Origin: Nocardioides houyundeii
GTDB lineage: Bacteria; Actinomycetota; Actinomycetes; Propionibacteriales; Nocardioidaceae
Assembly (NCBI RefSeq): GCF_002865585.1
Contig: NZ_CP025581.1
Coordinates: 2,232,001 to 2,296,000 of the forward strand
Reading direction: 5' to 3'
Length of the DNA: 64,000 nt
The notes under the pieces are model-generated. The model was not told the DNA's origin and ran no database searches. It worked only from the letters and a program-made list of their open reading frames with translations. Shown piece after piece: positions 1-64,000 of the stretch. How positions within the stretch are numbered: the stretch's first letter is position 1; each line of letters begins with the position of its first letter. The translations under genes were made by a program, and so were the position numbers.

Positions 1-349
1 AGAGGACCAGGACGTACTCGTAGCCCTCACCCGGCCGGAAGATGAAGAAGCCGTTCTTCAAGTGGTTGGTGACCAGAGCCACCACCATGGTCCCGAGCAA
101 CGCGGCGCTAGCGAGCGGGGTAAGCAGCCCGAGGAGCAGCAGCGCCCCGGCCCCGAGCTCGGTGATGCTGGCCAGCCAGGCGTGCAGCCGGCCCGGGCGC
201 ATGCCCAACGACTCGAACCATCGCGCGGTCCCTGGGATCCTGCCCCCGCCGAACACGTGGTTCCACCCGTGTGCCAAGAACACCACTGCCAGGGTGAACC
301 GCAGCAGGAGCAGCAGGAAATCGGCCGAGTGGCCGGGGTCACCGTTCAT
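1..349 (-). CDS. DoxX-like membrane protein, 3' end cut by window edge
   Basis: Reading the minus strand from the ATG at 349 gives an open frame to base 1 beginning MNGDPGHSADFLLLLLRF. Hydrophobic helices are visible at about residues 9-24 (ending in the family-like 'FLAHGWNH'), 55-75 and 76-92, which fits the four-helix DoxX/SURF4-like family. Members are small inner-membrane proteins of mostly undefined redox or quinone-related roles. It lies 104 bp downstream of the amidohydrolase on the same strand, separated by a strong hairpin. The C-terminus is missing. Confidence 0.75.
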   Translation of the reverse strand, partial: MNGDPGHSADFLLLLLRFTLAVVFLAHGWNHVFGGGRIPGTARWFESLGMRPGRLHAWLASITELGAGALLLLGLLTPLASAALLGTMVVALVTNHLKNGFFIFRPGEGYEYVLVL

Positions 350-380
350 GACTCTTGATCCCTTCTGAAGATGGTGGCCA

Positions 381-433
381 CGCGCGGGCGGGTGCAGCTG
401 CGACGCGCTGTCGCGACTGCACCCGCCCGCGCG
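381..433. terminator. 17-bp perfect inverted repeat (hairpin) between amidohydrolase and DoxX gene
   Basis: Bases 381-397 (CGCGCGGGCGGGTGCAG) are exactly repeated in inverted form at 417-433, with a 19-base loop that can itself pair (CGAC/GTCG). There is no T-run on either side, so this is an actinobacterial-type terminator or an mRNA processing/stabilising hairpin between two same-strand genes. Confidence 0.65.
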
Positions 434-453
434 TCACCGACGCCCGTGGACGC

Positions 454-1317
454 CTACGCGTCGAGCTTGAGGACGCGACGGGCGTTCCCACTGAGGAACT
501 TGGGCCAGACCTCCTCCTTGAACGGCACGTGGGGCATGTCGGTGAAGATCCGCTCCAGGCTCAGACCCATGGGGAAGTAGCCGGCGTAGATGATCTTGTC
601 GGCGCCGCGCGTGTTGGCGAAGTCGATGATCTCCTTCGGATAGTGCTTCGGCGCGAAGGCCGACGTGGAGTAGTAGAGGTTCGGCCACTTGAGCATGAGC
701 TTCCACGCCAGCTTCTCCCACGGCTCGCACCCGTGACGGGTGATGAAGACCAGGTCGGGGAAGTCGTACATGACGGTGTCGATGCGTGACACCTCCTGGA
801 CCGCGAACTTCAGGCGGGGACCCGGAATGCCGGCGGTGCAGAAGATCGGGATGTCCAGGTCGACGCACGTCTGGTAGATCGGATACATCTGTGGGGCGTC
901 GATGGCGACCTGCGGGAAGGTGCCAGCAGGAAAGACGCCCGTAGCCTTGATGCCGAACTCGTCGTGATCCCGGCGCAGCTGGCGCACGGATCCGGTGATG
1001 TCATTCGGGTCGCTGATGTCGCTGGACGGGATGAAGCGGTCGGGGTGCTTCTTCAGAGCAAGTCGGGAGGTCTCGTCCGAGACGCCCACAAGACCCCGTT
1101 CGATGTTGTACCTGTCCATCTCCTTCAACGTCACCGAGATCGGGTCGCCGCTCGGCAGGTCCTTCGGCACCTGCTTGAACATGTACTCGGCGGGAAACTC
1201 CATCTCCTCCGAACCCTTGTCGCGGGTCTGCTTGCGGATGAAGTCGTACTGGGCGAATCCCTCGTGAGGGAACCCGATCATCGTGTCGATAACGGGGATT
1301 CCGGCGGGCATTGCCAT
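454..1317 (-). CDS. Amidohydrolase-family (Amidohydro_2) protein, metal ligands partly absent
   Basis: 287 residues from the ATG at 1317, chosen because AAGGAGG sits six bases upstream; a longer frame to 1368 has no such site. The fold looks like the Amidohydrolase_2 TIM barrel of decarboxylases and hydrolases acting on aromatic or acidic substrates, with 'VFITRHGCEPWEKLAW' near residue 200 matching the barrel histidine strand. The N-terminal strand reads 'IPVIDTMIGFP' rather than a D-x-H metal site, and the C-terminal strand reads 'IIYAGYFPMG' where active relatives usually have G-S-D-Y-P. It may therefore be a divergent or non-metal member. It is divergent from the catabolic operon starting at 1478. 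Substrate unknown. Confidence 0.75.
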   Translation of the reverse strand: MAMPAGIPVIDTMIGFPHEGFAQYDFIRKQTRDKGSEEMEFPAEYMFKQVPKDLPSGDPISVTLKEMDRYNIERGLVGVSDETSRLALKKHPDRFIPSSDISDPNDITGSVRQLRRDHDEFGIKATGVFPAGTFPQVAIDAPQMYPIYQTCVDLDIPIFCTAGIPGPRLKFAVQEVSRIDTVMYDFPDLVFITRHGCEPWEKLAWKLMLKWPNLYYSTSAFAPKHYPKEIIDFANTRGADKIIYAGYFPMGLSLERIFTDMPHVPFKEEVWPKFLSGNARRVLKLDA

Positions 1318-1367
1318 GCGGTGCCTCCTTGAGCGTCGGGGATGCCTCACGACATCAAGCATCGACA

Positions 1368-1406
1368 CCGACTATGAAACCAGATTACAGTTTCGTCAAT
1401 AGTCGG
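1368..1406. promoter_or_regulatory. Nested inverted repeat in divergent promoter region (candidate operator)
   Basis: CCGACTAT (1368-1375) is matched by ATAGTCGG (1399-1406), and inside it GAAAC (1376-1380) is matched by GTTTC (1390-1394) across nine bases. The repeat lies midway between the divergent starts at 1317 and 1478. This looks like a binding site for a dimeric TetR- or GntR-type repressor controlling both transcripts; no regulator gene is visible nearby. Confidence 0.5.
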
Positions 1407-1477
1407 CGTGGTCCTCCCGTCCTCGGGAGCGACATTTCACCCTCCGGCACAACGGAACCCACCGCCTTGGAGGAACC

Positions 1478-2320
1478 ATGACAGGACCAGGCATGCTCGA
1501 CCATCTGGCGATCGGCGTCGCCGACTGGAGCGACGGGTACGACGTCTTTGCCCGCGAGCTGGGCGGCCACTGGTCGCACGGCGGCGATGCCGGCGCGTTC
1601 GCCCCGTACCAGCTCGTCTACGAACATGGATTCCGACTTGAGCTGATCGCCCCGGGCTCGCAGGAGGGCTTCATGCACCGGTTCATCGACCGCGACGGCC
1701 CAGGACCCCACCACATCACCTTCAAGGTGCCCTCCCTGGAGCGAGCGCTCGACGACGTCGGGAGACTCGGCATCGAGCCCCTGGGCGGACGCACCGACAC
1801 CCCGTTCTGGCAGGAGGCATTCCTCCACCCCCGCACCAGCGCGCTCGGCACGCTGATCCAGCTGGTGGAGGCCGACGAGTCCATGCTGACCTCCCAGATC
1901 GGGGAGTCGCCGGCCCCACCGGGCTTCCCGACCGTCCAGCAGAGACAGCAGGGGATCGCGTGGGTCGGGGTCACCACGTCGGACATGCGCATCGCTCGCG
2001 CACTACTCCTGGACACCCTCGGCGGCGCGGTCGAGGCTTCCGGCACCGACTGGATGCTCGCCACATGGGGACCCGGTCGCCGGCTCCTGGTCCGGTGCGA
2101 GTCGGCCACCCCCGGAGGCGGGACCCTGTGGGCCGCAGCTCCGGCGGCGGGTGTTGCGCACATCGTCGTCGGCCCCCGACACACCAGGCCCGAGCACCTC
2201 GACGAGGACCCCACACGGACGCGACGCCTCGACCCCGATCCGCGCACCGCGGTCCCAGTCTGGATCGTGGTCGAAGATTCACTCCACCAACCTCTTGTCA
2301 GATCCGGAATTCAGTTCTAG
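1478..2320 (+). CDS. VOC-family (glyoxalase/dioxygenase-fold) protein, two-module
   Basis: 280 residues; the ATG follows GGAGG with six-base spacing. The N-terminal module (about residues 5-130) has the beta-alpha-beta-beta-beta vicinal oxygen chelate pattern, beginning 'LDHLAIGVADW' with the metal-site histidine and later 'HHITFKVPSLERAL' and 'LIQLVEADES', resembling methylmalonyl-CoA epimerase or ring-cleavage dioxygenases. A second weaker module follows from about residue 150. VOC enzymes catalyse epimerisation, isomerisation or extradiol cleavage. It is the first gene of the plus-strand catabolic operon, 10 bp before the next start. The specific reaction is not known. Confidence 0.8.
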   Translation: MTGPGMLDHLAIGVADWSDGYDVFARELGGHWSHGGDAGAFAPYQLVYEHGFRLELIAPGSQEGFMHRFIDRDGPGPHHITFKVPSLERALDDVGRLGIEPLGGRTDTPFWQEAFLHPRTSALGTLIQLVEADESMLTSQIGESPAPPGFPTVQQRQQGIAWVGVTTSDMRIARALLLDTLGGAVEASGTDWMLATWGPGRRLLVRCESATPGGGTLWAAAPAAGVAHIVVGPRHTRPEHLDEDPTRTRRLDPDPRTAVPVWIVVEDSLHQPLVRSGIQF

Positions 2321-2330
2321 TTTGATTGCC

Positions 2331-3518
2331 ATGACCGAACTCTCCTTCAAGTTCTTCGACTGCGACAACCACTACTACGAGGCGCTCGACGCGTTCACCC
2401 GCCACATGGATCCGGCGCTCCGCAAGCGCGGCATCCAGTGGGCCGAGATCGACGGCAGGACCCGCCTCCTCGTGGGGGGCAAGGTCAACAAGTTCATCCC
2501 GAACCCCACCTTCAACCCGGTAGCCGCCCCCGGTGTCATGGACGAGTACTTCCGTGGTCGCAACCCCAAGAGCGCCGACCCGGGCCAGCTGTTCGGCGAG
2601 CTGGAGCCGACCCGGCCGGAGTACCGGGACCGGGACGCCCGCATCAGCCTGATGGACCAGCAGGGCATGGATGGCTGCTTGCTGCTGCCGACCCTGGGCG
2701 TCGGCATGGAGCAAGCGCTCATCCACGACCTCCCGGCACTCCAGGCAGCCGTGCGGGCCTTCAACCGCTGGATGGACGAGGACTGGGGCTTCTCCTACCA
2801 GGGCCGGATCTTCAGCGCTCCGTACATCACGCTCTCCGACCCGGCCGGTGCCGCGAAGGAGTTGGAGTGGGCGCTGGAGCGCGACGCGCGGTTCGTCGTG
2901 ATGACGCCTGGACCCGTCATGACGGTCGAAGGCTGGAAGGCCCCCGCTGACGCGATGTTCGACCCCTTCTGGCAGCTGGCGAACGACTCCGGCATCACCG
3001 TCGCCTACCACAGCGGCGAGACCCCCTACACCAAGTACCTCTCCGCGTGGGGCGAGAGCGAGTTCACCGAAGCCTTCCGGGCCAGCGCCTTCCGCAGCCT
3101 GATCTCGGCGGACCCGATGCAGGACACCATCGCCAACCACCTCGCACAGGGGCTCTTCCACCGGTTCCCGAACCTGCGGATCGCCACGATCGAGGTCGGC
3201 TCCGCATGGGTCTTCCACCTCTTCGAGAAGCTGCACAAGACCTACGGACAGGTGCCCCACCTCTTCCCCGAGGACCCCCGCGAGACCTTCAAGCGCCACC
3301 TGTGGGTCGCGCCCTTCTACGAGGACGAGCTGGCAAGCCTGCTCCGGCTGCTGGGACCCGACCACATCCTGATGGGTTCGGACTACCCGCACGTCGAGGG
3401 ACTTGCCGAGCCCGCCTCGTACATCAAGGACTTGAAGAACTTCAACTACACCGACGAGGAGTGCGAGAAGGTCATGAGCACCAACGGCAGATTCCTCGCG
3501 ACGCGCCGCCCCGTCTGA
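2331..3518 (+). CDS. Amidohydrolase-family (Amidohydro_2) hydrolase/decarboxylase
   Basis: 395 residues from the ATG at 2331; the frame is open upstream to 2151 but that part overlaps the VOC gene. Characteristic elements are the N-terminal 'FDCDNHYYE' strand, a barrel histidine in 'ITVAYHSGETPY' and the C-terminal 'ILMGSDYPHVEGL' with the conserved metal-site aspartate. This matches the large amidohydrolase-2 proteins common in actinobacterial aromatic and terpenoid catabolic clusters. Unlike the divergent paralogue at 454-1317, this one keeps the catalytic Asp. It is followed 12 bp later by a small gene of unknown function. Confidence 0.85.
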   Translation: MTELSFKFFDCDNHYYEALDAFTRHMDPALRKRGIQWAEIDGRTRLLVGGKVNKFIPNPTFNPVAAPGVMDEYFRGRNPKSADPGQLFGELEPTRPEYRDRDARISLMDQQGMDGCLLLPTLGVGMEQALIHDLPALQAAVRAFNRWMDEDWGFSYQGRIFSAPYITLSDPAGAAKELEWALERDARFVVMTPGPVMTVEGWKAPADAMFDPFWQLANDSGITVAYHSGETPYTKYLSAWGESEFTEAFRASAFRSLISADPMQDTIANHLAQGLFHRFPNLRIATIEVGSAWVFHLFEKLHKTYGQVPHLFPEDPRETFKRHLWVAPFYEDELASLLRLLGPDHILMGSDYPHVEGLAEPASYIKDLKNFNYTDEECEKVMSTNGRFLATRRPV

Positions 3519-3530
3519 CGGAAGGCCATC

Positions 3531-3881
3531 ATGTTGCTCACCAAGGCAAGCCTGTGCGGCCTCCTGCTCGAGGAGGGCGAGGAGGACCTGGCGGTGCTCC
3601 TCGCCCGCTCGGACCTCGCCGACCAGCTCGACACCGTGCACGACGCCCGAGCCCTGGCCGCGATCGGCCTGGGCGAGGAGGAGCTGCGCTCCCTGCTGCC
3701 GGCGATCGAAGCCGACCCTGACCACGTCGTCCTCTCGCACGAGGAGGTGGCCGCGATCAAGCACACCCTCTCGGACCGTTGGGCCTTCCTGGTTGACGTC
3801 TGGCTGGGCCGGGGAGCGGAACCCCCGCGTCCGACCAGCCAGCCTGCCCACCAGCCCACCCAGTCCGTGCACCACGCCTAG
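3531..3881 (+). CDS. Small conserved-looking protein of unknown function in catabolic operon
   Basis: 116 residues, preceded by GGAAGG. The body (residues 1-92) is acidic, leucine-rich and predicted helical, ending 'FLVDVWLGRG'; the last 20 residues are Pro/Gln/His-rich and probably disordered. It lies between the amidohydrolase and the acyl-CoA ligase with short spacing, so it is co-transcribed. I do not recognise a family. Confidence 0.6.
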   Translation: MLLTKASLCGLLLEEGEEDLAVLLARSDLADQLDTVHDARALAAIGLGEEELRSLLPAIEADPDHVVLSHEEVAAIKHTLSDRWAFLVDVWLGRGAEPPRPTSQPAHQPTQSVHHA

Positions 3882-3896
3882 AAATGGATCGCGTCC

Positions 3897-5612
3897 ATGT
3901 CCCAGCCCAGACCCTCGCATCTTGACTGGCAAGGAGCGGAGAGCCTCCCCGAGGACGTCCGCGCGGCACTCCTCGGGGACGATGCACCGTTCGAGCTCGT
4001 CACCGAGTCGGTGCTCGGACACGACCACACCGTGTTCAAGCAGCGTGCTCGCACCCTGCGAGAGATGCTCGAGGACCAGGTTGCGGCCTCCGCAGACCTG
4101 CCTCTCCTGATCTCTCCCGACCGCACCTGGACCTATGCCCAGACCCTGCAGGACGTCGACGCGATGGCTCTCCTGCTCCGGCAGCGGTACAGCGTTGGTG
4201 TCGGCGACCGGGTCGCGATCGTCGCGGCCAACTCCGCCGAGTACGCGATCCTCATGTGGGCGATCATCAGCTCTGGTGCCATCGTCTCCAGTCTGAACGG
4301 CTGGTGGACGACTCCTGAGCTCGAGTACGGCATCGAGCTCAGCAAGCCGGTCCTGGTCACCGGCGACGCCCGCCGCCTCGCCCGGCTGGAGCAGGGCTCG
4401 GTCCCCAGCGAGGTCCCGGTCAAGCTGCTCGATGAGCTCTTCGATGAGGCTCGGGAGTACCACGGCCCTCCCCTGTCGCCGCCGGCGCTCGACGAGGACT
4501 CACCCGCCGTCATCCTGTTCACCAGCGGCACCACCGGGCGTCCCAAGGGCGCCACGCTCTCGCACCGCAACATCATCAACTTCGCGATGATCAACCGGCT
4601 CTCTGCAGCGATGGCCGTGGCGGGGGCACCACCATCCCCGCCGGCGCCCGCCGGAACCCCGAGGCCGCAGGGGGCGACGATCCTCTCCAGTCCGATGTTC
4701 CACATCTCCGGCATGGTGGCCACGCTGATCACAGCCGCGGCGTTTCCGTCGAAGCTGATCTTTCCGTCGCCGGGCGCGTGGGAGCCCGAGACCTGGCTCG
4801 AGCTCACCAGCAAGCACCGGGTCAGCATCTGGTCCGGGGTGCCCACGCAGTTCCTGCGGCTGCTGCGTCATCCTGCCCTGGCGTCCTACGACATCTCGTC
4901 GGTGATGACCATCGGCGGCGGAGGGGCGGTGTTCTCCCCCGAACTGGTCCGTGAGATGCACGCCAAGCTTCCCGGCATCAGGCTGAGCTGCGGGTTCGGC
5001 ATGAGCGAGACGGTCGGGGTCGGCACGATCACCGGGGGTGATCTGTTCCTCAACATTCCCGAGTCCGTCGGCGCGGCACAGCCCACCACGCAGGTCGAGG
5101 TGCGCGACGCGATGGGCACCGTCCTTCCTGAGGGACAGATCGGGGAGATCCACATCCACTCGCCTTCGGTGTTCCTCGGTTACTGGGACAACCCTGGCGC
5201 CACCGCGAACGTGCTGGACGAGGACCGCTGGTACAGCACCGGTGACTTCGGCCGGATCGAGAACGGCCTGCTCTTCCTGGAGAGCAGGCGCAGCGACATG
5301 ATCTTGCGCGGCGGCGAGAACATCTACCCGATCGAGATCGAGAACCGGCTCGTCGAGCACCCCGACGTCGAGGATGCCGCGGTCATCGGCATCGAGCACC
5401 CTGAGCTCGGGCAGGAGCCAAAGGCGTTCGTGGTCCCGCGCGTGGGTTCCGACCTGACGTCGGGTGACGTCGTGGCCTGGTGCGCTACCGCGCTCGCACG
5501 ATTCAAGGTCCCTACGGAGGTGGAGTTCCGCACCGAGCTGCCCTACACCCAGACCGGCAAAGTCATGAAGCACCAGCTGGCCCGCGAGCAGCGGGCAGGT
5601 GCCGATCTCTGA
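3897..5612 (+). CDS. AMP-forming acyl-CoA synthetase (ANL superfamily)
   Basis: 571 residues. The phosphate-binding motif 'LFTSGTTGRPKGATLSHRN' (about residue 205), 'GFGMSETVGVG' (about 365), 'YSTGDFGRIENG' with the AMP-contacting Asp, and 'RRSDMILRGGENIYPIEIE' hinge define the family; the C-terminal catalytic lysine is in 'YTQTGKVMKHQL'. It activates a carboxylic acid with ATP and CoA to an acyl-CoA, feeding the two MaoC-like proteins downstream. A Pro-rich insert of about 20 residues ('APPSPPAPAGTPRPQG') follows the core motif and is unusual. The stop overlaps the next start as TGATG. Substrate is not predictable from sequence alone. Confidence 0.92.
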   Translation: MSQPRPSHLDWQGAESLPEDVRAALLGDDAPFELVTESVLGHDHTVFKQRARTLREMLEDQVAASADLPLLISPDRTWTYAQTLQDVDAMALLLRQRYSVGVGDRVAIVAANSAEYAILMWAIISSGAIVSSLNGWWTTPELEYGIELSKPVLVTGDARRLARLEQGSVPSEVPVKLLDELFDEAREYHGPPLSPPALDEDSPAVILFTSGTTGRPKGATLSHRNIINFAMINRLSAAMAVAGAPPSPPAPAGTPRPQGATILSSPMFHISGMVATLITAAAFPSKLIFPSPGAWEPETWLELTSKHRVSIWSGVPTQFLRLLRHPALASYDISSVMTIGGGGAVFSPELVREMHAKLPGIRLSCGFGMSETVGVGTITGGDLFLNIPESVGAAQPTTQVEVRDAMGTVLPEGQIGEIHIHSPSVFLGYWDNPGATANVLDEDRWYSTGDFGRIENGLLFLESRRSDMILRGGENIYPIEIENRLVEHPDVEDAAVIGIEHPELGQEPKAFVVPRVGSDLTSGDVVAWCATALARFKVPTEVEFRTELPYTQTGKVMKHQLAREQRAGADL

Positions 5613-7050
5613 TGTCCTCGGAGGCCACGGCCCGGGGCGTCGTTCCCGCCTCAGGGGCCGCTGGTCAGCTCGAGCTCGGGTCGACCCGAGGCAGGCTGGT
5701 CACGATAGTCCTCGCCATGGGTGGCCTGGTCGTGTCGCTGACGCAGACACTCGTGGTGCCGGTGCTGCCGACGCTGCCCGGAACTCTGCAGGTGAGCGCC
5801 AGCACCGCCAGCTGGCTGGTCACCATCACCGTCGTCGTGGCAGCTGCCTGCAACCCGGTCCTCGGCCGTCTGGGCGACCAGTTCGGCGTACGGCGGATGA
5901 TCCTGCTCGCGCAGGCCATGTTCATCACCGGCTCGCTTGTCTGTGCGCTCACCACGAACATCTCCATCCTCATCCTGGGCCGTGGTCTGCAGGGCATCTC
6001 CACCGCAGCCATCCCGCTCTCGATCAGTCTGATCGCCCGGCTGCTCGGCCCAGAGCGACGGACCTCGGCCATCGCGCTGGTCAGCGCCATGCTGGGCATC
6101 GGCGGCGCGATCGGACTTCCGCTCGCCGGTCTGATCTCACAAGCCTGGGGCTTCCATGCCCTCTTCTGGGTCGCCGCCGCCATCGGTGTCCCGACGATCG
6201 CGGCTACTCGCCTCTTGGTGCCTGAGGTCGGCAGTGCCGAGGCACCCTCCCCGTCGATATCACCGGCGGTGCTCTGCTGCTGCTCAGCGTCACGAGCCTG
6301 CTCGTCCCCCTCAGCCGCGGAACCCAATGGGGTTGGACCGCACCGGAGACCCTCGGCCTCTTCGCGCTCGGGATTCTCACCGCTGCGTTGTTCGTGTGGC
6401 TCGAGCTGCGCCGACGCTTTCCGATGGTTGACATCAGGTTGGCCAGGCAGCGGACCATCGCGCTGACCAACACCGCCTCCGTCCTCGTTGGGTTCGGCTT
6501 GTTCGTCAGCTTCCTCGGGACGACGGCCGTCCTGCAGGCACCTCGCTCCACCGGGTACGGGTTCGACATGTCGGTGCTCGAAGCCGGCTTGTACCAACTG
6601 CCGGGCGGGCTGGCCATGGCCTTCCTGTCGCCCGTCTCGGCTCGGATCATCAGGTTTCGCGGTGCCCGGGACGCCATGCTGCTCGGCACCGGAATCCTTA
6701 CCGTGGGCTTCGGTGCTCGGGTACTCCTGGACGACACCCTCTGGCAGGTCGTGGGATGCGCCATGGTGATCGCCTGCGGCACCGCGATCGCGTACGCCGC
6801 CATGCCGTCGCTGATCCTCGCCGCGACGCCGGCAGGACAGCAGGCTGCGGCGACGGGGCTGAACGCACTCGCCCGACTGCTCGGTACCAGTCTCGGCAGC
6901 GCGGCCTTCGGGGCCTTGACGGTCGGGTCCGCCGTCACCGACCTGCCCACTGGTACGGCGTACACCCTGTTCTTCGCGCTCGGCGCGATCACCTCGCTCC
7001 TGGCCCTGGTCGCCATCCGGGCCATCAACCCCACACCACCGCAGGCCTGA
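5612..7050 (+). pseudogene. MFS drug/solute transporter (DHA2-like), one-base frameshift
   Basis: Two overlapping frames together encode a full transporter of about 478 residues. The first frame (from ATG 5612) carries the N-terminal helices with 'LGRLGDQFGVRRMI', the MFS loop 2-3 motif, and 'GLPLAGLISQAWGF'. Homology leaves it near 6230-6258 and resumes in the -1 frame at 'VDITGGALLLLSVTSLLVP', continuing to the stop at 7050. A single missing base restores the whole protein. About 14 helices suggest the DHA2 family. Either a recent pseudogene or an assembly indel. In the operon it would import the substrate or export a product. Confidence 0.85.
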
Positions 7051-7060
7051 GAGGACGACC

Positions 7061-7549
7061 GTGACCACTACCCTCATCACCGACGAGATGCTCGGCCTCG
7101 TGGGACGAGAGCTGGGCAGACGGGTCAGCCACGCTGTCGCCGCCTCTGACATCCGCCGGTGGGCGATCGCTGTGTACTGGCCGGAGCCACCCCCGGCCCG
7201 CTTCGTCGCCCCGAGCAGCCCACTGATCGCCCCCGAGGACTTCAACCCGTTCGCCTGGTCGGTCGCCTGGTCCTCCCACGCTCCGACAGTCAGCCTCACC
7301 GAGGGTATGGAGAGCGCGCTCGGCATCGCCGGCCCTTCGCTCCCCCACATCCTCAACGGCGGGATGCAGACCGAGTACGGCGCACCCATTCGCGCTGGAG
7401 ACACGATCACGTCGGTCAACGTCCTGGCCGAGTATCGAGAACGAGTCGGCCAGCACGGGTCCATGCTGTTCACCGTCACCGAGGACACCTGGACGAATCA
7501 GCACGACCAGCACGTCAAGACCCACCGGGTCACCACGATCCGCTACTAG
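7061..7549 (+). CDS. MaoC N-terminal-like (FAS1-type dehydratase region) hot-dog protein
   Basis: 162 residues from GTG 7061, after GAGG. 'IRRWAIAVYWPEPPPARF' and 'TEYGAPIRAGDTITSVNVLAEYRERVG' match the MaoC-like N-terminal half found in actinobacterial (R)-hydratases and steroid hydratases of the ChsH type. Such proteins pair with a catalytic MaoC partner, here the next gene 8 bp away. Likely role: one subunit of an enoyl-CoA hydratase acting on a bulky or aromatic acyl-CoA made by the ligase upstream. The pairing is inferred from gene order. Confidence 0.8.
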   Translation: MTTTLITDEMLGLVGRELGRRVSHAVAASDIRRWAIAVYWPEPPPARFVAPSSPLIAPEDFNPFAWSVAWSSHAPTVSLTEGMESALGIAGPSLPHILNGGMQTEYGAPIRAGDTITSVNVLAEYRERVGQHGSMLFTVTEDTWTNQHDQHVKTHRVTTIRY

Positions 7550-7557
7550 GAGGACGG

Positions 7558-7971
7558 ATGCTCCAAGATGTGAAGGTCGGACACGAGGTACCCCGGTTCG
7601 AGCGTCACAGCGGCTTCGAGACCTGGAACCGGTACGCCGCCGTCAACGACGAGTTCGTGCCCATCCACATGGACGACGCCGCTGGACGGGCAGCCGGGTA
7701 CCCCGGAGCGTTCGGTATGGGGAACCTCCAATGGGCCTACCTGCACAACATGCTGCGTGACTGGCTCGATGGCGAAGGTGTGATCCGCAGCCTGTCCTGC
7801 CAGTTCCGCAACCCCAACCTCCAGGGACAGGTGGTCTCCGCGTGCGGTGTCGTCGAGACCGTCACCCCAACGGGCGATGGCACGGCCGTGACGCTGCGGG
7901 TGTGGACCGAGGACCAGGACGGAACGGTGCTCGCCCCTGGCAGTGCCGAGGTTTGGATCCCACAGAGCTGA
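7558..7971 (+). CDS. MaoC-like dehydratase (hot-dog fold)
   Basis: 137 residues; AGGAGG lies just before ATG 7558. Near residues 30-60 'NDEFVPIHMDDAAGRAAGYPGAFGMGN' reproduces the hydratase-2 motif order, in which an Asp/His pair is catalytic (here D-E-F-V-P-I-H), split only slightly from the usual D-x(4)-H. This is the last gene of the operon and presumably forms a heteromer with the preceding MaoC N-like subunit to hydrate an enoyl-CoA. Confidence 0.82.
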   Translation: MLQDVKVGHEVPRFERHSGFETWNRYAAVNDEFVPIHMDDAAGRAAGYPGAFGMGNLQWAYLHNMLRDWLDGEGVIRSLSCQFRNPNLQGQVVSACGVVETVTPTGDGTAVTLRVWTEDQDGTVLAPGSAEVWIPQS

Positions 7972-8458
7972 CAGACGATCGATTTTCGAGGGGCTGCATC
8001 GCGGTTACCACGTATGCAGCAGCGCTTAGTTGCACCCATCTCCTTCGACGCCGAGCCACCTCCGCCCGCGTCTTACCGACCCAACAGTCGGACCGCGTTG
8101 GATTCGGTGCAGCGGCTGCGATCTGGAGGCTTCAGGACACAGATTTCCGAGCGTCCGAACGGGCGAATGAGGCAAGCCGCTGCGACGCATCCTGAGAACG
8201 AAGCAGCCCCTGATCGCGTTTCCCGCATGGTCAGAGGCTGTGTCTCGCAAGGGGTGGGCGATTGGGTTCCTTCTGCTCGTGATTGAGGTGGTAGGGACTC
8301 CGCCGAGGAGTTGAGGCAGGACTGTGATGGGTCACCCGAAGCGACAAGCTCGTAATCAAGCAATCGAGGTCGGCGGTGCGAGTGACGGACATATCTCTTA
8401 ACGAGGACACCAGCGGGTCGGGTCACGTCAACCGCCCCCACCTTGCCGCGCAGCATGC

Positions 8459-8656
8459 CGGGAAGTCTCACAGCCATTCTGGTCCCGCGCGCCGGTTGAG
8501 CTCCTGGACCGCCAACGTTGGTGCGCCAGGATCGAGCTGGCCGATGCGATCTTCGACTACCAAGAAATCTGGCACAACCGACAGCGACGACACTCTGCCC
8601 TGGGAATGCTCTCCCCAGTACAGTTCGAAGCACAGGCACCATCCACCGCGGCCTGA
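8459..8656 (+). pseudogene. IS3-family transposase (OrfB) C-terminal remnant
   Basis: In the frame ending at TGA 8654-8656 the translation reads 'FWSRAPVELLDRQRWCAR' then 'IELADAIFDYQEIWHNRQRR' and 'HSALGMLSPVQFE', the invariant C-terminus of IS3-group integrases (…LLDRxRW…A…WYNxxRxHSALGxxSPxxFE). Upstream catalytic residues D and D are absent, so only about 65 codons remain. It marks past transposition at the left end of the accessory region. Confidence 0.85.
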
Positions 8657-8753
8657 GAATCCATCCTCCGGGCTCCACAGTTCCAGGGGCATCCCAGATG
8701 CCTCCACTGAACCCGGCACGCAGGGGCGACGTGTCAGAGCGAGTCAACTGCAC

Positions 8754-8792
8754 GAAGAGCCGGTAAGGGACGCGAGTCCCCTCCGGCTCTTC
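8754..8792. terminator. Hairpin terminator downstream of FxLyD gene
   Basis: GAAGAGCCGG (8754-8763) pairs perfectly with CCGGCTCTTC (8783-8792), with an inner GGGAC/GTCCC stem. It begins 10 bases past the TAA of the minus-strand gene at 8802 and is a probable intrinsic terminator without a long U tract. Confidence 0.75.
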
Positions 8793-8801
8793 GGCTAAAC
8801 G

Positions 8802-9341
8802 TTAGAACGCGTCGGCCACCTTGATGGTCTTGTAGCCAGTCGGGAACTCGGAGTCGAATGAGACGCAGTCCAGTTTGGAGGACTCGCCGGCCTGCAATTC
8901 ATTGGACGAGCACTCGACCTCGGCCAAGTTCTCCTTCCCCTTGTAGAAGGTAAACGTGAGGAGAGCGCTGCGAGCATCCTCGTTGTCGTTGGTCACCTTC
9001 CCGCCCTCGATTGTCACGCCGCCGAGCCCGTCCTTAGTGACGGTCCACCCGGATGCAACGTTGAAGCCATCATGGGTGAAAGCCTTGCCTTCCACGACCG
9101 GCTTCGGCTTATCGTTCTCGGCCTCCGCCGCAACTGACTTGTCAATTTCCTTGGCAACCTCATTGGCAGCGCCGCCCACGAGAGCAATACACCCACCAAT
9201 GAAGAGCACGAATACGAGTACAAGGAGGAGAAGCACGTTGCGAAGCGTGTGCTTTTTCTTGGGCGGCGGCTGAGGCTGGTAGCTCCCCTGCGGGTAGGAC
9301 CCGCCTGGTGGCATCGCAGGCGGTTGCGTCTGTTCGGTCAT
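8802..9341 (-). CDS. Single-pass membrane protein with FxLyD-like extracellular domain
   Basis: 179 residues from ATG 9341, preceded by GGGGGAG at eight bases. Residues 1-28 are a Pro/Gln-rich cytoplasmic tail ('MPPGGSYPQGSYQPQPPPKK'), 33-60 form one transmembrane helix ('VLLLLVLVFVLFIGGCIALV'), and the rest is outside. The domain 'GGVTIEGGKVTNDNEDARSA' followed by 'LTFTFYKGKENLAEVECS' and 'LQAGESSKLDC' fits the FxLyD beta-sandwich found in actinobacterial surface proteins. Two outer cysteines may form a disulfide. Function unknown. Confidence 0.75.
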   Translation of the reverse strand: MTEQTQPPAMPPGGSYPQGSYQPQPPPKKKHTLRNVLLLLVLVFVLFIGGCIALVGGAANEVAKEIDKSVAAEAENDKPKPVVEGKAFTHDGFNVASGWTVTKDGLGGVTIEGGKVTNDNEDARSALLTFTFYKGKENLAEVECSSNELQAGESSKLDCVSFDSEFPTGYKTIKVADAF

Positions 9342-10114
9342 GCGGTTGACTCCCCCGTGAAAGTGGTGGTGGGCTCGAAACGATAGCCCAACGACGGCGG
9401 CGTTCTGGCCCCTGCGCAGCCGCACACTTAAATGACACTTTTTTCGTCGAGATGTGTCACGTTGAAACAATCTGCTCCATGCTTGAGTAGTCCAGCAAGA
9501 GCGTGTCTTGGTCTGCAAGAACGCTCGGGTTTCCATTCCCCGATCCCGCGGGGTCCCGACGCCCCGCCGTCGTGCCTGAAGCGGTCGACTGGCCCTCGAT
9601 GAGCGGTGTATTTCTACCCGTCGCCGTGCTGTGAATCGCGGTCGGAGGCGATTCCGGTGGTTCCAACGCATCCTGTTCAGCGACGACCCACCGCGGGTGC
9701 GGCTCGCGAGCGGCTTCGCCCCGATGACTCGTCGCGCCGAGTTGCCGCGGTTCTCCGATGGATGCGCATCGACGCAGGTCGTCTCGTTCCTGCTCTGGCA
9801 GCGTTATCGGGGCCGCGCGTTTGACAGCAAGCGCACTCACGTTTTGGTGCCGATCTCGCCGTCAAACGACTAAACGAAGGTGTGGTCCCGGGTGATGACG
9901 CCGATCCTGCTTTCCGGTGCCGCGCATCCCCGATGGTGTCGACTCCCGTGATGTCTCGCTGCTCAAGACCTCGCCTGCTAGTCCTGAATGCCGTTGCCTA
10001 CACGGATGCGAGCGACGCATCGAATGAGATCTTGGCCCCGTGGCTGGACCCCCCTCCAAGATCATCTGCAACTGAGAATGCGTCGTTATCGACGAAGCGG
10101 GGACCGGAGTGGCT
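9342..10114. other. Non-coding 773 bp upstream of FxLyD gene
   Basis: I see no gene. Only short frames without recognisable families occur. At 9433-9438 and 9454-9459 TGACAC and GTGTCA form an inverted repeat with a T-rich spacer, about 95 bp upstream of the FxLyD start, possibly an operator for that gene. The rest appears to be degraded sequence. Confidence 0.5.
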
Positions 10115-13100
10115 CTACTCGCAGAGCCCAGTAAAGGCGCCCAGCATTCGGAGCTCCCGCACGGTCGACGGCATGTAGCGGGTGAGGGCTGGCGAGCGCA
10201 CCACCACCGCGAGCCACTGCGCGCGAGAGATTGCGACGTTCACGCGGTTGCGGTTGAGCAGGAACTCCATCCCCCGGGGCACGTCCTCCTGGGCGGAGGC
10301 GGTCATGGAGACGACCACCACGGGCGCCTCTTTTCCCTGGAACTTGTCCACCGTGCCGACGCGAATCTTCCGCAGCCCCGCTGCCGCTAGCTCCTTCTGC
10401 ACGAGGATCCGCTGCGCATTGAACGGCGTCACGACCAGCACGTCCTCCTCCCCCAGGCCGCGTGGCTCGGGGGCTTCCGGGTCGTACCACTGGCGCCCCA
10501 GCAGGTCCCTCACCTCCGCGACGACCTGTCGGGCTTCCTCGGGGCTGGAGGTGCTGTTGTCCTGGTGGTCGACCAGAGAGACCCGCAGCCCGGGCGCGAC
10601 CCCGTCCAGATGTCGCGCCGCGGCCTGCGGAGCAGCGTGCAACCGGCCGTCGTAGGAAAGCGTGGAGACGCGATCGCAGAGGGCGGGGTGCATCCGGTAG
10701 GTCGTCTCCAGGAAGTAGCCCAGGTGTTGCGGCATAGATGCGTGGCCGTCGATGATCCAGCTCAACGCGGACTCGTCGACCGGTTCGGCGTGCCGGCCTT
10801 GGCTCACCTGGGGCAGCTGCTGAGGATCACCCAACAGCAGCAGTCGCTGCGCTGCCACGGACACAGCAATCGTGTTGGCCAGGGAGAATTGGCCGGCCTC
10901 GTCGATAACAAGCAGGTCGAGCGAGTTCCGCTCGATCTCCTTTCCGGTGAAGGTCCACGCCGTGCCACCGATCACGCACCCCTGGTCCTCGTGCTCGCCG
11001 AGGAAGACCGACGGCTTGGTGACGCTGGTCCAGGTGGGGCTCGGCTCCCTGTTGTCCTTCTTGCCGACCCGTGCCGGGTCCAGCCCTGCCTTGACGATCG
11101 CACCCAGCATGTTCTCCACCACCGCGTGGGACTGAGCGACCACGCCGACCCGCCAGCCGTGTTGCTCCACCAGGTCCTTGATGACCCGGGCACCGGTCCA
11201 GGTCTTGCCGGTCCCGGGAGGGCCCTGGACGGCGAGGTAGGAACGGTCCAGGTGACGCAGGCTCTCCACCAGGTCAGCCCTGGTGTCCCCGGTGCGAGAT
11301 AGGGCGCGGCCGCCGAGCCGTGGCGGGACCCGGCACAGGATGTCGATCGCGGGGTCGTCGGGGAGGGCGCCGGCCGAATCCGCCCGGTTCGCCACCGCCC
11401 GGATCGCGTCGCGAAGTGGCCCTGCGAAGGGTGGAGTTCCGGGCACGAGGGCGAGCGGCACCATGTCGTGACCGACGACGTTCTTCTTCAATCGTTCGAC
11501 CAGGACGACCCGGGTCAGGTCGTTGCCGACCGGGTGAATCTCGTTGACGTCGGCGGGGATGCTCGCGACGGCGTACTGACCCCCCTCGGGGATCTTGCAC
11601 CCTTCGGGCACTGGTGCGCCGTACAGGATCTGCATCTTGATCGGTGCCTCCACGGTGCTCCCGCCGCCCAGCCGTCCGGTGGCGGTGAGGGTGCGCGAGA
11701 AGGTGTGCTTGCCGGGTGCCTTCTCCCAATCGGTCGCCGTGAGGTCGTCGGCGTCGAAGGCGAAGCAGTCCTTGGAGTCGCACCACGACTCCAGTGGGTC
11801 GCGGAGCCGCGCGAAGTGCTCCCACCAGTACGAGCGTTCCTCGCGGCGGTGGTAGTCGAGCGCTGCCGCCAGCATCGCCCACGTCTGCTCCGCAGGACTG
11901 CGCTCGTTGCTGTGCTCAGGTCCGCTGCGTGCCATCAGGTCGGCGTAGAGCGGCTCCGGCTCGGCGTCCTCCTGCGGCGCTTCGTCATCCTCGGGCAGCG
12001 GGACCGTCTCCGCAGCGCTGCCTTCGACCAGGCCGCGTAGCCAGTCACGCAGCCCCAGCGTGGAGAGGCAGTCGTACTCGTTGTACTCCCGGAGCGACTC
12101 CCGGCTCACCGCTGCTTCGGTGAGGTCGCCGTGGGCCAGCAGCACCCGGTAGCGGTGGTACTCCGCGATGGAGGCGTCGCCGGCCTTCACGTCACTTTCC
12201 CGCGGTCGGTCCATGTACAGCGGCTCCAGGTACTTGATGCTGTACGACGGTTGCGAGACCAGGACGCCGCCCCGGACCGTCGCGTATAGGTCGACGAAGC
12301 AGCCCTTCCGCAGCAGGTCGTCCAGCCCTTCCTCGTACTCTGGGTGTTTGCCGACCAGCCGCTTCAGTGCGGTCACCTCGTACGGCGCGTAGTGGTAGAC
12401 GTGCATGTCGGGGAACTTCGCCCGCCGCTCCGCGACCAGCTCCAGGAAGTCGGCCAGTGCCTGCCTCTCCGCCGCGTGGTCGTCGGCCCACAGATAGACG
12501 AACTCAGGCTCCGCTGCCTCGTGGGCAGGCGGGAAGGTCATCCCCCACAGGTACTCCAGACCCCAGTCCCGCGGATCGCCCTCGCTGTACAGGGGGTCGC
12601 CCTCGAAGTCAAAGAAGATGTCGCCGGGCGACGGCTCCGGAAGCCGCAGGATCGCCTGCTCGTCCCGGACCGTCGCCGTCACTTCGCCCGAGGCCATCTG
12701 GTCGAGCTGCAACGCAGCCTGAGCACGGTGCAGCTCGTAGGTACCGACTGCGAGACCGGGCGGAGCCGTGGTGCTCGAGGTCAGTCCCTCCAAGGTGGCA
12801 ATCCCGGCGTCCATCAACTTGCGTCGTTGGTCCTTGCGCATCCGCGCCACCAGCAGAAGGTCCTGGGTTGCTTCGATCTCGAGGGTGCAGTCGGCGCAAC
12901 TTCCGCAGAACGCGATGCCCGGCGTTCCCCAGATGGCCGGCTGGCCCTGGTCGACGTGTCGCAGCAGCTCTCGCAGCCGTCCCCGGCGTTCCCGGAAGAC
13001 CGGGGCGACGTCGGCCAGGGGGAAGACCTCGCGGTCCCCGTTGCCGAGCAGCAGCTCGACAGTGGGGGCGACCTCCACCCCAAGGGCTGTGAGCTGGTCG

Positions 13101-13582
13101 GCGTACGCCGCCAGCTGGAGCAGTGCTTGGGGCTTGGCGTGCCTGGCGAGCTTGGTGTCGCACACCACCCAGCCCTCTTCGGTGCCCCGGACGAAGTCGG
13201 CGTACCCCCGGAACTCCCCGTCGAAGAAGGCAGCCTGGTAGAGCACGTCCGCACCGTCCGCCAACGCCTCGCGGGTGAGTTGCGCGGCCTGCTCCGCAGA
13301 GCCGTGCCCCGGCGAACCGGGGCCAGGAAGGATCCGCACCCCTGATCGTCGTGCCGGATCATAAGGTCCGTGCACCCCCAGCAGACGCTGCAGCTCGGTC
13401 TCCTCGTGCTTGAGCCCCAGGTCGACGACCTGCGCCATCAGCGGGTCGTCGACCTTCTCCAGACGCGGTCCCCGGCCCAGAAAGCGATCGAGGGAACGCA
13501 GTAGCCGGAACTCGCACTCCGAAGCGGACGTGAGATCGGACGCCGACCAGGTCACAGATCCTTCATCGACGCGCACGTCCAT
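10115..13582 (-). CDS. TM0106-family RecB-like nuclease fused to SF1 helicase
   Basis: 1155 residues, typical length for this actinobacterial fusion. N-terminal PD-(D/E)XK nuclease: 'GYADF' (Asp129), 'CDTKLARH' (Asp142, Lys144) and 'LLQLAAYADQL' as in RecB/Cas4. Cys23 plus Cys226, 229 and 232 ('FCGSCADC') mimic the one-plus-three cysteine layout of Fe-S nucleases such as AddB and Cas4. A central ribonuclease-H-like exonuclease fold is suggested by 'DIFFDFEGDP' and 'YNEYDCLSTLGLRDWL'. The helicase has Walker A 'GPPGTGKT' (about 785), Walker B 'LLVIDEAGQ', 'LLLGDPQQLPQVSQG', 'GTVDKFQGKEAP' and 'NVAISRA', Upf1/Dna2-like. Probably DNA repair or defence. GAGGGG is only two bases from this ATG, so the in-frame GTG two codons on may be the true start. 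Confidence 0.9.
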   Translation of the reverse strand: MDVRVDEGSVTWSASDLTSASECEFRLLRSLDRFLGRGPRLEKVDDPLMAQVVDLGLKHEETELQRLLGVHGPYDPARRSGVRILPGPGSPGHGSAEQAAQLTREALADGADVLYQAAFFDGEFRGYADFVRGTEEGWVVCDTKLARHAKPQALLQLAAYADQLTALGVEVAPTVELLLGNGDREVFPLADVAPVFRERRGRLRELLRHVDQGQPAIWGTPGIAFCGSCADCTLEIEATQDLLLVARMRKDQRRKLMDAGIATLEGLTSSTTAPPGLAVGTYELHRAQAALQLDQMASGEVTATVRDEQAILRLPEPSPGDIFFDFEGDPLYSEGDPRDWGLEYLWGMTFPPAHEAAEPEFVYLWADDHAAERQALADFLELVAERRAKFPDMHVYHYAPYEVTALKRLVGKHPEYEEGLDDLLRKGCFVDLYATVRGGVLVSQPSYSIKYLEPLYMDRPRESDVKAGDASIAEYHRYRVLLAHGDLTEAAVSRESLREYNEYDCLSTLGLRDWLRGLVEGSAAETVPLPEDDEAPQEDAEPEPLYADLMARSGPEHSNERSPAEQTWAMLAAALDYHRREERSYWWEHFARLRDPLESWCDSKDCFAFDADDLTATDWEKAPGKHTFSRTLTATGRLGGGSTVEAPIKMQILYGAPVPEGCKIPEGGQYAVASIPADVNEIHPVGNDLTRVVLVERLKKNVVGHDMVPLALVPGTPPFAGPLRDAIRAVANRADSAGALPDDPAIDILCRVPPRLGGRALSRTGDTRADLVESLRHLDRSYLAVQGPPGTGKTWTGARVIKDLVEQHGWRVGVVAQSHAVVENMLGAIVKAGLDPARVGKKDNREPSPTWTSVTKPSVFLGEHEDQGCVIGGTAWTFTGKEIERNSLDLLVIDEAGQFSLANTIAVSVAAQRLLLLGDPQQLPQVSQGRHAEPVDESALSWIIDGHASMPQHLGYFLETTYRMHPALCDRVSTLSYDGRLHAAPQAAARHLDGVAPGLRVSLVDHQDNSTSSPEEARQVVAEVRDLLGRQWYDPEAPEPRGLGEEDVLVVTPFNAQRILVQKELAAAGLRKIRVGTVDKFQGKEAPVVVVSMTASAQEDVPRGMEFLLNRNRVNVAISRAQWLAVVVRSPALTRYMPSTVRELRMLGAFTGLCE

Positions 13583-13734
13583 CCCCTCGTCAAGCCACGT
13601 TTCGCGTCACTCTAGGTAGCCGGAAGCCACCTGGTCCCCGGATCACTGAACCTGCCCCGACGCCTCTTCTCCGCGAATACCCTCGGACGTGGTGCCCCAC
13701 GCGCAGTCGGGGTCAGTGAGAATCGGGAGGTTCG

Positions 13735-14589
13735 ATGGGCACGGTCGTCATCCACCCCTCGGCCACTCTGCCCGATCGACAGGCCGAGTACTGCCGCACC
13801 TCCGCCGACGCCTTGGAGACCCTGGCCAGACTGCGGAGTTCCAGCGAGGGCATCGACACCCTCTGGGTCCACTGGGACCTGGGCAACGGCGACGACTCCG
13901 CACCCGTCATCGAAGCCCTGGCTCGTGAGGCCCGAGCCGGGCGTGCGTTCGCAATCGGCCGCATCATCCTCCACACGCACAACAACGAGCGGCTGAACCA
14001 GATGATGGGTCCGTTGACACCGTGGTACGACGTCGACGCAATCTCGCCGTCGATGTCGGTGCTCGGCGATTCAGTGCCTGCCGTACCGCAGGACACGAGT
14101 GGCCTCACACTCCACCAGCGTCTGCGTCGCGCCGGGGTGAGGATTGACCCCGGTCTCGGCGACAACGAGGTCGAGACGATCCAGGCGCGCCACGGGTTCG
14201 TCTTCTCCCCTACGCATCGTGAATTTCTCCAGTCCGGCCTGCCCGTCGACACGGTTCCGACCCGGCGGGGCTGGCCACACTGGCGGCACGGGGACCTCGA
14301 CGAGCTCGCCGCCCGGATCGAGCGGCCCCGCCTCCACCTAGTGGAGAACGGCAGCGCAGCCGGACCGATCCCCGTCCTGCTCCCGTTGTTCGGCAACCAG
14401 TTCCTGCCCTCGGCCGAGCACCTCCGGCCCTCCCCCGTCCTCTCTGCGCACGAGATCGACGTCATCTACCACGCGCCCACCCTCGAGGAATGGATCGCTC
14501 GGACCTTCGAAGGCATCCCCTGGACTCACCAGCGCCCGGCCCCCGAGGACCGGATCCCGTACTGGTCCGACCTCGCCGAACGGATCTGA
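13735..14589 (+). CDS. Fusion of cREC-like receiver domain and SMI1/KNR4-like domain
   Basis: 284 residues; GGAGG precedes the ATG at four bases. Residues 1-90 resemble the cyclic-phosphate processing receiver domain (cREC): 'TLWVHWDLGNGDDSAPVIEAL' with acidic strand end, then 'AIGRIILHTHNNERLNQMM' in the position of the cREC 'HSxNpxG..M' motif. From about 120 on, 'LHQRLRRAGVRIDPGLGDNE', 'FSPTHREFLQSGLPV' and 'SAHEIDVIYHAPTLEEWI' match the actinobacterial SMI1/KNR4 (SUKH-like) family, which acts in immunity to nuclease toxins or as an adaptor. It stands alone between the helicase and a decayed HD gene. Domain assignments are by eye. Confidence 0.6.
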   Translation: MGTVVIHPSATLPDRQAEYCRTSADALETLARLRSSSEGIDTLWVHWDLGNGDDSAPVIEALAREARAGRAFAIGRIILHTHNNERLNQMMGPLTPWYDVDAISPSMSVLGDSVPAVPQDTSGLTLHQRLRRAGVRIDPGLGDNEVETIQARHGFVFSPTHREFLQSGLPVDTVPTRRGWPHWRHGDLDELAARIERPRLHLVENGSAAGPIPVLLPLFGNQFLPSAEHLRPSPVLSAHEIDVIYHAPTLEEWIARTFEGIPWTHQRPAPEDRIPYWSDLAERI

Positions 14590-14615
14590 CCCGTCAAACC
14601 ACAGGAAGGCTGACC

Positions 14616-15126
14616 ATGAGTAGCAGGCAGTTCATGCTCGAAGACGCCCACGCGATGGCCGTGGAGGTTCACGCCGGACAGCTCGACAAGCTCGGCGTCG
14701 ACTACATGGAGCACGTCCGGGCCGTCGCGGACGGGCTGATCGACTACGACCTGGACCTCCAGATCACCGCCATGCTCCCAGTCGCATTGAGCTAGGCCTT
14801 CTGACCGGCCCCGCCTTCCAAGGCACACGACGCGGTCGAGGACGACGAGGAGACGTCGATCGTGTCACTGCGCGAGCGCGGCGTGCCAGAACGTGCCCTG
14901 GCGGTAGTCACCCTGGTCTCCAACAACCTCCATCCAGGCATGCCCTATCCCGAGGTCATCGCCAGCATCACTACGTCGTACGGCGCCGCTCGTGAAGATC
15001 GCCGACAATTCTCACAACTCCCGACCGGACCGGGTCAAAGCGCTCGCCGAACGGACCGGCGACTCTCCGAATGACAAGTACGTTCAGCACGGCCAAGTTG
15101 AGTCAGCCCGGCCACGCCGCCCGTGA
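14616..15126 (+). pseudogene. Decayed HD-domain phosphohydrolase ((p)ppGpp hydrolase-like)
   Basis: Three frames encode consecutive parts of one small HD protein. From ATG 14616 (GGAAGG upstream) 'AMAVEVHAGQLDKLGVDYME' runs to a stop at 14795; the signature 'HDAVEDDEETS' then 'LRERGVPERALAVVTLVSNN' appears in another frame (about 14823-15000); finally 'VKIADNSHNSRPDRVKALAE' appears in a third frame ending at 15126. The order AH.GQ..K / HD..ED / VK.AD..hN is the HD-superfamily RelA/SpoT hydrolase pattern. At least two frameshifts make it a pseudogene. Confidence 0.8.
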
Positions 15127-15383
15127 CAGTTCGCCGAACCTATGGACAGTGTCCAGCGATGCAATGACGCAGTTTGTCGCCTCGCCAGACTCCCCGATGA
15201 CCCACACCACGTCCTGGCCATTCATCCACAGGCAGGGGGCAATTCCAACAGCGTTCGCGCACCCAAGACACAGCGTCTTGTTGTTCGTACAACTGGATGT
15301 GCGCCACCGAATCCCCCTCCGGCTAAACAGGCCGGATTCGTCATTCCGAGGACACGCCAGCCGTTTGTTGAAAGAATCCCGGG

Positions 15384-15998
15384 ATGACGCCGAAAATCGA
15401 TCCGTACGACGGGCTGAGGTCCGATCAGTGGGCAGCCAGGACCCAGAAACTCGTTGACGCACACCCTCTCGAGCCAGCCGAGATTGTGGAGGTTGTACTC
15501 GACGTGTGGGACCGAATCCTTACGACAAAGATCGCAGGTCAGCTAGAGATCGGGAGCGATGTCAGGCCGTCCCCTCAGATGATGGGAAATTTCCTAGAGA
15601 CCGTCATGGTCGTCGAGTTCAGCAAGCGTTACCCCGGCATATGGCGGGAACAGCGAGTAAAGTCCGAGAAGGACCTCGTGCACGAGCCCGACGACGCGTT
15701 CTCGACGGAGATAAAGACCTCATCCTCGGCAACTGGGATGCCTGGCAACCGCAGCTACGCGCAGCCCGTCGAGGTTCAGAAGCGGGTTGGCACGAAGGTA
15801 CGAGACGGCTACTACATCTCCGTCAACTTCGAGCCGTTCGATCCCACGAACGACAACTTGCCGAGGATCAGAATGATTCGGATGGGATGGCTCAGTCACT
15901 CAGACTGGGTTGGCCAGGCGCAACCAACCGGGCAGCGCGCCGATCCAACCCCCGACGCGCGCGCCGGCAAGTTGATTAAGCTTTACACAAAGTCCTGA
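15384..15998 (+). CDS. ScaI-family type II restriction endonuclease
   Basis: 204 residues. The sequence resembles the ScaI restriction-endonuclease family: 'HPLEPAEIVEVVLDVWDRIL', 'PQMMGNFLETV', 'EKDLVHEPDDAFSTEIKTSS', 'GYYISVNFEPFDP' and 'RMGWLSHSDWVGQAQPTGQ'. The PD-(D/E)XK catalytic set is likely Glu72, the Asp pair at 103-104 and Glu109/Lys111. ScaI itself cuts AGTACT; specificity here is inferred from family only. It is convergent with its methyltransferase, three bases separating the stops. No strong ribosome binding site precedes the ATG, which fits low nuclease expression. Confidence 0.85.
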   Translation: MTPKIDPYDGLRSDQWAARTQKLVDAHPLEPAEIVEVVLDVWDRILTTKIAGQLEIGSDVRPSPQMMGNFLETVMVVEFSKRYPGIWREQRVKSEKDLVHEPDDAFSTEIKTSSSATGMPGNRSYAQPVEVQKRVGTKVRDGYYISVNFEPFDPTNDNLPRIRMIRMGWLSHSDWVGQAQPTGQRADPTPDARAGKLIKLYTKS

Positions 15999-16001
15999 TG
16001 A

Positions 16002-16853
16002 TCAACCGAACAGTTCATCCTGGGCCCCTTGCCGCAATGCAGCCTCGTGGCGCCTGACGGCCAACTCGCAATAGAACTCGTTCAGCTCGAAGCCGAGCGC
16101 CTTTCGACCGTTTCGGACCGCTACAACTGCCGTAGTTCCCGACCCCATGAACGGGTCCAGCACCAGATCGCCCTCGTTGCTTGACGCCTTCACCACACGA
16201 TCGATGACGGTCTCGGGGAACTGCGCGGGGTGCGGCGTCCGCTCCGCCGAACTCCTATCCCTGCCGGAGGTCACCTTGGGGAACTGCCATACGTCGGAGG
16301 GGTTCTTGCCGAGTGGGTTCACCTTGAGCCGGCCATTCTTGAACTGGCGCGGGTACTTAACATCGGGATCACGCACTGCGTCAAGATTGAAGGTGTAGGT
16401 GTGCTCGTCCTTCACATACCAGAGGAACTTCTCGTTGCGCGGTGAGTAGAACTTTTTGCCGGCGACCCCAGCGCCGTAGTTCCAGACGACCTCTTGGACT
16501 AGGTAGAACGGCGACAGGTTCCAGAGCAGATACGGCAGCGGGAGCGCCTTAGCCCGTGGGTGGAGCGGCGTGTAGCCGACGTTGAGCCAGAATGTGCCCG
16601 CCAACGCGGTAACCCCGTGAACGGCGTTGATCCACTCTTTGGACCATTCGACATAGTCATCAAGGGACTTGTACTTCTCGTACGACTTCCCGATGTTGTA
16701 GGGCGGCGATGTCACAGTCAGGTCGACGCACGCGTTCTCGGCCAGCTTGTGCATCGCTCGCACACAGTCGGTGTTGTATAGGACGAAGGATTCGTCGGCG
16801 TAGTACGGCTTTCCCAGAACGTCCATTGCCAACTGAAGGTTGTCGCCGGTCAT
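16002..16853 (-). CDS. Site-specific DNA methyltransferase, beta class, probably N4-cytosine
   Basis: 283 residues from ATG 16853, selected because GGGAG lies eight bases upstream; the frame stays open 39 codons further. Motif IV 'TSPPYN' (residues 48-53) precedes motif I 'LDPFMGSGT' (about 240) and 'GFELNEFYCELAVRR', the beta-class order. S-P-P-Y is typical of N4-cytosine enzymes, as reported for ScaI-type modification. It protects host DNA from the adjacent endonuclease; the two form a tail-to-tail type II pair. A separate control (C) protein is not seen. Confidence 0.92.
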   Translation of the reverse strand: MTGDNLQLAMDVLGKPYYADESFVLYNTDCVRAMHKLAENACVDLTVTSPPYNIGKSYEKYKSLDDYVEWSKEWINAVHGVTALAGTFWLNVGYTPLHPRAKALPLPYLLWNLSPFYLVQEVVWNYGAGVAGKKFYSPRNEKFLWYVKDEHTYTFNLDAVRDPDVKYPRQFKNGRLKVNPLGKNPSDVWQFPKVTSGRDRSSAERTPHPAQFPETVIDRVVKASSNEGDLVLDPFMGSGTTAVVAVRNGRKALGFELNEFYCELAVRRHEAALRQGAQDELFG

Positions 16854-16997
16854 TTCTCTTCTCCCAGGTTGACGCCAAACGAAGTCTATTGGTGCGCCGA
16901 CAAGCGTCGCGCCAATTGGGCCGGGCAAAGCCTCGTCAGTCTTGACATTCAAGAAGTTCATCGATGTCATGGCAGCCTACAGGTCAAGGCGATCCCC

Positions 16998-17231
16998 ATG
17001 AGTGCTCCCATGCCTAACGGCTGGTGCTGGTGCGACTGTGGGGGCAGGACGAAGCCCAGCTCGTACTTTTTGCAGGGCCATGACAAACGGGCCGATCGCT
17101 ACTTGGATGCCATCGACGGAAGCCAGTCCATCGCAGAGAAGTTGGCGACACTTGGGTACATGCCCCCTCTGGGGAGCGCGCCGCCCGTGCAGACGGCCAC
17201 GCGTCCCGAGGTGGGGGTGCTGCAGTCATGA
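16998..17231 (+). CDS. Small Cys/Trp-rich conserved hypothetical protein
   Basis: 77 residues from ATG 16998. 'NGWCWCDCGGRTKPSSYFLQ' followed by 'GHDKRADRYLDAIDGSQSIA' resembles small actinobacterial/phage-associated proteins with a knuckle of closely spaced cysteines and a G-H-D-K/R-A segment. Three cysteines (C-x-C-x-C) could bind metal. The stop overlaps as ATGA a second frame (17228-17371) of 47 codons that runs into the IS481 remnant and may be a truncated partner. Function unknown; it lies beside the methyltransferase. Confidence 0.5.
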   Translation: MSAPMPNGWCWCDCGGRTKPSSYFLQGHDKRADRYLDAIDGSQSIAEKLATLGYMPPLGSAPPVQTATRPEVGVLQS

Positions 17232-17326
17232 GCATGCTTCACGCCGCCGCCCCGTATCGCCGCGACGACCGCGGCTCGCTTCGTGTGCCCGTGGTCATGC
17301 CCGTCGCCGAGGCCGCGACGGGCGTT

Positions 17327-18333
17327 CTAGCTGTGATGCCCAGCCAGGTTGTTCAACCGGGTGATGGGTGAGTGCTTCCCGATGGCCGACTGGGGCCGGT
17401 GGTGGTTGTACTCGTGGACCCATGCTGGCAGAGCCGCGAGCCGGGCGGCTTCTGAGTTGTACAACTTCTTGAGGCCCAGCCCTCCGCGAGCGTTCGGTGG
17501 AAGCGCTCAATCTTGCCGTTGGTCTGGGGCCGGTAGGGACGGGTCTTCATCGCGTGATGCCCAACTCGAGGCAGGTCTCGCGCCACAGGGTGGACTTGTA
17601 GCAGCTGCCGTTGTCGCTGAGTACCCGCTGGACGATGACGCCACGGTCGGCGAACCAGGCCACGGCGTTCTTCAGCACCTGCGTCGCGGTCTCCTTGGGC
17701 TCGTCGTCGTGAGCTTCGACGTAGGCGACCCGGGAATGGTCGTCGATGACGGTGTGCAGGTAGCAAGTGCCATCAGCGGGTTGCCGTGCTTGCTGCGAGG
17801 TCCTGCTGTGTGCTCGGTGGTCGCTGAGCGGTTCTTCTCGCCCTACTGGCGGCCGACGCAACGCTACCCGCCACCGTCGGGGACCCTGCCTGCTTCTTGA
17901 CGTCGACGTGGAGTAGGTCGCCGGGTCGCTCGTGCTCGTAGCGGCGGATCGGCTCACCGGTGGCCCGGTCGATATGGGTGAGCCGGTTGATCCGGCATCG
18001 CACCAGCACCGCGTGCACGGTCGAGGACGGCGTCCCGAGCCGGTCGCCGATCTCTACCGGCCCCAGCCGATGCTTCCATCGAAGGTGCACGATCTTGCGC
18101 ACCACCGGGGCCGGGGTCCGGTTCGGCTGCCGATGAGGGGCCGAAGACCTATCGACCATCCCCGCCGGCCCCTCAGCCCTGTAGCGCTCAGCCCACTTCT
18201 GAGCGGTCTTCCATGACACGCCGTAACGCTCGGCCGCGCGAGCCGAGGGCCAGCCGTGGTCAACCAACAAGCGCGCCAGCCGGAGACGAGCGCGAGGGGT
18301 CAGGGCTGCGTTGGCATGGGCAGCGTGGGACAT
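17327..18333 (-). pseudogene. IS481-family transposase, frameshifted remnant
   Basis: Start ATG 18333. N-terminal helix-turn-helix parts 'LTPRARLRLARLLVDHGWPS' and 'SWKTAQKWAERYRAEGPAGM', then 'GDLLHVDVKK' with the first catalytic Asp in the first frame. The integrase core continues in other frames: 'TCYLHTVIDDHSRVAYVEAH', 'VLSDNGSCYKS' (second Asp) and 'KTRPYRPQTNGKIERFHRTL' (catalytic Glu), ending near TAG 17327. At least two or three frameshifts inactivate it. Terminal inverted repeats could not be identified with confidence. Confidence 0.9.
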
Positions 18334-18390
18334 GAGGGCCTCCTGGTGTGAAGCGGTTCCTAGACAGCTCCACTCCGCATCGGGAGGCCT

Positions 18391-18528
18391 TCACCCCTCC
18401 ACAACCTCAGACCGTGTCGTCGCAGGGGCTGATGCACGTTCAGGTGACAGGTTGGGTGCGACACAGCAGCGGCGACCCAGCTCCGACTGACTGACTCCTG
18501 CCACCCGCCGCGCCGCGCGAATGTCCAT
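18391..18528 (-). pseudogene. XRE-type helix-turn-helix regulator, N-terminal fragment
   Basis: From ATG 18528 a 45-codon frame reads 'MDIRAARRVAGVSQSELGRR' and 'CCVAPNLSP', matching the first two helices of XRE/Cro-type DNA-binding domains (…AaGvSQseLArraGVaqpnLS). It then degenerates and stops 58 bases from the IS481 transposase start, so the rest was probably lost on insertion. Possibly once the regulator of the R-M pair or of the adjacent helicase genes. Confidence 0.45.
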
Positions 18529-18621
18529 GGCGTCAGAATCGTTCGGGAGTATTGATCGCGATACAGGCATCCCTTCCGCGTTTCGCACAACTGTCGCAAG
18601 CTCCGCCCCTAAGGTGGTCGC

Positions 18622-18948
18622 GTGGTTGATGAGGCAGTGCGCACGGCGTTGCGAAGGCTCGTGGACGAGCGTGACTGGGCGCAGTTTCACACGCCGGCCA
18701 GCCTCGCGAGGTCGGTCGTGATCGAGGCCGGCGAGTTGCTCGAGTGTTTCCAGTGGTCGGACCAGGGTGATCCCGACGCTGTCCGCGATGAGCTCGCTGA
18801 CGTGTTGACCTACTGCTTGCTATTGGCCGACAAGCTTGAGCTCGACCCAGACGCGATCGTCCTGTCCAAGCTGGAATCGACGCAGCGCAAGTATCCGATC
18901 GATAAGGCGCGTGGGCGGAGCACGAAGTATGACCGACTTCCGGATTGA
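18622..18948 (+). CDS. MazG-like nucleotide pyrophosphohydrolase
   Basis: 108 residues from GTG 18622. The all-alpha NTP-PPase signature is clear: 'VVIEAGELLECFQWSDQ' supplies the E-x-x-E pair and 'VRDELADVLTYCLLLADKL' the E-x-x-D pair that bind Mg2+; the C-terminus 'KYPIDKARGRSTKYDRL' is typical of the short MazG/dCTPase-like subgroup. It would hydrolyse nucleoside triphosphates to monophosphates and PPi. It overlaps the next gene by 20 bases, so the two products are likely made together. First gene of the nucleic-acid-enzyme run to 26611. Confidence 0.88.
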   Translation: MVDEAVRTALRRLVDERDWAQFHTPASLARSVVIEAGELLECFQWSDQGDPDAVRDELADVLTYCLLLADKLELDPDAIVLSKLESTQRKYPIDKARGRSTKYDRLPD

Positions 18949-20632
18949 ACGACTTCGGTTCGATCACGGTGCCGTCGCGGCCTGGGGGCGGGCCACCGAT
19001 CGGCATCGCGACTGGCCTGTCGTCTACACGCTGAACAACGACAGGGAGGTGTACGTCGGCGAGTCTCTCGATGGGGGCGGCCGCCTTCGCCAACATCTGG
19101 ATCAGGGCAAGAAGGCGCAGTTGGTCGAGGCCAGGGTGATCATCGACGAGACCTTCAACAAGTCGGCGTGCCTTGATCTTGAGTCGTACCTGATCCAGCT
19201 GTTCCACGGCGACGGCCGACAGGTGCTGAATGGCAACGCTGGGGTCGTGGACGGGAGCTACTTCGAACGGGAGCGCTACCGAGGGAAGTTCCGCGAGATC
19301 TTCGAACGGCTGCGGGCAGACGGCCTGTTCGAGGCGACCATTGAGGAGATCGAGAACTCAGATCTCTTCAAGCTCTCCCCGTTCAAGTCGCTAACCGAGC
19401 AGCAAGGCGACGCAGTCGTCTCGATCGTCCAGGGCCTCCTGGCTGACCTCCGAGGGGAACCGGGCACTGGAACGGTGATCGAGGGAGGTCCCGGGACCGG
19501 GAAGACCGTGGTCGCAATCTTCCTGGTGAAGATGCTGCGAGACATCGGACAGTGGGACGGCGAGCCGTTCGAGTCGGAGACCTACCTCTCAGGATTGTTC
19601 ACTCCGGACAATGCCGCGACCCTGAAAGGGCTACAGATCGGCCTGGTCGTCCCGCAGCAATCGCTTCGGAAGTCCATCCAGGCGGTGTTCGCGAGAACTC
19701 CAGGATTGACTGCGCAGATGGTGCTGTCTCCGTTCGACGTCGGGAAGAGTCCCCACACCTGGGACCTCCTGGTGGTCGACGAGAGCCACCGCCTCAACCA
19801 GAGGGCAAACCAGACCTCAGCGCAGAAGAATCGAGAGTTCGCGGAGATCAACGCCAAACTTTTCGGAAGTGACGACCCGAGGTACACCCAACTCGACTGG
19901 GTCACGCAACAGAGCCACCAGCAGGTGCTCCTGGTAGACGCGCGGCAACGCGTCCGTCCGGCCGATCTCGATGCCTCGTTGCTCGCCGAGCTGTGCACGG
20001 CGTCGCTGGCTCAGGGACGCCTGCATCGACTCACCGCGCAGATGCGTGTCCGAGCAGGCGAGGACTACGTCGAGCACGTCCGCCGGGTACTGAGCTCGAC
20101 TCCGCCTACGCAGACCATCGACTTCGGCGAGTACGACTTCCGCTTCTTTGAAGATGTCGGGCAGATGGTCGACGCCATCAAGACCCGTGACGCGGAGCAA
20201 GGGCTTGCCCGCCTCCTGGCCGGTTACGCGTGGTCCTGGGAGAGCAAGAAAGACAAGCTGCGAGCCGACATCGTCTTCCCCGGAATCGAGCTCCAGTGGA
20301 ACAGCCGAGTCGTGGACTGGGTCGACTCCCCCAAGTCCATCGACGAGGTCGGATCGATCCACACAATCCAGGGGTACGACCTCAACTACGCGGGAGTGAT
20401 CATCGGTCGGGACCTCACCTACGACCCGGCCACCCGCAGCCTGAAGTTCAACCGCGAGAGCTACTACGACAAGAAGGGCAGGCAGAACAACCCAGGACAG
20501 AAGCTGAGCGATGGTGACCTGCTTGAGTACGTTCAGAACATCTACAGCGTGCTGCTGACTCGTGGCATCCGCGGCACCTACGTCTACGTGGTCGACCCGC
20601 ACTTGCGCGAGTACATGCGCCCGTTCTTCTAG
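18929..20632 (+). CDS. GIY-YIG nuclease fused to DUF2075 SF1-type helicase
   Basis: 567 residues from ATG 18929. Residues 30-103 form a GIY-YIG domain: 'PVVYTLNNDREVYVGES' (Tyr33, Tyr42), Arg53 and the catalytic Glu85 in 'LDLESYLIQLF'. Then DUF2075: Walker A 'EGGPGTGKTVVAIFL' (about 185), Walker B 'LLVVDESHRLNQ' (about 284), 'LTAQMRVRAGEDYVEHV', 'SIHTIQGYDLNYAGVIIGRD' and 'LLTRGIRGTYVYVVD' as motifs IV-VI. It should cleave and translocate on nucleic acid with ATP. The nuclease-helicase architecture and MazG coupling suggest anti-phage defence or repair. Confidence 0.88.
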   Translation: MTDFRIERLRFDHGAVAAWGRATDRHRDWPVVYTLNNDREVYVGESLDGGGRLRQHLDQGKKAQLVEARVIIDETFNKSACLDLESYLIQLFHGDGRQVLNGNAGVVDGSYFERERYRGKFREIFERLRADGLFEATIEEIENSDLFKLSPFKSLTEQQGDAVVSIVQGLLADLRGEPGTGTVIEGGPGTGKTVVAIFLVKMLRDIGQWDGEPFESETYLSGLFTPDNAATLKGLQIGLVVPQQSLRKSIQAVFARTPGLTAQMVLSPFDVGKSPHTWDLLVVDESHRLNQRANQTSAQKNREFAEINAKLFGSDDPRYTQLDWVTQQSHQQVLLVDARQRVRPADLDASLLAELCTASLAQGRLHRLTAQMRVRAGEDYVEHVRRVLSSTPPTQTIDFGEYDFRFFEDVGQMVDAIKTRDAEQGLARLLAGYAWSWESKKDKLRADIVFPGIELQWNSRVVDWVDSPKSIDEVGSIHTIQGYDLNYAGVIIGRDLTYDPATRSLKFNRESYYDKKGRQNNPGQKLSDGDLLEYVQNIYSVLLTRGIRGTYVYVVDPHLREYMRPFF

Positions 20633-20729
20633 GTCCCGGAGATCCGGCTGTTCTGCTGGACGGACGCCGGAAACCTTCTAAGCTCGCCGCGACTCGCGCA
20701 CGAGCATCACTGGACTTGGGAGGCGGCGG

Positions 20730-23700
20730 ATGGCTCACGACCCGCTTCAGCACGGATTGCGCGATGAGCTCGTGACGAGCGAGCTCGCCGACCTCCTGGC
20801 GACCCTCGATCCGGAACGGGTGATCGGCGATCCGCTCCGAGCGAGTGAGGCCGTGGAGCGGTTGGGCAAGCACCTGCTGCGAGTGGCGCGCAGGCTGCGC
20901 AATCCGAACGACGCGGCAGCAGTCGAGGCCAGCGCGGCTGTCGTGAACTCCGCGATCGAGGCACTCGGCATCGACTTCGTCGGAGATCGAGTCAGCCTGC
21001 CACCACGACTGCTGAAGGGAGTGCGAACCGTCGGTGGCCTGGCGGGCGGCCCGCTGCCGGCCCACCCCACGATTCCTCTAACGTCCAGCGAGCTGCTCGT
21101 CAACGGCACGGGCGAGCCGGCATTTGGCAAGGTGTTGAAGGAGGAGATCCGCTGCGCCGACGAAGTCGACCTGATCTGTGCTTTCGTCGGGTACACCGGC
21201 TTCCAACCCCTCAAGGAGGAGTTCCGCAAGCTGCTCGAGCGTGGAGGTCGAGTCCGCGTCATCACCTCGACCTACCTCGGATCTACCAGCGCCAAGGCGC
21301 TGGATGAGCTCGTCCAGCTCGGCGCCGAGGTCCGAGTCAACTACCAGGGCCAAGCAACGAAGCTCCACGCGAAGGCGTGGCTGTTCCGCCGGCCAGGCGA
21401 GCTCGATACTGCGTGCGTGGGTTCTTCGAACCTCTCGGATGCCGCGCTTTACTCGGGCCTCGAGTGGAACGTCCGACTGGCTCGGGCTGACGCACCTGGC
21501 GTCTTCGGTCGAATCCAACAGACCTTCGACAGCTACTGGCACACCCCCGTCTACGAGCGATACACGACCGCCGACCGCGGGCGACTCGATGCAGCGCTTC
21601 TTGCGGGCAAGGGTTATGCCACTCAGGCGCACAGCAGAACTTCCCAGCGGACGATCGATCAGCTCCAGCGTCAGCTGACCGACGCCTACTCCGAACTAGT
21701 CCTGCAGCCGAAGCCCCACCAACGTTTGGTGCTCGATACCTTGAATCTCCGTCGCAAATCATTCGACGAGCACCGGCACCTCGTTGTTGCCGCTACAGGG
21801 ACTGGCAAGACGGTCATTGCCGCACTGGACTATGCCCGACTGTGCTTGCCGGGGGCGGCGCGCCCGCGCCTTCTCTTCGTGGCTCACCGCGAGCAGATCC
21901 TCGAGCAAGCACGAAGCACATTCCGCACGGCACTGAAGGATCCGGGGTTCGGCGAGATGCTCGCCGGCGGCGGAGGGCTGCCCCACGACCCACATGTCTT
22001 CGCGATGGTTCAGACCTTGCACAACCGTCTGGCAACTGTGCCGCCGGATGCCTACGACGTCATCTACATCGACGAAGCCCATCACGGCTCCGCCGATTCC
22101 TGGCGCGGGGTCATCGAGCACTTCTCACCGCGGGAGATCGTTGGCCTCACGGCCACCCCCGAGCGGACCGACGGGATCAGCGTCGCTGACTTGTTCGGCG
22201 GCCAGTACACGACGGAGTTGCGGTTGTGGGAGGCCGTCGACGATCAATTGCTGGCGCCCTTCAGCTACGTCGGAGTCGACGATGGCACCGATCTTCGGCA
22301 GCTCAATTGGCGGCGAGGTGACTACGCGATCGGCGAGCTCGAAGCGCTGTACACGGGTGATCACGAGCGGGTAAAGCTCGTCGTTCAGGCCCTTGAGCGC
22401 TGGGTCGACGATCCGCGAACCATGCGCGCTTTGGGGTTCTGCGTGTCCATCAGTCACGCGCGGTTCATGGCCGAACAGTTCGTGCAGCTCGGCATCAACG
22501 CCGAGTACCTCGACGGCACCCACGACCAGGCGTACCGCGACGTGGTGCTGAACAAGTTGAAGTCGGGCGAGCTGCAGGTCGTCTTCAGCGTCGACGTACT
22601 CGGCGAGGGCATCGACCTGCCGGACGTCGACACATTGCTCCTGCTGCGACCGACCCAGAGTCCGGTGCTGTTTGCCCAGCAACTTGGTCGCGGGCTGCGT
22701 CATGCACCGGGCAAACAAGGCTGCCTGGTGTTGGACTTCATCGGCCAGCATCGAGTCGAATACCGCTACGAGACTCGCTATCAGGCACTGATCAACCCGG
22801 CTCGCGGCAGCCTGAGGAAACAGGCAGAGAGTGAGTTCCCCTTCCTGCCGGCCGGTTGCGCCATCAATCTCGAACGTGTCGCGCGAGAGCGCGTCCTCGA
22901 GCGCCTCAAGGCGCTGGCACCCAAGTCAGGGTTCGTCGGACTCAAGCACGATCTCCGAGCAACGAGTGCGTCGTCACTCAGGGACTTCCTGCGTGACACA
23001 GAGCGCAGTGTCGAGCAGTTCTACGCGGCAGATGCCCGCAAGATGTCGTGGACGCGACTCCAACGAGCTGTCGGTGTCGCTGCCCAGAGAGATGAGCCGA
23101 ACGACTCTGCGACGAAGGAGGCCGAGGCAGCCCTCCTCAAGCGTGTTGGGTTTGTGCAACATGCGACGGACCGGCTGCGGGCGAGCACCTGGTCCAGGTG
23201 GCTCGCAGCCGACGATGCCCCTCGTGCCGACGACGCGTCGCTGACCGAGAGCCGGCTTGCGATGCAGCTCATGCACCTGCTCGGGATGAAGCCGTCGACG
23301 CTGCAAGAAGGCTTCGACCAGTTGTGGCGTCACCCTGCCGTCCTCGCCGAGCTCGCCGAGCTGGTGCCGCTCATCCACGCGCAGCGCGACGCGGACGTGA
23401 CGCCACTTCCTGGTCTCGATGATGTCCCGCTGATGGCTCACGCGCGCTACACACGGGCCGAGGTCTTCGCCGCGATGGGGATCAGTGCGATCAACAAGCC
23501 CAAGGAACACCGGGAAGGCGTCTACTTCGTACCGCAGAGCCGCACCCAACTGATGTTCGTGACGCTCAACAAGGATGAGGCGAAGTTTGCCTCGAACATC
23601 CAGTACAAGGATCACGCGGTCTCGGCCGACTTGTTCCACTGGGAGTCGCCGAACAACTGGAGACAGAACACCAACGCAATGCTGCGCTGCGTCGGGCGTG

Positions 23701-23900
23701 GCCCCGACGCCTCTCAGCACCGGCTGCTCTTCGTTCGTGAGAGAAGCAGCGGAGGCATCGAAGGCACGTTCCGGTGTTTTGGCCAGGTCGACCTCTATGG
23801 AGACCTCGAAGGAGATCGACCAGTCGCCCTCACGTGGCGTCTGCGCCAGCCGCTCCCAGAACTCATTTTCGAGTCCACCAGTCTCATAGCTACCGGCTGA
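20730..23900 (+). CDS. PLD-type nuclease + SF2 DEAH helicase + DUF3427 protein
   Basis: 1056 residues; GGGAGG is six bases before ATG 20730. A single phospholipase D/HKD motif 'KLHAKAWLF' with 'CVGSSNLSDAAL' lies near 211-235. The SF2 core has 'ATGTGKTVIAAL' (about 354), 'IYIDEAHHGSADSW' (about 448), 'GLTATPERTDG', 'FSVDVLGEGIDLPDVD' and 'QQLGRGLRHAPGK' (about 650). The C-terminal DUF3427 includes 'REGVYFVPQSRTQLMFVTLN' and 'FHWESPNNWRQNTN', possibly a modified-base or DNA-end recognition module. Such fusions are scattered in bacterial accessory DNA and are considered restriction-like. It is 97 bp downstream of the GIY-YIG helicase. Confidence 0.9.
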   Translation: MAHDPLQHGLRDELVTSELADLLATLDPERVIGDPLRASEAVERLGKHLLRVARRLRNPNDAAAVEASAAVVNSAIEALGIDFVGDRVSLPPRLLKGVRTVGGLAGGPLPAHPTIPLTSSELLVNGTGEPAFGKVLKEEIRCADEVDLICAFVGYTGFQPLKEEFRKLLERGGRVRVITSTYLGSTSAKALDELVQLGAEVRVNYQGQATKLHAKAWLFRRPGELDTACVGSSNLSDAALYSGLEWNVRLARADAPGVFGRIQQTFDSYWHTPVYERYTTADRGRLDAALLAGKGYATQAHSRTSQRTIDQLQRQLTDAYSELVLQPKPHQRLVLDTLNLRRKSFDEHRHLVVAATGTGKTVIAALDYARLCLPGAARPRLLFVAHREQILEQARSTFRTALKDPGFGEMLAGGGGLPHDPHVFAMVQTLHNRLATVPPDAYDVIYIDEAHHGSADSWRGVIEHFSPREIVGLTATPERTDGISVADLFGGQYTTELRLWEAVDDQLLAPFSYVGVDDGTDLRQLNWRRGDYAIGELEALYTGDHERVKLVVQALERWVDDPRTMRALGFCVSISHARFMAEQFVQLGINAEYLDGTHDQAYRDVVLNKLKSGELQVVFSVDVLGEGIDLPDVDTLLLLRPTQSPVLFAQQLGRGLRHAPGKQGCLVLDFIGQHRVEYRYETRYQALINPARGSLRKQAESEFPFLPAGCAINLERVARERVLERLKALAPKSGFVGLKHDLRATSASSLRDFLRDTERSVEQFYAADARKMSWTRLQRAVGVAAQRDEPNDSATKEAEAALLKRVGFVQHATDRLRASTWSRWLAADDAPRADDASLTESRLAMQLMHLLGMKPSTLQEGFDQLWRHPAVLAELAELVPLIHAQRDADVTPLPGLDDVPLMAHARYTRAEVFAAMGISAINKPKEHREGVYFVPQSRTQLMFVTLNKDEAKFASNIQYKDHAVSADLFHWESPNNWRQNTNAMLRCVGRGPDASQHRLLFVRERSSGGIEGTFRCFGQVDLYGDLEGDRPVALTWRLRQPLPELIFESTSLIATG

Positions 23901-24094
23901 CGAGGCGCCGATCGACCCGAACTCCTGCGAGTCATCGCATAGTCGTCGACGATGTACGCATGAACCGGCGCCAGGCACTCGAGCGCTCGTTACGCGCACG
24001 CGAAATCGCTGGTGACGGGCGATCGGACTCAGGCGCCAGAGCCAAAGCGCGACAACCGACCCCAGCCCCTAGTCACTTCTAGGGCGACGCCGCG

Positions 24095-26611
24095 ATGTTC
24101 TCCACGGTTTGGTTCACCGGTCTCGCTGCCTTGGCCGCAGTCTGCTTGATCATCGCGATCCGCCGCTCCCAGACATCGAAGCTTGCCCAGCTCGTGGCCT
24201 TGGCTGAGGTCGAGGGTGCGCCGTGTCGGACGTGGCGTGAGCGAGTCGAAGCGGAGATTCGTCGCTCGGTCGACGACGGTCATTGGATATCGCGAGACAC
24301 GGTGGGCGACTGGCTGATCTCCCGCCCGAAGTCACTCAGCGCGCTTCGAATGTTGAGTATCAGGGGTGACGCTGGGTCCGAGGCACGCGAGCTCCTCGCC
24401 TTTTTGGAACAGGACTTGGCCGCGGTGGCAGCGGCGACGAATCGACGGGTCCTAGCACGGGAGATGGTCACTCGTCGGCAGTTCCTCGGCACCATCGAGC
24501 GACAGGCGTTGACGGCCGAGCAGTCGGAAGCTGTGATCACGTTCGACAACCGCGTACAGGTCGTCGCCGCCGCCGGTTCCGGCAAGACGTCCATCATGGT
24601 GGCACGCGCAGCCTACGCAGTCCTACGCGGCATTGTGCCGCCGGACCGCATCCTGCTCCTGGCCTTCAACAAGGCTGCTGCCGAGGAGTTGCGGCAGCGC
24701 GTTGAGGAGCGATTGACGGCCGCGGGCATCGACGCAGCTGGGATCACGGCAACGACGTTCCATGCCTTTGGCGGCAACGTCATCGGTCGCGCGACCGGAC
24801 GCAAGAAGCGTCCCGCCGAATGGTTAGACAGTGGCAAGGACGTCGCGATGGTCGGCAGGATCGTCGACGAGCTCAGAGACAGCTCCTTCGACTTCCGGTT
24901 TAAGTGGGATCTCTACCGGTTGTTGTTCGCCCGCATGGCAGACGACCCGGGTGGCGGCGATCCTGACGGCTACGACTACGACACCAAGCAGACGGGCTTC
25001 CAAACGTTCCAGGCCACGACAGTCAAGAGCCAGGGTGAGCGGCTCGTCGCCGACTTCTTATTCCTCAACGGCGTGACATTCGAGTACGAGCGGCCCTACG
25101 CCCACGACGTCGCGGACGCGACGCACTCGCAGTACAGACCCGATTTCTACTATCCCGACGTCGACGTCTGGCACGAGCACTGGGCTCTCGACGGCCAAGG
25201 CAAGCCCCCGGAGTCCTTCCGTGGGTACGCGGAGAGCATGGCGTGGAAGAAGTCGTTGCACCATCGACTCGGCACAACGCTCATCGAGACCACCTGGGCT
25301 GACATCCTCGATGGCAGGGGGTTTCATCCCTTCGCCAACGACCTCAAGGCCCACGGCATCACGCTCGACTGGAACCCGGACCGCCCGATTCCCGGCGAGC
25401 AGCCCATCCGTCACGAGGACCTCGCAAGACTGATGCGCTCGTTCATGACGCACGTGAAATCGAACTCACTCACCGCCCACGACCTTGAGTCGCGCCTAAA
25501 GGCAGCGAAGGGTCGCGTGCAGCGCTACCGCGCGCGGGTCTTCCTCGACCTCTACCGGGCGATCGCCGAGCAGTGGGAACAGCGGCTGCGGACCGACGAC
25601 TCAATCGACTTCGAGGACATGCTTGTCCAGGCGGCCGATCTGCTCGAATCCGGCTCAATCGACATGGGCTATGACCTCGTGCTGGTCGACGAGTTCCAGG
25701 ACGCGAGCCATGCCCGGGCCCGACTCACCCGGGCACTCGTGACGAAGCCGCACCGCTATCTCCTCGCGGTCGGCGACGACTGGCAGTCGATCAACCGATT
25801 CGCAGGCGCCGACCTGTCCGTGATGACGTCGTTCAACGACTGGTTCGGCGAGGGACCGACCCTGCGTCTGCAGAAGACGTTCCGCTCCCCCCAGTCGATC
25901 TGCGACACGGCCGCCGGGTTCGTGTCGAAGAACCCCCGCCAGCTCGCCAAGCAGGTGCAGTCCGTCCAGCCTGCCTATGGCCCAGCCGCCTGCCTGGTGC
26001 GGGTCGCGAGCCGGGACGAGGTCGGCGCGGCCCTGGCCTCCGTCCTGAGTGAACTGGCGGAGGGGGTCGACTCCGGTGAGATCTCGGCCGGCCCTTCGGG
26101 GAGGGTCTCGGTCGACGTGCTCGGGCGCTACAACTTCGACCGAGATCTCATGCCGTCGCGGTGTCCGCGGCAGCTCGACGTCACGTTCCGGACCGTGCAT
26201 TCGTCCAAGGGCCTTGAAGCCGACTACATCGTGCTGCCCAACGTGTCGTCGGGCACCTACGGCTTCCCGAGCGAGGTGGTCGACGACCCGATCATGGCTC
26301 TCGCCATGGCCGAGGCAGACGACTACCCGCACGCAGAGGAGCGGCGTCTCTTCTACGTCGCGCTCACTCGTGCTCGCCGCCAGGTGACGCTCATCGGCGT
26401 CGAGGGGATGGAGTCTCCGTTCGTCGCCGAGCTGCTGGCCGAGAACCGCCTCGAGCTTTCGCCGCTCAGCACGGTCGACGCATCCGAGCCATGTCCGACG
26501 TGCGGCAAGGGCGTGCTCGTCGTACGCCGCCGCCGAAGCGACGGCGTCGAGTTCCTGGGCTGCAGCGCGTTCCCGAGGTGCAAACACACCCGTGCGATCG
26601 CAGCCTGGTAA
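24095..26611 (+). CDS. UvrD-like (helicase IV-type) SF1A helicase with nuclease-like insert and zinc finger
   Basis: 838 residues. Residues 5-22 are hydrophobic and could anchor it in the membrane. Walker A 'VVAAAGSGKT' (155-165), 'LLLAFNKAAAEELRQR', 'LVLVDEFQDASHARA' (about 530), 'LAVGDDWQSINRFAGAD', 'RTVHSSKGLEADYIVLPN' and 'FYVALTRARRQV' are UvrD motifs. Between motifs Ia and II an insert 'YERPYAHDVADATHSQYRPDFYY'-like strand pair (Y-R-P-D-F, then H-E-H, then the 'MAWKKSLHH' lysine) looks like a PD-(D/E)XK nuclease, as in HelD-type proteins. The C-terminus 'EPCPTCGKGVLVVRRR' / 'FLGCSAFPRCKHTR' is a topoisomerase-type zinc ribbon. Last gene of the run, 194 bp after the DUF3427 gene. Confidence 0.88.
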   Translation: MFSTVWFTGLAALAAVCLIIAIRRSQTSKLAQLVALAEVEGAPCRTWRERVEAEIRRSVDDGHWISRDTVGDWLISRPKSLSALRMLSIRGDAGSEARELLAFLEQDLAAVAAATNRRVLAREMVTRRQFLGTIERQALTAEQSEAVITFDNRVQVVAAAGSGKTSIMVARAAYAVLRGIVPPDRILLLAFNKAAAEELRQRVEERLTAAGIDAAGITATTFHAFGGNVIGRATGRKKRPAEWLDSGKDVAMVGRIVDELRDSSFDFRFKWDLYRLLFARMADDPGGGDPDGYDYDTKQTGFQTFQATTVKSQGERLVADFLFLNGVTFEYERPYAHDVADATHSQYRPDFYYPDVDVWHEHWALDGQGKPPESFRGYAESMAWKKSLHHRLGTTLIETTWADILDGRGFHPFANDLKAHGITLDWNPDRPIPGEQPIRHEDLARLMRSFMTHVKSNSLTAHDLESRLKAAKGRVQRYRARVFLDLYRAIAEQWEQRLRTDDSIDFEDMLVQAADLLESGSIDMGYDLVLVDEFQDASHARARLTRALVTKPHRYLLAVGDDWQSINRFAGADLSVMTSFNDWFGEGPTLRLQKTFRSPQSICDTAAGFVSKNPRQLAKQVQSVQPAYGPAACLVRVASRDEVGAALASVLSELAEGVDSGEISAGPSGRVSVDVLGRYNFDRDLMPSRCPRQLDVTFRTVHSSKGLEADYIVLPNVSSGTYGFPSEVVDDPIMALAMAEADDYPHAEERRLFYVALTRARRQVTLIGVEGMESPFVAELLAENRLELSPLSTVDASEPCPTCGKGVLVVRRRRSDGVEFLGCSAFPRCKHTRAIAAW

Positions 26612-26812
26612 CCGACGATCCGGTGGTAAAACGCGTACCTAAAGAGAGCTCGAGTCGTCGCTTGCCCGCCAGCCGAAGAGTGCGGTTCAGGTCGGGGCGA
26701 CCGACCCGGTCGGTGACGGCAACGGCCAGAAGGGGGGCATCCCTTGTTCCTCGTATGTTCCTTGCCGGCCAGTCTGCTCCGAGAAAAGTACCTCTGACCT
26801 GCAATAACGGGG

Positions 26813-26884
26813 TGGGCGATACTGGGTTCGAACCAGTGACCTCTTCGGTGTGAACGAAGCGCGCTACCACTGCGCCAATCGCCC
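26813..26884 (-). tRNA. tRNA-Val (CAC)
   Basis: On the minus strand GGGCGAT pairs with ATCGCCC as the acceptor stem, and the anticodon arm CTTCG/CGAAG carries loop TTCACAC, giving anticodon CAC. The T arm contains GGTTCGAACC. The discriminator is A and CCA is not encoded. It differs from tRNA-Val(GAC) at 29165 mainly in the anticodon arm. It closes the accessory region and is a plausible integration target. Confidence 0.95.
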
Positions 26885-26926
26885 CTGCGGTGCGTTGCGA
26901 AACATTAGCGCATGCCCCGGCAGGAC

Positions 26927-27409
26927 TCACATCCCGGGCAGCTCCGGCACCACTCCGGACAGTCCCTGGACCCAGTTCCAGCCGGCGATCGCGAGCTTCG
27001 GCCAGCCGTACAGCACGACGTACGTCGTCACCGCGGCGAAGACCAGCACGACCCCGAAACCCGACGCCACCAGCCGGCGCTGGCGGACCTTGGGGTCCAT
27101 GTTGCGGGCCTTCTCGGCCGCGTTGTGGGCAGCCTCCTTGGCCCGGTCCAGCGCTCGCTCGGCCCAGCTCCACTCGGTGGACAGGATCGCCAGGCCGAGG
27201 ATGATCGCCACGATGCCGGGACCGGGAGCCACCATCATCACCAGGCCGGCCAGGATCACCGCGATCCCGACGACCGTGACGACCACCTTGGTCGCCAGAC
27301 CGGTGACCGGGTTGGCATGCATCCGAGTGTGCAGCCGGCGGAAGAAGTGGGGCTCTGGGCTCGTCTCTTCGGGCCTGGTGGGGGCCTGGGGCAGCGGCTT
27401 CTCCGTCAC
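26927..27409 (-). CDS. PGPGW-family transmembrane protein
   Basis: 160 residues from ATG 27409. Helices at about 40-58 and 60-78 flank 'MVAPGPGIVAIILGLAIL', the signature of the PGPGW/TIGR02611 family (Trp replaced here by Ile), and a third helix lies at 113-135. The segment between them is charged and helical ('RALDRAKEAAHNAAEKARN'). Function is unknown; homologues are common near tRNA or ssg genes in actinobacteria. It is divergent from the SsgA-like gene at 27527. Confidence 0.8.
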   Translation of the reverse strand: MTEKPLPQAPTRPEETSPEPHFFRRLHTRMHANPVTGLATKVVVTVVGIAVILAGLVMMVAPGPGIVAIILGLAILSTEWSWAERALDRAKEAAHNAAEKARNMDPKVRQRRLVASGFGVVLVFAAVTTYVVLYGWPKLAIAGWNWVQGLSGVVPELPGM

Positions 27410-27526
27410 GCCTTGACCCTAACGGGACCCACCTAGGAAACTTCCCCAAAATTAATCTTGACGTTTCCCCGTCACGTGGGGGCCAGAGGTGCGTTACTAC
27501 TCCATAAGAGGGTCTACGGAGGAAAC

Positions 27527-27961
27527 ATGACGAATCGTAGCGACCGGCGCGTGGCCGGTGTTGTCGAACAGGACATCACGATGCAGTGCATCGACTCGCT
27601 GGGTCGTGGGCACGACCTCGAGACGGTGTTCTCGTATCAGCGCAGCGACCCCTTCGCCGTGACGATCACCTTCGTCACCCACGAGGGCGACCTCCCGTGG
27701 ACCTTCAGCCGGGACCTGCTGGCGCACGGCATGAGCGAGCCCACCGGCGACGGCGACGTGCACGTGTGCCCGAGCCTCGACTCGAAGGGCCGGGCCGTGG
27801 TGATCGTCGAGCTCAGCTCGCCCGACGGCCACCTCATCACCCAGGCGCACATCAAGGACGTCCGTCAGTTCATCACTCGTTCGTTCGCACTGGTGCCCGA
27901 GGGCGAGGAGTCCCAGCACATGCCGATCGACGACATGATCCTGCAGCTCCTGACCGCCTGA
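27527..27961 (+). CDS. SsgA-family sporulation/cell-division regulator
   Basis: 144 residues; ACGGAGG is five bases before ATG 27527, so the longer frame from 27458 is rejected. 'YQRSDPFAVTITFVTHEGDL' and 'PWTFSRDLLAHGMSEPTGDG' followed by 'VHVCPSLDSKGRAVVIVELS' match the SsgA-like (SALP) family, and the length is typical of SsgB. SALPs help localise FtsZ and control septum placement in actinomycetes. In non-sporulating actinomycetes the single member is usually SsgB-like. Confidence 0.92.
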   Translation: MTNRSDRRVAGVVEQDITMQCIDSLGRGHDLETVFSYQRSDPFAVTITFVTHEGDLPWTFSRDLLAHGMSEPTGDGDVHVCPSLDSKGRAVVIVELSSPDGHLITQAHIKDVRQFITRSFALVPEGEESQHMPIDDMILQLLTA

Positions 27962-27998
27962 GCCTTTCCCCCCGTCCTGCTCGGACGGCCGACCGGCC

Positions 27999-28820
27999 TC
28001 ACGGGTCGATGCCGGCCCGCTCCCCCGACTGCCATGCCGCCATCGCCTCGGTGGTGATCGGCCCCGGTGCCGGCAGCGCTCTCCCGTCCCAGGAGTGCAC
28101 GCCCTGCACGTCCCGGGTCGTCGAGACCAGGAACACCTCGCTCGCCTCAGCGACCTCCTCGATCGGCGCGTCGACCTCCCGGCCGCCGTACCACTCCAGG
28201 ACCAGGGCCCGGGTGACCCCGGCCAGGCAGCCGCTGGCCAGCGTCGGCGTACGCAGCTCGCCGTCGAGGACGTAGAAGACGTTCGATCCCGTGCCCTCGC
28301 ACAGGTCCCCCACCGTGTTGGGCAGGACCGCCTCCGTGGCGCCGCGCTCCGCCGCGTGCGCCAACGCCACCACGTTCTCCGCGTACGACGTGGTCTTCAG
28401 CCCTGCCACCGCTCCCCGCTCGTTGCGGGGCCACGGCACGGTGCAGACCGCAGTCGTGGGCGCCAGCGGCTCCATGGGCGAGACCGCGACCACCACGGTC
28501 GGTCCGTGATCGCCCCTGCCGCTGCCCATCGGGGACACGCCGCCGGTGTAGGTGATCCGGAGCCGGCCCAGGGCCAGCGGATCCCCCGCGAGCACCTCCG
28601 CGACGCCCCGACGCACCAGCGCGTCGTCCACCGCGGGCAGCCCCAGCCCGATCGCGGAGTGCGCCAACCGGGCCAGGTGGCGGGTGAGGGCGAAGGGCTG
28701 GCCGGCCACGACCTTGATCGACTCGAAGACGCCGTCCCCGACAGTGAACCCGTGGTCGGAGATGGTGATCGCCGGCGCTGCCGGATCGGTGAGCAGTTGT
28801 CCGTCGACCCAGGCGCGCAT
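27999..28820 (-). CDS. Class IV aminotransferase (4-amino-4-deoxychorismate lyase / branched-chain type)
   Basis: 273 residues from ATG 28820. The PLP lysine is in 'AGLKTTSYAENVVAL' and the phosphate-binding end includes 'VGDLCEGTGSNVFYVLDGEL', both hallmarks of fold-type IV. The N-terminus 'MRAWVDGQLLTDP…ITISDHGFTVGDGVFES' matches aminodeoxychorismate lyase (PabC) and D-amino-acid aminotransferase. PabC, giving p-aminobenzoate for folate, is the likelier role, but the subclass cannot be fixed by eye. Convergent with the SsgA-like gene. Confidence 0.85.
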   Translation of the reverse strand: MRAWVDGQLLTDPAAPAITISDHGFTVGDGVFESIKVVAGQPFALTRHLARLAHSAIGLGLPAVDDALVRRGVAEVLAGDPLALGRLRITYTGGVSPMGSGRGDHGPTVVVAVSPMEPLAPTTAVCTVPWPRNERGAVAGLKTTSYAENVVALAHAAERGATEAVLPNTVGDLCEGTGSNVFYVLDGELRTPTLASGCLAGVTRALVLEWYGGREVDAPIEEVAEASEVFLVSTTRDVQGVHSWDGRALPAPGPITTEAMAAWQSGERAGIDP

Positions 28821-28956
28821 GTCCCTCACTCTAGGCCGGAGGCCGCGGTGACCAGCCGCCCGAACACGCCAGGGGACCCCTGGTTTTGTCGCCCCTGCAG
28901 CCATCGGCTACTGTTCTGCTCGCACCAACGGCCAGTAAAACGGCCGGGAAGCGCAA

Positions 28957-29029
28957 GCGGACGTAGCTCAGTTGGTAGAGCGCAACCTTGCCAAGGTTGA
29001 GGTCGCGAGTTCGAGTCTCGTCGTCCGCT
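28957..29029 (+). tRNA. tRNA-Gly (GCC)
   Basis: GCGGACG pairs with CGTCCGC; anticodon stem CAACC/GGTTG holds loop TTGCCAA, anticodon GCC. T arm GCGAGTTCGAGTCTCGT. CCA is not encoded (discriminator T followed by CGG). First of three same-strand tRNA genes. Confidence 0.96.
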
Positions 29030-29075
29030 CGGAAAAAGGTCTTTCCACTTGGTCCTTCCATGGAGGGACCAGCAT

Positions 29076-29149
29076 GGTGGGTTGGCCGAGAGGCGAGGCA
29101 ACGGACTGCAAATCCGTGTACACGGGTTCAAATCCCGTACCCACCTCCA
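29076..29149 (+). tRNA. tRNA-Cys (GCA), CCA encoded
   Basis: GGTGGGT pairs with ACCCACC; the anticodon loop CTGCAAA gives GCA. The T arm is CGGGTTCAAATCCCG and CCA is present at 29147-29149. Confidence 0.96.
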
Positions 29150-29164
29150 TAAAATTTAAGACTT

Positions 29165-29239
29165 GGGCGATTGGCGCAGCGGTAGCGCGCTTCCCTGACA
29201 CGGAAGAGGTCACTGGTTCAAACCCAGTATCGCCCACCA
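29165..29239 (+). tRNA. tRNA-Val (GAC), CCA encoded
   Basis: GGGCGAT pairs with ATCGCCC; stem CTTCC/GGAAG holds loop CTGACAC, anticodon GAC. ACCA follows the acceptor stem. Its body is nearly identical to the tRNA-Val(CAC) on the opposite strand at 26813. Confidence 0.96.
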
Positions 29240-29255
29240 CAGAAACCGCAGATCA

Positions 29256-29299
29256 GGCCCCGTCTCCCCCGCCAGGGAGTCGGGGCCTTCTGTCATTTC
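29256..29299 (+). terminator. Intrinsic terminator after tRNA array
   Basis: GGCCCCG and CTCCC (29256-29269) pair with GGGAG and CGGGGCC (29275-29287) around a short loop, followed by a T-rich stretch (TTCTGTCATTT). It ends the tRNA-Gly/Cys/Val transcript. Confidence 0.85.
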
Positions 29300-29336
29300 T
29301 CCGGCATTCAGTGCGCCCGTCGTGGGCCCGGGCCGA

Positions 29337-30187
29337 TCAGCCGAGGACCCGGCCTGCCAGCCAACCCGCGATCTCCTCGCCCGCCATCACGCCCACCGCC
29401 GAGGTGACCCGCACGTGCTCGCTGGTCCACCCCACGTCGGCCAGCTCGCCGTGCGCCGGCCGGATCGCCTCGTCCGCCGCCTCCAGCAGGTCCTGGTCCA
29501 GCAGGGAGTCACCGGCGGCCAGCAGGTGCCGACAGCCCAGCATGTCGGCCACCTCGCGTGCCGCCGCAGCCTTCGTCAGCGCCGCCGGTACGACGTACAC
29601 CTTGCGGCCCTGCACCGAGACCCCCAGGCCCGCTCCCGGGCGAACCCGATGAGCTCCTCGACCCAGCCCGCCGGCATGGCGTCCCGCTCCACCACGGCGT
29701 AGCAGAACAGGCCCTCGGCGTCGCGGACGCTCCTGAGGAACCCGTCGGCACCAGCGGCCCGCGCCGCGGCCTGCAGCCACTGCGACACCTCCTGCAGCGG
29801 GCCACTGGTCTCTGCCAGTCGCCGGGTGACCGCGGCGGTGAAGTCGAGGTCCTCGACCCCGTCGCGGAGCAACCGGCCGCCGTTGGCGCACAGCGCGAAC
29901 TTGGCCGGCGGACCGGGCAGGCTGATCCGCTGGAACTGGGCGGTGCTGCGGGTGGTGACCGGGACGAGCTTCCCGGCCTCGTTGAGCGCCGCGACGTGAC
30001 CCGCGGCGGTCTCGGTCAGGAACGACAGGGGCCGGCCCTGGTAGACCTCGACACACAGCAGCCGGGGGGCGTCCTGGTCGGGCACCGAGAGCATCAGCGC
30101 GGCGGGCGAGTAGAGCAGGGTGCGGTCCAGGTCGCTGGCCACCACCATCTCGCCCGGCGTCACACCCGAACGCTGCGGAGCGCTCAT
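29337..30187 (-). pseudogene. HAD-superfamily phosphatase of Ter cluster, one-base frameshift
   Basis: From ATG 30187 the N-terminus 'MVVASDLDRTLLYSPAAL' has the D-x-D nucleophile motif of HAD hydrolases, and 'LVPVTTRSTAQFQRI' supplies motif II (T-T-R). Homology continues to about 29630, then switches frame to 'GVSVQGRKVYVVPAALTKAA' and 'LLAAGDSLLDQDLLEAAD' (motif IV with G-D-S-x-x-D). A single missing base near 29625-29636 reunites the ~280-residue protein. The start overlaps the stop of the PRTase/StiP gene as ATGA. This HAD type is a stated component of Ter biosynthetic modules. Real decay or an assembly error. Confidence 0.85.
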
Positions 30188-32874
30188 CCCCCGGCTCCCG
30201 CGGTCGCCGCGGTGCCGTCCGTGCCGGTGGCACCGCGGGTGAACCTGGGGTGGATCAGTCCGATGGCCGAGTACGGCAGATCGGGGACCTCGACCACCTC
30301 GACGCCGCGCTGGTCGGCCAGCAGCCTGATGTGGCCCAGCTCGTCCGCCGCGTCCGCCCGGACCAGGACCTTCCAGGGGACCCGGCGCAGCAGCACCCGG
30401 GTGGTCTCCCCCACCCCCGGCTTGACCAGGTTGACGTCGCCGATGCCGTACTCCCGGCTCACGGCCTCGACCGCGGCCCAGCCGGACCAGGTCGGGGTGC
30501 GGTCGGAGGCCAGGTGGCCAGGCAACGCCGCCAGAACCTCGTCCCGGACCCCGGCGAACTGCGCGGCGACCGCGTCGACGAAGGCCGCGGAGACGTCCGA
30601 GTCCGCCAGGTCGGCGTAGAACTTCGCCCCGTGGAAGTCACCGGGCCCGATGAGAGCGTCGTTCAGCACGGTGCGCGAGACCAGGCCGGAGACAGTTGAG
30701 TTCAGGCACGCCGAGGGGATCAGGTAGTCCTCCCGGGTGCCGAAGAGCTCCACGCACCGACCGGTGTCGGCGAGCACGGCCAGGTCGGCCGCGAAGTCCG
30801 CCCCCAGCGCGGCGTTCGCCGCCTGCACGGAGGCGGCCAGCTCGCGGGTGATCGCTCCCTTGCCGGTCCAGCCGTCCACGAACATCACCGTGGCCGGGTC
30901 GTGGTGCGCAGCCAGGTAGGCCAGGGCCACCTCGTCGATGCCCTTGCCGCGGACGATGGACACCGCGTAGTGCGGCAACTCCAGGCCGTGCACCAGCTGG
31001 GCCCAGCGGCGCATCAGCACCCCCACAGGCGTACCGGCGCGAGCCAGGGAGACCAGCACCGCCTCGGACCCGCGCAGGGCCAGCACCTGCTCGGTGACCA
31101 GGCCGACCGCTCGCGCCATGCGGGTCGCGGACGACGCCAAGGTGGCGGTGAACAGCGCCTGGTAGGCGGCGTCGGGCTGGAACTCCACCGGCAGCGACTC
31201 CGCGTAATGCGCACCACCGGACTGGATGGCCTCCTCGCGCTCCTCGGTCGGTGCCTCCAGGTCGACGGGGGACAGGTCGGTGAGCAGCCAGGCCACGTCG
31301 TCGGGCCGGTAGGAGCCGAACCGCGGACCACGCAGGGGCTCGGGGAGGGGACGGGGCCGGTGCGCCGGCACCGTGACCACCAGCACCCGGGGGGCGATCT
31401 CGGCGAGCCGGCTCACCAACCCGGACGCGGACCAGAGCTCGTCGGTGTCGCCGGCGTCGTCGACCACCAGGACCACGGTGTCGAAGCGGGACTCCCCCGC
31501 CGCCGAGGTGAGGTTGTAGGCGAACCGCGGGCCGGGGCCGTCGCTGGGGTCGTCGTGTGCGGGAAAGGTCAGGGCAGACCTGATCGCGTAGCCCGCCTCG
31601 GGCACCGCCAGCACCGGGGACCGGGTGGTGCCCGAGCAGGCCACCGTGATCTCGTCACCGCCGGAGCGCGTGGCCAGCACGGCGCCCAGCTCGCCCGCGA
31701 GGCGGAACGGGGCCTGCATCAGCTCCTCGAAGCCGAGCACGTGCACCCGCCGGGCCCCAGGCCCGGCCGCGTCGGCCAGCCGCTCGGCCAGCACCGGCAG
31801 CGCCGCGGCGAACCGGCCACGGTCGGCCCGGGTGAACCCGTGGCGGCCCCCCTCGCGCAGCCCCGACGGCCAGCCCAGGTCCACCCGGGTGACCTCGCCC
31901 CGGGCTCGCTGGGCGTCGGCCGCAGGGGCGGCGCTCAGTTCTGCCTCGATCTCGCGGACCAGGGCGGCACCGCGCTCCAACACGTCGGAGGGGGTGTCCA
32001 CGGCTCCGGCGGCGAGTGCGACCAGGTCGATGCGGGCCCCCAGCTCACCGGCCACCCGCGCCATCCGCTCCCGATCGGCGGCGCTGCGCAGGTCGACCAG
32101 CGCGGCGATCACGTAGTGGCTGCGGGGAGTCGCCCGGTGCAGGGCCGTGATGGTGTTGAGCGCCGTGCGGCCGGTGGAGAGCTCGTCGTCGACGAGGACC
32201 AGCGGACCCGGCCGGGTGAACGCAGCCGGATGCTCGGGGAGCAGCAGGTGGCTGGTGGCGTGGGAGTGCTCCTCCTGGAACGAACCCAGCTGGCGCATCC
32301 CGGGCACCGCACGGCGCGTGGAGTGCAGGTAGGGCACGTCGAGGGCGTCCGCCACCGCGTGGCCCAGTGCCGTGGCGGTCTCGGCGTACCCCAGCACCAC
32401 GACGCCGTCGGGCACGGCGCCGGCGGGCGTCCGGGCGTGCTCGACCAGCCGGGCGGCACTGCCCTGGACGCCGTGCAGCGCCTGGCGCAGCAGCTCGCCC
32501 CCGGGCAGGTCCACCGGGTGCGGCGCGCCGGCCGGGGATGCCAGGCGCGCGGCCGCCAGCCGCCCCAGCAGCAGACCGGAGCCGTGCACCAGGACCGGGT
32601 CCGTGGGGACGTGCTTGCCCAGCACCAGGGAGACCAGCAGGTGGGCGCGCCGGGGGTTGCGTCGGACGGCGAGCCCCACCAGCTCGTCGAGCTGCACCCC
32701 CAGCGGCGCCTCGCTGGTGCGCAGCGCGATGTCGAGCCGCTCCTGGACCCAGGCGCCGGTCCACGGCGCGGTTCCGGGCTCTCCCGGAGTGCTCGAGGGC
32801 GTGCTCGAGGGCGTGCTTGACGGCGGTGGGGGCGGCTCGGCCGCGCTCTGCGGCGCGGCCGAGCGGGCGCTCAC
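30184..32874 (-). CDS. Ter-system fusion: PRTase, TRSP, StiP-like and Pelota-like RNA-binding domains
   Basis: 896 residues from GTG 32874, which overlaps the TerD stop as GTGA; the frame stays open further but into terD. A Pro-rich head (1-35) precedes an orotate-PRTase-like domain with PRPP loop 'LVLVDDELSTGRTALNTI' (about 215-232). A TRSP domain follows ('GWPSGLREGGRHGFT', 'FRLAGELGAVLATRSGG'). Next is a StiP/PRTase_1-like domain ('SLARAGTPVGVLMRRW', 'VMFVDGWTGKGAITREL'), and the C-terminus 'DVNLVKPGVGETTRVLLRR' with 'PWKVLVRADAADELGHIRLL' fits the Pelota-like RNA-binding domain. These parts are often separate proteins in Ter clusters and are thought to make a nucleoside-like metabolite. 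The role is family-based inference. Confidence 0.85.
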   Translation of the reverse strand: MSARSAAPQSAAEPPPPPSSTPSSTPSSTPGEPGTAPWTGAWVQERLDIALRTSEAPLGVQLDELVGLAVRRNPRRAHLLVSLVLGKHVPTDPVLVHGSGLLLGRLAAARLASPAGAPHPVDLPGGELLRQALHGVQGSAARLVEHARTPAGAVPDGVVVLGYAETATALGHAVADALDVPYLHSTRRAVPGMRQLGSFQEEHSHATSHLLLPEHPAAFTRPGPLVLVDDELSTGRTALNTITALHRATPRSHYVIAALVDLRSAADRERMARVAGELGARIDLVALAAGAVDTPSDVLERGAALVREIEAELSAAPAADAQRARGEVTRVDLGWPSGLREGGRHGFTRADRGRFAAALPVLAERLADAAGPGARRVHVLGFEELMQAPFRLAGELGAVLATRSGGDEITVACSGTTRSPVLAVPEAGYAIRSALTFPAHDDPSDGPGPRFAYNLTSAAGESRFDTVVLVVDDAGDTDELWSASGLVSRLAEIAPRVLVVTVPAHRPRPLPEPLRGPRFGSYRPDDVAWLLTDLSPVDLEAPTEEREEAIQSGGAHYAESLPVEFQPDAAYQALFTATLASSATRMARAVGLVTEQVLALRGSEAVLVSLARAGTPVGVLMRRWAQLVHGLELPHYAVSIVRGKGIDEVALAYLAAHHDPATVMFVDGWTGKGAITRELAASVQAANAALGADFAADLAVLADTGRCVELFGTREDYLIPSACLNSTVSGLVSRTVLNDALIGPGDFHGAKFYADLADSDVSAAFVDAVAAQFAGVRDEVLAALPGHLASDRTPTWSGWAAVEAVSREYGIGDVNLVKPGVGETTRVLLRRVPWKVLVRADAADELGHIRLLADQRGVEVVEVPDLPYSAIGLIHPRFTRGATGTDGTAATAGAGG
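32787..32822. repeat. Three tandem 12-bp repeats encoding Ser-Ser-Thr-Pro
   Basis: The unit GCGTGCTCGAGG (with small changes) occurs three times and, on the minus strand, encodes the S-S-T-P repeats of the linker at the N-terminus of the PRTase fusion. Such a tract can change copy number by slippage without breaking the frame. Confidence 0.75.
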
Positions 32875-33449
32875 AGGTGCTGGGCCGCCGCCGGTGCGAT
32901 GGCGGCCACGGTGCGGCCACTGGCGGTGCCACCGATCGCGGTCATCGACCAACCGGCGCCGTCCCTGGACACCTTGGCCATGATCTGAGCGGTGTGGCTG
33001 CCGGTGGCCGACAGGTCGTAGCGCGCGATCTCGTCCTCGTTGGCCTCGTCGACCAGGCGGCAGAAGGCGTTCTCGACCTGGGCGAACCCCTGTCCGGTGA
33101 ACGAGTTGACGGTGAACACGACCGTCTGGACGTTCGAGGGCAACGCCGACAGGTCCACCTTGATGGACTCGTCGTCCCCGTCACCGGCGCCGGTGCGGTT
33201 GTCCCCGGTGTGCACGATCGAGCCGTCCTTGGAGACGAGCTGGTTGTACCAGATGGTGTCGACGACGTTGCCCGAGGCGTCGAAGAGCAGCGCGGAGGCA
33301 TCGAGGTCGATCGACTGCTCCGACATCCGGCCCAGGAAGCCCTTCTTCTTGGCCGCGTCCCAGCCCAGTCCCATCCGGACCTTGGACAGCGCGCCGCCGC
33401 TCTTCTTGGTCAGGGACACGGTCTGGCCCTTGTTCAGGCTGATGCTCAT
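32871..33449 (-). CDS. terD: TerD-family stress protein
   Basis: 192 residues from ATG 33449 with GAGGGAG upstream. It starts 'MSISLNKGQTVSLTKKSG' and holds the Ca2+-binding signature 'HTGDNRTGAGDGDDESIKVD', plus 'VENAFCRLVDEANEDEIARY', all standard for TerD/TerE. TerD proteins are cytoplasmic Ca2+-binding beta-sandwich proteins of tellurite-resistance and general stress complexes with TerC at the membrane. It heads the minus-strand set terD-PRTase/StiP-HAD and is divergent from the coiled-coil gene at 33628. Confidence 0.95.
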   Translation of the reverse strand: MSISLNKGQTVSLTKKSGGALSKVRMGLGWDAAKKKGFLGRMSEQSIDLDASALLFDASGNVVDTIWYNQLVSKDGSIVHTGDNRTGAGDGDDESIKVDLSALPSNVQTVVFTVNSFTGQGFAQVENAFCRLVDEANEDEIARYDLSATGSHTAQIMAKVSRDGAGWSMTAIGGTASGRTVAAIAPAAAQHL

Positions 33450-33627
33450 CGGGTGGGTCTCCCTCGTGGTGGACGGATCGTTCGGGCTCACCCTCTCATC
33501 CGTCGCCAAGAGCGTCGGTGAGGTTCGACGTGGGATTCGCCGACGTGCTCGGTAACCTAGCCCCAGCGCACCCGCCTGCACCCCTGGTCCGGCGGTGGCT
33601 CCCGAGCGACGACGAGAGGACCGGCCC

Positions 33628-34872
33628 GTGGTGTTCACCTCGAACGCGCGTCAGGTCGCCGCGCGCAACGAGGCCCTGGCCGCCAAGCACGAGGCCGGCG
33701 ACGCGTTCATCGCCCTGGACCTCGTCCAGAAGGACGTCGCGATGCTGGTCACCGCCTTCGCCGGCCTGGATGCCGGCCCGGACGGGCTCCGCGTGCAACG
33801 CAGCTTCGAGCCGCTGGAGCGTGCCGGGAACCAGGCCGCCCAGGCGTGGATCGACGCCCTCGACGCCCACGACGCGTCCCTGGAGGACGATCGGGCCGAG
33901 GTGCGTGCCCTGCGTGAGGCCCAGACCGCCTTCCGCGCGGCGTACGCCGCTCTCAGCGCCGCGCAGCGGGATCTCCAGCAGTTCGCCGAGAAGCACCGCG
34001 ACGTCGAGGCGCAGGTCAGGAAGGTCTGGGGGCAGGTGGCTCCCAGGACCGCCGCCGCCCGGCAGGCGCTGACCGAGGCCCGGGACGCGGTGGCGCGGGT
34101 GCGGGCCGCCGGCCTCAGCTCCCCCGCCCTGGACCAGCGGCTCGCCGGCGCCGAGCAGGCCGCCCGTCCCGTGCTCGACGGCGGCGCCCACAAGCACGGG
34201 GCCACCGCCACGATCGAGGCCGCCGCCCGGGCCGTCGACGCCGCCCAGGAGGTCGTCCGGGCCGCCGACGAGCTGGCCGGCCTGGCCACCGACACCCCCC
34301 GGCGCCTGAGCACGACTCGCACCCGGCTGGACGCCGTCTCGGTCCGGCTCGACGCCGCCGAGCCCCTGCTCTCGGTGCTGCGGCGCGAGTTCTCCCTGGC
34401 CTGCTCCGCGGACCTCGATGACGTCCCGGCCCGCGGCCGGGCCCTGGTGGCCGAGGCCGCGGACCTGCTCGCCTCGGCGAACCGGCACGCCGCCGCCCAG
34501 CACTGGGAGGCGGCGGCCGCGGACCTGGCCGCGTGCCGGGAGCGGCTGGCCGAGGCCGAGACCGGCCTCACCGCGGTACGCCGACGCGTCGACGACCTCA
34601 AGGACGTGGCCGAGGACCCGGCGCGTGCCAAGGCCCGGACCCGGTTCGCGGTGCGGGACGCCCAGCGGCTGGTCGTCGCCTCCGGGTCCCGGGTCCCGGC
34701 ACGGGAGGCTGGCATCCTCGACAACCTCGCCGCCCGGCTCGACGCCGCCGACCAGCTCCTGGACGCCACCAAGCCGGACTACTGGGGGTACCTCAAGGAG
34801 CTCCGCGCCATCGACCAGCTCACCGACGACGTGGTGCGCCGGTGCCGAGAGGCGATCAGCTCTCAGGCCTGA
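33628..34872 (+). CDS. Ala-rich coiled-coil protein of unknown function in Ter cluster
   Basis: 414 residues from GTG 33628 (GAGAGGA seven bases upstream; a GTG at 33595 is an alternative). Almost entirely helical and rich in Ala, Arg and Glu, with long heptad-like stretches at about 75-150, 190-260 and 290-345, and no membrane helix or catalytic motif. It overlaps the CitE-like gene tail-to-tail by 10 bp and shares a divergent promoter with terD. It may be a scaffold or membrane-surface partner of TerD proteins. I do not recognise a named family. Confidence 0.7.
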   Translation: MVFTSNARQVAARNEALAAKHEAGDAFIALDLVQKDVAMLVTAFAGLDAGPDGLRVQRSFEPLERAGNQAAQAWIDALDAHDASLEDDRAEVRALREAQTAFRAAYAALSAAQRDLQQFAEKHRDVEAQVRKVWGQVAPRTAAARQALTEARDAVARVRAAGLSSPALDQRLAGAEQAARPVLDGGAHKHGATATIEAAARAVDAAQEVVRAADELAGLATDTPRRLSTTRTRLDAVSVRLDAAEPLLSVLRREFSLACSADLDDVPARGRALVAEAADLLASANRHAAAQHWEAAAADLAACRERLAEAETGLTAVRRRVDDLKDVAEDPARAKARTRFAVRDAQRLVVASGSRVPAREAGILDNLAARLDAADQLLDATKPDYWGYLKELRAIDQLTDDVVRRCREAISSQA

Positions 34873-36041
34873 GTCGCCGCCGCGGCCAGGAAGTCCACGA
34901 ACGTCACGTCCTCGTGCGCGACCCCGAAGGCGTCCGCCCGTCGCAGTGTCCTCTGCGCCCACGCCAGGTGCGGCTTCGCCTCGTTCATCTTGTTGCGGTA
35001 GCTCGACGCCCGCACTCCCCCACCCGCCTGAGCCTGACCGGTGATGTCGCAGGCGTCGGAGTACTCCTCGCTGGAGACGACCGACAGCGCGTGCACGGCG
35101 ACGACGTGGGTGGGGTGGATGACGGTCTTGCCGATCAGTCCGTTCGCCTTGTCGAGCACGACCTCGCGGATCAGCGCGTCCAGGTCGCGGGTGATCAGCT
35201 GGCGCCGCAGCCGCCCGGCATCGTGCTCGAGGAACGGGGACTCCCGCAACAGGGGCTTGAAGATGCGGTCGGCGCCGGCGAAGTACTCCCACACCGGGCC
35301 GGTCACCACGTGTCCGGTACCGTCGGCCCGGCCGAGGACGTTGACCACGTCGGTGATCACCTCGGCCACCAGGCGTACGTCGTACACGGTGAGCGAGCGG
35401 TCGCGCCGCAGGCCGTAGGCCGAGGAGAGGTCGGTGGCACCCAGCCGCACCGCCAGGACCACGTCGCGGTGCTTGGCCAGCAGGCTCGCGACCCCTGCGA
35501 GGACCGAGTCCCGGGTCTCGCGGTGGATCACCTCGGGCGACTCGATGACCGGCATCGCCCGCAGGTCCACCCCTGTCGCGGCCCGGGCCGTCAGCAGTGC
35601 CTCGAGGAAGTCCCCACCCGAGACGTCGGTGAACTTGGGCAGCACGAAGCCCGACAGCATCGAGGCCTGCTCCCCCAGCCCCTGCGTGACCGCCGCGATC
35701 TGCTCGGGATGGCGCACCCGCACGAACGTCAGCGGCAGCGTGTCGGAGGCGCCGGGCCCGTCCTGACCGACCTGCGTGAGCTGCCGGATCAGGTTGGCCT
35801 GCGCCGCCGGGAGCTCGTCGTCGGCGATGGCGTCCTCCAGGCACACCACGCTGGACAGCACACCCCGGGCGCCCTGTCGTCGCAGGTCGCCGGCGAGGTC
35901 GGGCCTGGTCGCCGGCATGTAGAGCGTGGCGCCGAGGGCCGCCGCCATGGTGTCGATGTCGGCGGTGCGGGAGAACTCTCGCGGGGCCCGGAGGAAGAGC
36001 TGCTCGACCTGGGCAGCGCTGAACTGGTGGAAGTGCCGCAC
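34863..36041 (-). CDS. CitE/HpcH-like C-C bond lyase of Ter cluster
   Basis: 392 residues from GTG 36041 with AGGGGA six bases upstream. 'GVLSSVVCLEDAIADDELPA' and 'LPLTFVRVRHPEQI' match the citrate-lyase beta/HpcH aldolase TIM barrel; 'MPVIESPEVIHRETR' holds the metal-binding Glu, and 'AVRLGATDLSSAYGLRRDR' and 'GKTVIHPTHV' complete the family motifs. In Ter operons this lyase is thought to act with PRTase, HAD and ATP-grasp enzymes in making a small molecule. Next to the second TerD-like gene, 29 bp downstream of it. Confidence 0.9.
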   Translation of the reverse strand: MRHFHQFSAAQVEQLFLRAPREFSRTADIDTMAAALGATLYMPATRPDLAGDLRRQGARGVLSSVVCLEDAIADDELPAAQANLIRQLTQVGQDGPGASDTLPLTFVRVRHPEQIAAVTQGLGEQASMLSGFVLPKFTDVSGGDFLEALLTARAATGVDLRAMPVIESPEVIHRETRDSVLAGVASLLAKHRDVVLAVRLGATDLSSAYGLRRDRSLTVYDVRLVAEVITDVVNVLGRADGTGHVVTGPVWEYFAGADRIFKPLLRESPFLEHDAGRLRRQLITRDLDALIREVVLDKANGLIGKTVIHPTHVVAVHALSVVSSEEYSDACDITGQAQAGGGVRASSYRNKMNEAKPHLAWAQRTLRRADAFGVAHEDVTFVDFLAAAATQA

Positions 36042-36070
36042 TGTCTTCCCCTGTCCGAGGTGGCTTCGGG

Positions 36071-36790
36071 CTACTTGCTACCGGCGGTCCAGCGCAGGCC
36101 CCACCCGAAGGCTCGGTCCAGGTCGGCGTGCCCCTTCACGTAGCTGACCTCGCGGCGCACCTGGAGGTCGCCACCGATGTTCTCCAGCATCGCGATGCCG
36201 CACATGCCGTTGCCGGGCCGGGTCTCGTCCAGCCGGACCTCGACCTCGGGTCCGGAGGCAGGGAACAGGGTCACCACGCCGTCGGCCGCGCCCCAGTTCG
36301 GGACGCCCTGGTAGATGAAGGCGAAGACGATGATCCGCTTGATGGCCGCCACGTGGGCCAGGTTCACGAACAGGTTCTCCCCGGCCGTGTTGGTCCCGGA
36401 CCGGTCGTCCCCGTCGAGCCAGCAGATCGGGTCGGGGCCGAAGGTGTGCTGGTCGCGGAAGGCGTTGCCGAGCGCCTGTACGACGCCCTTGGAGCCGTCC
36501 GCGTACTCGTAGAGGCACCCCAGGTCGAGGTCGATCCCGCTGCTGCTCGCCGGCGACATCATCCGCTTGAGGAACCCGCCGGCTGCCGGGGCGGGCGCGG
36601 AGGGGGGACGAGCGTTCCAGTTGAGGTTCACCCGCAGGGTGCCACCGGCCGATCCGGCCTTCGTCAGGGACACCGACGGTGCGGACTTGGTGAGCGTCAC
36701 CTTGCTCAACGAGACCGGGTTGGCGGGACCGGCGGGGCCGGGCGACGTCCCCGCGGCCGGCTTCGGCTTCTTGGTGTAGTCGATGGCCAT
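36071..36790 (-). CDS. TerD-domain protein with N-terminal extension (TerA/TerF-like)
   Basis: 239 residues from ATG 36790. A Pro/Ala/Lys-rich linker (1-45) and a short 'VSLTKAGSAGGTLRVNLNW' lead precede a TerD domain. The Ca2+ loop 'WLDGDDRSGTNTAGENLFVN' is changed from the usual G-D-N-x-T-G-x-G. 'MCGIAMLENIGGDLQVRREV' and 'DLDRAFGWGLRW' are typical of TerA-type tellurium-resistance proteins. The start overlaps the stop of the DUF475 gene as TGATG, so the two are translationally coupled. Confidence 0.88.
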   Translation of the reverse strand: MAIDYTKKPKPAAGTSPGPAGPANPVSLSKVTLTKSAPSVSLTKAGSAGGTLRVNLNWNARPPSAPAPAAGGFLKRMMSPASSSGIDLDLGCLYEYADGSKGVVQALGNAFRDQHTFGPDPICWLDGDDRSGTNTAGENLFVNLAHVAAIKRIIVFAFIYQGVPNWGAADGVVTLFPASGPEVEVRLDETRPGNGMCGIAMLENIGGDLQVRREVSYVKGHADLDRAFGWGLRWTAGSK

Positions 36791-37917
36791 CAGGACGTCC
36801 TCACGTTGTCGGTTGTGGGCAGCGCCGGTTCCAGGTTGCCGTCCCCGTCGCCGCCGGACCTGCGGTTGCGCAGCAGGGACGACGTGAGCGCCGCGCCGAT
36901 GAACCCGACGCCGATGAGTCCGGTGACGACCTCGTGAACCTCGTACTTGATGGTCACCAGCAGGATGGTGGCCAGCGCGCCGATCGCCCAGTGAGCGCCG
37001 TGCTCGAGGTAGACGTAGTCGTCCAACGTGCCCTGGCGGACGAGGTAGACGGTGATGGACCGGATGTACATGGCACCTACGCCGAGGCCGACCGCCACGA
37101 TGAAGATGTTCTGGGTGATGGCGAACGCCCCGATCACCCCGTCGAAGGAGAAGGACGCGTCCAGGACCTCGAGGTAGAGGAACAGGAAGAAGGCAGCCTT
37201 CCCGCCCACGCCGACGATGCTCGCGCCGCCGGACTTCTCCTGCTCCGCGTGCAGGTTCTCGTCGGTTGCGGCGACCACGGCCTCCGCCTCGAACAAGGAC
37301 CCCAGGCCGTTGACCAGGAGGTAGGTGACGATGCCGAGCGCACCGGAGATCATGACGGTCCCCGGGTCTTCGGCGAGCCAGTACGCCGCCGCGGTGAGCG
37401 CCAGGGTGGCGACGACCACGGAGAGCTGGTCGAGCTTGCCGATGCGCGCCAGCGGACGCTCCAGCCACGACAGCCAGGTGTGCTCGCGGGTCTCGAAGAT
37501 GAAGTCCAGGAACAGCAGCATCAAGAACATGCCGCCGTACGCCGCGATGGCCGGGTGCGCCTCGTGCAGCAGGTAGGCGTAGGTGCCGGGCTCGTCGATG
37601 CTCCCGCCCTCGATGGCCAGCTGGATGGCCTCGATGGGCCCGAGGCTGGCGGTGATCCCGACGAGCAGCAGGGGGAAGACCAGCCGCATGCCGAACACGG
37701 CGATCAGGATGCCGACGGTGAGGAACATCTTCTGCCAGAACGGGTTCATCCGCTCCAGGATGGTGGCGTTCACGACCGCGTTGTCGAAGGAGAGCGAGAT
37801 CTCCAGCACGCACAGGATCAGGACCAGCGCGAAGACGGTCGGGCCGCCCAGCAGGAAGGCACCTCCCAGCGCGATCACAGTGACCGCGAATGACCAGCCG
37901 AACGTTCTTAGGATCAC
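36790..37917 (-). CDS. DUF475/TerC-like integral membrane protein
   Basis: 375 residues from GTG 37917 with GAGGGA just upstream. Nine or so hydrophobic helices. The two internal repeats carry 'LEISLSFDNAVVNATIL' (about 40-56) and 'LEVLDASFSFDGVIGAFAIT' (about 256-275), where the acidic pair in the membrane marks TerC-like metal or metal-complex transporters; S-F-D-N-A-V-V-N-A is the DUF475 form. In Ter systems this is the membrane partner of TerD proteins. Lies between the TerA-like gene and the third TerD gene. Confidence 0.92.
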   Translation of the reverse strand: MILRTFGWSFAVTVIALGGAFLLGGPTVFALVLILCVLEISLSFDNAVVNATILERMNPFWQKMFLTVGILIAVFGMRLVFPLLLVGITASLGPIEAIQLAIEGGSIDEPGTYAYLLHEAHPAIAAYGGMFLMLLFLDFIFETREHTWLSWLERPLARIGKLDQLSVVVATLALTAAAYWLAEDPGTVMISGALGIVTYLLVNGLGSLFEAEAVVAATDENLHAEQEKSGGASIVGVGGKAAFFLFLYLEVLDASFSFDGVIGAFAITQNIFIVAVGLGVGAMYIRSITVYLVRQGTLDDYVYLEHGAHWAIGALATILLVTIKYEVHEVVTGLIGVGFIGAALTSSLLRNRRSGGDGDGNLEPALPTTDNVRTS

Positions 37918-38021
37918 AGTTCCCTCAGGGAGGATTCGAGGACGGCTCGATCGGCCGTCGGGAGGCGCAGCAGCGCCTGCCGATGCACGGCGCTGCCTTG
38001 AGGATAGGGCCGCGGAGCGGC

Positions 38022-38600
38022 TCAGCCGACGTTGACGCCGTAGTCCTTGGCGATGCCGGCCAGGCCCGAGGCGTAGCCCTGCCCGATGGCCCGGAACTTC
38101 CACTCCCCGTTGTGACGGTAGAGCTCGCCGAAGATCATCGCGGTCTCGGTCGAGGCGTCCTCGGTGAGGTCGTAGCGCGCGAGCTCGGTGCCGTTGGAGC
38201 TGTCCACGACCCGGATGAAGGCGTTGATGACCTGGCCGAAGGACTGCTGGCGAGCGTCGGCGTCGTAGATCGAGACGGGGAAGACGATCCGCTCGATGTC
38301 TGCCGGCACGGTGGAGAGCTGGACCTTGACGACCTCGTCGTCCCCCTCCCCCTCGCCGGTCAGGTTGTCGCCGAGGTGCTCCACGGAGCCGTCGGGCGAC
38401 TTGAGGTTGTTGAAGAAGACGAAGTGGCCGTCGTCCTTCACCTTGCCGTCGGCGCGGCACATCAGGACGCTCGAGTCGAGGTCGAAGTCGGCACCGGTGG
38501 TGGTGCGGATGTCCCAGCCGAGCCCGACCGCGACCGCGGTCAGGCTGGGGGCCATCTTGGTCAGGCTGACATTGCCACCCTTGGAGAGGGAGACCGACAT
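38022..38600 (-). CDS. terD: TerD-family stress protein
   Basis: 192 residues, same length as the paralogue at 32871. ATG 38600 follows GGAGG by five bases. '[20 protein letters not shown]', '[20 protein letters not shown]', Ca2+ loop '[20 protein letters not shown]' and '[20 protein letters not shown]' place it close to canonical TerD. It is the first gene of the minus-strand terD-DUF475-TerA-like-CitE run and probably carries the promoter. Confidence 0.95.
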
Positions 38601-38902
38601 GTGTTCCTCCAGGTTGCTCACGTGCGCGGTTGCGCGGGCTGGTTCGTTCAGGTCTGTCCGTCACGCTATCCCGCACCGCCCAGGCACCGTGGGGATGCGA
38701 GCCGGTCGGGCAGGACAGTCGGCCACAGGGCGCGAACGGTAGCAGCCGGAGCCCACTGCGAGGGGTGAGGCGGAGAACCAGCGGGGGGAACACCGAGGGT
38801 GGTCCGGATGGATGCACGTGAGACGACTACCTAAATTAAGGTACGAAGTTGGTACCGTCCTGCCGCGGCCGACTGCCGGCCGCCATCATCGGAGGTGGCA
38901 CG
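38601..38902. promoter_or_regulatory. Divergent promoter region between terD and PAS-GGDEF-EAL gene, with palindrome
   Basis: 302 bp with no gene. At 38828-38843 the 16-mer TACCTAAATTAAGGTA is palindromic except at two symmetric positions, about 60 bp before the proposed TTG start at 38903, followed by GGTAC…GGTACC. This AT-rich site in GC-rich DNA is a likely operator or promoter for the c-di-GMP gene. Confidence 0.5.
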
Positions 38903-41416
38903 TTGTCCGCTGACCCCGACAGTCCGCAAGCATCCTCCCCTGCAGTGGACGCGACTGCCGGACCGGACGAGCCGCGGATCCTCGAGGCGCTCGACTCCTC
39001 CCCCGACGCGCTCATCGTCCTCGACCCGCGCGGCTGCGTGACGTGGGCCAGCTCGGCGACGCTCCCCGTTCTCGGCTGGCGCCCCGACGAGCTCGTGGGG
39101 CAGCCGATCACCGTCGTCGCCCTGGACGAGGACGTCGAACAACAGCAGCACCTCCTCGCGGAGGCGGCGCGCACCGGCAGGCCGACCAGCTACTCGGCTC
39201 GCCGGCGCCGCCGCGACGGCGGAGTGGTCGAGGTCTCGGTGTCGCTGGCACCGGTACGAGCAGCCCGGTCCACCAGCTTCGCGGGCATCTGCGCCACGGT
39301 CCGTCCCGCGGGTCAGCGGTCGGAACGGCTGCAGGCCCGGCTGGCAGAGCAGGAGCACCTCAACCTGACACTGAGCCGGCGTTCCTCCGACGTCGCACTG
39401 ATCACCAAGCCGGACACCGAGATCACCTACGTCTCACCGCCGGTCTACGACGTGCTGGGGTTCAGCCCCGATCAGCTCCTCGGCTCCAAGAGCATGGGCC
39501 TGGTCCATCGGGACGACCGGGTCGAGGTGCAGGCGTTCGTGACCCGGGTGGCCTCGTCACCGGACTCCGTGGAGCGCAAGACCTTCAGGATCCACAACGC
39601 TCGGGGCGAGTGGCGCTGGATCGAGCTGACGCTGACCAACTGCATCGATCTCCCCGGTGTCGAAGGGCTGGTCGCCAACCTCCGGGACGTGTCGAACGAG
39701 TTCGCGGCACGCGCGGCGCTCGTCGCCTCCGAGCAGCGGTACCGCGCCACCGTGCACCGGTATCGGGCCATCGTGGAGACCGCCCAGGAGGGCGTGCTCG
39801 TGCTGGACCAGGAGACCCGGGTCCTCTTCGCCAACAAGAAGGCGTCCGAGCTGCTCGGCCACCCCCCGGGCGACATAGACCGCCGCAAGCTCACGGGACT
39901 GCTCGACGGCACGACGGCCGAGCACCTGCGAGGCAGGACCGCCTCTCACTCCGCGCGTGGGCACGAACGCTACGAGATCAGTTACGCCCATCCCGACGGC
40001 CGCAGTCGCGTCTTCGAAATCTCCTCCTCGCCCATCTCACTGGGCGTGGATGCCGGCACCGGATCCCTGGCCATGATCTCCGACGTCACTGAGGCGCGGC
40101 GCGTCCAGGCGGAGCTGCAGCACCGCGCCCTGCACGATCCGCTCACCGGGCTGCCGAACCGCGCCCTGTTCCACGACCGTCTCTCGATGGCGCTGTGTCG
40201 ACAGGGTCGGGACCCGGACCGCCCGGGGGTCGCCCTGCTCTCCATCGATCTGGACGGCTTCCGCCTCGTCAACCACGTCCACGGGCACGAGGTCAGCGAC
40301 GCGATCCTGGTCGAGGTGGCGGAGCGCTTGCGCGGCGTCGCCGAGGAGGCCGACACGGTCGCTCGGCTCGAGGGTGACCACTTCGTCGTCGTGGTGGAGG
40401 GGGCAGGCACGGAGGCGGCTGCGGCGCTCGGGGACCGCATGCGCCGGGTCCTGCTCGAACCGGTACGGACCGCGGACTCGGTGGTCTACGTGGACGCCAG
40501 CGTGGGGGTCGCTGTGACCCCTCCTCAGTCCCCCGCCTCCCTGCTCAGGTCCGCGAACACCGCTCTGCACCGAGCCAAGACGCAGGGCCGCGGCCGAGTG
40601 CTGCTCTACGACGCGTCCTGGGACGACGAGCTCGACCCAGCGCGCGAGCTGCAGGTGGCGAACGCGCTGCGTGAGGCGCTCAACTCCGGGGAGATCGGAC
40701 TGGGCTACCAGCCCGTCGTCGACCTGGCCGACGGCCGAGTAGTGGCCGTCGAGGCCCTGCTGCGGTGGGAGCACCCCGACCTGGGCGCCGTGCCGCCGAC
40801 CGAGGTGGTCGCCACCGCTCACTCCATCGGCTGGGCCGAACGTCTCAACCGGTACGTGCTGCGTCGCGCGTGCACGGAGATGGCACAGCTGCGCGAACGT
40901 GGCGTGGCGGCCGACCTCACCCTGGCGGTGAACCTAAGTCCCCAGAGCTTCGACAGCGGTCTGCCGCGAGCGGTGGAGGAGGCGAGCCGGCTCAGCGGGT
41001 GGCCGCTCAATCGGCTGAGCCTGGAGATCACCGAGGGCGTCCTGATGCGGGATCCCGGCGCGGCTGCGGTGGTCCTCGCGCGGTTGCGCGAGCTGGACGT
41101 CTCGGTGGCCATCGACGACTTCGGGACCGGCTTCAGCTCCCTGGCCTACCTCCAGCGGCTACCCGTGGGCGCCCTCAAGGTGGACCGCCGTTTCGTGGAG
41201 CACGTGCCCGCCGATCCGGACGCCTGCGCCATCGCCCGGGCGATCATCGACCTGGCCCGCGCCCTGTCGCTGGACACGGTGGCCGAAGGCATCGAGACCC
41301 AGGACCAGGCCGACTACATGCGGGCGCTGGGGTGCCGGTGGGGCCAGGGGTACCTGTGGAGCCCGGCCGTGCCGCCGACGCAGCTCGCGGCGCTGTTGCT
41401 GGCCAGGCCCACCTGA
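38903..41416 (+). CDS. PAS-PAS-PAS-GGDEF-EAL protein, probable c-di-GMP phosphodiesterase
   Basis: 837 residues from TTG 38903 (GGAGG seven bases upstream; a GTG at 38849 has none). Three PAS modules lie at about 25-135, 155-270 and 285-400. The GGDEF domain (about 415-565) keeps 'HDPLTGLPNRALFHDRLSMA' but its active site reads 'RLEGDHFVVV', so cyclase activity is unlikely. The EAL domain (about 585-830) is intact: 'EALLRWEHPDLG', 'LAVNLSPQSF', 'LEITEGVLM', 'AIDDFGTGFSSLAYLQ', 'LKVDRRFV' and 'AEGIETQDQADY'. It should hydrolyse c-di-GMP, tuned by PAS signals; no membrane segment is seen. Convergent with the riboswitch-controlled minus-strand genes. Confidence 0.92.
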   Translation: MSADPDSPQASSPAVDATAGPDEPRILEALDSSPDALIVLDPRGCVTWASSATLPVLGWRPDELVGQPITVVALDEDVEQQQHLLAEAARTGRPTSYSARRRRRDGGVVEVSVSLAPVRAARSTSFAGICATVRPAGQRSERLQARLAEQEHLNLTLSRRSSDVALITKPDTEITYVSPPVYDVLGFSPDQLLGSKSMGLVHRDDRVEVQAFVTRVASSPDSVERKTFRIHNARGEWRWIELTLTNCIDLPGVEGLVANLRDVSNEFAARAALVASEQRYRATVHRYRAIVETAQEGVLVLDQETRVLFANKKASELLGHPPGDIDRRKLTGLLDGTTAEHLRGRTASHSARGHERYEISYAHPDGRSRVFEISSSPISLGVDAGTGSLAMISDVTEARRVQAELQHRALHDPLTGLPNRALFHDRLSMALCRQGRDPDRPGVALLSIDLDGFRLVNHVHGHEVSDAILVEVAERLRGVAEEADTVARLEGDHFVVVVEGAGTEAAAALGDRMRRVLLEPVRTADSVVYVDASVGVAVTPPQSPASLLRSANTALHRAKTQGRGRVLLYDASWDDELDPARELQVANALREALNSGEIGLGYQPVVDLADGRVVAVEALLRWEHPDLGAVPPTEVVATAHSIGWAERLNRYVLRRACTEMAQLRERGVAADLTLAVNLSPQSFDSGLPRAVEEASRLSGWPLNRLSLEITEGVLMRDPGAAAVVLARLRELDVSVAIDDFGTGFSSLAYLQRLPVGALKVDRRFVEHVPADPDACAIARAIIDLARALSLDTVAEGIETQDQADYMRALGCRWGQGYLWSPAVPPTQLAALLLARPT

Positions 41417-41446
41417 CCCTCACCGGGAGTCACTGAGTGCTGGAGC

Positions 41447-41626
41447 TCAGCCCTGCTGCGGGAATCGGCCCTGCCGCACGCCCGAGTGCCCCTTGCCGTC
41501 GTGGCTGCCCCGCCCGGCACCGTACGTCGTCTCGTCGGCGTCGGTGTGCGCGTTCATCTTCATGTTCGTGGGGAAGGTCGCGAGGCCGCCAGAGGCAAGG
41601 ATCGCGGTGATGCGCAAGGTCTCCAT
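41447..41626 (-). CDS. 59-residue ORF behind c-di-GMP riboswitch, possible truncated surface-protein copy
   Basis: From ATG 41626 the frame begins 'METLRITAILASGGLATFPT', close to the 'MKTLRITGTLAIAGLTLAAL' signal peptide of the WxL-like protein at 46602-47171, then becomes a Gly/His/Asp-rich tail ('YGAGRGSHDGKGHSG'). The leader DNA is duplicated too. It may be a small secreted peptide or the debris of a duplicated WxL gene. No independent family match is recognised. Confidence 0.45.
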   Translation of the reverse strand: METLRITAILASGGLATFPTNMKMNAHTDADETTYGAGRGSHDGKGHSGVRQGRFPQQG

Positions 41627-41699
41627 GAGTGGACCAACTCTCTGTGGTGGGTCCCCACCCACAGCTGCGTACACGTGTGAACACCTGCACCGCCTCGAC

Positions 41700-41787
41700 G
41701 AGGACCAATTCGGTAACCCGGCTGACCCTGGTGGGCCCCGTGGCTTTGCGTCCCCGACTCACATCGGGTTTGCCTTTTCGCTCTGAC
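41700..41787 (-). ncRNA. Cyclic-di-GMP-I (GEMM-I) riboswitch, copy 1
   Basis: On the minus strand the conserved core reads GGCAAACC, a P1b stem CCGAT/GTCGG capped by a GUGA (GNRA) tetraloop, GGGACGCAAAGCC, and finally GGGTTACCGA, the diagnostic GEMM-I consensus. It begins about 160 bases upstream of the ATG at 41626. It is identical to copy 2 except at two of 88 positions. It should sense c-di-GMP made or degraded by neighbouring GGDEF/EAL proteins. Confidence 0.9.
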
Positions 41788-41848
41788 CGCAGGCACCGCC
41801 TGAGGTCAGGATCTGAGGGCGGCCTACCGCCTCCTCGTCTCGATCGTC

Positions 41849-41862
41849 AGGTTGCCACACCC
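41849..41862 (-). promoter_or_regulatory. Conserved block upstream of riboswitch copy 1 (candidate promoter element)
   Basis: The 14-mer AGGTTGCCACACCC (plus strand) recurs with one change at 47409-47422 and lies 62 bases from the riboswitch here and 61 there. The conserved spacing suggests part of a shared promoter; flanking bases also align. Confidence 0.45.
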
Positions 41863-41874
41863 GGCCGGGCGGTG

Positions 41875-42903
41875 TCAGGCGAATTCGGACGATTTTGCCA
41901 AGCCGTGCCGGAGCAGCTCAGCGGCGTTGGCGTCGACCGGCACCAGCGCCGCGCAGAGCTCTTCCAGGCCCGCGACCAGCGCGGCCCGAGGAACCCTGCG
42001 GTGCCCCAGCAGCTCTCCCAGCCACACCACGAGGTCGACCAGCACGTTGTCGTCCTCCACCAGTCCGGCTGCGGCGACGAACCTGACAATGAACTCCAGG
42101 TCCTCCAGGGTCCGGGCCCGCTGCTCCCCGTCGTAGCGGGCCACCTCCGGCAGGGACCGCTCCAGGCTCTCGGTGGCGACCCGGGCCAGCTCGGCTGCCC
42201 GGGACTGGAGCAGGGAGTACGCCGGGGGAACGGGAGCCGCCACGGCCTGCTCGACGGGAGGGGCCATCGTCCAGGCCTCGAGGGTCTTGGCCGCCGCGGC
42301 GGCGTCGGGTGCCCACGCGTCAGCACCGAGCATGGCAGCCCGTCGTCCGTCCGTGCCGAGGGCGCGTCCCCCGGCGAGGACCGGGATGCGCCGCTCGTGG
42401 GCGACTTCTGCGATTCGTCGTACTCCCATGAAGAACAGCGGCAGGCTGCAGGAGACGGCCACCGCGGTCGCAGGTCGCCGGTCGAGGTAGGCGGCGACGT
42501 GGGCGGCGGGGGTCGAGGCGCCCAGGCAGCTGACGTCCCAGCCCCGGCCACGCAGCACCTCGGCGACGACCTGCGCCGGCAGCGAGTGCCAGTCGCCCTC
42601 GGCACACACCACCAGGACGTGTCCGCGGTCTCCCGGGACGGGGGGCCCGCCGGCGAACATGGCGTCGAGGGCTCGCTGGGTCTGGCCGCTGACCAGGTGC
42701 TCGTCGGCCACCGACCACTCGTTGCGATGCCATCGCTCCCCCAGCTCGCGCTGGGCGGCGCACAACAGGTCGACGATCACCGACTCCGGGGGTACCCCCT
42801 GTCCGAGCAGCCGGGTGACGACTGCGCGGGCACCAGCGATCTCGCCGTTGCGCGCCAGCTCCAGATAGCGGCTGATCTCCTCGTGGGCGACGGCCGCCGT
42901 CAC
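41875..42903 (-). CDS. B12-binding (CarH-type photosensor-like) protein
   Basis: 342 residues from GTG 42903, overlapping the cyclase stop as GTGA. The four-helix module (1-85) contains 'GERWHRNEWSVADEHLVSG': Trp58, nine residues, then Glu68-His69, the Wx9EH motif of CarH-type AdoCbl light sensors. The Rossmann B12-binding domain follows with 'AEGDWHSLPAQVVAEVLRGR' (Asp104, axial His106) and 'CLGASTPAAHVAAYL'. The last 130 residues are helical and of unknown fold; no MerR DNA-binding domain is present. It probably senses B12 or light and acts by protein contact, perhaps on the adjacent diguanylate cyclase or kinase. Confidence 0.82.
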   Translation of the reverse strand: MTAAVAHEEISRYLELARNGEIAGARAVVTRLLGQGVPPESVIVDLLCAAQRELGERWHRNEWSVADEHLVSGQTQRALDAMFAGGPPVPGDRGHVLVVCAEGDWHSLPAQVVAEVLRGRGWDVSCLGASTPAAHVAAYLDRRPATAVAVSCSLPLFFMGVRRIAEVAHERRIPVLAGGRALGTDGRRAAMLGADAWAPDAAAAAKTLEAWTMAPPVEQAVAAPVPPAYSLLQSRAAELARVATESLERSLPEVARYDGEQRARTLEDLEFIVRFVAAAGLVEDDNVLVDLVVWLGELLGHRRVPRAALVAGLEELCAALVPVDANAAELLRHGLAKSSEFA

Positions 42904-43667
42904 GGGTAGTCCCCCGGCTCCGCCGGGCACCAGCGGTCTCGGCCGGCGCCCTTCGCGCGGTACAGCGCCCGGTCTGCTGCGATCACCGCGTCCTCTGCCC
43001 GGTCGAGCACGAGAGCGGTCCCGGCCGAGAACGTGACCAGGTCCTGCCGCGTCGCCTCCCACGTCTTCCGCAGCCGCTCCAGGAACGGGTCGGGCTCCGG
43101 ACCGCGGAGCACCACGAGGAACTCCTCGCCTCCGGTGCGCGCGACGTAGTCGGCGGTTCGCGCGGTCTCGGACAGCGCGCGCGCGAAGTCCCTCAGCACC
43201 CGGTCACCGGCGTGGTGACCCGAGGAGTCGTTGACCAGCTTGAAGTGGTCCAGGTCCACCACGACCACCGAGCCCTCGTGGACACGGGGCAGCAGGCGGG
43301 TCACCATGCGTCGGTTCCACAGACCGGTGAGCGGGTCGCGCGTGGCCTCGTCGGCGAACCGCTGCGAGCGGTCGAGCAGCTCCAGGGCACGGTGGGCATC
43401 CCTGACGAACAGTGGGAGCTGCCGCTCCAGCGCCTCCCGGGCACTGCTGCCGGGGGCCGCCGTCGGCAGCACGGGAGTTCCGGTGCCGAGTGCCAGGTCC
43501 ACCGGGATCGCGTCGACCGGCGTCGCGCCGGCCGGCAGCAGGGAGCCGCCGAGGTCTCGGACCAGGTCGCGAGCGGTGGCCAGCACCGCCTCGACGTCCG
43601 CCGCCCACAGCAGGCGTCGAGTCGCCTCCAGGAGCAACGATGAGTCGCTCGCGTCCGGGTCCACCAC
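42900..43667 (-). CDS. Diguanylate cyclase (GGDEF domain)
   Basis: 255 residues from GTG 43667, AGGA eight bases upstream. An N-terminal helical/GAF-like sensor (1-95) leads into 'TRDPLTGLWNRRMVTRLL' and the active site 'ARTGGEEFLVVL' (G-G-E-E-F). An inhibitory I-site R-x-x-D ('RTAD') sits five residues before it, so product inhibition is expected. It makes c-di-GMP from two GTP. Its start is 140 bp after the kinase stop and its stop overlaps the B12 protein. It can feed the ligand for the riboswitch at the head of its own operon. Confidence 0.92.
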   Translation of the reverse strand: MVDPDASDSSLLLEATRRLLWAADVEAVLATARDLVRDLGGSLLPAGATPVDAIPVDLALGTGTPVLPTAAPGSSAREALERQLPLFVRDAHRALELLDRSQRFADEATRDPLTGLWNRRMVTRLLPRVHEGSVVVVDLDHFKLVNDSSGHHAGDRVLRDFARALSETARTADYVARTGGEEFLVVLRGPEPDPFLERLRKTWEATRQDLVTFSAGTALVLDRAEDAVIAADRALYRAKGAGRDRWCPAEPGDYP

Positions 43668-43806
43668 GTGTCCGTCCTGCTTTCCGCGGGCAGATCGCCG
43701 CGGGATCCTGTGCGATTGGGATGCTCCAGGTTCGCTTTCGATGCTGGATCATCCCACGAGTACGTCGATCTCGCAGTGGTTGGCGAGAACCGAGCCGACC
43801 GTGCTG

Positions 43807-45048
43807 TCACGGCGCCAGGGGCAGGCGGACGGTGAACACTGCGCCCTGGGGATCGTTCTCGGACACCAGGATCCGTCCACCGTGCTCCGTCACCACCGCG
43901 GCCACGATGCTGAGCCCCAGACCCGGTCCCGGGACGGCCGCCTCGTGGACGGCGGCGCCTCGGAAGAACGGCGTGAACAGATGAGGCACCTCGGAATGCG
44001 GCACGCCCGGCCCGGTGTCGGAGACCTCGATCGTCGCCTCTTCCTCCGACTGCGCGACGCGACAGCAGACGCGACCACCGGGAGGAGTGAACTTCACGGC
44101 GTTGTCCACCAGCTGGTGCACGAGCAGCTCCAGCTGGGATGCCTCACCACGCACCAGGGTGGGCTGCTCCGGCCAGCTGAACTCCGGGACCACCGTGGGC
44201 TGCCCCTGTCCTGCGTCAAGGTCGAGGGTGGTGGCACGCACCGCCGCCACCACGTCACGCAGGTCGAGCGGATCGGCAGAGTGCGGGTGCACGGAGCTGC
44301 TGTCCGAGAGGGTGACCAGGCTCTCCGCCAGCTGTTGGAGGCGGGCCACGTTGCGCCTGATGGCAGTGGCGAACCTGCCCCTGCGCTCCGCGTCGTCGAT
44401 GCCGGTCTCGAGCAGCTCGACGTAGCCGAGGATGCTCGTCAGCGGGGTCCTCAGCTCGTGGCTGGCGGTGGTCACGAAGTCGTTCCGCAGCCGGTCCAGC
44501 TCCGCCTGCCGACGTGCCGCCTCCTGCTCGCTGTGCAGCGCCTGAGCCAGCAGGCTGCTGGTCCGGCGCTCCTCTGTCACGTCGACACCCTGCGCCCAGT
44601 AGCCGCGGACCTCCCCGGCGGTGCCCAGCATGGGCTGGACGTCCACCGCCATCACCCGGGGGACGCCGTCGACGCCGGTCATGTTCCACTCGCAGCTCGT
44701 GCCACTTGGTCTCTGGGAAGCCTCGCCCTCGCCGTCGCTGGCCTGCTCAGTCCCGTCTGAACGCCCCGGCCGCCGACGGTCCAGAGCACCGAGCCGCAGC
44801 TCGGGCCCGCGCCGGCGCTCGAACCGGGCGGGGTCGACGAGGAACAGCTCCGGACCGCAGGGGACCCCCGCAGCGGCGGAGCGCTGCTCGAGCTGGTCCC
44901 GGTCGAGGATCTCCCTGGGAAAGGCCCGTCCCTCCAGAGCAGACGTGGGACGTCCGACCAGCGCCTCGACCGCGGCGTTGCACCACGTCACCAGCCCCTG
45001 GGCGTCGGTGGAGACGGCCAGGACGCTGGCTGGTCCAAGCGGCGTCAT
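43807..45048 (-). CDS. PAS-containing sensor histidine kinase
   Basis: 413 residues from ATG 45048, which overlaps the preceding stop as TGATG (GTG 45051 also possible). A PAS fold at about 5-45 and 120-165 carries a low-complexity insert. HisKA 'FVTTASHELRTPLTSILGYV' has the phosphoacceptor His, and the HATPase part has 'LVDNAVKFTPPGGRV' (N box), 'VSDTGPGVPHSE' (G1) and 'GPGLGLSIVAAVVTEHGGRI' (G2). No membrane helix is present, so it is cytoplasmic. No response regulator is visible in the window. Confidence 0.9.
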   Translation of the reverse strand: MTPLGPASVLAVSTDAQGLVTWCNAAVEALVGRPTSALEGRAFPREILDRDQLEQRSAAAGVPCGPELFLVDPARFERRRGPELRLGALDRRRPGRSDGTEQASDGEGEASQRPSGTSCEWNMTGVDGVPRVMAVDVQPMLGTAGEVRGYWAQGVDVTEERRTSSLLAQALHSEQEAARRQAELDRLRNDFVTTASHELRTPLTSILGYVELLETGIDDAERRGRFATAIRRNVARLQQLAESLVTLSDSSSVHPHSADPLDLRDVVAAVRATTLDLDAGQGQPTVVPEFSWPEQPTLVRGEASQLELLVHQLVDNAVKFTPPGGRVCCRVAQSEEEATIEVSDTGPGVPHSEVPHLFTPFFRGAAVHEAAVPGPGLGLSIVAAVVTEHGGRILVSENDPQGAVFTVRLPLAP

Positions 45049-45581
45049 CACAGCACCGAGTGAGTGATGGTGCCGCGGTAGACCCCCGCGGGCATGTTCG
45101 CGCTCACGGCAACATGGATGGTCGGGTTCCAGGTGGCGGTGTTGTTGCCCGTGATAGCCGTCGCCGTGACCACAGGGGACACCCCGGTCAGGTCCACCGG
45201 GTCGTTGGCCGTGTACGTGGCGGTCCCGGACCGGTCGATCGGTCCGACCGAGTAGCCGATGCTGCCCGCCCCGATCGACGGTCCGGCGGTCTGGGTGAAG
45301 GCCGTGGAGATGGCGGTGGCGGCCCAGCCCGAGCCTTCCGGCGCGCTCCGGGTGTCGATGACCTGCACCTGTCCTAGCTGGCCCGAGATGGTCACCGGTC
45401 CCACCAGGCTGGAGGCGGTGCCCAGGTTCTCCACCTCGCTCGGGGCACTGATGGAGAGCCCACCGCCCTCCAGGGTCACGCCCACGCTGCTTTCCGCGGT
45501 CTCGTCGGCAGCCGCCGGGTCGGCGACGCCGAGAGCTGTGACCAGGCAGGTCAGTGGGAGTAGCAGGTGGCGGCGTGGCAT
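45048..45581 (-). CDS. Secreted WxL-like surface protein 2
   Basis: 177 residues from ATG 45581. A signal peptide 'RRHLLLPLTCLVTALGVADPAAA' (cleavage near A-A-A-D) is followed by a beta-rich domain: 'VGVTLEGGGLSISAPSEVEN', 'GQLGQVQVIDTRSAPEGSGW', 'ATAISTAFTQTAG' and the terminal 'ANMPAGVYRGTITHSVL'. This matches the WxL-type cell-wall-associated domain (Gly-Trp…T strand; Y-x-G-T-I-T-x-S end), as does the paralogue at 46602. Such proteins bind peptidoglycan and work with DUF916 proteins. 10 bp after the DUF916 gene. Confidence 0.75.
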   Translation of the reverse strand: MPRRHLLLPLTCLVTALGVADPAAADETAESSVGVTLEGGGLSISAPSEVENLGTASSLVGPVTISGQLGQVQVIDTRSAPEGSGWAATAISTAFTQTAGPSIGAGSIGYSVGPIDRSGTATYTANDPVDLTGVSPVVTATAITGNNTATWNPTIHVAVSANMPAGVYRGTITHSVL

Positions 45582-45591
45582 GCCGTGCCTT

Positions 45592-46587
45592 TCATCGATG
45601 GGAGTGCAACCGGCGCGTGCGGACGAACCGCACGCCCAGCCCGAAGGCCGCAAGGACTACCAGGCCGCCGCCCAGCCACCACCACCCGGGGACACCGTCG
45701 TCGGAGAGCGGCACGGTCTCACCGGCCCCCGACACCGGGAAGGTGATGCTGGCCTGCTCGGTCTTGGTGAGCAGTCCGCTGGTCACCGAGAGCTCGGCCG
45801 CCCAGGGTCCGTTGGGCAGCTGCTCGTCGAGCTCGACCGCGATGGGCGCGGTCTGGCCCAGGCCCAGCGTGGTGCCCAGACGCACCGGGAACGGCCCGGC
45901 GGACAGGCCACCGGGGCCGTCGCTGAGCGTGAGCGTGCCGCGCAGGTCCAGGGCCCGGCCGCCGGTGTTGCGGACCACCGCGGTGACTGTGGGCAGCCCG
46001 GCGTCGGTGCGCTGCGCGGTCAGGGACTCCAGGTCGAAGTCCGCGGCGGGCTCGCCCCCCTCGCCCACCGAGAGGTAGACGCGGATCCCGACTCGGCTGA
46101 CCTGGGTGATGCCTTCGGCCTCTCCCGCGGCGGTCTGCGCCCAGAGCACGGCGTACTGCTCCCCCGGGGCCGCATCGGAGGGGACGGCGATCGTCACGTC
46201 GACCACCTCCTTCTGCGCCTCGGCGAGCGTGAGGCGAGGAGCGCTGACCGAGGTCCAGGTGGTGAGCTCGTTCGGGGTGTCGGCCTCGAGCCCGACGAAG
46301 GAGCCGTCCTTGATGACCGCTGCGCCGGGGTAGACGGCGATGTCCGTGGGCGCGCCGGTGTTGTTGGAGACCTCGATGCGCCGCTCGATGGTGGTGCCCG
46401 GACTCACGTGGTCGATGACGTAGACCAGCGCTCGTGGGTTGTCGCGGAGCTCGACGGGGGCGTCGACCAGGCGGATGCCGATCCCGCTCGGGTCGTTGGG
46501 GGCCGCGTTCGCGGGGATGCCGAAGGCACCGGCGGCCGGGAGCAGGGTCCCGGCCACCAGTGCCATCAGGGTGAGCAGTCGATGCAT
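45592..46587 (-). CDS. DUF916-type WxL-interacting membrane-anchored protein
   Basis: 331 residues from ATG 46587. A signal peptide (1-28, 'MALVAGTLLPAAGAFGIPAN') is followed by Ig-like beta domains: 'RALVYVIDHVSPGTTIERRI' and 'VSNNTGAPTDIAVYPGAAVI' (typical of DUF916), then 'TAVVRNTGGRALDLRGTLTL'. A C-terminal helix 'GWWWLGGGLVVLAAFGLGVR' and basic tail 'FVRTRRLHSHR' anchor it. DUF916 proteins bind WxL proteins at the cell surface; the two WxL-like genes on each side make this the core of a surface complex. Confidence 0.85.
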   Translation of the reverse strand: MHRLLTLMALVAGTLLPAAGAFGIPANAAPNDPSGIGIRLVDAPVELRDNPRALVYVIDHVSPGTTIERRIEVSNNTGAPTDIAVYPGAAVIKDGSFVGLEADTPNELTTWTSVSAPRLTLAEAQKEVVDVTIAVPSDAAPGEQYAVLWAQTAAGEAEGITQVSRVGIRVYLSVGEGGEPAADFDLESLTAQRTDAGLPTVTAVVRNTGGRALDLRGTLTLSDGPGGLSAGPFPVRLGTTLGLGQTAPIAVELDEQLPNGPWAAELSVTSGLLTKTEQASITFPVSGAGETVPLSDDGVPGWWWLGGGLVVLAAFGLGVRFVRTRRLHSHR

Positions 46588-46601
46588 GTGGTGTCGAGGT
46601 C

Positions 46602-47171
46602 TCAGGAGACCGAGGTGGTGACGGTGCCGGTGTAGGTGTCCGCCAGCGCGTGGGGCGGAAGCTCAACGGTCAGCGTCGGGGTGAACCTGGCGGTGTTATT
46701 GCCTACCACGTTCGTGCCGGTGACCACGGGGGCCCCGGTCATGATGCTGGGCCCCGGGGCAGCGACAGAGGTCGGTGCGAGGTCGACCCTGCCCGTCTTC
46801 TTTACGTCTTCTGGGTAGTAGAAGACGTTGGTGGAGTTCGTGTCTTCGGCGTCGTTGCCGTCGTCGAACGTCGAGGAGGCGGCCGTGACAACCCAAGTCC
46901 CCGTCGCGCCTCGCTCGTCGGAGATCAAGACCTCGCCGAGCGAGCCGGAGACCGACCCAACGCCCGACAGCCAGGTCCCAGGCTCACCATCCTCTTTGTC
47001 AGGAGCTGCCAGAGTCGCCGCAGGGTCCACGTCAACGGTGAGCGAGCCGCCTGCGAGGGCGAAAGTGACAGCGGTCGTCCCTTCGTCTTCGGCCATGGCC
47101 GGGCTTGCGGGCAGCGCCGCGAGCGTCAACCCTGCAATGGCGAGGGTCCCTGTGATGCGCAGAGTCTTCAT
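46602..47171 (-). CDS. Secreted WxL-like surface protein 1, riboswitch-controlled
   Basis: 189 residues from ATG 47171. Signal peptide 'MKTLRITGTLAIAGLTLAAL' (cleavage after A-M-A near residue 27), then 'TAVTFALAGGSLTVDVDPAA', 'GSLGEVLISDERGATGTWVV' and a C-terminal 'HALADTYTGTVTTSVS', the same beta-domain plan as the paralogue at 45048. It is the first gene of the operon, 90 bases downstream of GEMM-I copy 2, so c-di-GMP should control its expression and that of the whole surface complex. Confidence 0.78.
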   Translation of the reverse strand: MKTLRITGTLAIAGLTLAALPASPAMAEDEGTTAVTFALAGGSLTVDVDPAATLAAPDKEDGEPGTWLSGVGSVSGSLGEVLISDERGATGTWVVTAASSTFDDGNDAEDTNSTNVFYYPEDVKKTGRVDLAPTSVAAPGPSIMTGAPVVTGTNVVGNNTARFTPTLTVELPPHALADTYTGTVTTSVS

Positions 47172-47260
47172 GAGATGTGCTGACCAGCTTCCTGTGGTTG
47201 CGGTCCTCGCGTCCACAGCAGCTGCTTCGTGCAGGTGAGAACCACCCGCACGGGATCGAC

Positions 47261-47348
47261 GAGGACCAGTTCGGTAACCCGGCTGACCCTGGTGGGCCCC
47301 GTGGCTTTGCGTCCCCGACTCACATCGGGTTTGCCGTTTCGCTCTGAC
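47261..47348 (-). ncRNA. Cyclic-di-GMP-I (GEMM-I) riboswitch, copy 2
   Basis: Same conserved core as copy 1 (GGCAAACC, GUGA tetraloop stem, GGGACGCAAAGCC, GGGTTACCGA), differing from it at only two of 88 bases. It lies upstream of the WxL-like gene whose start is at 47171 and so leads the operon that contains a diguanylate cyclase. Whether it switches on or off with ligand cannot be decided by eye; an obvious U-tract terminator is not seen downstream. Confidence 0.92.
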
Positions 47349-47408
47349 ACCGGCCGCAGCCGGTGCTCAGGATCTGGATCGCGGTGACCGCTTCCCGTCT
47401 CGAGCGCT

Positions 47409-47422
47409 AGGGTGCCACACCC
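47409..47422 (-). promoter_or_regulatory. Conserved block upstream of riboswitch copy 2 (candidate promoter element)
   Basis: AGGGTGCCACACCC (plus strand), one base different from the block upstream of copy 1 and at the same distance from the riboswitch. The block itself is an inverted repeat (GGGTG/CACCC overlap) and may be a promoter or regulator site. Confidence 0.45.
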
Positions 47423-47559
47423 TGCCCCGGGCTGTCCGGCGTTTCGGCAATTCGCCCGCCCGCCAGGACTCGGCCCTGTGGCGGCCCCTCGCGGACAGCC
47501 GCCCGCTGCTGGCGCACCCCGACTCCAGAAGGCTCGGAGCCGGTCACCTAGGCTTCTTG

Positions 47560-47576
47560 TTGCACACTATTCGCAA
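47560..47576 (+). promoter_or_regulatory. Possible Nur-type (nickel) operator upstream of ABC importer
   Basis: TTGCAC, five bases, TCGCAA ends 18 bases before the ATG at 47595. The known actinobacterial Nur box is tTGCaa-N5-ttGCAA, which this matches at 10 of 12 positions. Position over the promoter/5' UTR would fit repression of the importer. Tentative. Confidence 0.4.
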
Positions 47577-47594
47577 TAAGGCGCTGGAGGACTC

Positions 47595-49211
47595 ATGCGA
47601 CGCAGCAGGCTCGCGCACCGGTTCACGGACACGGGCGGGGCGCTGCTGCTGGTGACCGCGCTCGCCGCGTGCGGCGGCACGAGCACCGACGCGGACGCAC
47701 ACTCCGCCCCCAGCGAGCTGCGGCTGGCGGTGGGCGGTGAGTCCGACGAGGGCTACGACCCGACGCTGGGCTGGGGCCGCTACGGCTCGCCCCTGTTCCA
47801 GTCCACGCTGCTGGTGCGAGAGCCCGACCTCGGGGTCGGCACGGACCTGGCCACCTCTTACCAGGTCAGCGACGACGGACTGACCTGGACCGTGGACCTC
47901 CGGACCGACGCGGTGTTCAGCGACGGCGAGCCGGTCACGCCCGCCGACGTGGCCTACACGTTCAACACCGCCGCCACCCGCGGCGGGCTCACCGACGTGA
48001 CCGCCCTCGAGCAGGCCGTCGCGATCGACGAGGACACCGTGGAGCTGCGCCTGTCCGAGCCTCGCAGCACCTTCGTGAACCGCCTGATCAGCCTGGGCAT
48101 CGTCCCTGAGCACGCGCACGGCGACGGCTACGCCCGCCGCCCTGTCGGCTCCGGGCCGTTCAAGCTGGTGGACTGGCAGCAGGGCCAGCAGCTGGTCGTG
48201 GAGCGCAACGAGGACTACTACGGCGAGAAGCCCGAGTTCGAGCGGATCGTGTTCGTCTTCACCGACGAGGACGCCAGCCTCGCCGCCGCCCGCGCCGGAG
48301 AGGTCGAGATGGCCGCCGTCCCCTCGGCCCTGGCCACCCAGGACATCGCCGGGATGAGGCTGCACGCCATCACCTCCCTGGACAACCGCGGCATCTCCTT
48401 CCCCACCGTCCCCGCGGCCGGTGGCACCAGCCCGGTCGGCGCTCCGATCGGCAACGACGTGACCGCCGACCGGGCGATCAGGCGCGCGGTGAACACCGCC
48501 GTGGACCGGCAGCGACTGGTCGACGGTGTGCTCGAGGGCTTCGGCTCCCCCGCCGCCGGCCCGGTGGACGCCGCTCCCTGGTTCGAGCCGGGCAGCCGGG
48601 TCGCCGACGCCGACACCGACGCCGCGGCCCAGCTCCTCGAGCGAGCCGGATGGAGCGACACCGATGACGACGGAGTCCGCGAGAAGGCCGGCATGGATGC
48701 CTCGTTCACCCTGCTCTACCCCGCCGACGACTCGCTGCGTCAGGGCTTGGCCCTGAGCGTTGTCGACATGGTCGCGCCTGCTGGCATCGAGATCCGCACC
48801 GAGGGGGTCGGCTGGGACGAGATCTACCAGCGCCAGCACACCGACGCGGTGCTCTTCGGGTGGGGAAGTCACGACCCGACCGAGATGTTCAACCTCTACC
48901 ACTCCTCCCTGGCCGGGACGGAGTCGTTCAACCCCGGCTACTACTCCGGCCCCACGGTCGATCGGCACCTGGACGCCGCGATGGCGGCCACCGACCCGGA
49001 CGAGGCCACCCGACAGTGGCGGGCCGCCCAGCTCGACGAGGACGACCGCGGCTTCAGCGCTCCCGGCGACGCCGCCTGGGCCTGGCTGGTCAACCTGGAG
49101 CACACCTACTTCGTCGACCAGTGCCTGGACCTCGGTCCGGCGTACGTCGAGCCGCACGGCCACGGATGGCCGGTCACGGCCGGCATCACGTCCTGGCGGT
49201 GGGACTGCTGA
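47595..49211 (+). CDS. ABC importer substrate-binding lipoprotein (SBP_bac_5; nickel/oligopeptide type)
   Basis: 538 residues; GGAGGACTC precedes the ATG. The signal 'GGALLLVTALAACGG' has a lipobox (L-A-A-C), so it is a lipoprotein. 'DDGLTWTVDLRTDAVFSDGE', 'PVTPADVAYTFNTA', 'RPVGSGPFKLVDWQQGQQLV' and 'ADRAIRRAVNTAVDRQRLVD' are the standard marks of the DppA/NikA/OppA family. First gene of a five-gene importer. Substrate could be nickel or nickel/cobalt chelates, peptides or other; the adjacent cobalamin genes and possible Nur box favour a metal, as inference only. Confidence 0.9.
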   Translation: MRRSRLAHRFTDTGGALLLVTALAACGGTSTDADAHSAPSELRLAVGGESDEGYDPTLGWGRYGSPLFQSTLLVREPDLGVGTDLATSYQVSDDGLTWTVDLRTDAVFSDGEPVTPADVAYTFNTAATRGGLTDVTALEQAVAIDEDTVELRLSEPRSTFVNRLISLGIVPEHAHGDGYARRPVGSGPFKLVDWQQGQQLVVERNEDYYGEKPEFERIVFVFTDEDASLAAARAGEVEMAAVPSALATQDIAGMRLHAITSLDNRGISFPTVPAAGGTSPVGAPIGNDVTADRAIRRAVNTAVDRQRLVDGVLEGFGSPAAGPVDAAPWFEPGSRVADADTDAAAQLLERAGWSDTDDDGVREKAGMDASFTLLYPADDSLRQGLALSVVDMVAPAGIEIRTEGVGWDEIYQRQHTDAVLFGWGSHDPTEMFNLYHSSLAGTESFNPGYYSGPTVDRHLDAAMAATDPDEATRQWRAAQLDEDDRGFSAPGDAAWAWLVNLEHTYFVDQCLDLGPAYVEPHGHGWPVTAGITSWRWDC

Positions 49212-50200
49212 CCAGGACCCGACGACACCTCCCCCGGCTGGCAGCCCGGGCGCTGCGGCTGGGCAGCCTGCTGGCCGCGGTCGCGGTCGGCTCCTTCCTG
49301 CTGGTCGCCAACTCCCCCGTCGACCCGGTCCAGGCGTACGTCGGTGCCGACACCGCGGCGATCGGGAGCGAGCAGCGCGCCCAGATTGCCGAGCGCTGGG
49401 GGCTCGACGACCCGCCGCTGGAACGGTTCACAGCCTGGGCCGGCAACATCCTCACCGGGGACCTCGGCACCTCGCAGGCCTTCGGGCAGCCGGTGACCAC
49501 CGTGATCGCCGACCGGTTCGCCGCCAGTCTCTCCCTGATGGCGCTGGCCTGGCTGTTCTCCGGGATCCTCGGTTTCGCCCTGGGGCTGGTCGCCGCGGCG
49601 ATGCGGGGCCGGCTCGTGGACCGGGTCCTGACGTGGTTCGCCTACACCCTGGCCTCGGCGCCCACCTTCTGGGTGGGGCTGCTGCTGCTCTACGTCTTCT
49701 CGGTCTCCTTGCAGTGGACACCGGTCTGCTGCGCGGCCCCCCTGGGGAGCCTGCCCGGTGAGGCCTCGCTCCTGGATCGGCTGCACCATCTGGCACTGCC
49801 CGCCCTGACCCTCAGCGTGGTCGCGATCTCTCCCGTGCTGCTGCACACCCGGCAGGCGGCCGTCGAGGTGCTGGACAGCGACCACGTGGCCTTCGCCCGC
49901 TCACAGGGCGAGCGGATGCCGGGGCTGGTGCTGCACCGGGTGGCGCGCAATGCGGCCGGTCCGGCCCTGATGCTCCAGTTCGCCTCCGTGGGCGAGCTCT
50001 TCGGCGGCTCGGTGCTGGCCGAGCAGGTCTTCACCTATCCGGGCCTGGGCGAGGCCACCACCACCGCGGCACTGCGTCAGGACGTGCCGCTGCTGCTGGG
50101 CATCGCGCTCTTCACGGCCCTGGTGGTGTTCGCCGGCAACGCGCTGGGCGACGTCGCGCATCGCCTCGCCGTACCGCATGTCCGCGAGGTCCCCGCATGA
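49199..50200 (+). CDS. ABC importer permease 1 (DppB/NikB-like)
   Basis: 333 residues from GTG 49199, overlapping the SBP stop by 13 bases. Six helices; 'GSFLLVANSPVDPVQAYVG' and 'IAERWGLDDPPLERFTAWAG' are the DppB-type N-terminal periplasmic region, and 'SVGELFGGSVLAEQVFTYPG' with 'LGEATTTAALRQDVPLLLGI' is the C-terminal permease signature. The stop overlaps the next start as ATGA. Confidence 0.92.
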   Translation: MGLLTRTRRHLPRLAARALRLGSLLAAVAVGSFLLVANSPVDPVQAYVGADTAAIGSEQRAQIAERWGLDDPPLERFTAWAGNILTGDLGTSQAFGQPVTTVIADRFAASLSLMALAWLFSGILGFALGLVAAAMRGRLVDRVLTWFAYTLASAPTFWVGLLLLYVFSVSLQWTPVCCAAPLGSLPGEASLLDRLHHLALPALTLSVVAISPVLLHTRQAAVEVLDSDHVAFARSQGERMPGLVLHRVARNAAGPALMLQFASVGELFGGSVLAEQVFTYPGLGEATTTAALRQDVPLLLGIALFTALVVFAGNALGDVAHRLAVPHVREVPA

Positions 50201-51060
50201 GCCTGGCCGACCCCGCCCTCCCCGTGCGCCGCAGGCCCTCGTGGCGGGACCGGCGTACCCGGACCCTGGCCACCCTGGCGCTCGCCGTGCTGCTGGCCGT
50301 GGCCCTGGTGGTGGCCGGAACCCTGGCCGCGGCGCCTGCGCAGGTCACCGACCTGGACCAGCGCAACCTCGCCCCCGGCGTGGACCATCCCTTCGGCACC
50401 GACCGCTACGGCCGTGACCTGCTCCTGCGCACCCTGGTGGGGCTGCGCCTGAGCCTCCTCGTCGGCGCCGTGGCGGCACTGATGTCGGGCGGCATCGCCC
50501 TGGCCCTGGCCTTGTTCGCTGCCGTCGGCGGCCGGTCGGCCACCGCCGTGGTCAACTGGCTGGTCGACCTGTTCCTCGCCCTGCCCCACCTGGTGCTGCT
50601 CATCCTGCTGGCCTTCTCCCTGGGCGGAGGCACCAGCGCGGTGGTCCTGGCCATCGGCCTGACGCACTGGCCCCGTCTGACCCGGGTGCTCGTCTCGGTC
50701 GGGCGCGAGACCACCTCGGCCGAGTACGTCGCGATCTCCCGCGCGCTGGGCCACGGCCCGGTGCACATTGCCCGGCGGCACCTCGCCCCGCACCTGGTCC
50801 CGCACCTGAGCGTGGGGGTGGTCTTGATGTTCCCGCACGCGATCCTGCACGAGGCGGCCCTCTCCTTCCTCGGTCTCGGCGTGGACCCCGGCCTGCCGGC
50901 CGTTGGCGTGCTGCTGGCCGAGTCCATGCGCTACCTCTCCGTCGGCCACTGGTGGCTTGCTGTCCTCCCCGGGCTCGGCCTCCTGCTGCTCGTGCGACTG
51001 GTCGACCGGATCGGCGAGAACCTCCGTCTCCTGCTCGACCCGAGGAGTGCCCAGCTGTGA
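50197..51060 (+). CDS. ABC importer permease 2 (DppC/NikC-like)
   Basis: 287 residues from ATG 50197. N-terminal helix at 27-47, then 'HPFGTDRYGRDLLLRTLVG' (the conserved FGTDxxGRD motif of DppC proteins), and the EAA-type loop 'EYVAISRALGHGPVHIARRH' that couples to the ATPase. Six helices in total. Joined by overlaps to both neighbours. Confidence 0.93.
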   Translation: MSLADPALPVRRRPSWRDRRTRTLATLALAVLLAVALVVAGTLAAAPAQVTDLDQRNLAPGVDHPFGTDRYGRDLLLRTLVGLRLSLLVGAVAALMSGGIALALALFAAVGGRSATAVVNWLVDLFLALPHLVLLILLAFSLGGGTSAVVLAIGLTHWPRLTRVLVSVGRETTSAEYVAISRALGHGPVHIARRHLAPHLVPHLSVGVVLMFPHAILHEAALSFLGLGVDPGLPAVGVLLAESMRYLSVGHWWLAVLPGLGLLLLVRLVDRIGENLRLLLDPRSAQL

Positions 51061-51884
51061 CCAGCTCACTGCCGCACCAGCTGCTCGAGGTGCACGACCT
51101 CTCGGTGCACTTCGAGCAGTACGACCGGGGACTGCGCCGACGCACGGTGCCGGCCGTGGAGCAGATGTCGCTGTCGGTGCGCGAGCGCGAGGTGGTCGCC
51201 CTGGTCGGGGCGAGCGGCGCCGGCAAGAGCATCCTGGGGCACGCGGTCCTGGGCCTGCTCCCGGCCAACGCCCGGGAGCGCGGGGAGATCAGGTGGCGCG
51301 GGGCCCCGGTCGGGGCCGCGCAACGCCGCCGGCTGGCCGGCACCCAGACCGCACTGCTTCCGCAGTCGGTGTCCCACCTCGACCCCACGGCCACGGTCGG
51401 GGCACAGGCCCGCCGCGCCGCCCGGCTGGCGGGCCACGGACGACGCACGGCTCGGGCCCGGGCTGCGGAGGCGTTGCGCGCACAGGGACTGGCGGAGTCG
51501 GTGCTGCGACTGCACCCGTACGAGCTGTCCGGCGGGATGGCGCGCCGGGTCCTGACCGCCCTGGCACTCATGGGGGACCCAGCACTGGTCATCGCCGACG
51601 AGCCCACCCCCGGACTGGCACCCGAGAGCGTGGTCGCGGTGCTCGACCGGCTCCGGCGCATCGCGGACGCGGGCAGCGGCGTGCTGCTGATCACCCACGA
51701 GCTCGGCCCGGCCCTGCACGTCGCCGACCGGGTGGTCGTGGCCCGCCGGGGCCGGACCCTGGAGGAGGCGCCCGTCGGCGCCTTCGCCGGCAGCGGTCAG
51801 GCGCTGGAGCACGCCTACAGCCGAGCCCTGTGGCGGGCGCTCCCCCAGAACGGGTTCCAGCTGCCGAGGGCTGACGAGTGCTGA
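51057..51884 (+). CDS. ABC importer ATPase 1 (DppD/NikD-like)
   Basis: 275 residues from GTG 51057 (overlap GTGA). Walker A 'LVGASGAGKSILGHAV' (about 52-67), Q loop 'TALLPQSVSHLDPTAT', signature 'YELSGGMARRVLTALALMGD' and Walker B 'PALVIADEPTPGLAP', with the His switch in 'LLITHELGPAL'. The D-D-F-like C-terminal Cys/Pro cap for oligopeptide ATPases is short. Confidence 0.93.
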   Translation: MTSSLPHQLLEVHDLSVHFEQYDRGLRRRTVPAVEQMSLSVREREVVALVGASGAGKSILGHAVLGLLPANARERGEIRWRGAPVGAAQRRRLAGTQTALLPQSVSHLDPTATVGAQARRAARLAGHGRRTARARAAEALRAQGLAESVLRLHPYELSGGMARRVLTALALMGDPALVIADEPTPGLAPESVVAVLDRLRRIADAGSGVLLITHELGPALHVADRVVVARRGRTLEEAPVGAFAGSGQALEHAYSRALWRALPQNGFQLPRADEC

Positions 51885-52525
51885 GCGGAGAGGGGCTGTG
51901 GGCGCGTCACGGACGCACCCATCCGTGGGTCCTGGAGGACGTGACCATCTCCGTCGCGCCGGGCGAGGTGGTCGGCCTCTGGGGCGCCTCCGGTCGCGGC
52001 AAGACCACTCTGGCCATGGTGCTCGCCGGGTTCCGTGCACCGAACCGGGGCCGGGTCGTCCTGGACGGCGTGCCGCTGCGTCCCACGCGTGGGCCACGAC
52101 CGGTGCAGCTGCTGCTCCAGCATCCCGAGCGCGCCATGAACCCGAGGTGGCGGGTGCGCGACATCCTCGCCGAGGCGTGCCCCGGCGCACCCGACGCCGT
52201 GCCCGAGGCAGACGGCCTCGTCGACCCGGCGTGGCTGGACCGCCGGCCGCACGAGATCAGCGGCGGGGAGCTGCAACGGGTCAACTTGGCGCGCGCCCTG
52301 GCGGCGGACCCCGCCTACCTGCTGGCCGACGAGGTCTCCAGCAGCCTCGATGCCATCACCCAGGCGCTGCTGTGGCGCCGCCTGGCCGACCGGGTGCACA
52401 CCCACGGAGTCGGGGTGCTGGCGATCTCGCACGACCAGAACCTGCTCGGCCGGGTCGCGGACCGGGTGGTGGTGCTCGAGGACGCTACCGCCGAGTCTGA
52501 CGGCCGGCCCCCGGATCGCACGTGA
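51878..52525 (+). CDS. ABC importer ATPase 2 (DppF/NikE-like)
   Basis: 215 residues from GTG 51878, overlapping ATPase 1 by seven bases. Walker A 'LWGASGRGKTTLAMVL', 'LLLQHPERAMNPRWRV' (Q loop with N-P as in DppF), 'HEISGGELQRVNLARALAAD' signature, Walker B 'PAYLLADEVSSSLDA' and 'AISHDQNLLGRV'. Shorter than most DppF proteins (about 260-330) because the C-terminal oligopeptide cap is missing, as in NikE-like ATPases. Confidence 0.92.
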   Translation: MLSGEGLWARHGRTHPWVLEDVTISVAPGEVVGLWGASGRGKTTLAMVLAGFRAPNRGRVVLDGVPLRPTRGPRPVQLLLQHPERAMNPRWRVRDILAEACPGAPDAVPEADGLVDPAWLDRRPHEISGGELQRVNLARALAADPAYLLADEVSSSLDAITQALLWRRLADRVHTHGVGVLAISHDQNLLGRVADRVVVLEDATAESDGRPPDRT

Positions 52526-52600
52526 GGCACGTCCCGCATGCCGCCGCCGCCGCTGGGTACCGATGGTGGGACAGCGAAGAACGTAGACGAGAGGAACACT

Positions 52601-53194
52601 GTGTCCGAGCTCCTTGACGAGACCGCGAAGTCGACCAAGCGCGTCGCCTTCCTGATGGCCCCTGAGGGGATCGAGCGGGTCGAGCTGACAGAGCCGTGGG
52701 ACGCCGTCCGCGACGCCGGCCACACGCCGGTGCTGATCTCCACCAAGAGCGGCGAGGTGCAGACCTTCGACCACCTGGACAAGGCCGAGACCCGTCCGGT
52801 GGACGAGGTGGTGGCCGACGCCGACATCTCGACGTACGACGCCCTGGTGCTGCCGGGCGGGGTCGCCAACCCCGACGCCCTCCGGATGGACGAGCAGGCC
52901 GTGGCCTTCGTGCGCGAGTTCGTGGCGTCCGGCAAGCCGGTCGCCGCGATCTGCCACGCCCCCTGGACCCTGATCGAGGCGGACGTGGTGCGCGGACGCA
53001 CCCTGACGTCCTGGCCCAGCCTGGCCACCGACATCCGCAACGCGGGCGGGGACTGGGTCGACGACAAGGCCGTGATCGACGGCAACCTGATCACCAGCCG
53101 CAACCCCGACGACATCCCGGCCTTCATCGGCGCCCTGATGGAGGCCCTGGAGCACGGCGTCGCGCAGCAGCAGACGACCGACTCCGCCAGCTGA
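52601..53194 (+). CDS. DJ-1/PfpI-family protein (type 1 glutamine amidotransferase-like)
   Basis: 197 residues from GTG 52601, GAGGAAC just upstream. 'KRVAFLMAPEGIERVELTEP' starts the flavodoxin-like fold, 'DALVLPGGVANPDALRMDEQ' carries the conserved Gly-rich loop, and 'VAAICHAPWTLIEADVVRGR' the nucleophile elbow with Cys and His (A-I-C-H). YhbO/PfpI-type members act as stress-related deglycases or peptidases. Alone between the ABC importer and cobT. Confidence 0.93.
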   Translation: MSELLDETAKSTKRVAFLMAPEGIERVELTEPWDAVRDAGHTPVLISTKSGEVQTFDHLDKAETRPVDEVVADADISTYDALVLPGGVANPDALRMDEQAVAFVREFVASGKPVAAICHAPWTLIEADVVRGRTLTSWPSLATDIRNAGGDWVDDKAVIDGNLITSRNPDDIPAFIGALMEALEHGVAQQQTTDSAS

Positions 53195-53204
53195 CCTGCA
53201 GCCC

Positions 53205-53243
53205 CAGGCACCGGTCCGGCCACCTAGGCTGGGCCGGTGCCTG
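53205..53243 (+). promoter_or_regulatory. Hairpin covering the cobT start codon
   Basis: CAGGCACCGG (53205-53214) pairs perfectly with CCGGTGCCTG (53234-53243), with further pairing (GGCC/GGCT region) inside the 19-base loop. The 3' arm contains the GTG start codon of cobT at 53237. It could be the terminator of the DJ-1 gene or could hide the cobT start from ribosomes. Confidence 0.6.
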
Positions 53244-54271
53244 CCATTTCACCTCCTGACCGCGCCGTCCACGACCAGGCCAGCCAGCGCCTCTCCGCCC
53301 TGGCCACTCCCCCCGGGGCCCTGGGCCGTCTCGGGGAGCTGGCCGTCTGGTACGCCGCCGCGCACGGCCAGGTGCCCCCGCCCGAGCTGGACAACCCCCG
53401 GCTGGTGATCTTCGCCGGGGACCACGGCGTCGCCGGGCACGGCGTCTCGGCGTTCCCGCCCGCCATCACCCCCGCGATGGTGCGCACCTTCCTGGCTGGC
53501 GGTGCAGGGGTGAACGCGCTCGCAGCGGCTCACGGTGTCGCCGTACGGGTGCTGGACCTCGGGGTCGACGACGACCTGGTCGGAGTGCCCGCCGCGGTGC
53601 TGGCGCACAAGGTCCGGCGCGGCAGCGGCGCGATCCACCTGGAGGACGCGCTCACCCCCGCGGAGACCGAGCGCGCCATGGCCGCCGGCCGCCAGGTGGC
53701 GGCGGAGGAGATCGCCGACGGCGCGCAGCTGCTGATGACCGGGGACATGGGCATCGGCAACACCACCCCCGCGTCCGCCATGGTCGCGGCCGGCCTCGGC
53801 CTGCCGGCATCCGAGGTGACCGGTCGCGGCACCGGCCTCGTCGGCGACGCACTGACCCGCAAGCAGGAGCTCATCCAGCAGGCCCTGGACCGCACCCGCG
53901 ACCGGCTGGACGACCCGATCCAGACCCTGACCGCCCTGAGCAGCGCCGACCTCGCCGCCACCACCGGCTTCCTGCTGGCCGCAGCCGAGGCGGGCGTCCC
54001 GGTGCTCCTGGACGGCCTCATGTCGGTGGCGTGCGCGCTCACCGCCGAGCGGCTGGCTCCCGGCGCGACTGCCTGGTTCGCGGCGGGTCACCGCTCGACC
54101 GAGCCCGCCCAGACCCTGGCCCTGGACAAGCTCGGCCTGGAGCCGGTGCTGGACCTGGGGATGCGGCTCGGCGAGGGCAGCGGCGCCGTGGCGGCGGTGC
54201 CGGTGCTGCGCAGCGCCATCGCGGTGCTCCGCGACGTCGCCCTGCTCTCCGACCTCCAGCCCGGTGGGTGA
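53237..54271 (+). CDS. cobT: Nicotinate-nucleotide-dimethylbenzimidazole phosphoribosyltransferase
   Basis: 344 residues from GTG 53237. 'LATPPGALGRLGELAVWYAA' (normally TKPPGSLGxLExLA), 'RLVIFAGDHGVAGHGVSAFP', 'LLMTGDMGIGNTTPASAMVA', 'RGTGLVGDALTRKQELIQQA' and the catalytic Glu in 'LDLGMRLGEGSGAVAAVPVL' identify CobT. It makes alpha-ribazole-5-phosphate for the lower ligand of cobalamin. Overlaps cobS by eight bases. No cobalamin riboswitch is seen upstream. Confidence 0.97.
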   Translation: MPAISPPDRAVHDQASQRLSALATPPGALGRLGELAVWYAAAHGQVPPPELDNPRLVIFAGDHGVAGHGVSAFPPAITPAMVRTFLAGGAGVNALAAAHGVAVRVLDLGVDDDLVGVPAAVLAHKVRRGSGAIHLEDALTPAETERAMAAGRQVAAEEIADGAQLLMTGDMGIGNTTPASAMVAAGLGLPASEVTGRGTGLVGDALTRKQELIQQALDRTRDRLDDPIQTLTALSSADLAATTGFLLAAAEAGVPVLLDGLMSVACALTAERLAPGATAWFAAGHRSTEPAQTLALDKLGLEPVLDLGMRLGEGSGAVAAVPVLRSAIAVLRDVALLSDLQPGG

Positions 54272-55019
54272 CGCCTGGCGGCTGGCCGTCGGCACCCTCA
54301 CCGCCCTGAAGGTCCGTCCGCCGTCGTCGGTGGCCGACCCGGTGCCCGGTCGAGCCGTCCTGCTCGCCCCGCTGGCGGTGCTGCCCCTGGGCGCCGCGGT
54401 GGTCCTGATAGGGCTCCTGGGACAGGCACTCGACCTGCCGCACCTCGCCACCGCGTTCGCCGCCCTCGGCGTCCTTGCCCTGGGCACCAGGGTGCTGCAC
54501 TGGGACGGCCTCTCCGACACCGTCGACGGGCTGACTGCCTCCTACGACCCGGAGCGGTCCCTGGCGGTGATGCGCTCGGGCACCTCGGGGCCCGCGGGCG
54601 TGGTGGCGACCGTGGTGGTGGCAGGCCTTCAGGTCTCCGGCCTGGCAGCGCTGCTGGACACCCCCGGTGGCGCCTGCCTCGCGGGGCTCGCGGTCTGCGC
54701 GTCGCGGGCCTCGCTGGCCGTGGCGTGCCTGCACGGTGTCCCGGCCGCACGCCGCGAAGGGCTGGGCAACCCGCTTGCCGGCCGGGTCCCGCTCCGGTGG
54801 GCCGTGCTGACCTGGGCCGCGATGGCGGTGGTGCTCACCCTCGCCGTGATCGTCGTCGACGTCTCCTGGTGGCGCGGCCTGCTGGCCGCCCTGGCAGCCC
54901 TGGCTGTCGTCTCGGCGCTGGTGCGGCACGCGGTACGCCGCCTCGGCGGGGTCACCGGCGACGTCTTCGGCGCCTGCGTCGAGCTGTCGCTGGCGGCCCT
55001 GCTGGTTTTCCTCGCCTGA
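54264..55019 (+). CDS. cobS: Adenosylcobinamide-GDP ribazoletransferase (cobalamin synthase)
   Basis: 251 residues from GTG 54264. Polytopic membrane protein; 'RVLHWDGLSDTVDGLTASYD' and 'ERSLAVMRSGTSGPAGVVAT' are the acidic and phosphate-contact motifs of CobS, with five to six helices after. It joins alpha-ribazole to AdoCbi-GDP in the cytoplasmic membrane. Coupled to cobT by overlap, convergent with cobU. Confidence 0.96.
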   Translation: MGDAWRLAVGTLTALKVRPPSSVADPVPGRAVLLAPLAVLPLGAAVVLIGLLGQALDLPHLATAFAALGVLALGTRVLHWDGLSDTVDGLTASYDPERSLAVMRSGTSGPAGVVATVVVAGLQVSGLAALLDTPGGACLAGLAVCASRASLAVACLHGVPAARREGLGNPLAGRVPLRWAVLTWAAMAVVLTLAVIVVDVSWWRGLLAALAALAVVSALVRHAVRRLGGVTGDVFGACVELSLAALLVFLA

Positions 55020-55047
55020 CTCCGCCCCTCGACCCAGCCCGACCCGA

Positions 55048-55590
55048 TCAGAGCCGCAGGACCCGCCCGGCGACCACCAGGTGCACCTCGTCGCACGAGC
55101 GAGCCACCGCCTGGTTCACCACGCCCAGCAGGTCGCGGAAGATCCGCCCGGAGCGGTGCGCCGGCACCACGCCCATGCCGACCTCGTTGGTGACCAGCAC
55201 GACCGGACCGGGGTGGTCCGCCAAGACCGGGAGCAGCCGGTCCAGGTCCGCCTCCACCAGCCGTCGTACGTCGTCGGTGGGCAGGTCCCAGGCCCGGTGC
55301 TGGTCGACGACTGCGGTCAGCCAGGTGCCGAGACAGTCCACCAGCACGGCTCCCTCGGCCGCCGCCAGGGCGCCGGCCAGGTCGGGTCCCTCGACCGTGT
55401 GCCAGTGAGCTGGTCGGCGGCGCCGGTGCTGGTCCACCCGCGCGGCCCAGTCGGGATCGCGCTCGGCGTCGGGGAGCGGACCGGGCGCCAGGTAGGCCAC
55501 CTGCTCGGCGTGGGCCAGCAGGCTCTCGGCGTGCGTGGACTTCCCCGACCGCACTCCCCCGGTGACCAGCACCTTGCCGGGCCCGTCCAT
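55048..55590 (-). CDS. cobU: Adenosylcobinamide kinase / guanylyltransferase
   Basis: 180 residues from ATG 55590, overlapping the K+ channel stop as TGATG. P-loop 'VLVTGGVRSGKSTHAESL' (7-24), 'PAHWHTVEGPDLAGALAAAE' with the guanylylated His region, 'AVLVDCLGTWLTAVVDQH' and 'VVLVTNEVGMGVVPAHRSGR' define CobU/CobP. It converts adenosylcobinamide to AdoCbi-GDP, the substrate of the adjacent cobS. Confidence 0.96.
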   Translation of the reverse strand: MDGPGKVLVTGGVRSGKSTHAESLLAHAEQVAYLAPGPLPDAERDPDWAARVDQHRRRRPAHWHTVEGPDLAGALAAAEGAVLVDCLGTWLTAVVDQHRAWDLPTDDVRRLVEADLDRLLPVLADHPGPVVLVTNEVGMGVVPAHRSGRIFRDLLGVVNQAVARSCDEVHLVVAGRVLRL

Positions 55591-56681
55591 CAGTCGCTCT
55601 CGGCCGATTCCTCGCCGTGCGTCCCGGGGCGGGGAGCCCACGGCAGCTCCTTGGCCGGGCGGACCACGATCAGCCGGTCGCCGCGCGCTAGCTGGGTGAC
55701 CACGGGGTCGAAGTAGCGGTAGACCTTCTCGTCGCGAACCACGGAGATGACCTGGTCCGGCAGGGTCTGCGGCGGCTTGCCGACCTCGCTGACCAGCAGG
55801 TCCCGCTCGGCCACCTCGAGCCCCTCGCCGTAGGTGAGCAGGTCCTCCATCACCGAGCCGAGCAGCGGGGAGAGCGACGACAGACCCAGGAGCCGGCCCA
55901 CCGCCTCGGAGGAGGTGATCACGGAGTTGGCGCCCGACTGCTTCATCAGCGGCACGTTCTCCTGCTCCCGGACCGCGGCCACGATGAAGGCGTCCGGGTT
56001 GAGCTGGCGCACGGTCAGGGTGGCCAGCACGTTGGACGCGTCCTGGTCGGTGGTGATGATGATCTGGCCGGCCTGCTGCACGTCGGCCTGGCGCAGCACC
56101 TGCCGGCGGGTGGCGTCCCCGGTGACGACCGCGAACCCGTCGTTGTGCGCGTCGGCCAGGGCCGTCGGGCTGGGGTCGACCACCACGATGGAGCCGCGTT
56201 CCAGGCCGTTGTTGAGCAGGGTCTCGGCTGCGCTGCGTCCCTTGGTCCCGTAGCCGATGATGACGACGTGCTGTCCCATGTTCTTCCTCCACCGGGCGAC
56301 CCGGAACATCTCGCGGCCCTGTGAGGCGAGCACCTCGAGGGTGGTACCGATCAGCAGGACCAGGAACGCGATTCGCAACGGGGTGATCACCAGCGCGTTG
56401 ATCAGCCGAGCATGGGTCGTGTACGGCGCGATGTCGCCGTAGCCGGTCGTGCTGAGGGTGACGGTCGTGTAGTAGAACGCGTCGACGAGGTCCACGCGAC
56501 CCGTGGGGTCGTTGTTGTCGCGGTAGCCGCCGCGGTCGAAGTACACCAGCAGTGCGGTGCCGACCAGGATCGCCACCGCCAGCAGCACCCGCCGACCCAG
56601 CTCCCACCAGGGAGACCTCACCTGGTCGGGGAGCTTGATCGAGCTGAGCGCCGGAGACGGCTGCTCCGACGGGTTGCTCAC
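55590..56681 (-). CDS. Potassium channel with TrkA-N/RCK domain
   Basis: 363 residues from GTG 56681. Two helices (about 28-48 and 98-118) flank the pore loop 'FYYTTVTLSTTGYGDIAPYT' with selectivity filter T-T-G-Y-G-D. The cytoplasmic part 'HVVIIGYGTKGRSAAETLLN' is the Rossmann TrkA-N domain, and a TrkA-C-like part follows ('LPDQVISVVRDEKVYRYFDP'). A ligand-gated K+ channel of the MthK/Kch type. Coupled to cobU by position only. Confidence 0.95.
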   Translation of the reverse strand: MSNPSEQPSPALSSIKLPDQVRSPWWELGRRVLLAVAILVGTALLVYFDRGGYRDNNDPTGRVDLVDAFYYTTVTLSTTGYGDIAPYTTHARLINALVITPLRIAFLVLLIGTTLEVLASQGREMFRVARWRKNMGQHVVIIGYGTKGRSAAETLLNNGLERGSIVVVDPSPTALADAHNDGFAVVTGDATRRQVLRQADVQQAGQIIITTDQDASNVLATLTVRQLNPDAFIVAAVREQENVPLMKQSGANSVITSSEAVGRLLGLSSLSPLLGSVMEDLLTYGEGLEVAERDLLVSEVGKPPQTLPDQVISVVRDEKVYRYFDPVVTQLARGDRLIVVRPAKELPWAPRPGTHGEESAESD

Positions 56682-56685
56682 CCGA

Positions 56686-57645
56686 TCAGTCTTTCACGCC
56701 GATCCGCTGCTTGAGGCGATGCACGAGCTCGTGGCGGGCTCGCGTCGTGCTCAGCTGCGGAAAGATGGTGTCGAAGGCGGCGTTGACGGCGGCCCCGATG
56801 AGCACCGCGATCGCCAGGATGTAGAGCCAGAGCAGGACCGCGATGGGTGCCGCCAGCGGCCCGAAGATGGAGCGCGAGTCGGCCGCGGTCACGGTGAGCA
56901 CCCAGCGCAGCAGGTAGGAGCCCAGGATCCAGCTGACCAGCGAGAAGACCGAGCCCGGGAGGTTGAAGCTCCAGTTCGTGCGCACCGGCACCGAGACGTG
57001 GTAGAGCGTGGCGAGGAAGCAGATGCAGACCACGACCACGATGGGCCAGTAGAACGACATCAGGAAGTCGAACCGCTGCGGCAGCCAGTCCGAGATCAGC
57101 TCGGGGCCGACCACCACCAGCGGAATGGTCACCGCCCCGGTGAGCAGCGCGAGCAGGTACAGCGCGAACGACAGGGCCCGGGTGCGCACGATGCCTCGGT
57201 GGCCGCCGAGGCCGTGCATGATCGTGATGGTGTCGACGAAGACGTTGAGCGCGCGCGATCCCGACCACAGGGCCAGCACGAACCCGACCGAGATGACGTC
57301 GAAGCGACCGCCCTTGAGCACCTCGTCGATCGTCTTGGTGATGACCTCGTCCACCGCCTGGTCGGTCAGGGCACGCGACGCGAGCTCGATGATCGCCTGC
57401 CGCACGTCCTCCACCTGGGCGGTGGTGTAGCGCGAGGAGATGAAGCCGATCGCGCCCGCGAAGGCGAAGATCAACGGGGGCACCGAGAGCAGGGCGAAGA
57501 AGGCGGCCTCGGCGGCCAGCCCGGTCACCCGGTAGCGCATGCAGGCACCGACCGTGGTGACCACCAGCCGCCACAGCAGCTCTGCGACCCGCGATGCCCG
57601 GAGCCGGGCCCCAGCCAGGAGTTCCTGCTGGCTGGTGGACGTCAT
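56686..57645 (-). CDS. YihY/BrkB-family membrane protein
   Basis: 319 residues from ATG 57645. 'RVTGLAAEAAFFALLSVPPL' with the conserved A-E-x-A-F-F pattern, 'LWSGSRALNVFVDTITIMHG', 'FYWPIVVVVCICFLATLYHV' and 'SWILGSYLLRWVLTVTAA' fit the six-helix YihY/virulence factor BrkB family. Once proposed as RNase BN, members are now seen as membrane proteins of unknown function. Stop is four bases before the K+ channel start. Confidence 0.93.
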   Translation of the reverse strand: MTSTSQQELLAGARLRASRVAELLWRLVVTTVGACMRYRVTGLAAEAAFFALLSVPPLIFAFAGAIGFISSRYTTAQVEDVRQAIIELASRALTDQAVDEVITKTIDEVLKGGRFDVISVGFVLALWSGSRALNVFVDTITIMHGLGGHRGIVRTRALSFALYLLALLTGAVTIPLVVVGPELISDWLPQRFDFLMSFYWPIVVVVCICFLATLYHVSVPVRTNWSFNLPGSVFSLVSWILGSYLLRWVLTVTAADSRSIFGPLAAPIAVLLWLYILAIAVLIGAAVNAAFDTIFPQLSTTRARHELVHRLKQRIGVKD

Positions 57646-57662
57646 GCGCCTACGGTAGCCAC

Positions 57663-59296
57663 ATGCGCAGCGATCTCCGGGCAAGCACGAACCAGGCGCC
57701 GCTTCTGGCGGGTCACAACGTGGTGCGCTCGGACGCCGCGCTCAGCGAGGCGGTGCTGCGGCACGGCAGCGAGGAGGTCCTCGACGACCTCACCGCGCTG
57801 GGCGCCGAGGCCGGCACCGAGCAGGCCCGGGAGCACGGCATGCTGGCCAACGAGCACCACCCCAGGCTGGTGAACTACGACCGCTACGGCAACCGGGTCG
57901 ACGAGGTGGAGTTCCACCCGTCCTGGCACTGGCTGATGGAGCGAGCGGTGAGCCATGGGCTGCAGGCGGCGCCGTGGGAGTCGACCTCGCCGCACGCCCA
58001 CGTACGCCGCGCGGCAGGCTTCTTCGCCTGGTCGCAGACCGAGCCCGGGCACGGCTGCCCCATCTCCATGACCTACGCCGCGGTCCCGGCGCTGAGGGCC
58101 GACGACGCCCTCGCCAAGGAGTGGACCCCGTTGCTGGCCTCGACCCGCTACGACCCCGGGACCCGGCCGGCCGCGGCCAAGCTGGGTGCCCTGGCCGGGA
58201 TGGGGATGACGGAGAAGCAGGGCGGGTCCGACGTCCGCGCCAACGTCACCCAGGCCCGGCGTACCTCCGAGGAGGGTCTCTACACGCTGCACGGGCACAA
58301 GTGGTTCACCTCCGCGCCCATGAACGACGTCTTCCTGGTCCTGGCCCAGGCCGAGGCCGGCCTGACCTGCTTCCTGCTCCCCCGGGTGCTGCCGGACGGG
58401 AGCCGCAACCCGATGGACGTGGTGCGGCTGAAGGACAAGCTGGGCAACCGCTCCAACGCCTCCTCCGAGCTGGAGTTCGACGGCACGCTGGTGCGCCGGC
58501 TCGGCGACGAGGGCCGGGGCGTGCGCACCATCATCGAGATGGTGGCCGCCACCCGGCTGGACTGCGTCCTGGGCTCGGCGGCGCTGATGCGGCACGCGCT
58601 GGCGGAGGCGTCCTGGCACGCCGCGCACCGCTCGGCCTTCGGGGGACGCTGGCCGACAAGCCGCTGATGCGCAACGTGCTCGCCGACCTCGCGGTGGAGT
58701 CCGAGGCAGCCACCGCCCTCGCCGTGCGCCTGGCGGCGGCTGTCGACAACGCCGACGACCCGCACGAGGCCGCTCTGCGACGCCTCGCCCTGCCCCTGGC
58801 CAAGTACTGGGTGTGCAAGCGCACCCCGGCGATGGTCGCCGAGGCGCTGGAGTGCCTGGGCGGCAACGGGTACGTCGAGGAGTCGGGGCTGCCCCTGATG
58901 TATCGCGAGGCCCCGCTCAACTCGGTGTGGGAGGGGTCGGGCAACGTGAACGCCCTCGACGTGCTGCGGGCCCTCTCGCGGGAACCGGCGGCCCTGGAGG
59001 CCTGGATGCTCGAGGTCGGCGCCGCCCGTGGCGCCAACGCGGCGCTGGACCGGGCGGTCGACGACACCCTGCGGCTGCTGGGCGACTCGGCGGGCCGGGA
59101 GTCGGGGGCCCGTCGGCTCGCCGGGGCGATGGCGGCCTGCCTGCAGGGCTCGCTCCTGGTCCGCTTCGCGCCCCCGGAGGTCTCCGACGTCTTCTGCGCC
59201 TCGCGTCTGGGTGCGTCCTTCGACGGGACCTTCGGCATGCTCCAGGGTGGCGACCTCGAGGCGATCGTGACCCGCGCCACACCGACGCTGGCGTGA
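57663..59296 (+). pseudogene. AidB-like acyl-CoA dehydrogenase, one-base frameshift
   Basis: From ATG 57663 the first frame encodes 'RHGSEEVLDDLTALGAEAG', 'FHPSWHWLMERAVSHGLQ', 'AAGFFAWSQTEPGHGCPISM' and 'MTEKQGGSDVRANVTQARR', which are AidB (isovaleryl-CoA dehydrogenase-like) hallmarks. At the five-G run 58641-58645 the frame shifts; the rest 'LADKPLMRNVLADLAVESEA', 'LECLGGNGYVEESGLPLMYR' and 'EAPLNSVWEGSGNVNALDVL' follows in the next frame to the stop at 59296. One missing base restores about 544 residues. AidB is FAD- and DNA-binding and linked to alkylation damage. Divergent from the YihY gene. Confidence 0.9.
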
Positions 59297-59437
59297 GCCG
59301 AGCAGATCGCCGGTGAAGTCGGGACCATCGGCCCGTCGTCGATGCCGATGACTAGACACCAGGTGACCATTCGGCGGCCCGCACGCTCATCAGTGGCACG
59401 CTTACGCTTGCGATCCATCCCCTGAGGAGTGATTTTC

Positions 59438-59782
59438 GTGGCCACCCATGGCAGCACCATCTTCACCGTCGGCACCCTGCTCAACCGGGCCCAGGACCAA
59501 GGCATGGCGGTGCGCACCCTGGTCCAGGGCAACTGGCTGGAGGGAGTCCCGGTGGCCAGTGACAGCCACGGCGTGGTGCTGGACAACCCCGACGAGGGGC
59601 AGTACCTGATCCGCCTGGACGCGATCACCGCGGTGGTCTACCTGCGCGACCCCCGCACCGAGGACGAGCCCGCGCCGGCCGCGCCGACGGCGCACGCCGC
59701 CGCTCAGCACGACGAGCGGGACGTGCGCACCGGCTACGCCCCCAGCGCCCGCCCCGCGGTGGAGGCCGGCGCCGGGGGCTGA
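59438..59782 (+). CDS. Small conserved protein with Sm/Hfq-like pattern
   Basis: 114 residues from GTG 59438, GAGGAG eight bases upstream. Residues 14-67 read 'LLNRAQDQGMAVRTLVQGN', 'WLEGVPVASDSHGVVL' and 'YLIRLDAITAVVYLR', which lines up with Hfq Sm1 (L-V-x-G-x-x-L-x-G-x-V-x-x-x-D) and Sm2 (Y-x-x-x-x-A-I-x-x-V-V). The remaining 40 residues are Ala/Pro-rich and likely disordered. The Hfq-type K-H is replaced (R-L-D). Could be an Sm-fold protein, or an unrelated small beta-barrel family. Alone between the AidB-like gene and glyA. Confidence 0.55.
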   Translation: MATHGSTIFTVGTLLNRAQDQGMAVRTLVQGNWLEGVPVASDSHGVVLDNPDEGQYLIRLDAITAVVYLRDPRTEDEPAPAAPTAHAAAQHDERDVRTGYAPSARPAVEAGAGG

Positions 59783-59786
59783 CGCC

Positions 59787-61232
59787 TCAGGAGAGCTCGA
59801 GGCCCGGGTAGAGCGGGTGCTTGTCGAGCATCTCCGCACTCGCTGCCCGGACCTTGTCGGCGATCCCGTCGCCCAGCACGTACGACGCCTTCGACACGCC
59901 GCCGGCCTTGGTGAGGCCCTGCTCGGTGTTGGAGAGCACCTCCACGATGAGCTCCGCGACCCGGTCGAACTCGTCGTGCCCGAAGCCGCGGGTGGTCAGC
60001 GCGGGGGTGCCGAGCCGGACGCCGGAGGTGTACCAGGCGCCGTTGGGGTCCGCGGGCACCGAGTTCCGGTTGGTCACCACTCCGGCGTCGAGCAGCGCCG
60101 ACTCGGCCTGCCGACCGGTCAGCCCGAACGAGGTCACGTCGAGCAGCACCAGGTGGTTGTCGGTGCCGCCGGTGACCAGCTTGGCGCCGCGGGTCAGGAA
60201 GCCCTCGGCGAGCGACTGGGCGTTGTCGGCCACCTGCTGCGCGTAGGTGCCGAACTCCGGCGTCCTCGCCTCGGCCAGCGCCACGGCCTTGGCGGCCATC
60301 ACGTGGGACAGCGGACCGCCCAGCACCATGGGGCAGCCACGGTCGACGTCGGCGGCGAACTCCTCCTGGGCCAGCACCATGCCGCCGCGGGGGCCGCGGA
60401 GCGACTTGTGGGTGGTGGTGGTGGTGACGTGGGCGTAGGTCACCGGGTTCTCCTCACCGGTGAACACCTTGCCGGCGACGAGCCCCGCGAAGTGGGCCAT
60501 GTCGACCATCAGCACGGCGCCGACCTCGTCGGCGATCTCGCGCATCTTCGCGAAGTTCACCCGGCGCGGGTAGGCGCTGTAGCCGGCCACCAGCACCAGC
60601 GGCTTGAACTCGCGTGCCTTGGCCGCGACCGCGGCGTAGTCCAGCAGGCCGGTCTCCGGGTCGGTGCCGTACTGCTGCTGGTGGAACATCTTGCCGCTGA
60701 TGTTGGGGCGGAACCCGTGCGTCAGGTGACCGCCCGCGTCCAGGCTCATGCCCAGCAGCCGCTGGTTGCCCAGGTCGTGACGCAGCGACTCCCAGTCGGC
60801 CTCGGTCAGCTCGTTGACGTTCTTGGCGCCCAGCTTCGCCAGCGCCGGCGTCTCCACCCGGTTGGCCAGGATCGACCAGAAGGCGACGAGGTTGGCGTCG
60901 ATGCCCGAGTGCGGCTGCACGTAGGCGTACGGCGCGCCGAACAGCTCGCGTGCGTGCTCGGCCGCCAGCGACTCGACGGTGTCCACGTTCTGGCAGCCGG
61001 CGTAGAAGCGGTGGCCGACCGTGCCCTCGGCGTACTTGTCGCTGAGCCAGGTGCCCATGGTGAGCAGCACCGCCGGCGAGGCGTAGTTCTCCGAGGCGAT
61101 GAGCTTCAGCGAGCTCCGCTGGTCCGCCAGCTCCTGACGGGTGGCTTCGGCGATGCGCGGCTCGACAGAGGCGATGACCCGCAGCGCTGCGGAGTAGGCG
61201 TCACTGGCGGTCGCGGCGAGGGAGTCAGTCAT
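59787..61232 (-). CDS. glyA: Serine hydroxymethyltransferase
   Basis: 481 residues from ATG 61232. '[20 protein letters not shown]', '[20 protein letters not shown]' and the PLP lysine in '[20 protein letters not shown]' identify SHMT; '[20 protein letters not shown]' is another conserved block. It interconverts serine and glycine with tetrahydrofolate, supplying C1 units. At 481 it is longer than the usual ~420, with extra residues in the '[20 protein letters not shown]' region, a form known in some actinobacteria. Convergent with the Sm-like gene. Confidence 0.97.
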
Positions 61233-61360
61233 GGGGTCAGCCTAGTGAAGCGTCCCGGGTCGTCCGCCCGGGGCTGGTCCCCCACGGCCGGACGGAATGT
61301 GACCTGGGCCTCACCCAGGCGTGGAGGCAGGCTGGACCGCCTGGAGACCGTCTTGATATT

Positions 61361-61375
61361 TGGACATCGTGTCCA
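61361..61375 (+). promoter_or_regulatory. Palindrome TGGACA-TCG-TGTCCA upstream of sulfate-assimilation operon
   Basis: Perfect 6-bp arms, in an AT-rich stretch in otherwise GC-rich DNA, 55 bases before the leader peptide start. A likely operator or promoter element for the sir-cysH operon. The regulator is not in the window. Confidence 0.5.
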
Positions 61376-61429
61376 CAACATGAGATTTGATCTTGTGGGG
61401 ATCGCGTCCGCCCCGTGAGACTGCTTGAC

Positions 61430-61519
61430 ATGGTCAGCTCCGCAACGCACACCTACCTCGTGGTCCGTCGCCACGTGGACTTCGGTCGCCTGCGCAGCAT
61501 GATCTGTTGGCCCCGCTGA
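61430..61519 (+). CDS. Leader peptide of sulfite reductase operon
   Basis: ATG 61430 opens 29 codons: 'MVSSATHTYLVVRRHVDFGR' and 'LRSMICWPR', stop 61517-61519. The core R-R-H-V-D-x-x-R-x-x-S-x-x-C matches the actinobacterial putative leader peptides found before cys, sir and related operons. The Cys codon near the end suggests attenuation by cysteine: ribosome stalling at low Cys-tRNA would let sir be expressed. A GTG at 61460 is an alternative start. 58 bp before sir. Confidence 0.7.
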   Translation: MVSSATHTYLVVRRHVDFGRLRSMICWPR

Positions 61520-61577
61520 CTGACGCCCCCACCTCCGCGCCCAACGATGCGCGCGACCCTCAGCGTGAAGGACCACC

Positions 61578-63287
61578 ATGACCTCCAGCTCCGCCGCACC
61601 TGCTCGTCCCGCCCGCCCCCGCCCCAAGCGCGGTGAGGGCCAGTGGGCGCTCGGCTACTCCGAGCCGCTGAACAAGAACGAGCAGACCAAGAAGGACGAC
61701 AACCCGCTCAACGTGCGGGCTCGGATCCTCAACATCTACTCCAAGCGCGGCTTCGCCTCCATCGACCCGGCCGACCTGCGCGGCCGGTTCCGCTGGATGG
61801 GGCTCTACACCCAGCGGGCGCCCGGCTTCGACGGCGGCAAGACCGCCTCGCTGCCGGAGGAGGAGCTCGACGACAGCTACTTCATGATGCGGGTGCGCAC
61901 CGACGGCCAGATCCTCGACGCCGGGGCGCTGCGCGCCCTGGGCAGCGTCTCGCAGGAGTTCGCCCGCGGCACCGCGGACATCACCGACCGCAACAACATC
62001 CAGTACCACTGGATCGAGGTGGAGAGCGTCCCCGCCATCTGGGAGCGGCTCGAGGCCGCCGGGCTCACCACCATCGAGGCCTGCGGCGACTCCCCTCGCC
62101 CCTTCCTCGGCTCGCCGGTCGCCGGGATCGCCAAGGACGAGATCATCGACGGCTCCGAGGCGCTCGCCGAGATCAAGCGCCGGGCGCTGAACAACCCCGA
62201 GTTCTCCAACCTGCCGCGCAAGTTCAAGACCGCCCTCACCGGCCACCCCAGCCACGACGTCGCCCCCGAGGTCAACGACATCTCGTTCGTCGGCACCGTG
62301 CACCCCGAGCACGGCCCCGGGTTCGACGTGTGGGTCGGCGGTGGTCTCTCGACCAACCCGATGCTCGCCCAGAAGCTCGGCGTCTGGGTCCCGCTGGACC
62401 AGGTCGCCGACGTCTGGGAAGCCGTCTGCGGCATCTTCCGCGACTACGGCTACCGGCGGCTCCGCTCGCGTGCCCGCCTGAAGTTCCTGGTCGCGGACTG
62501 GGGCAAGGAGAAGTTCCGCGAGGTGCTGGAGACCGAGTACCTGAAGCGGTCCCTGATCGACAACCCCTCCCCCGCGGTCCCGGTGACCCAGGGCGACCAC
62601 ATCGGCGTGCACGAGCAGAAGGACGGCAAGTTCTACGTCGGCGTCGCGCCGGTGGTGGGCCGCGTCAACGGCGCGATCCTGCTCGGGCTGGCTGATCTCG
62701 TCGAGCAGTACGGCGCACGCGGCATCCGCCTCACGGCGTACCAGAAGCTCGTGGTCATCGGCATCGACGCCGCCGACACCGACGCCTTCCTCGACGACCT
62801 GGAGAAGATCGGGCTCACCGCCCGTCCCTCGAACTGGCGCCGCAACACCATGGCGTGCACCGGCATCGAGTTCTGCAAGCTCGCCATCGTGGACACCAAG
62901 CAGCGCGCCACCGACCTGATCGCCGAGCTCGAGCGTCGGTTCCCTCAGCTCGACGTCCCGATCACCGTCAACGTCAACGGATGCCCCAACGCCTGCGCCC
63001 GCACCCAGGTGGCGGACATCGGGCTGAAGGGACAGCTGGTGATGGACGCCGACGGCCAGCAGGTCGAGGGCTTCCAGGTCCACCTGGGCGGCGCGCTGGG
63101 CCTGGGTGCGAACTTCGGCCGCAAGCTGCGGGCCCACAAGGTCACCAGCACCGGCTTGGACGACTACATCGCCGCCGTGGTGCAGGCGTTCCTGGCGGAC
63201 CGGGAGGACGGCGAGTCGTTCGCCGACTGGGCGGCACGGGCCGACGAGGTCCACCTGCGCGGCGACCGCAGTCTGGAGTCGGTCTGA
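61578..63287 (+). CDS. sir: Ferredoxin-dependent nitrite/sulfite reductase
   Basis: 569 residues; AAGGA precedes the ATG. 'GLYTQRAPGFDGGKTASLPE', 'YFMMRVRTDGQILDAGALRA' and 'ITDRNNIQYHWIEVESVPAI' belong to the two ferrodoxin-like half domains. The Fe4S4-siroheme cysteines are in 'MACTGIEFCKLAIVDTK' and 'VNVNGCPNACARTQVADIGL'. By context with cysH it is a sulfite reductase reducing sulfite to sulfide with ferredoxin, though the same family includes nitrite reductases. First structural gene of the operon. Confidence 0.95.
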   Translation: MTSSSAAPARPARPRPKRGEGQWALGYSEPLNKNEQTKKDDNPLNVRARILNIYSKRGFASIDPADLRGRFRWMGLYTQRAPGFDGGKTASLPEEELDDSYFMMRVRTDGQILDAGALRALGSVSQEFARGTADITDRNNIQYHWIEVESVPAIWERLEAAGLTTIEACGDSPRPFLGSPVAGIAKDEIIDGSEALAEIKRRALNNPEFSNLPRKFKTALTGHPSHDVAPEVNDISFVGTVHPEHGPGFDVWVGGGLSTNPMLAQKLGVWVPLDQVADVWEAVCGIFRDYGYRRLRSRARLKFLVADWGKEKFREVLETEYLKRSLIDNPSPAVPVTQGDHIGVHEQKDGKFYVGVAPVVGRVNGAILLGLADLVEQYGARGIRLTAYQKLVVIGIDAADTDAFLDDLEKIGLTARPSNWRRNTMACTGIEFCKLAIVDTKQRATDLIAELERRFPQLDVPITVNVNGCPNACARTQVADIGLKGQLVMDADGQQVEGFQVHLGGALGLGANFGRKLRAHKVTSTGLDDYIAAVVQAFLADREDGESFADWAARADEVHLRGDRSLESV

Positions 63288-63288
63288 G

Positions 63289-63453
63289 ATGAGCGAGCGC
63301 GCCCAGCCCTTCCACTGCCCCTACTGCGGTGACGAGAACCTCTGGCCCCACGAGGCCGAGGGGGCGCCGGGCGCCTGGGAGTGCCGTGCCTGCCTGCGGG
63401 CGTTCACGGTCAAGATGCTGGGGATGGTCCGACCGGGAGGAGGGCAGGCATGA
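63289..63453 (+). CDS. Small zinc-ribbon protein in sulfate-assimilation operon
   Basis: 54 residues from ATG 63289, one base after the sir stop. 'FHCPYCGDENLWPHEAEGAP' and 'WECRACLRAFTVKMLGMVRP' form two C-x-x-C knuckles, a rubredoxin/zinc-ribbon pattern. It ends in an ATGA overlap with cysH, so all three are coupled. Its job is unknown; the position between sir and cysH is common in actinobacteria and suggests an electron-transfer or assembly role. Confidence 0.85.
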   Translation: MSERAQPFHCPYCGDENLWPHEAEGAPGAWECRACLRAFTVKMLGMVRPGGGQA

Positions 63454-64000
63454 CGACGGCGACGACCCGTGCCGCCCGGGACTTCCGCGGCACCCACACC
63501 GAGGGGCGCAGCCCTGAGGAGCTTCGCGAGCTCGTCTCCCACGTCGGTGCCGAGCTGGAGCTGGCGCCCGCGGAGCACATCATCGAGTGGGCCGCGGCCA
63601 CCTTCGGCAAGCGGTTCTGCGTCACCTCCTCGATGGGGGACGCGGTGCTGTCGCACCTGGCCTCCCAGGTGGTGCCCGGGATCGACGTGGTCTTCCTCGA
63701 CACCGGCTACCACTTCGCCGAGACCATCGGCACGAGGGACGCGGTGGAGGCCACCCTCCCGGTCAACCTGATCACCATCACCCCGGTGCAGAGCGTGGCC
63801 GACCAGGACCTCGCGCACGGGGCGGACCTCTACAAGACCGACCCGGACCGCTGCTGCCAGCTGCGCAAGGTCGAGCCCCTGGCCAGGTCTCTCGCCGGGT
63901 ACGACGCGTGGGCCACCGGTCTGCGCCGCGCCGAGACCCACAACCGAGTGATCGCGCCGGTCGTGGGCTGGGACGCCCGCAAGGGCAAGGTCAAGGTCTC
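63450..64000 (+). CDS. cysH: Phosphoadenylyl-/adenylyl-sulfate reductase, 3' end cut by window edge
   Basis: ATG 63450 opens 183 codons to the window edge. 'RFCVTSSMGDAVLSHLASQV' is the PAPS reductase P-loop-like strand, 'GIDVVFLDTGYHFAETIGTR' and 'DPDRCCQLRKVEPLARSL' follow; the C-C pair in 'RCCQLRK' is the Fe-S-type APS reductase mark. It reduces (P)APS to sulfite. The C-terminal catalytic Cys region lies past the window. Confidence 0.93.
   Translation, partial: MTTATTRAARDFRGTHTEGRSPEELRELVSHVGAELELAPAEHIIEWAAATFGKRFCVTSSMGDAVLSHLASQVVPGIDVVFLDTGYHFAETIGTRDAVEATLPVNLITITPVQSVADQDLAHGADLYKTDPDRCCQLRKVEPLARSLAGYDAWATGLRRAETHNRVIAPVVGWDARKGKVKV

Follow-up and report, generated by a model that had tools for sequence, protein, structure and literature searches.

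A candidate self-contained c-di-GMP circuit with two near-identical riboswitches in Nocardioides houyundeii

Introduction

Can a single bacterial locus hold a c-di-GMP circuit in which the signal regulates the enzyme that makes it? Both surface genes and GGDEF/EAL genes are known to come under c-di-GMP-I RNA control. Many c-di-GMP networks contain numerous cyclases and phosphodiesterases, and cause and effect are then hard to assign. The question is raised here by a region of Nocardioides houyundeii (contig NZ_CP025581.1) lying within a window of 64,000 nucleotides, the whole stretch of DNA that was analysed. Within 8.5 kb of this window (38849-47345), one cyclase, one EAL protein, two c-di-GMP-I aptamers, a likely light sensor and surface-protein genes are found together (Table 1).

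Two c-di-GMP-I aptamers

Aptamers were searched with cmscan at Rfam gathering cut-offs, which for RF01051 is 35 bits. The initial annotation had named two GEMM-I riboswitches 5.5 kb apart, and this Infernal/Rfam scan recovered both copies well above the cut-off, at a spacing of 5.56 kb. Both contain the GGC core, with the core guanine as the c-di-GMP contact in this aptamer class, as well as GACGCAAAGCCACGGG and CCGAA. The difference of two in 88 bases given earlier holds within the choice of register; 3 of 88 positions differ between 41701-41788 and 47262-47349, and 1 of 76 within the aptamer.

The flanks of the two copies agree far less well, with 144 of 174 positions identical (30 mismatches) against 75 of 76 in the aptamer (p 1.2e-4), and the similarity of the two leaders extends through the start codon. 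By this comparison, copy 1 is a duplicated leader with a retained aptamer. Folding of the leaders points to a putative platform helix in copy 2, which alone among the leaders has a whole platform folding 3 sd below shuffles; the platform pairing is individually significant (p < 0.05) in only three of six leaders. An ON/OFF sign derived from folding was dropped, since the accessibility of the ribosome site changed inconsistently across the six leaders when the 5' platform arm was blocked. A scan that high-GC terminators can escape gave no terminator-like site on the minus strand from 41300 to 47600, leader included, and a sigma-70 scan, which says little for a high-GC genome, gave no promoter.

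Table 1. Features of the c-di-GMP locus, with positions in the window.
Feature	Position	Strand	Basis
PAS-PAS-PAS, degenerate GGDEF (EGDHF), EAL phosphodiesterase; start codon mechanically listed	38849..41416	+	domains, motifs
59-codon ORF led by copy 1, start like WxL-like 1	41447..41626	-	ORF, composition, leader similarity
c-di-GMP-I aptamer copy 1, ~90 nt past B12 gene stop	41709..41784	-	RF01051, 65.8 bits, E 1.2e-10
Upstream block of copy 1, overlapping B12 gene 3' end	41789..41889	-	similarity to copy 2 block
Photocobilin-like B12-binding putative light sensor	41875..42903	-	domains, 8j2y match, motifs
Diguanylate cyclase, GGEEF with RxxD I-site	42900..43667	-	PF00990 103.5 bits; motifs
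PAS histidine kinase	43807..45051	-	PF02518, PF00512, PF00989
WxL-like protein 2, 177 aa	45048..45581	-	ORF, sequence comparison
WxLIP (DUF916/DUF3324-like), 331 aa, C-terminal membrane helix	45592..46587	-	predicted structure, weak profile match
WxL-like protein 1, 189 aa, signal peptide	46602..47171	-	ORF; relatives adjoin WxLIP genes
Putative platform helix of copy 2, 3' arm, CGAGGACC, immediately 5' of ribosome-binding site	47202..47209	-	folding
Putative platform helix of copy 2, 5' arm, GGTCCTCG	47260..47267	-	folding, leader comparison
c-di-GMP-I aptamer copy 2, surface operon leader	47270..47345	-	RF01051, 64.2 bits, E 2.9e-10
Upstream block of copy 2, promoter side; promoter function putative	47350..47450	-	77/95 aligned positions same as copy 1

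Genes of the locus

WxL-like proteins and a DUF916 anchor had been proposed to follow copy 2. The gene order stands, but neither WxL-like protein has a Pfam match at E values up to 10, and the dual W-x-L motif is absent, the first site reading W-V-V and W-A-A and the second T-S-V and H-S-V in the two proteins. Asp and Arg at W-8 and W-6 are found exactly in place in WxL-like 1 (SDERGATGTW) and displaced by two in WxL-like 2. For the anchor, the predicted structure has a solved WxLIP as its best match and shows two Ig-like domains plus a membrane helix at the C-terminus, but its score of 16.2 bits against PF06030 falls under the cut-off of 27.3, short of membership in the Pfam family. A profile match of the WxLIP protein to PDB 21nr ('TLP-IPT') was dropped as no more than four weak repeats, each scoring 11 bits; a WxL-like profile run against PDB sequences gave one chance match, and the model of WxL-like 2 had no WxL chain among the matches listed.

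The kinase and the active-looking cyclase expected in the gene string of copy 2 were confirmed, the latter keeping both its GGEEF signature (RTADYVARTGGEEF) and its I-site. The cyclase gene is overlapped by 4 nt by a B12-binding gene, the product of which matches PDB 8j2y over residues 24-332 (E 1.4e-76) and has B12 domains, a C-terminal globin-like domain and full-length similarity to SasPcob and AbPcob; against PF00502 it scores only 20.2 bits (cut-off 22.2). The light-response motifs GxxW, EH, GxxH and GxxxP are all present, as GERW, EH, GDWH and GASTP, and the genome contains a heme oxygenase gene. By its domains and motifs, this gene is a photocobilin relative. In excerpts of the published work, photocobilins control a cyclase by light, both fused and in trans, and one of them acted in the opposite sense without biliverdin (PMC10979010). 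Each junction from WxL-like 1 down to the kinase is short or overlapping, as is that of cyclase and photocobilin; the kinase and cyclase genes are separated by ~140 bp, with room for another promoter.

Copy 1 leads a 59-codon ORF, the resemblance of which to WxL-like 1 ends after the first codons. Its GC content by codon position (0.60, 0.55, 0.92) is coding-like, and an annotated relative in N. houyundeii has 3 of 59 residues changed. The ORF was rejected as a conserved peptide family, with one relative among 5.8 billion proteins. Copy 1 is directed towards the 3' end of the EAL gene, which encodes the neighbouring EAL protein of the initial annotation and converges on copy 1; 292 nt separate the aptamer from the EAL stop.

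The inventory of the complete genome covered GGDEF, EAL, HD_5 and PilZ domains and c-di-GMP-I aptamers. Domain searches found two GGDEF domains, one of them degenerate, so that the cyclase of the locus has the sole non-degenerate GGDEF found, and the adjoining protein holds the sole EAL domain. Neither HD_5 nor PilZ domains, nor a third c-di-GMP-I aptamer, were found in this genome search. Because the cyclase and the EAL protein are each the only one found, the idea of a self-referential operon is stronger than it was first put. The photocobilin, the 59-codon ORF, the retained aptamer of copy 1 and the genome-wide inventory were all absent from that first description.

Recurrence in other genomes

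Direct riboswitch control of WxL/DUF916 complexes in an actinobacterium had been thought unusual, which was overstated. c-di-GMP-I aptamers were detected in 155 of the 396 phylum genomes searched and in 43 of the 394 searched for the class. An aptamer precedes WxL-like and WxLIP genes in N. panacis, MAG BP_171 and three MAGs of Aeromicrobium, and more loosely in a further genome (G175). Among 13 aptamer-bearing genomes of the family, five have the aptamer directly 5' of WxL-like 1, WxLIP and WxL-like 2, an order that recurs in N. panacis and the three Aeromicrobium MAGs. An aptamer, a GGDEF gene and a photocobilin recur together in two genomes, L112 and L110. What survives of the claim is the scatter: the genus survey found the aptamer in 0 of 36 other genomes of the same genus. 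The layout of aptamer and surface module is patchy, not unique.

Searches of the open-licence literature gave no paper joining a c-di-GMP riboswitch with WxL among the matches listed, and none joining a c-di-GMP riboswitch, cobalamin and a photoreceptor. The two open-licence papers containing both 'WxL' and 'cyclic di-GMP' seem unrelated, judged by their titles and the start of their abstracts.

Proposed circuit and alternatives

In the proposed circuit, light and B12/bilin status would act through the photocobilin to alter cyclase activity. Binding of c-di-GMP to copy 2 would set how strongly the surface module is expressed, with control of translation more likely than a terminator. With the cyclase-photocobilin pair at least partly on the copy 2 transcript, the signal would feed back on its own source, and the EAL enzyme would clear it. 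Such a putative feedback loop through copy 2 and the cyclase is likely. Copy 1, as a retained duplicate leader, probably still senses c-di-GMP, and its target would be the 59-codon ORF, transcription in the direction of the EAL gene, or both. Taken as a whole, a self-contained c-di-GMP circuit is the best explanation of the locus and is favoured with modest confidence. Counting against it, L112 has a gap of ~90 bp before its cyclase gene and lacks a kinase gene, and in N. gansuensis (L041) surface genes and EAL neighbours stand without an aptamer.

Control by the riboswitch might stop at the kinase, covering the WxL-like/WxLIP genes before it, with cyclase and photocobilin forming a separate transcription unit and feedback running via the shared c-di-GMP pool alone. 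The gap between kinase and cyclase would suit such a break, as would two relatives: in L113 WxL-like 2 is followed not by a cyclase gene but by a convergent GGDEF/EAL relative, and in N. panacis the GGDEF-EAL gene past the surface genes carries its own aptamer. However, L112 has cyclase and photocobilin co-directional after WxL-like 2, L110 runs from aptamer to GGDEF-EAL gene to photocobilin, and no terminator-like site interrupts the minus strand here, within the reach of a scan that can miss high-GC ones; separate units are considered the less likely arrangement. A bolder wiring makes all c-di-GMP signalling of the organism one light-gated loop with two riboswitches. The photocobilin would gate the sole cyclase, the surface module and the cyclase would both answer to the signal through copy 2, and c-di-GMP-dependent transcription from copy 1 would run against the sole phosphodiesterase gene. 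This is improbable; if true, RNA sensors in the same 8.5 kb would govern both the making and the breakdown of c-di-GMP.

For copy 1, an antisense role would mean c-di-GMP-dependent transcription into the 3' end of the sole EAL gene, lowering phosphodiesterase and giving positive feedback. The short path to the EAL stop, on which the scan gave no terminator-like site, is consistent with this, and c-di-GMP riboswitches show the strongest antisense tendency of any family in excerpts of a survey (152 antisense vs 2,554 sense; PMC9943018). Yet the 59-codon ORF intervenes, and the EAL relatives in L111 and L112 are divergent from the aptamer, so the convergent layout is not conserved. The antisense role appears quite unlikely. 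Whether the ORF is instead a small protein under copy 1 control is doubtful: its coding-like composition, its annotated relative and the leader similarity running past its start codon argue for a protein, but the likeness to WxL-like 1 is soon lost and there is no sign of conservation past a very close genome. Copy 1 could also be a relic, left when part of the copy 2 leader was duplicated and kept in sequence by gene conversion or recency, in keeping with a homology confined to leader and first codons with the downstream gene gone. The far greater divergence of the flanks than of the aptamer would then require gene conversion limited to the aptamer; a relic is rather unlikely. The preferred reading of copy 1 is a retained sensor.

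One intact cyclase, one EAL protein, a likely light sensor and two near-identical RNA receptors, gathered at a single locus, would make a compact circuit, in which single deletions could be informative on local feedback, light input and riboswitch output.

Comparison with known systems

Like other c-di-GMP-I (GEMM-I) riboswitches, both copies pass RF01051, and their close Aeromicrobium relatives score best with the sister model RF03167 (c-di-GMP-I-GGC). They differ in forming a near-identical pair that flanks one gene string, in having no terminator-like site by the scan used and in a putative platform unmatched to any described one. The CmrRST system of Clostridioides difficile reportedly also combines a c-di-GMP riboswitch with autoregulation in one signalling system, but it is a two-component system. 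Antisense-acting riboswitches were defined, in excerpts of their survey, by a limit of 500 nt to the convergent gene (PMC9943018); copy 1 lies within this distance of the EAL gene and is directed at it, which makes it a candidate, but here a short ORF stands between.

One WxLIP with two WxL proteins is the commonest layout of WxL clusters in Bacilli (98 of 179 clusters), according to excerpts of PMC10599100 and PMC9772566. The present module shares this composition, the WxLIP fold and the C-terminal helix with the clusters described there, but it is actinobacterial and riboswitch-led, and both its WxL-like proteins are small and without the dual W-x-L motif. WxLIP-type surface modules are now extended to riboswitch-led actinobacterial loci. 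With the photocobilin-cyclase pairs AbDPcob and SasPcob, as far as excerpts of PMC10979010 describe them, the locus shares a B12-binding globin-like protein with light motifs, and the order of cyclase then photocobilin is that of the AbDPcob fusion. Here the two are overlapping genes within a riboswitch-led gene string, and a photocobilin is thereby tied to a concrete gene set.

Candidate riboswitches and gene neighborhood

The Rfam c-di-GMP-I model (cut-off 35 bits) was used to scan the window and identified two aptamers, copy 1 (65.8 bits) and copy 2 (64.2 bits), differing at 1 of 76 positions. Both are candidate riboswitches, in agreement with the initial annotation, which had proposed two nearly identical ones. 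No third aptamer was found with this model in the whole genome, a single contig of 3,840,802 bases with a completeness rating of 100%. Its closest protein relatives point to Nocardioides as the probable genus. The gene content was also largely as first described, with WxL-like and WxLIP genes, a kinase and a cyclase after copy 2 and an EAL gene adjoining. Junctions between the minus-strand genes are short or overlapping, the exception being a kinase-cyclase gap of ∼140 bp.

Features of the locus and its surroundings (window positions)
Feature	Position	Strand	Remark
EAL gene	38849-41416	plus	three PAS, degenerate GGDEF and EAL; convergent with the minus-strand string
59-codon ORF	41626-41447	minus	after copy 1
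Copy 1 aptamer	41784-41709	minus	
B12-binding protein	42903-41875	minus	precedes copy 1
Diguanylate cyclase	43667-42900	minus	
PAS histidine kinase	45051-43807	minus	
WxL-like 2	45581-45048	minus	
WxLIP-like protein	46587-45592	minus	
WxL-like 1	47171-46602	minus	first gene after copy 2
Copy 2 aptamer	47345-47270	minus	
Nickel/peptide-type ABC transporter set	47595-52525		divergent from copy 2; solute-binding protein, permeases, ATPases
cobT and cobS-like genes	53237-55019		cobalamin assembly; 6 kb right of copy 2 (cobT)

Family searches of the genome found two GGDEF domains (that of the window cyclase and the degenerate one), one EAL domain, and neither PilZ nor HD_5. The GGDEF domains, the EAL domain and both aptamers all lie inside 38849-47345. 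The small GGDEF number is not odd, because many genomes of the genus have one or two (any GGDEF in 121/209); what is notable is that the enzymes and both RNA receptors occur together in one locus.

Leaders and mode of control

In six distinct leaders, pairing is possible between a segment following the aptamer (GGTCCTCG for copy 2) and one whose end is 20-31 nt upstream of the start codon. Against shuffles, the pairing p values were 0.075 (copy 1), 0.005 (copy 2), 0.199 (N. panacis B), 0.037 (Aero200), 0.025 (Aero187) and 0.099 (genome G574), Aero205 being omitted as nearly the same as Aero200. The combined p is 1.8e-4, of values that are non-independent because the leaders are homologous. Whole-platform folding fell well below the shuffles for copy 2 alone (z -3.0; -0.45 to -1.65 for the remaining six). 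Control at translation is likelier, since no terminator-like site was found on the minus strand of the locus. Leader folding did not settle the sign of control. For this locus, how the transcripts are wired, whether ligand and light act on it, and the direction of control are matters of inference.

The likeness of the two copies begins ∼100 nt upstream of the aptamer and reaches into the opening codons of the ORF behind it. The flanks mismatch at 30 of 174 aligned positions and the aptamers at 1 of 76 (p 1.2e-4), a contrast in keeping with selection acting on the aptamer of copy 1; gene conversion is an alternative cause. As to its target, copy 1 may control the 59-codon ORF, whose composition resembles that of coding sequence (GC by position 0.60, 0.55, 0.92) and for which one relative turned up, in N. 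houyundeii, differing at 3 of 59 residues. It may instead act by antisense control of the EAL gene, whose stop lies 292 nt from the aptamer end, within the 500-nt limit of PMC9943018. Copy 1 may also be without function.

Distribution of the surface module

The arrangement had been considered unusual for an actinobacterium. Its distribution is indeed patchy; the aptamer-led WxL-like/WxLIP module nevertheless recurs in other genomes. In many-genome searches, whose stricter filters lose weak matches, the aptamer turned up in 1 of 58 near relatives, which is the genome of the window itself, and in 13/294 genomes of the family, 43/394 of the class and 155/396 of the phylum. WxLIP was detected in 4 of 215 genus genomes including this one, with one other strong match (66% identity) and two weak (32%). 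Of the 13 aptamer-bearing family genomes, five, namely that of the window, N. panacis (L108) and the Aeromicrobium MAGs RYN_200 (L111), RYN_205 (L112) and RYN_187 (L113), carry the aptamer directly before WxL-like 1, WxLIP and WxL-like 2. In RYN_205 a GGDEF gene comes after the module, then a photocobilin relative, without the kinase, and at locus L110 the aptamer precedes a PAS-GGDEF-EAL gene that is followed by a photocobilin relative. N. panacis has two more aptamers before GGDEF/EAL genes, one at 33.1 bits, below the Rfam cut-off. The first gene after the aptamer is not a WxL/WxLIP relative in G461, G466 and G557, and no WxLIP relative was found within the short stretch of DNA examined in G493, G496, G516 and G614.

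A GTDB scan gave 55 WxLIP loci. Within the stretch of DNA examined around each, an aptamer is present in five (L038, L039, L040, L042, L051), in four directly before a WxL-like gene, and a GGDEF or EAL relative flanks 11; the Aeromicrobium MAGs supply three members of each set. Locus L034, of another class, is a looser case (aptamer, small secreted protein, WxLIP-like protein at 28% identity), and N. gansuensis (L041) is a counter-example, with surface genes and EAL neighbors and no aptamer. By sequence comparison, the riboswitch-led surface module is recurrent and patchily distributed.

Several side observations were made. The aptamers of L033, L108, L111, L113, L116 and L117 score best with RF03167 (c-di-GMP-I-GGC), and both window copies with RF01051. 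The N. panacis EAL-gene relative (L108:452-2991) appears as three overlapping ORFs rather than one, through pseudogenization or sequencing errors. The actinobacterial WxL-like family (L038-L092) adjoins WxLIP-like genes in many genera, lacks a Pfam model in the tested members and commonly has a C-terminus of T-H-S-V plus one residue.

Photocobilin relative and comparison with known systems

The nearest known structures to the B12-binding protein are photocobilins (8j2y, E 1.4e-76; 8j2w and 8j2x, E 7.8e-57), and their light-response motifs are present, so it is likely a light sensor. Biliverdin could come from a heme oxygenase whose gene lies at another site in the genome. The cobT gene is above and the neighboring cobS-like gene below the NCBIfam cut-off; both are possibly relevant to a B12-dependent sensor. 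At L110, a cobalamin riboswitch (minus strand, 14124-14310) lies ∼3 kb past the photocobilin gene.

The first observation of the locus was real, and the locus is richer than noted at first: the module is joined to the genome's one intact cyclase and one EAL phosphodiesterase as well as to a photocobilin relative. Taken singly, the parts are of known kinds; their combination is a new variation on them. Zhang et al. (2024; PMC10979010) report that light increases the apparent turnover of a fused cyclase >10-fold relative to its dark, AdoCbl-bound state. They also describe effects of separate photocobilins on a cyclase in trans, one photocobilin working in the opposite sense when biliverdin was absent. 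AbDPcob, described there, is a cyclase-photocobilin fusion; the window has the same order, but as two overlapping genes.
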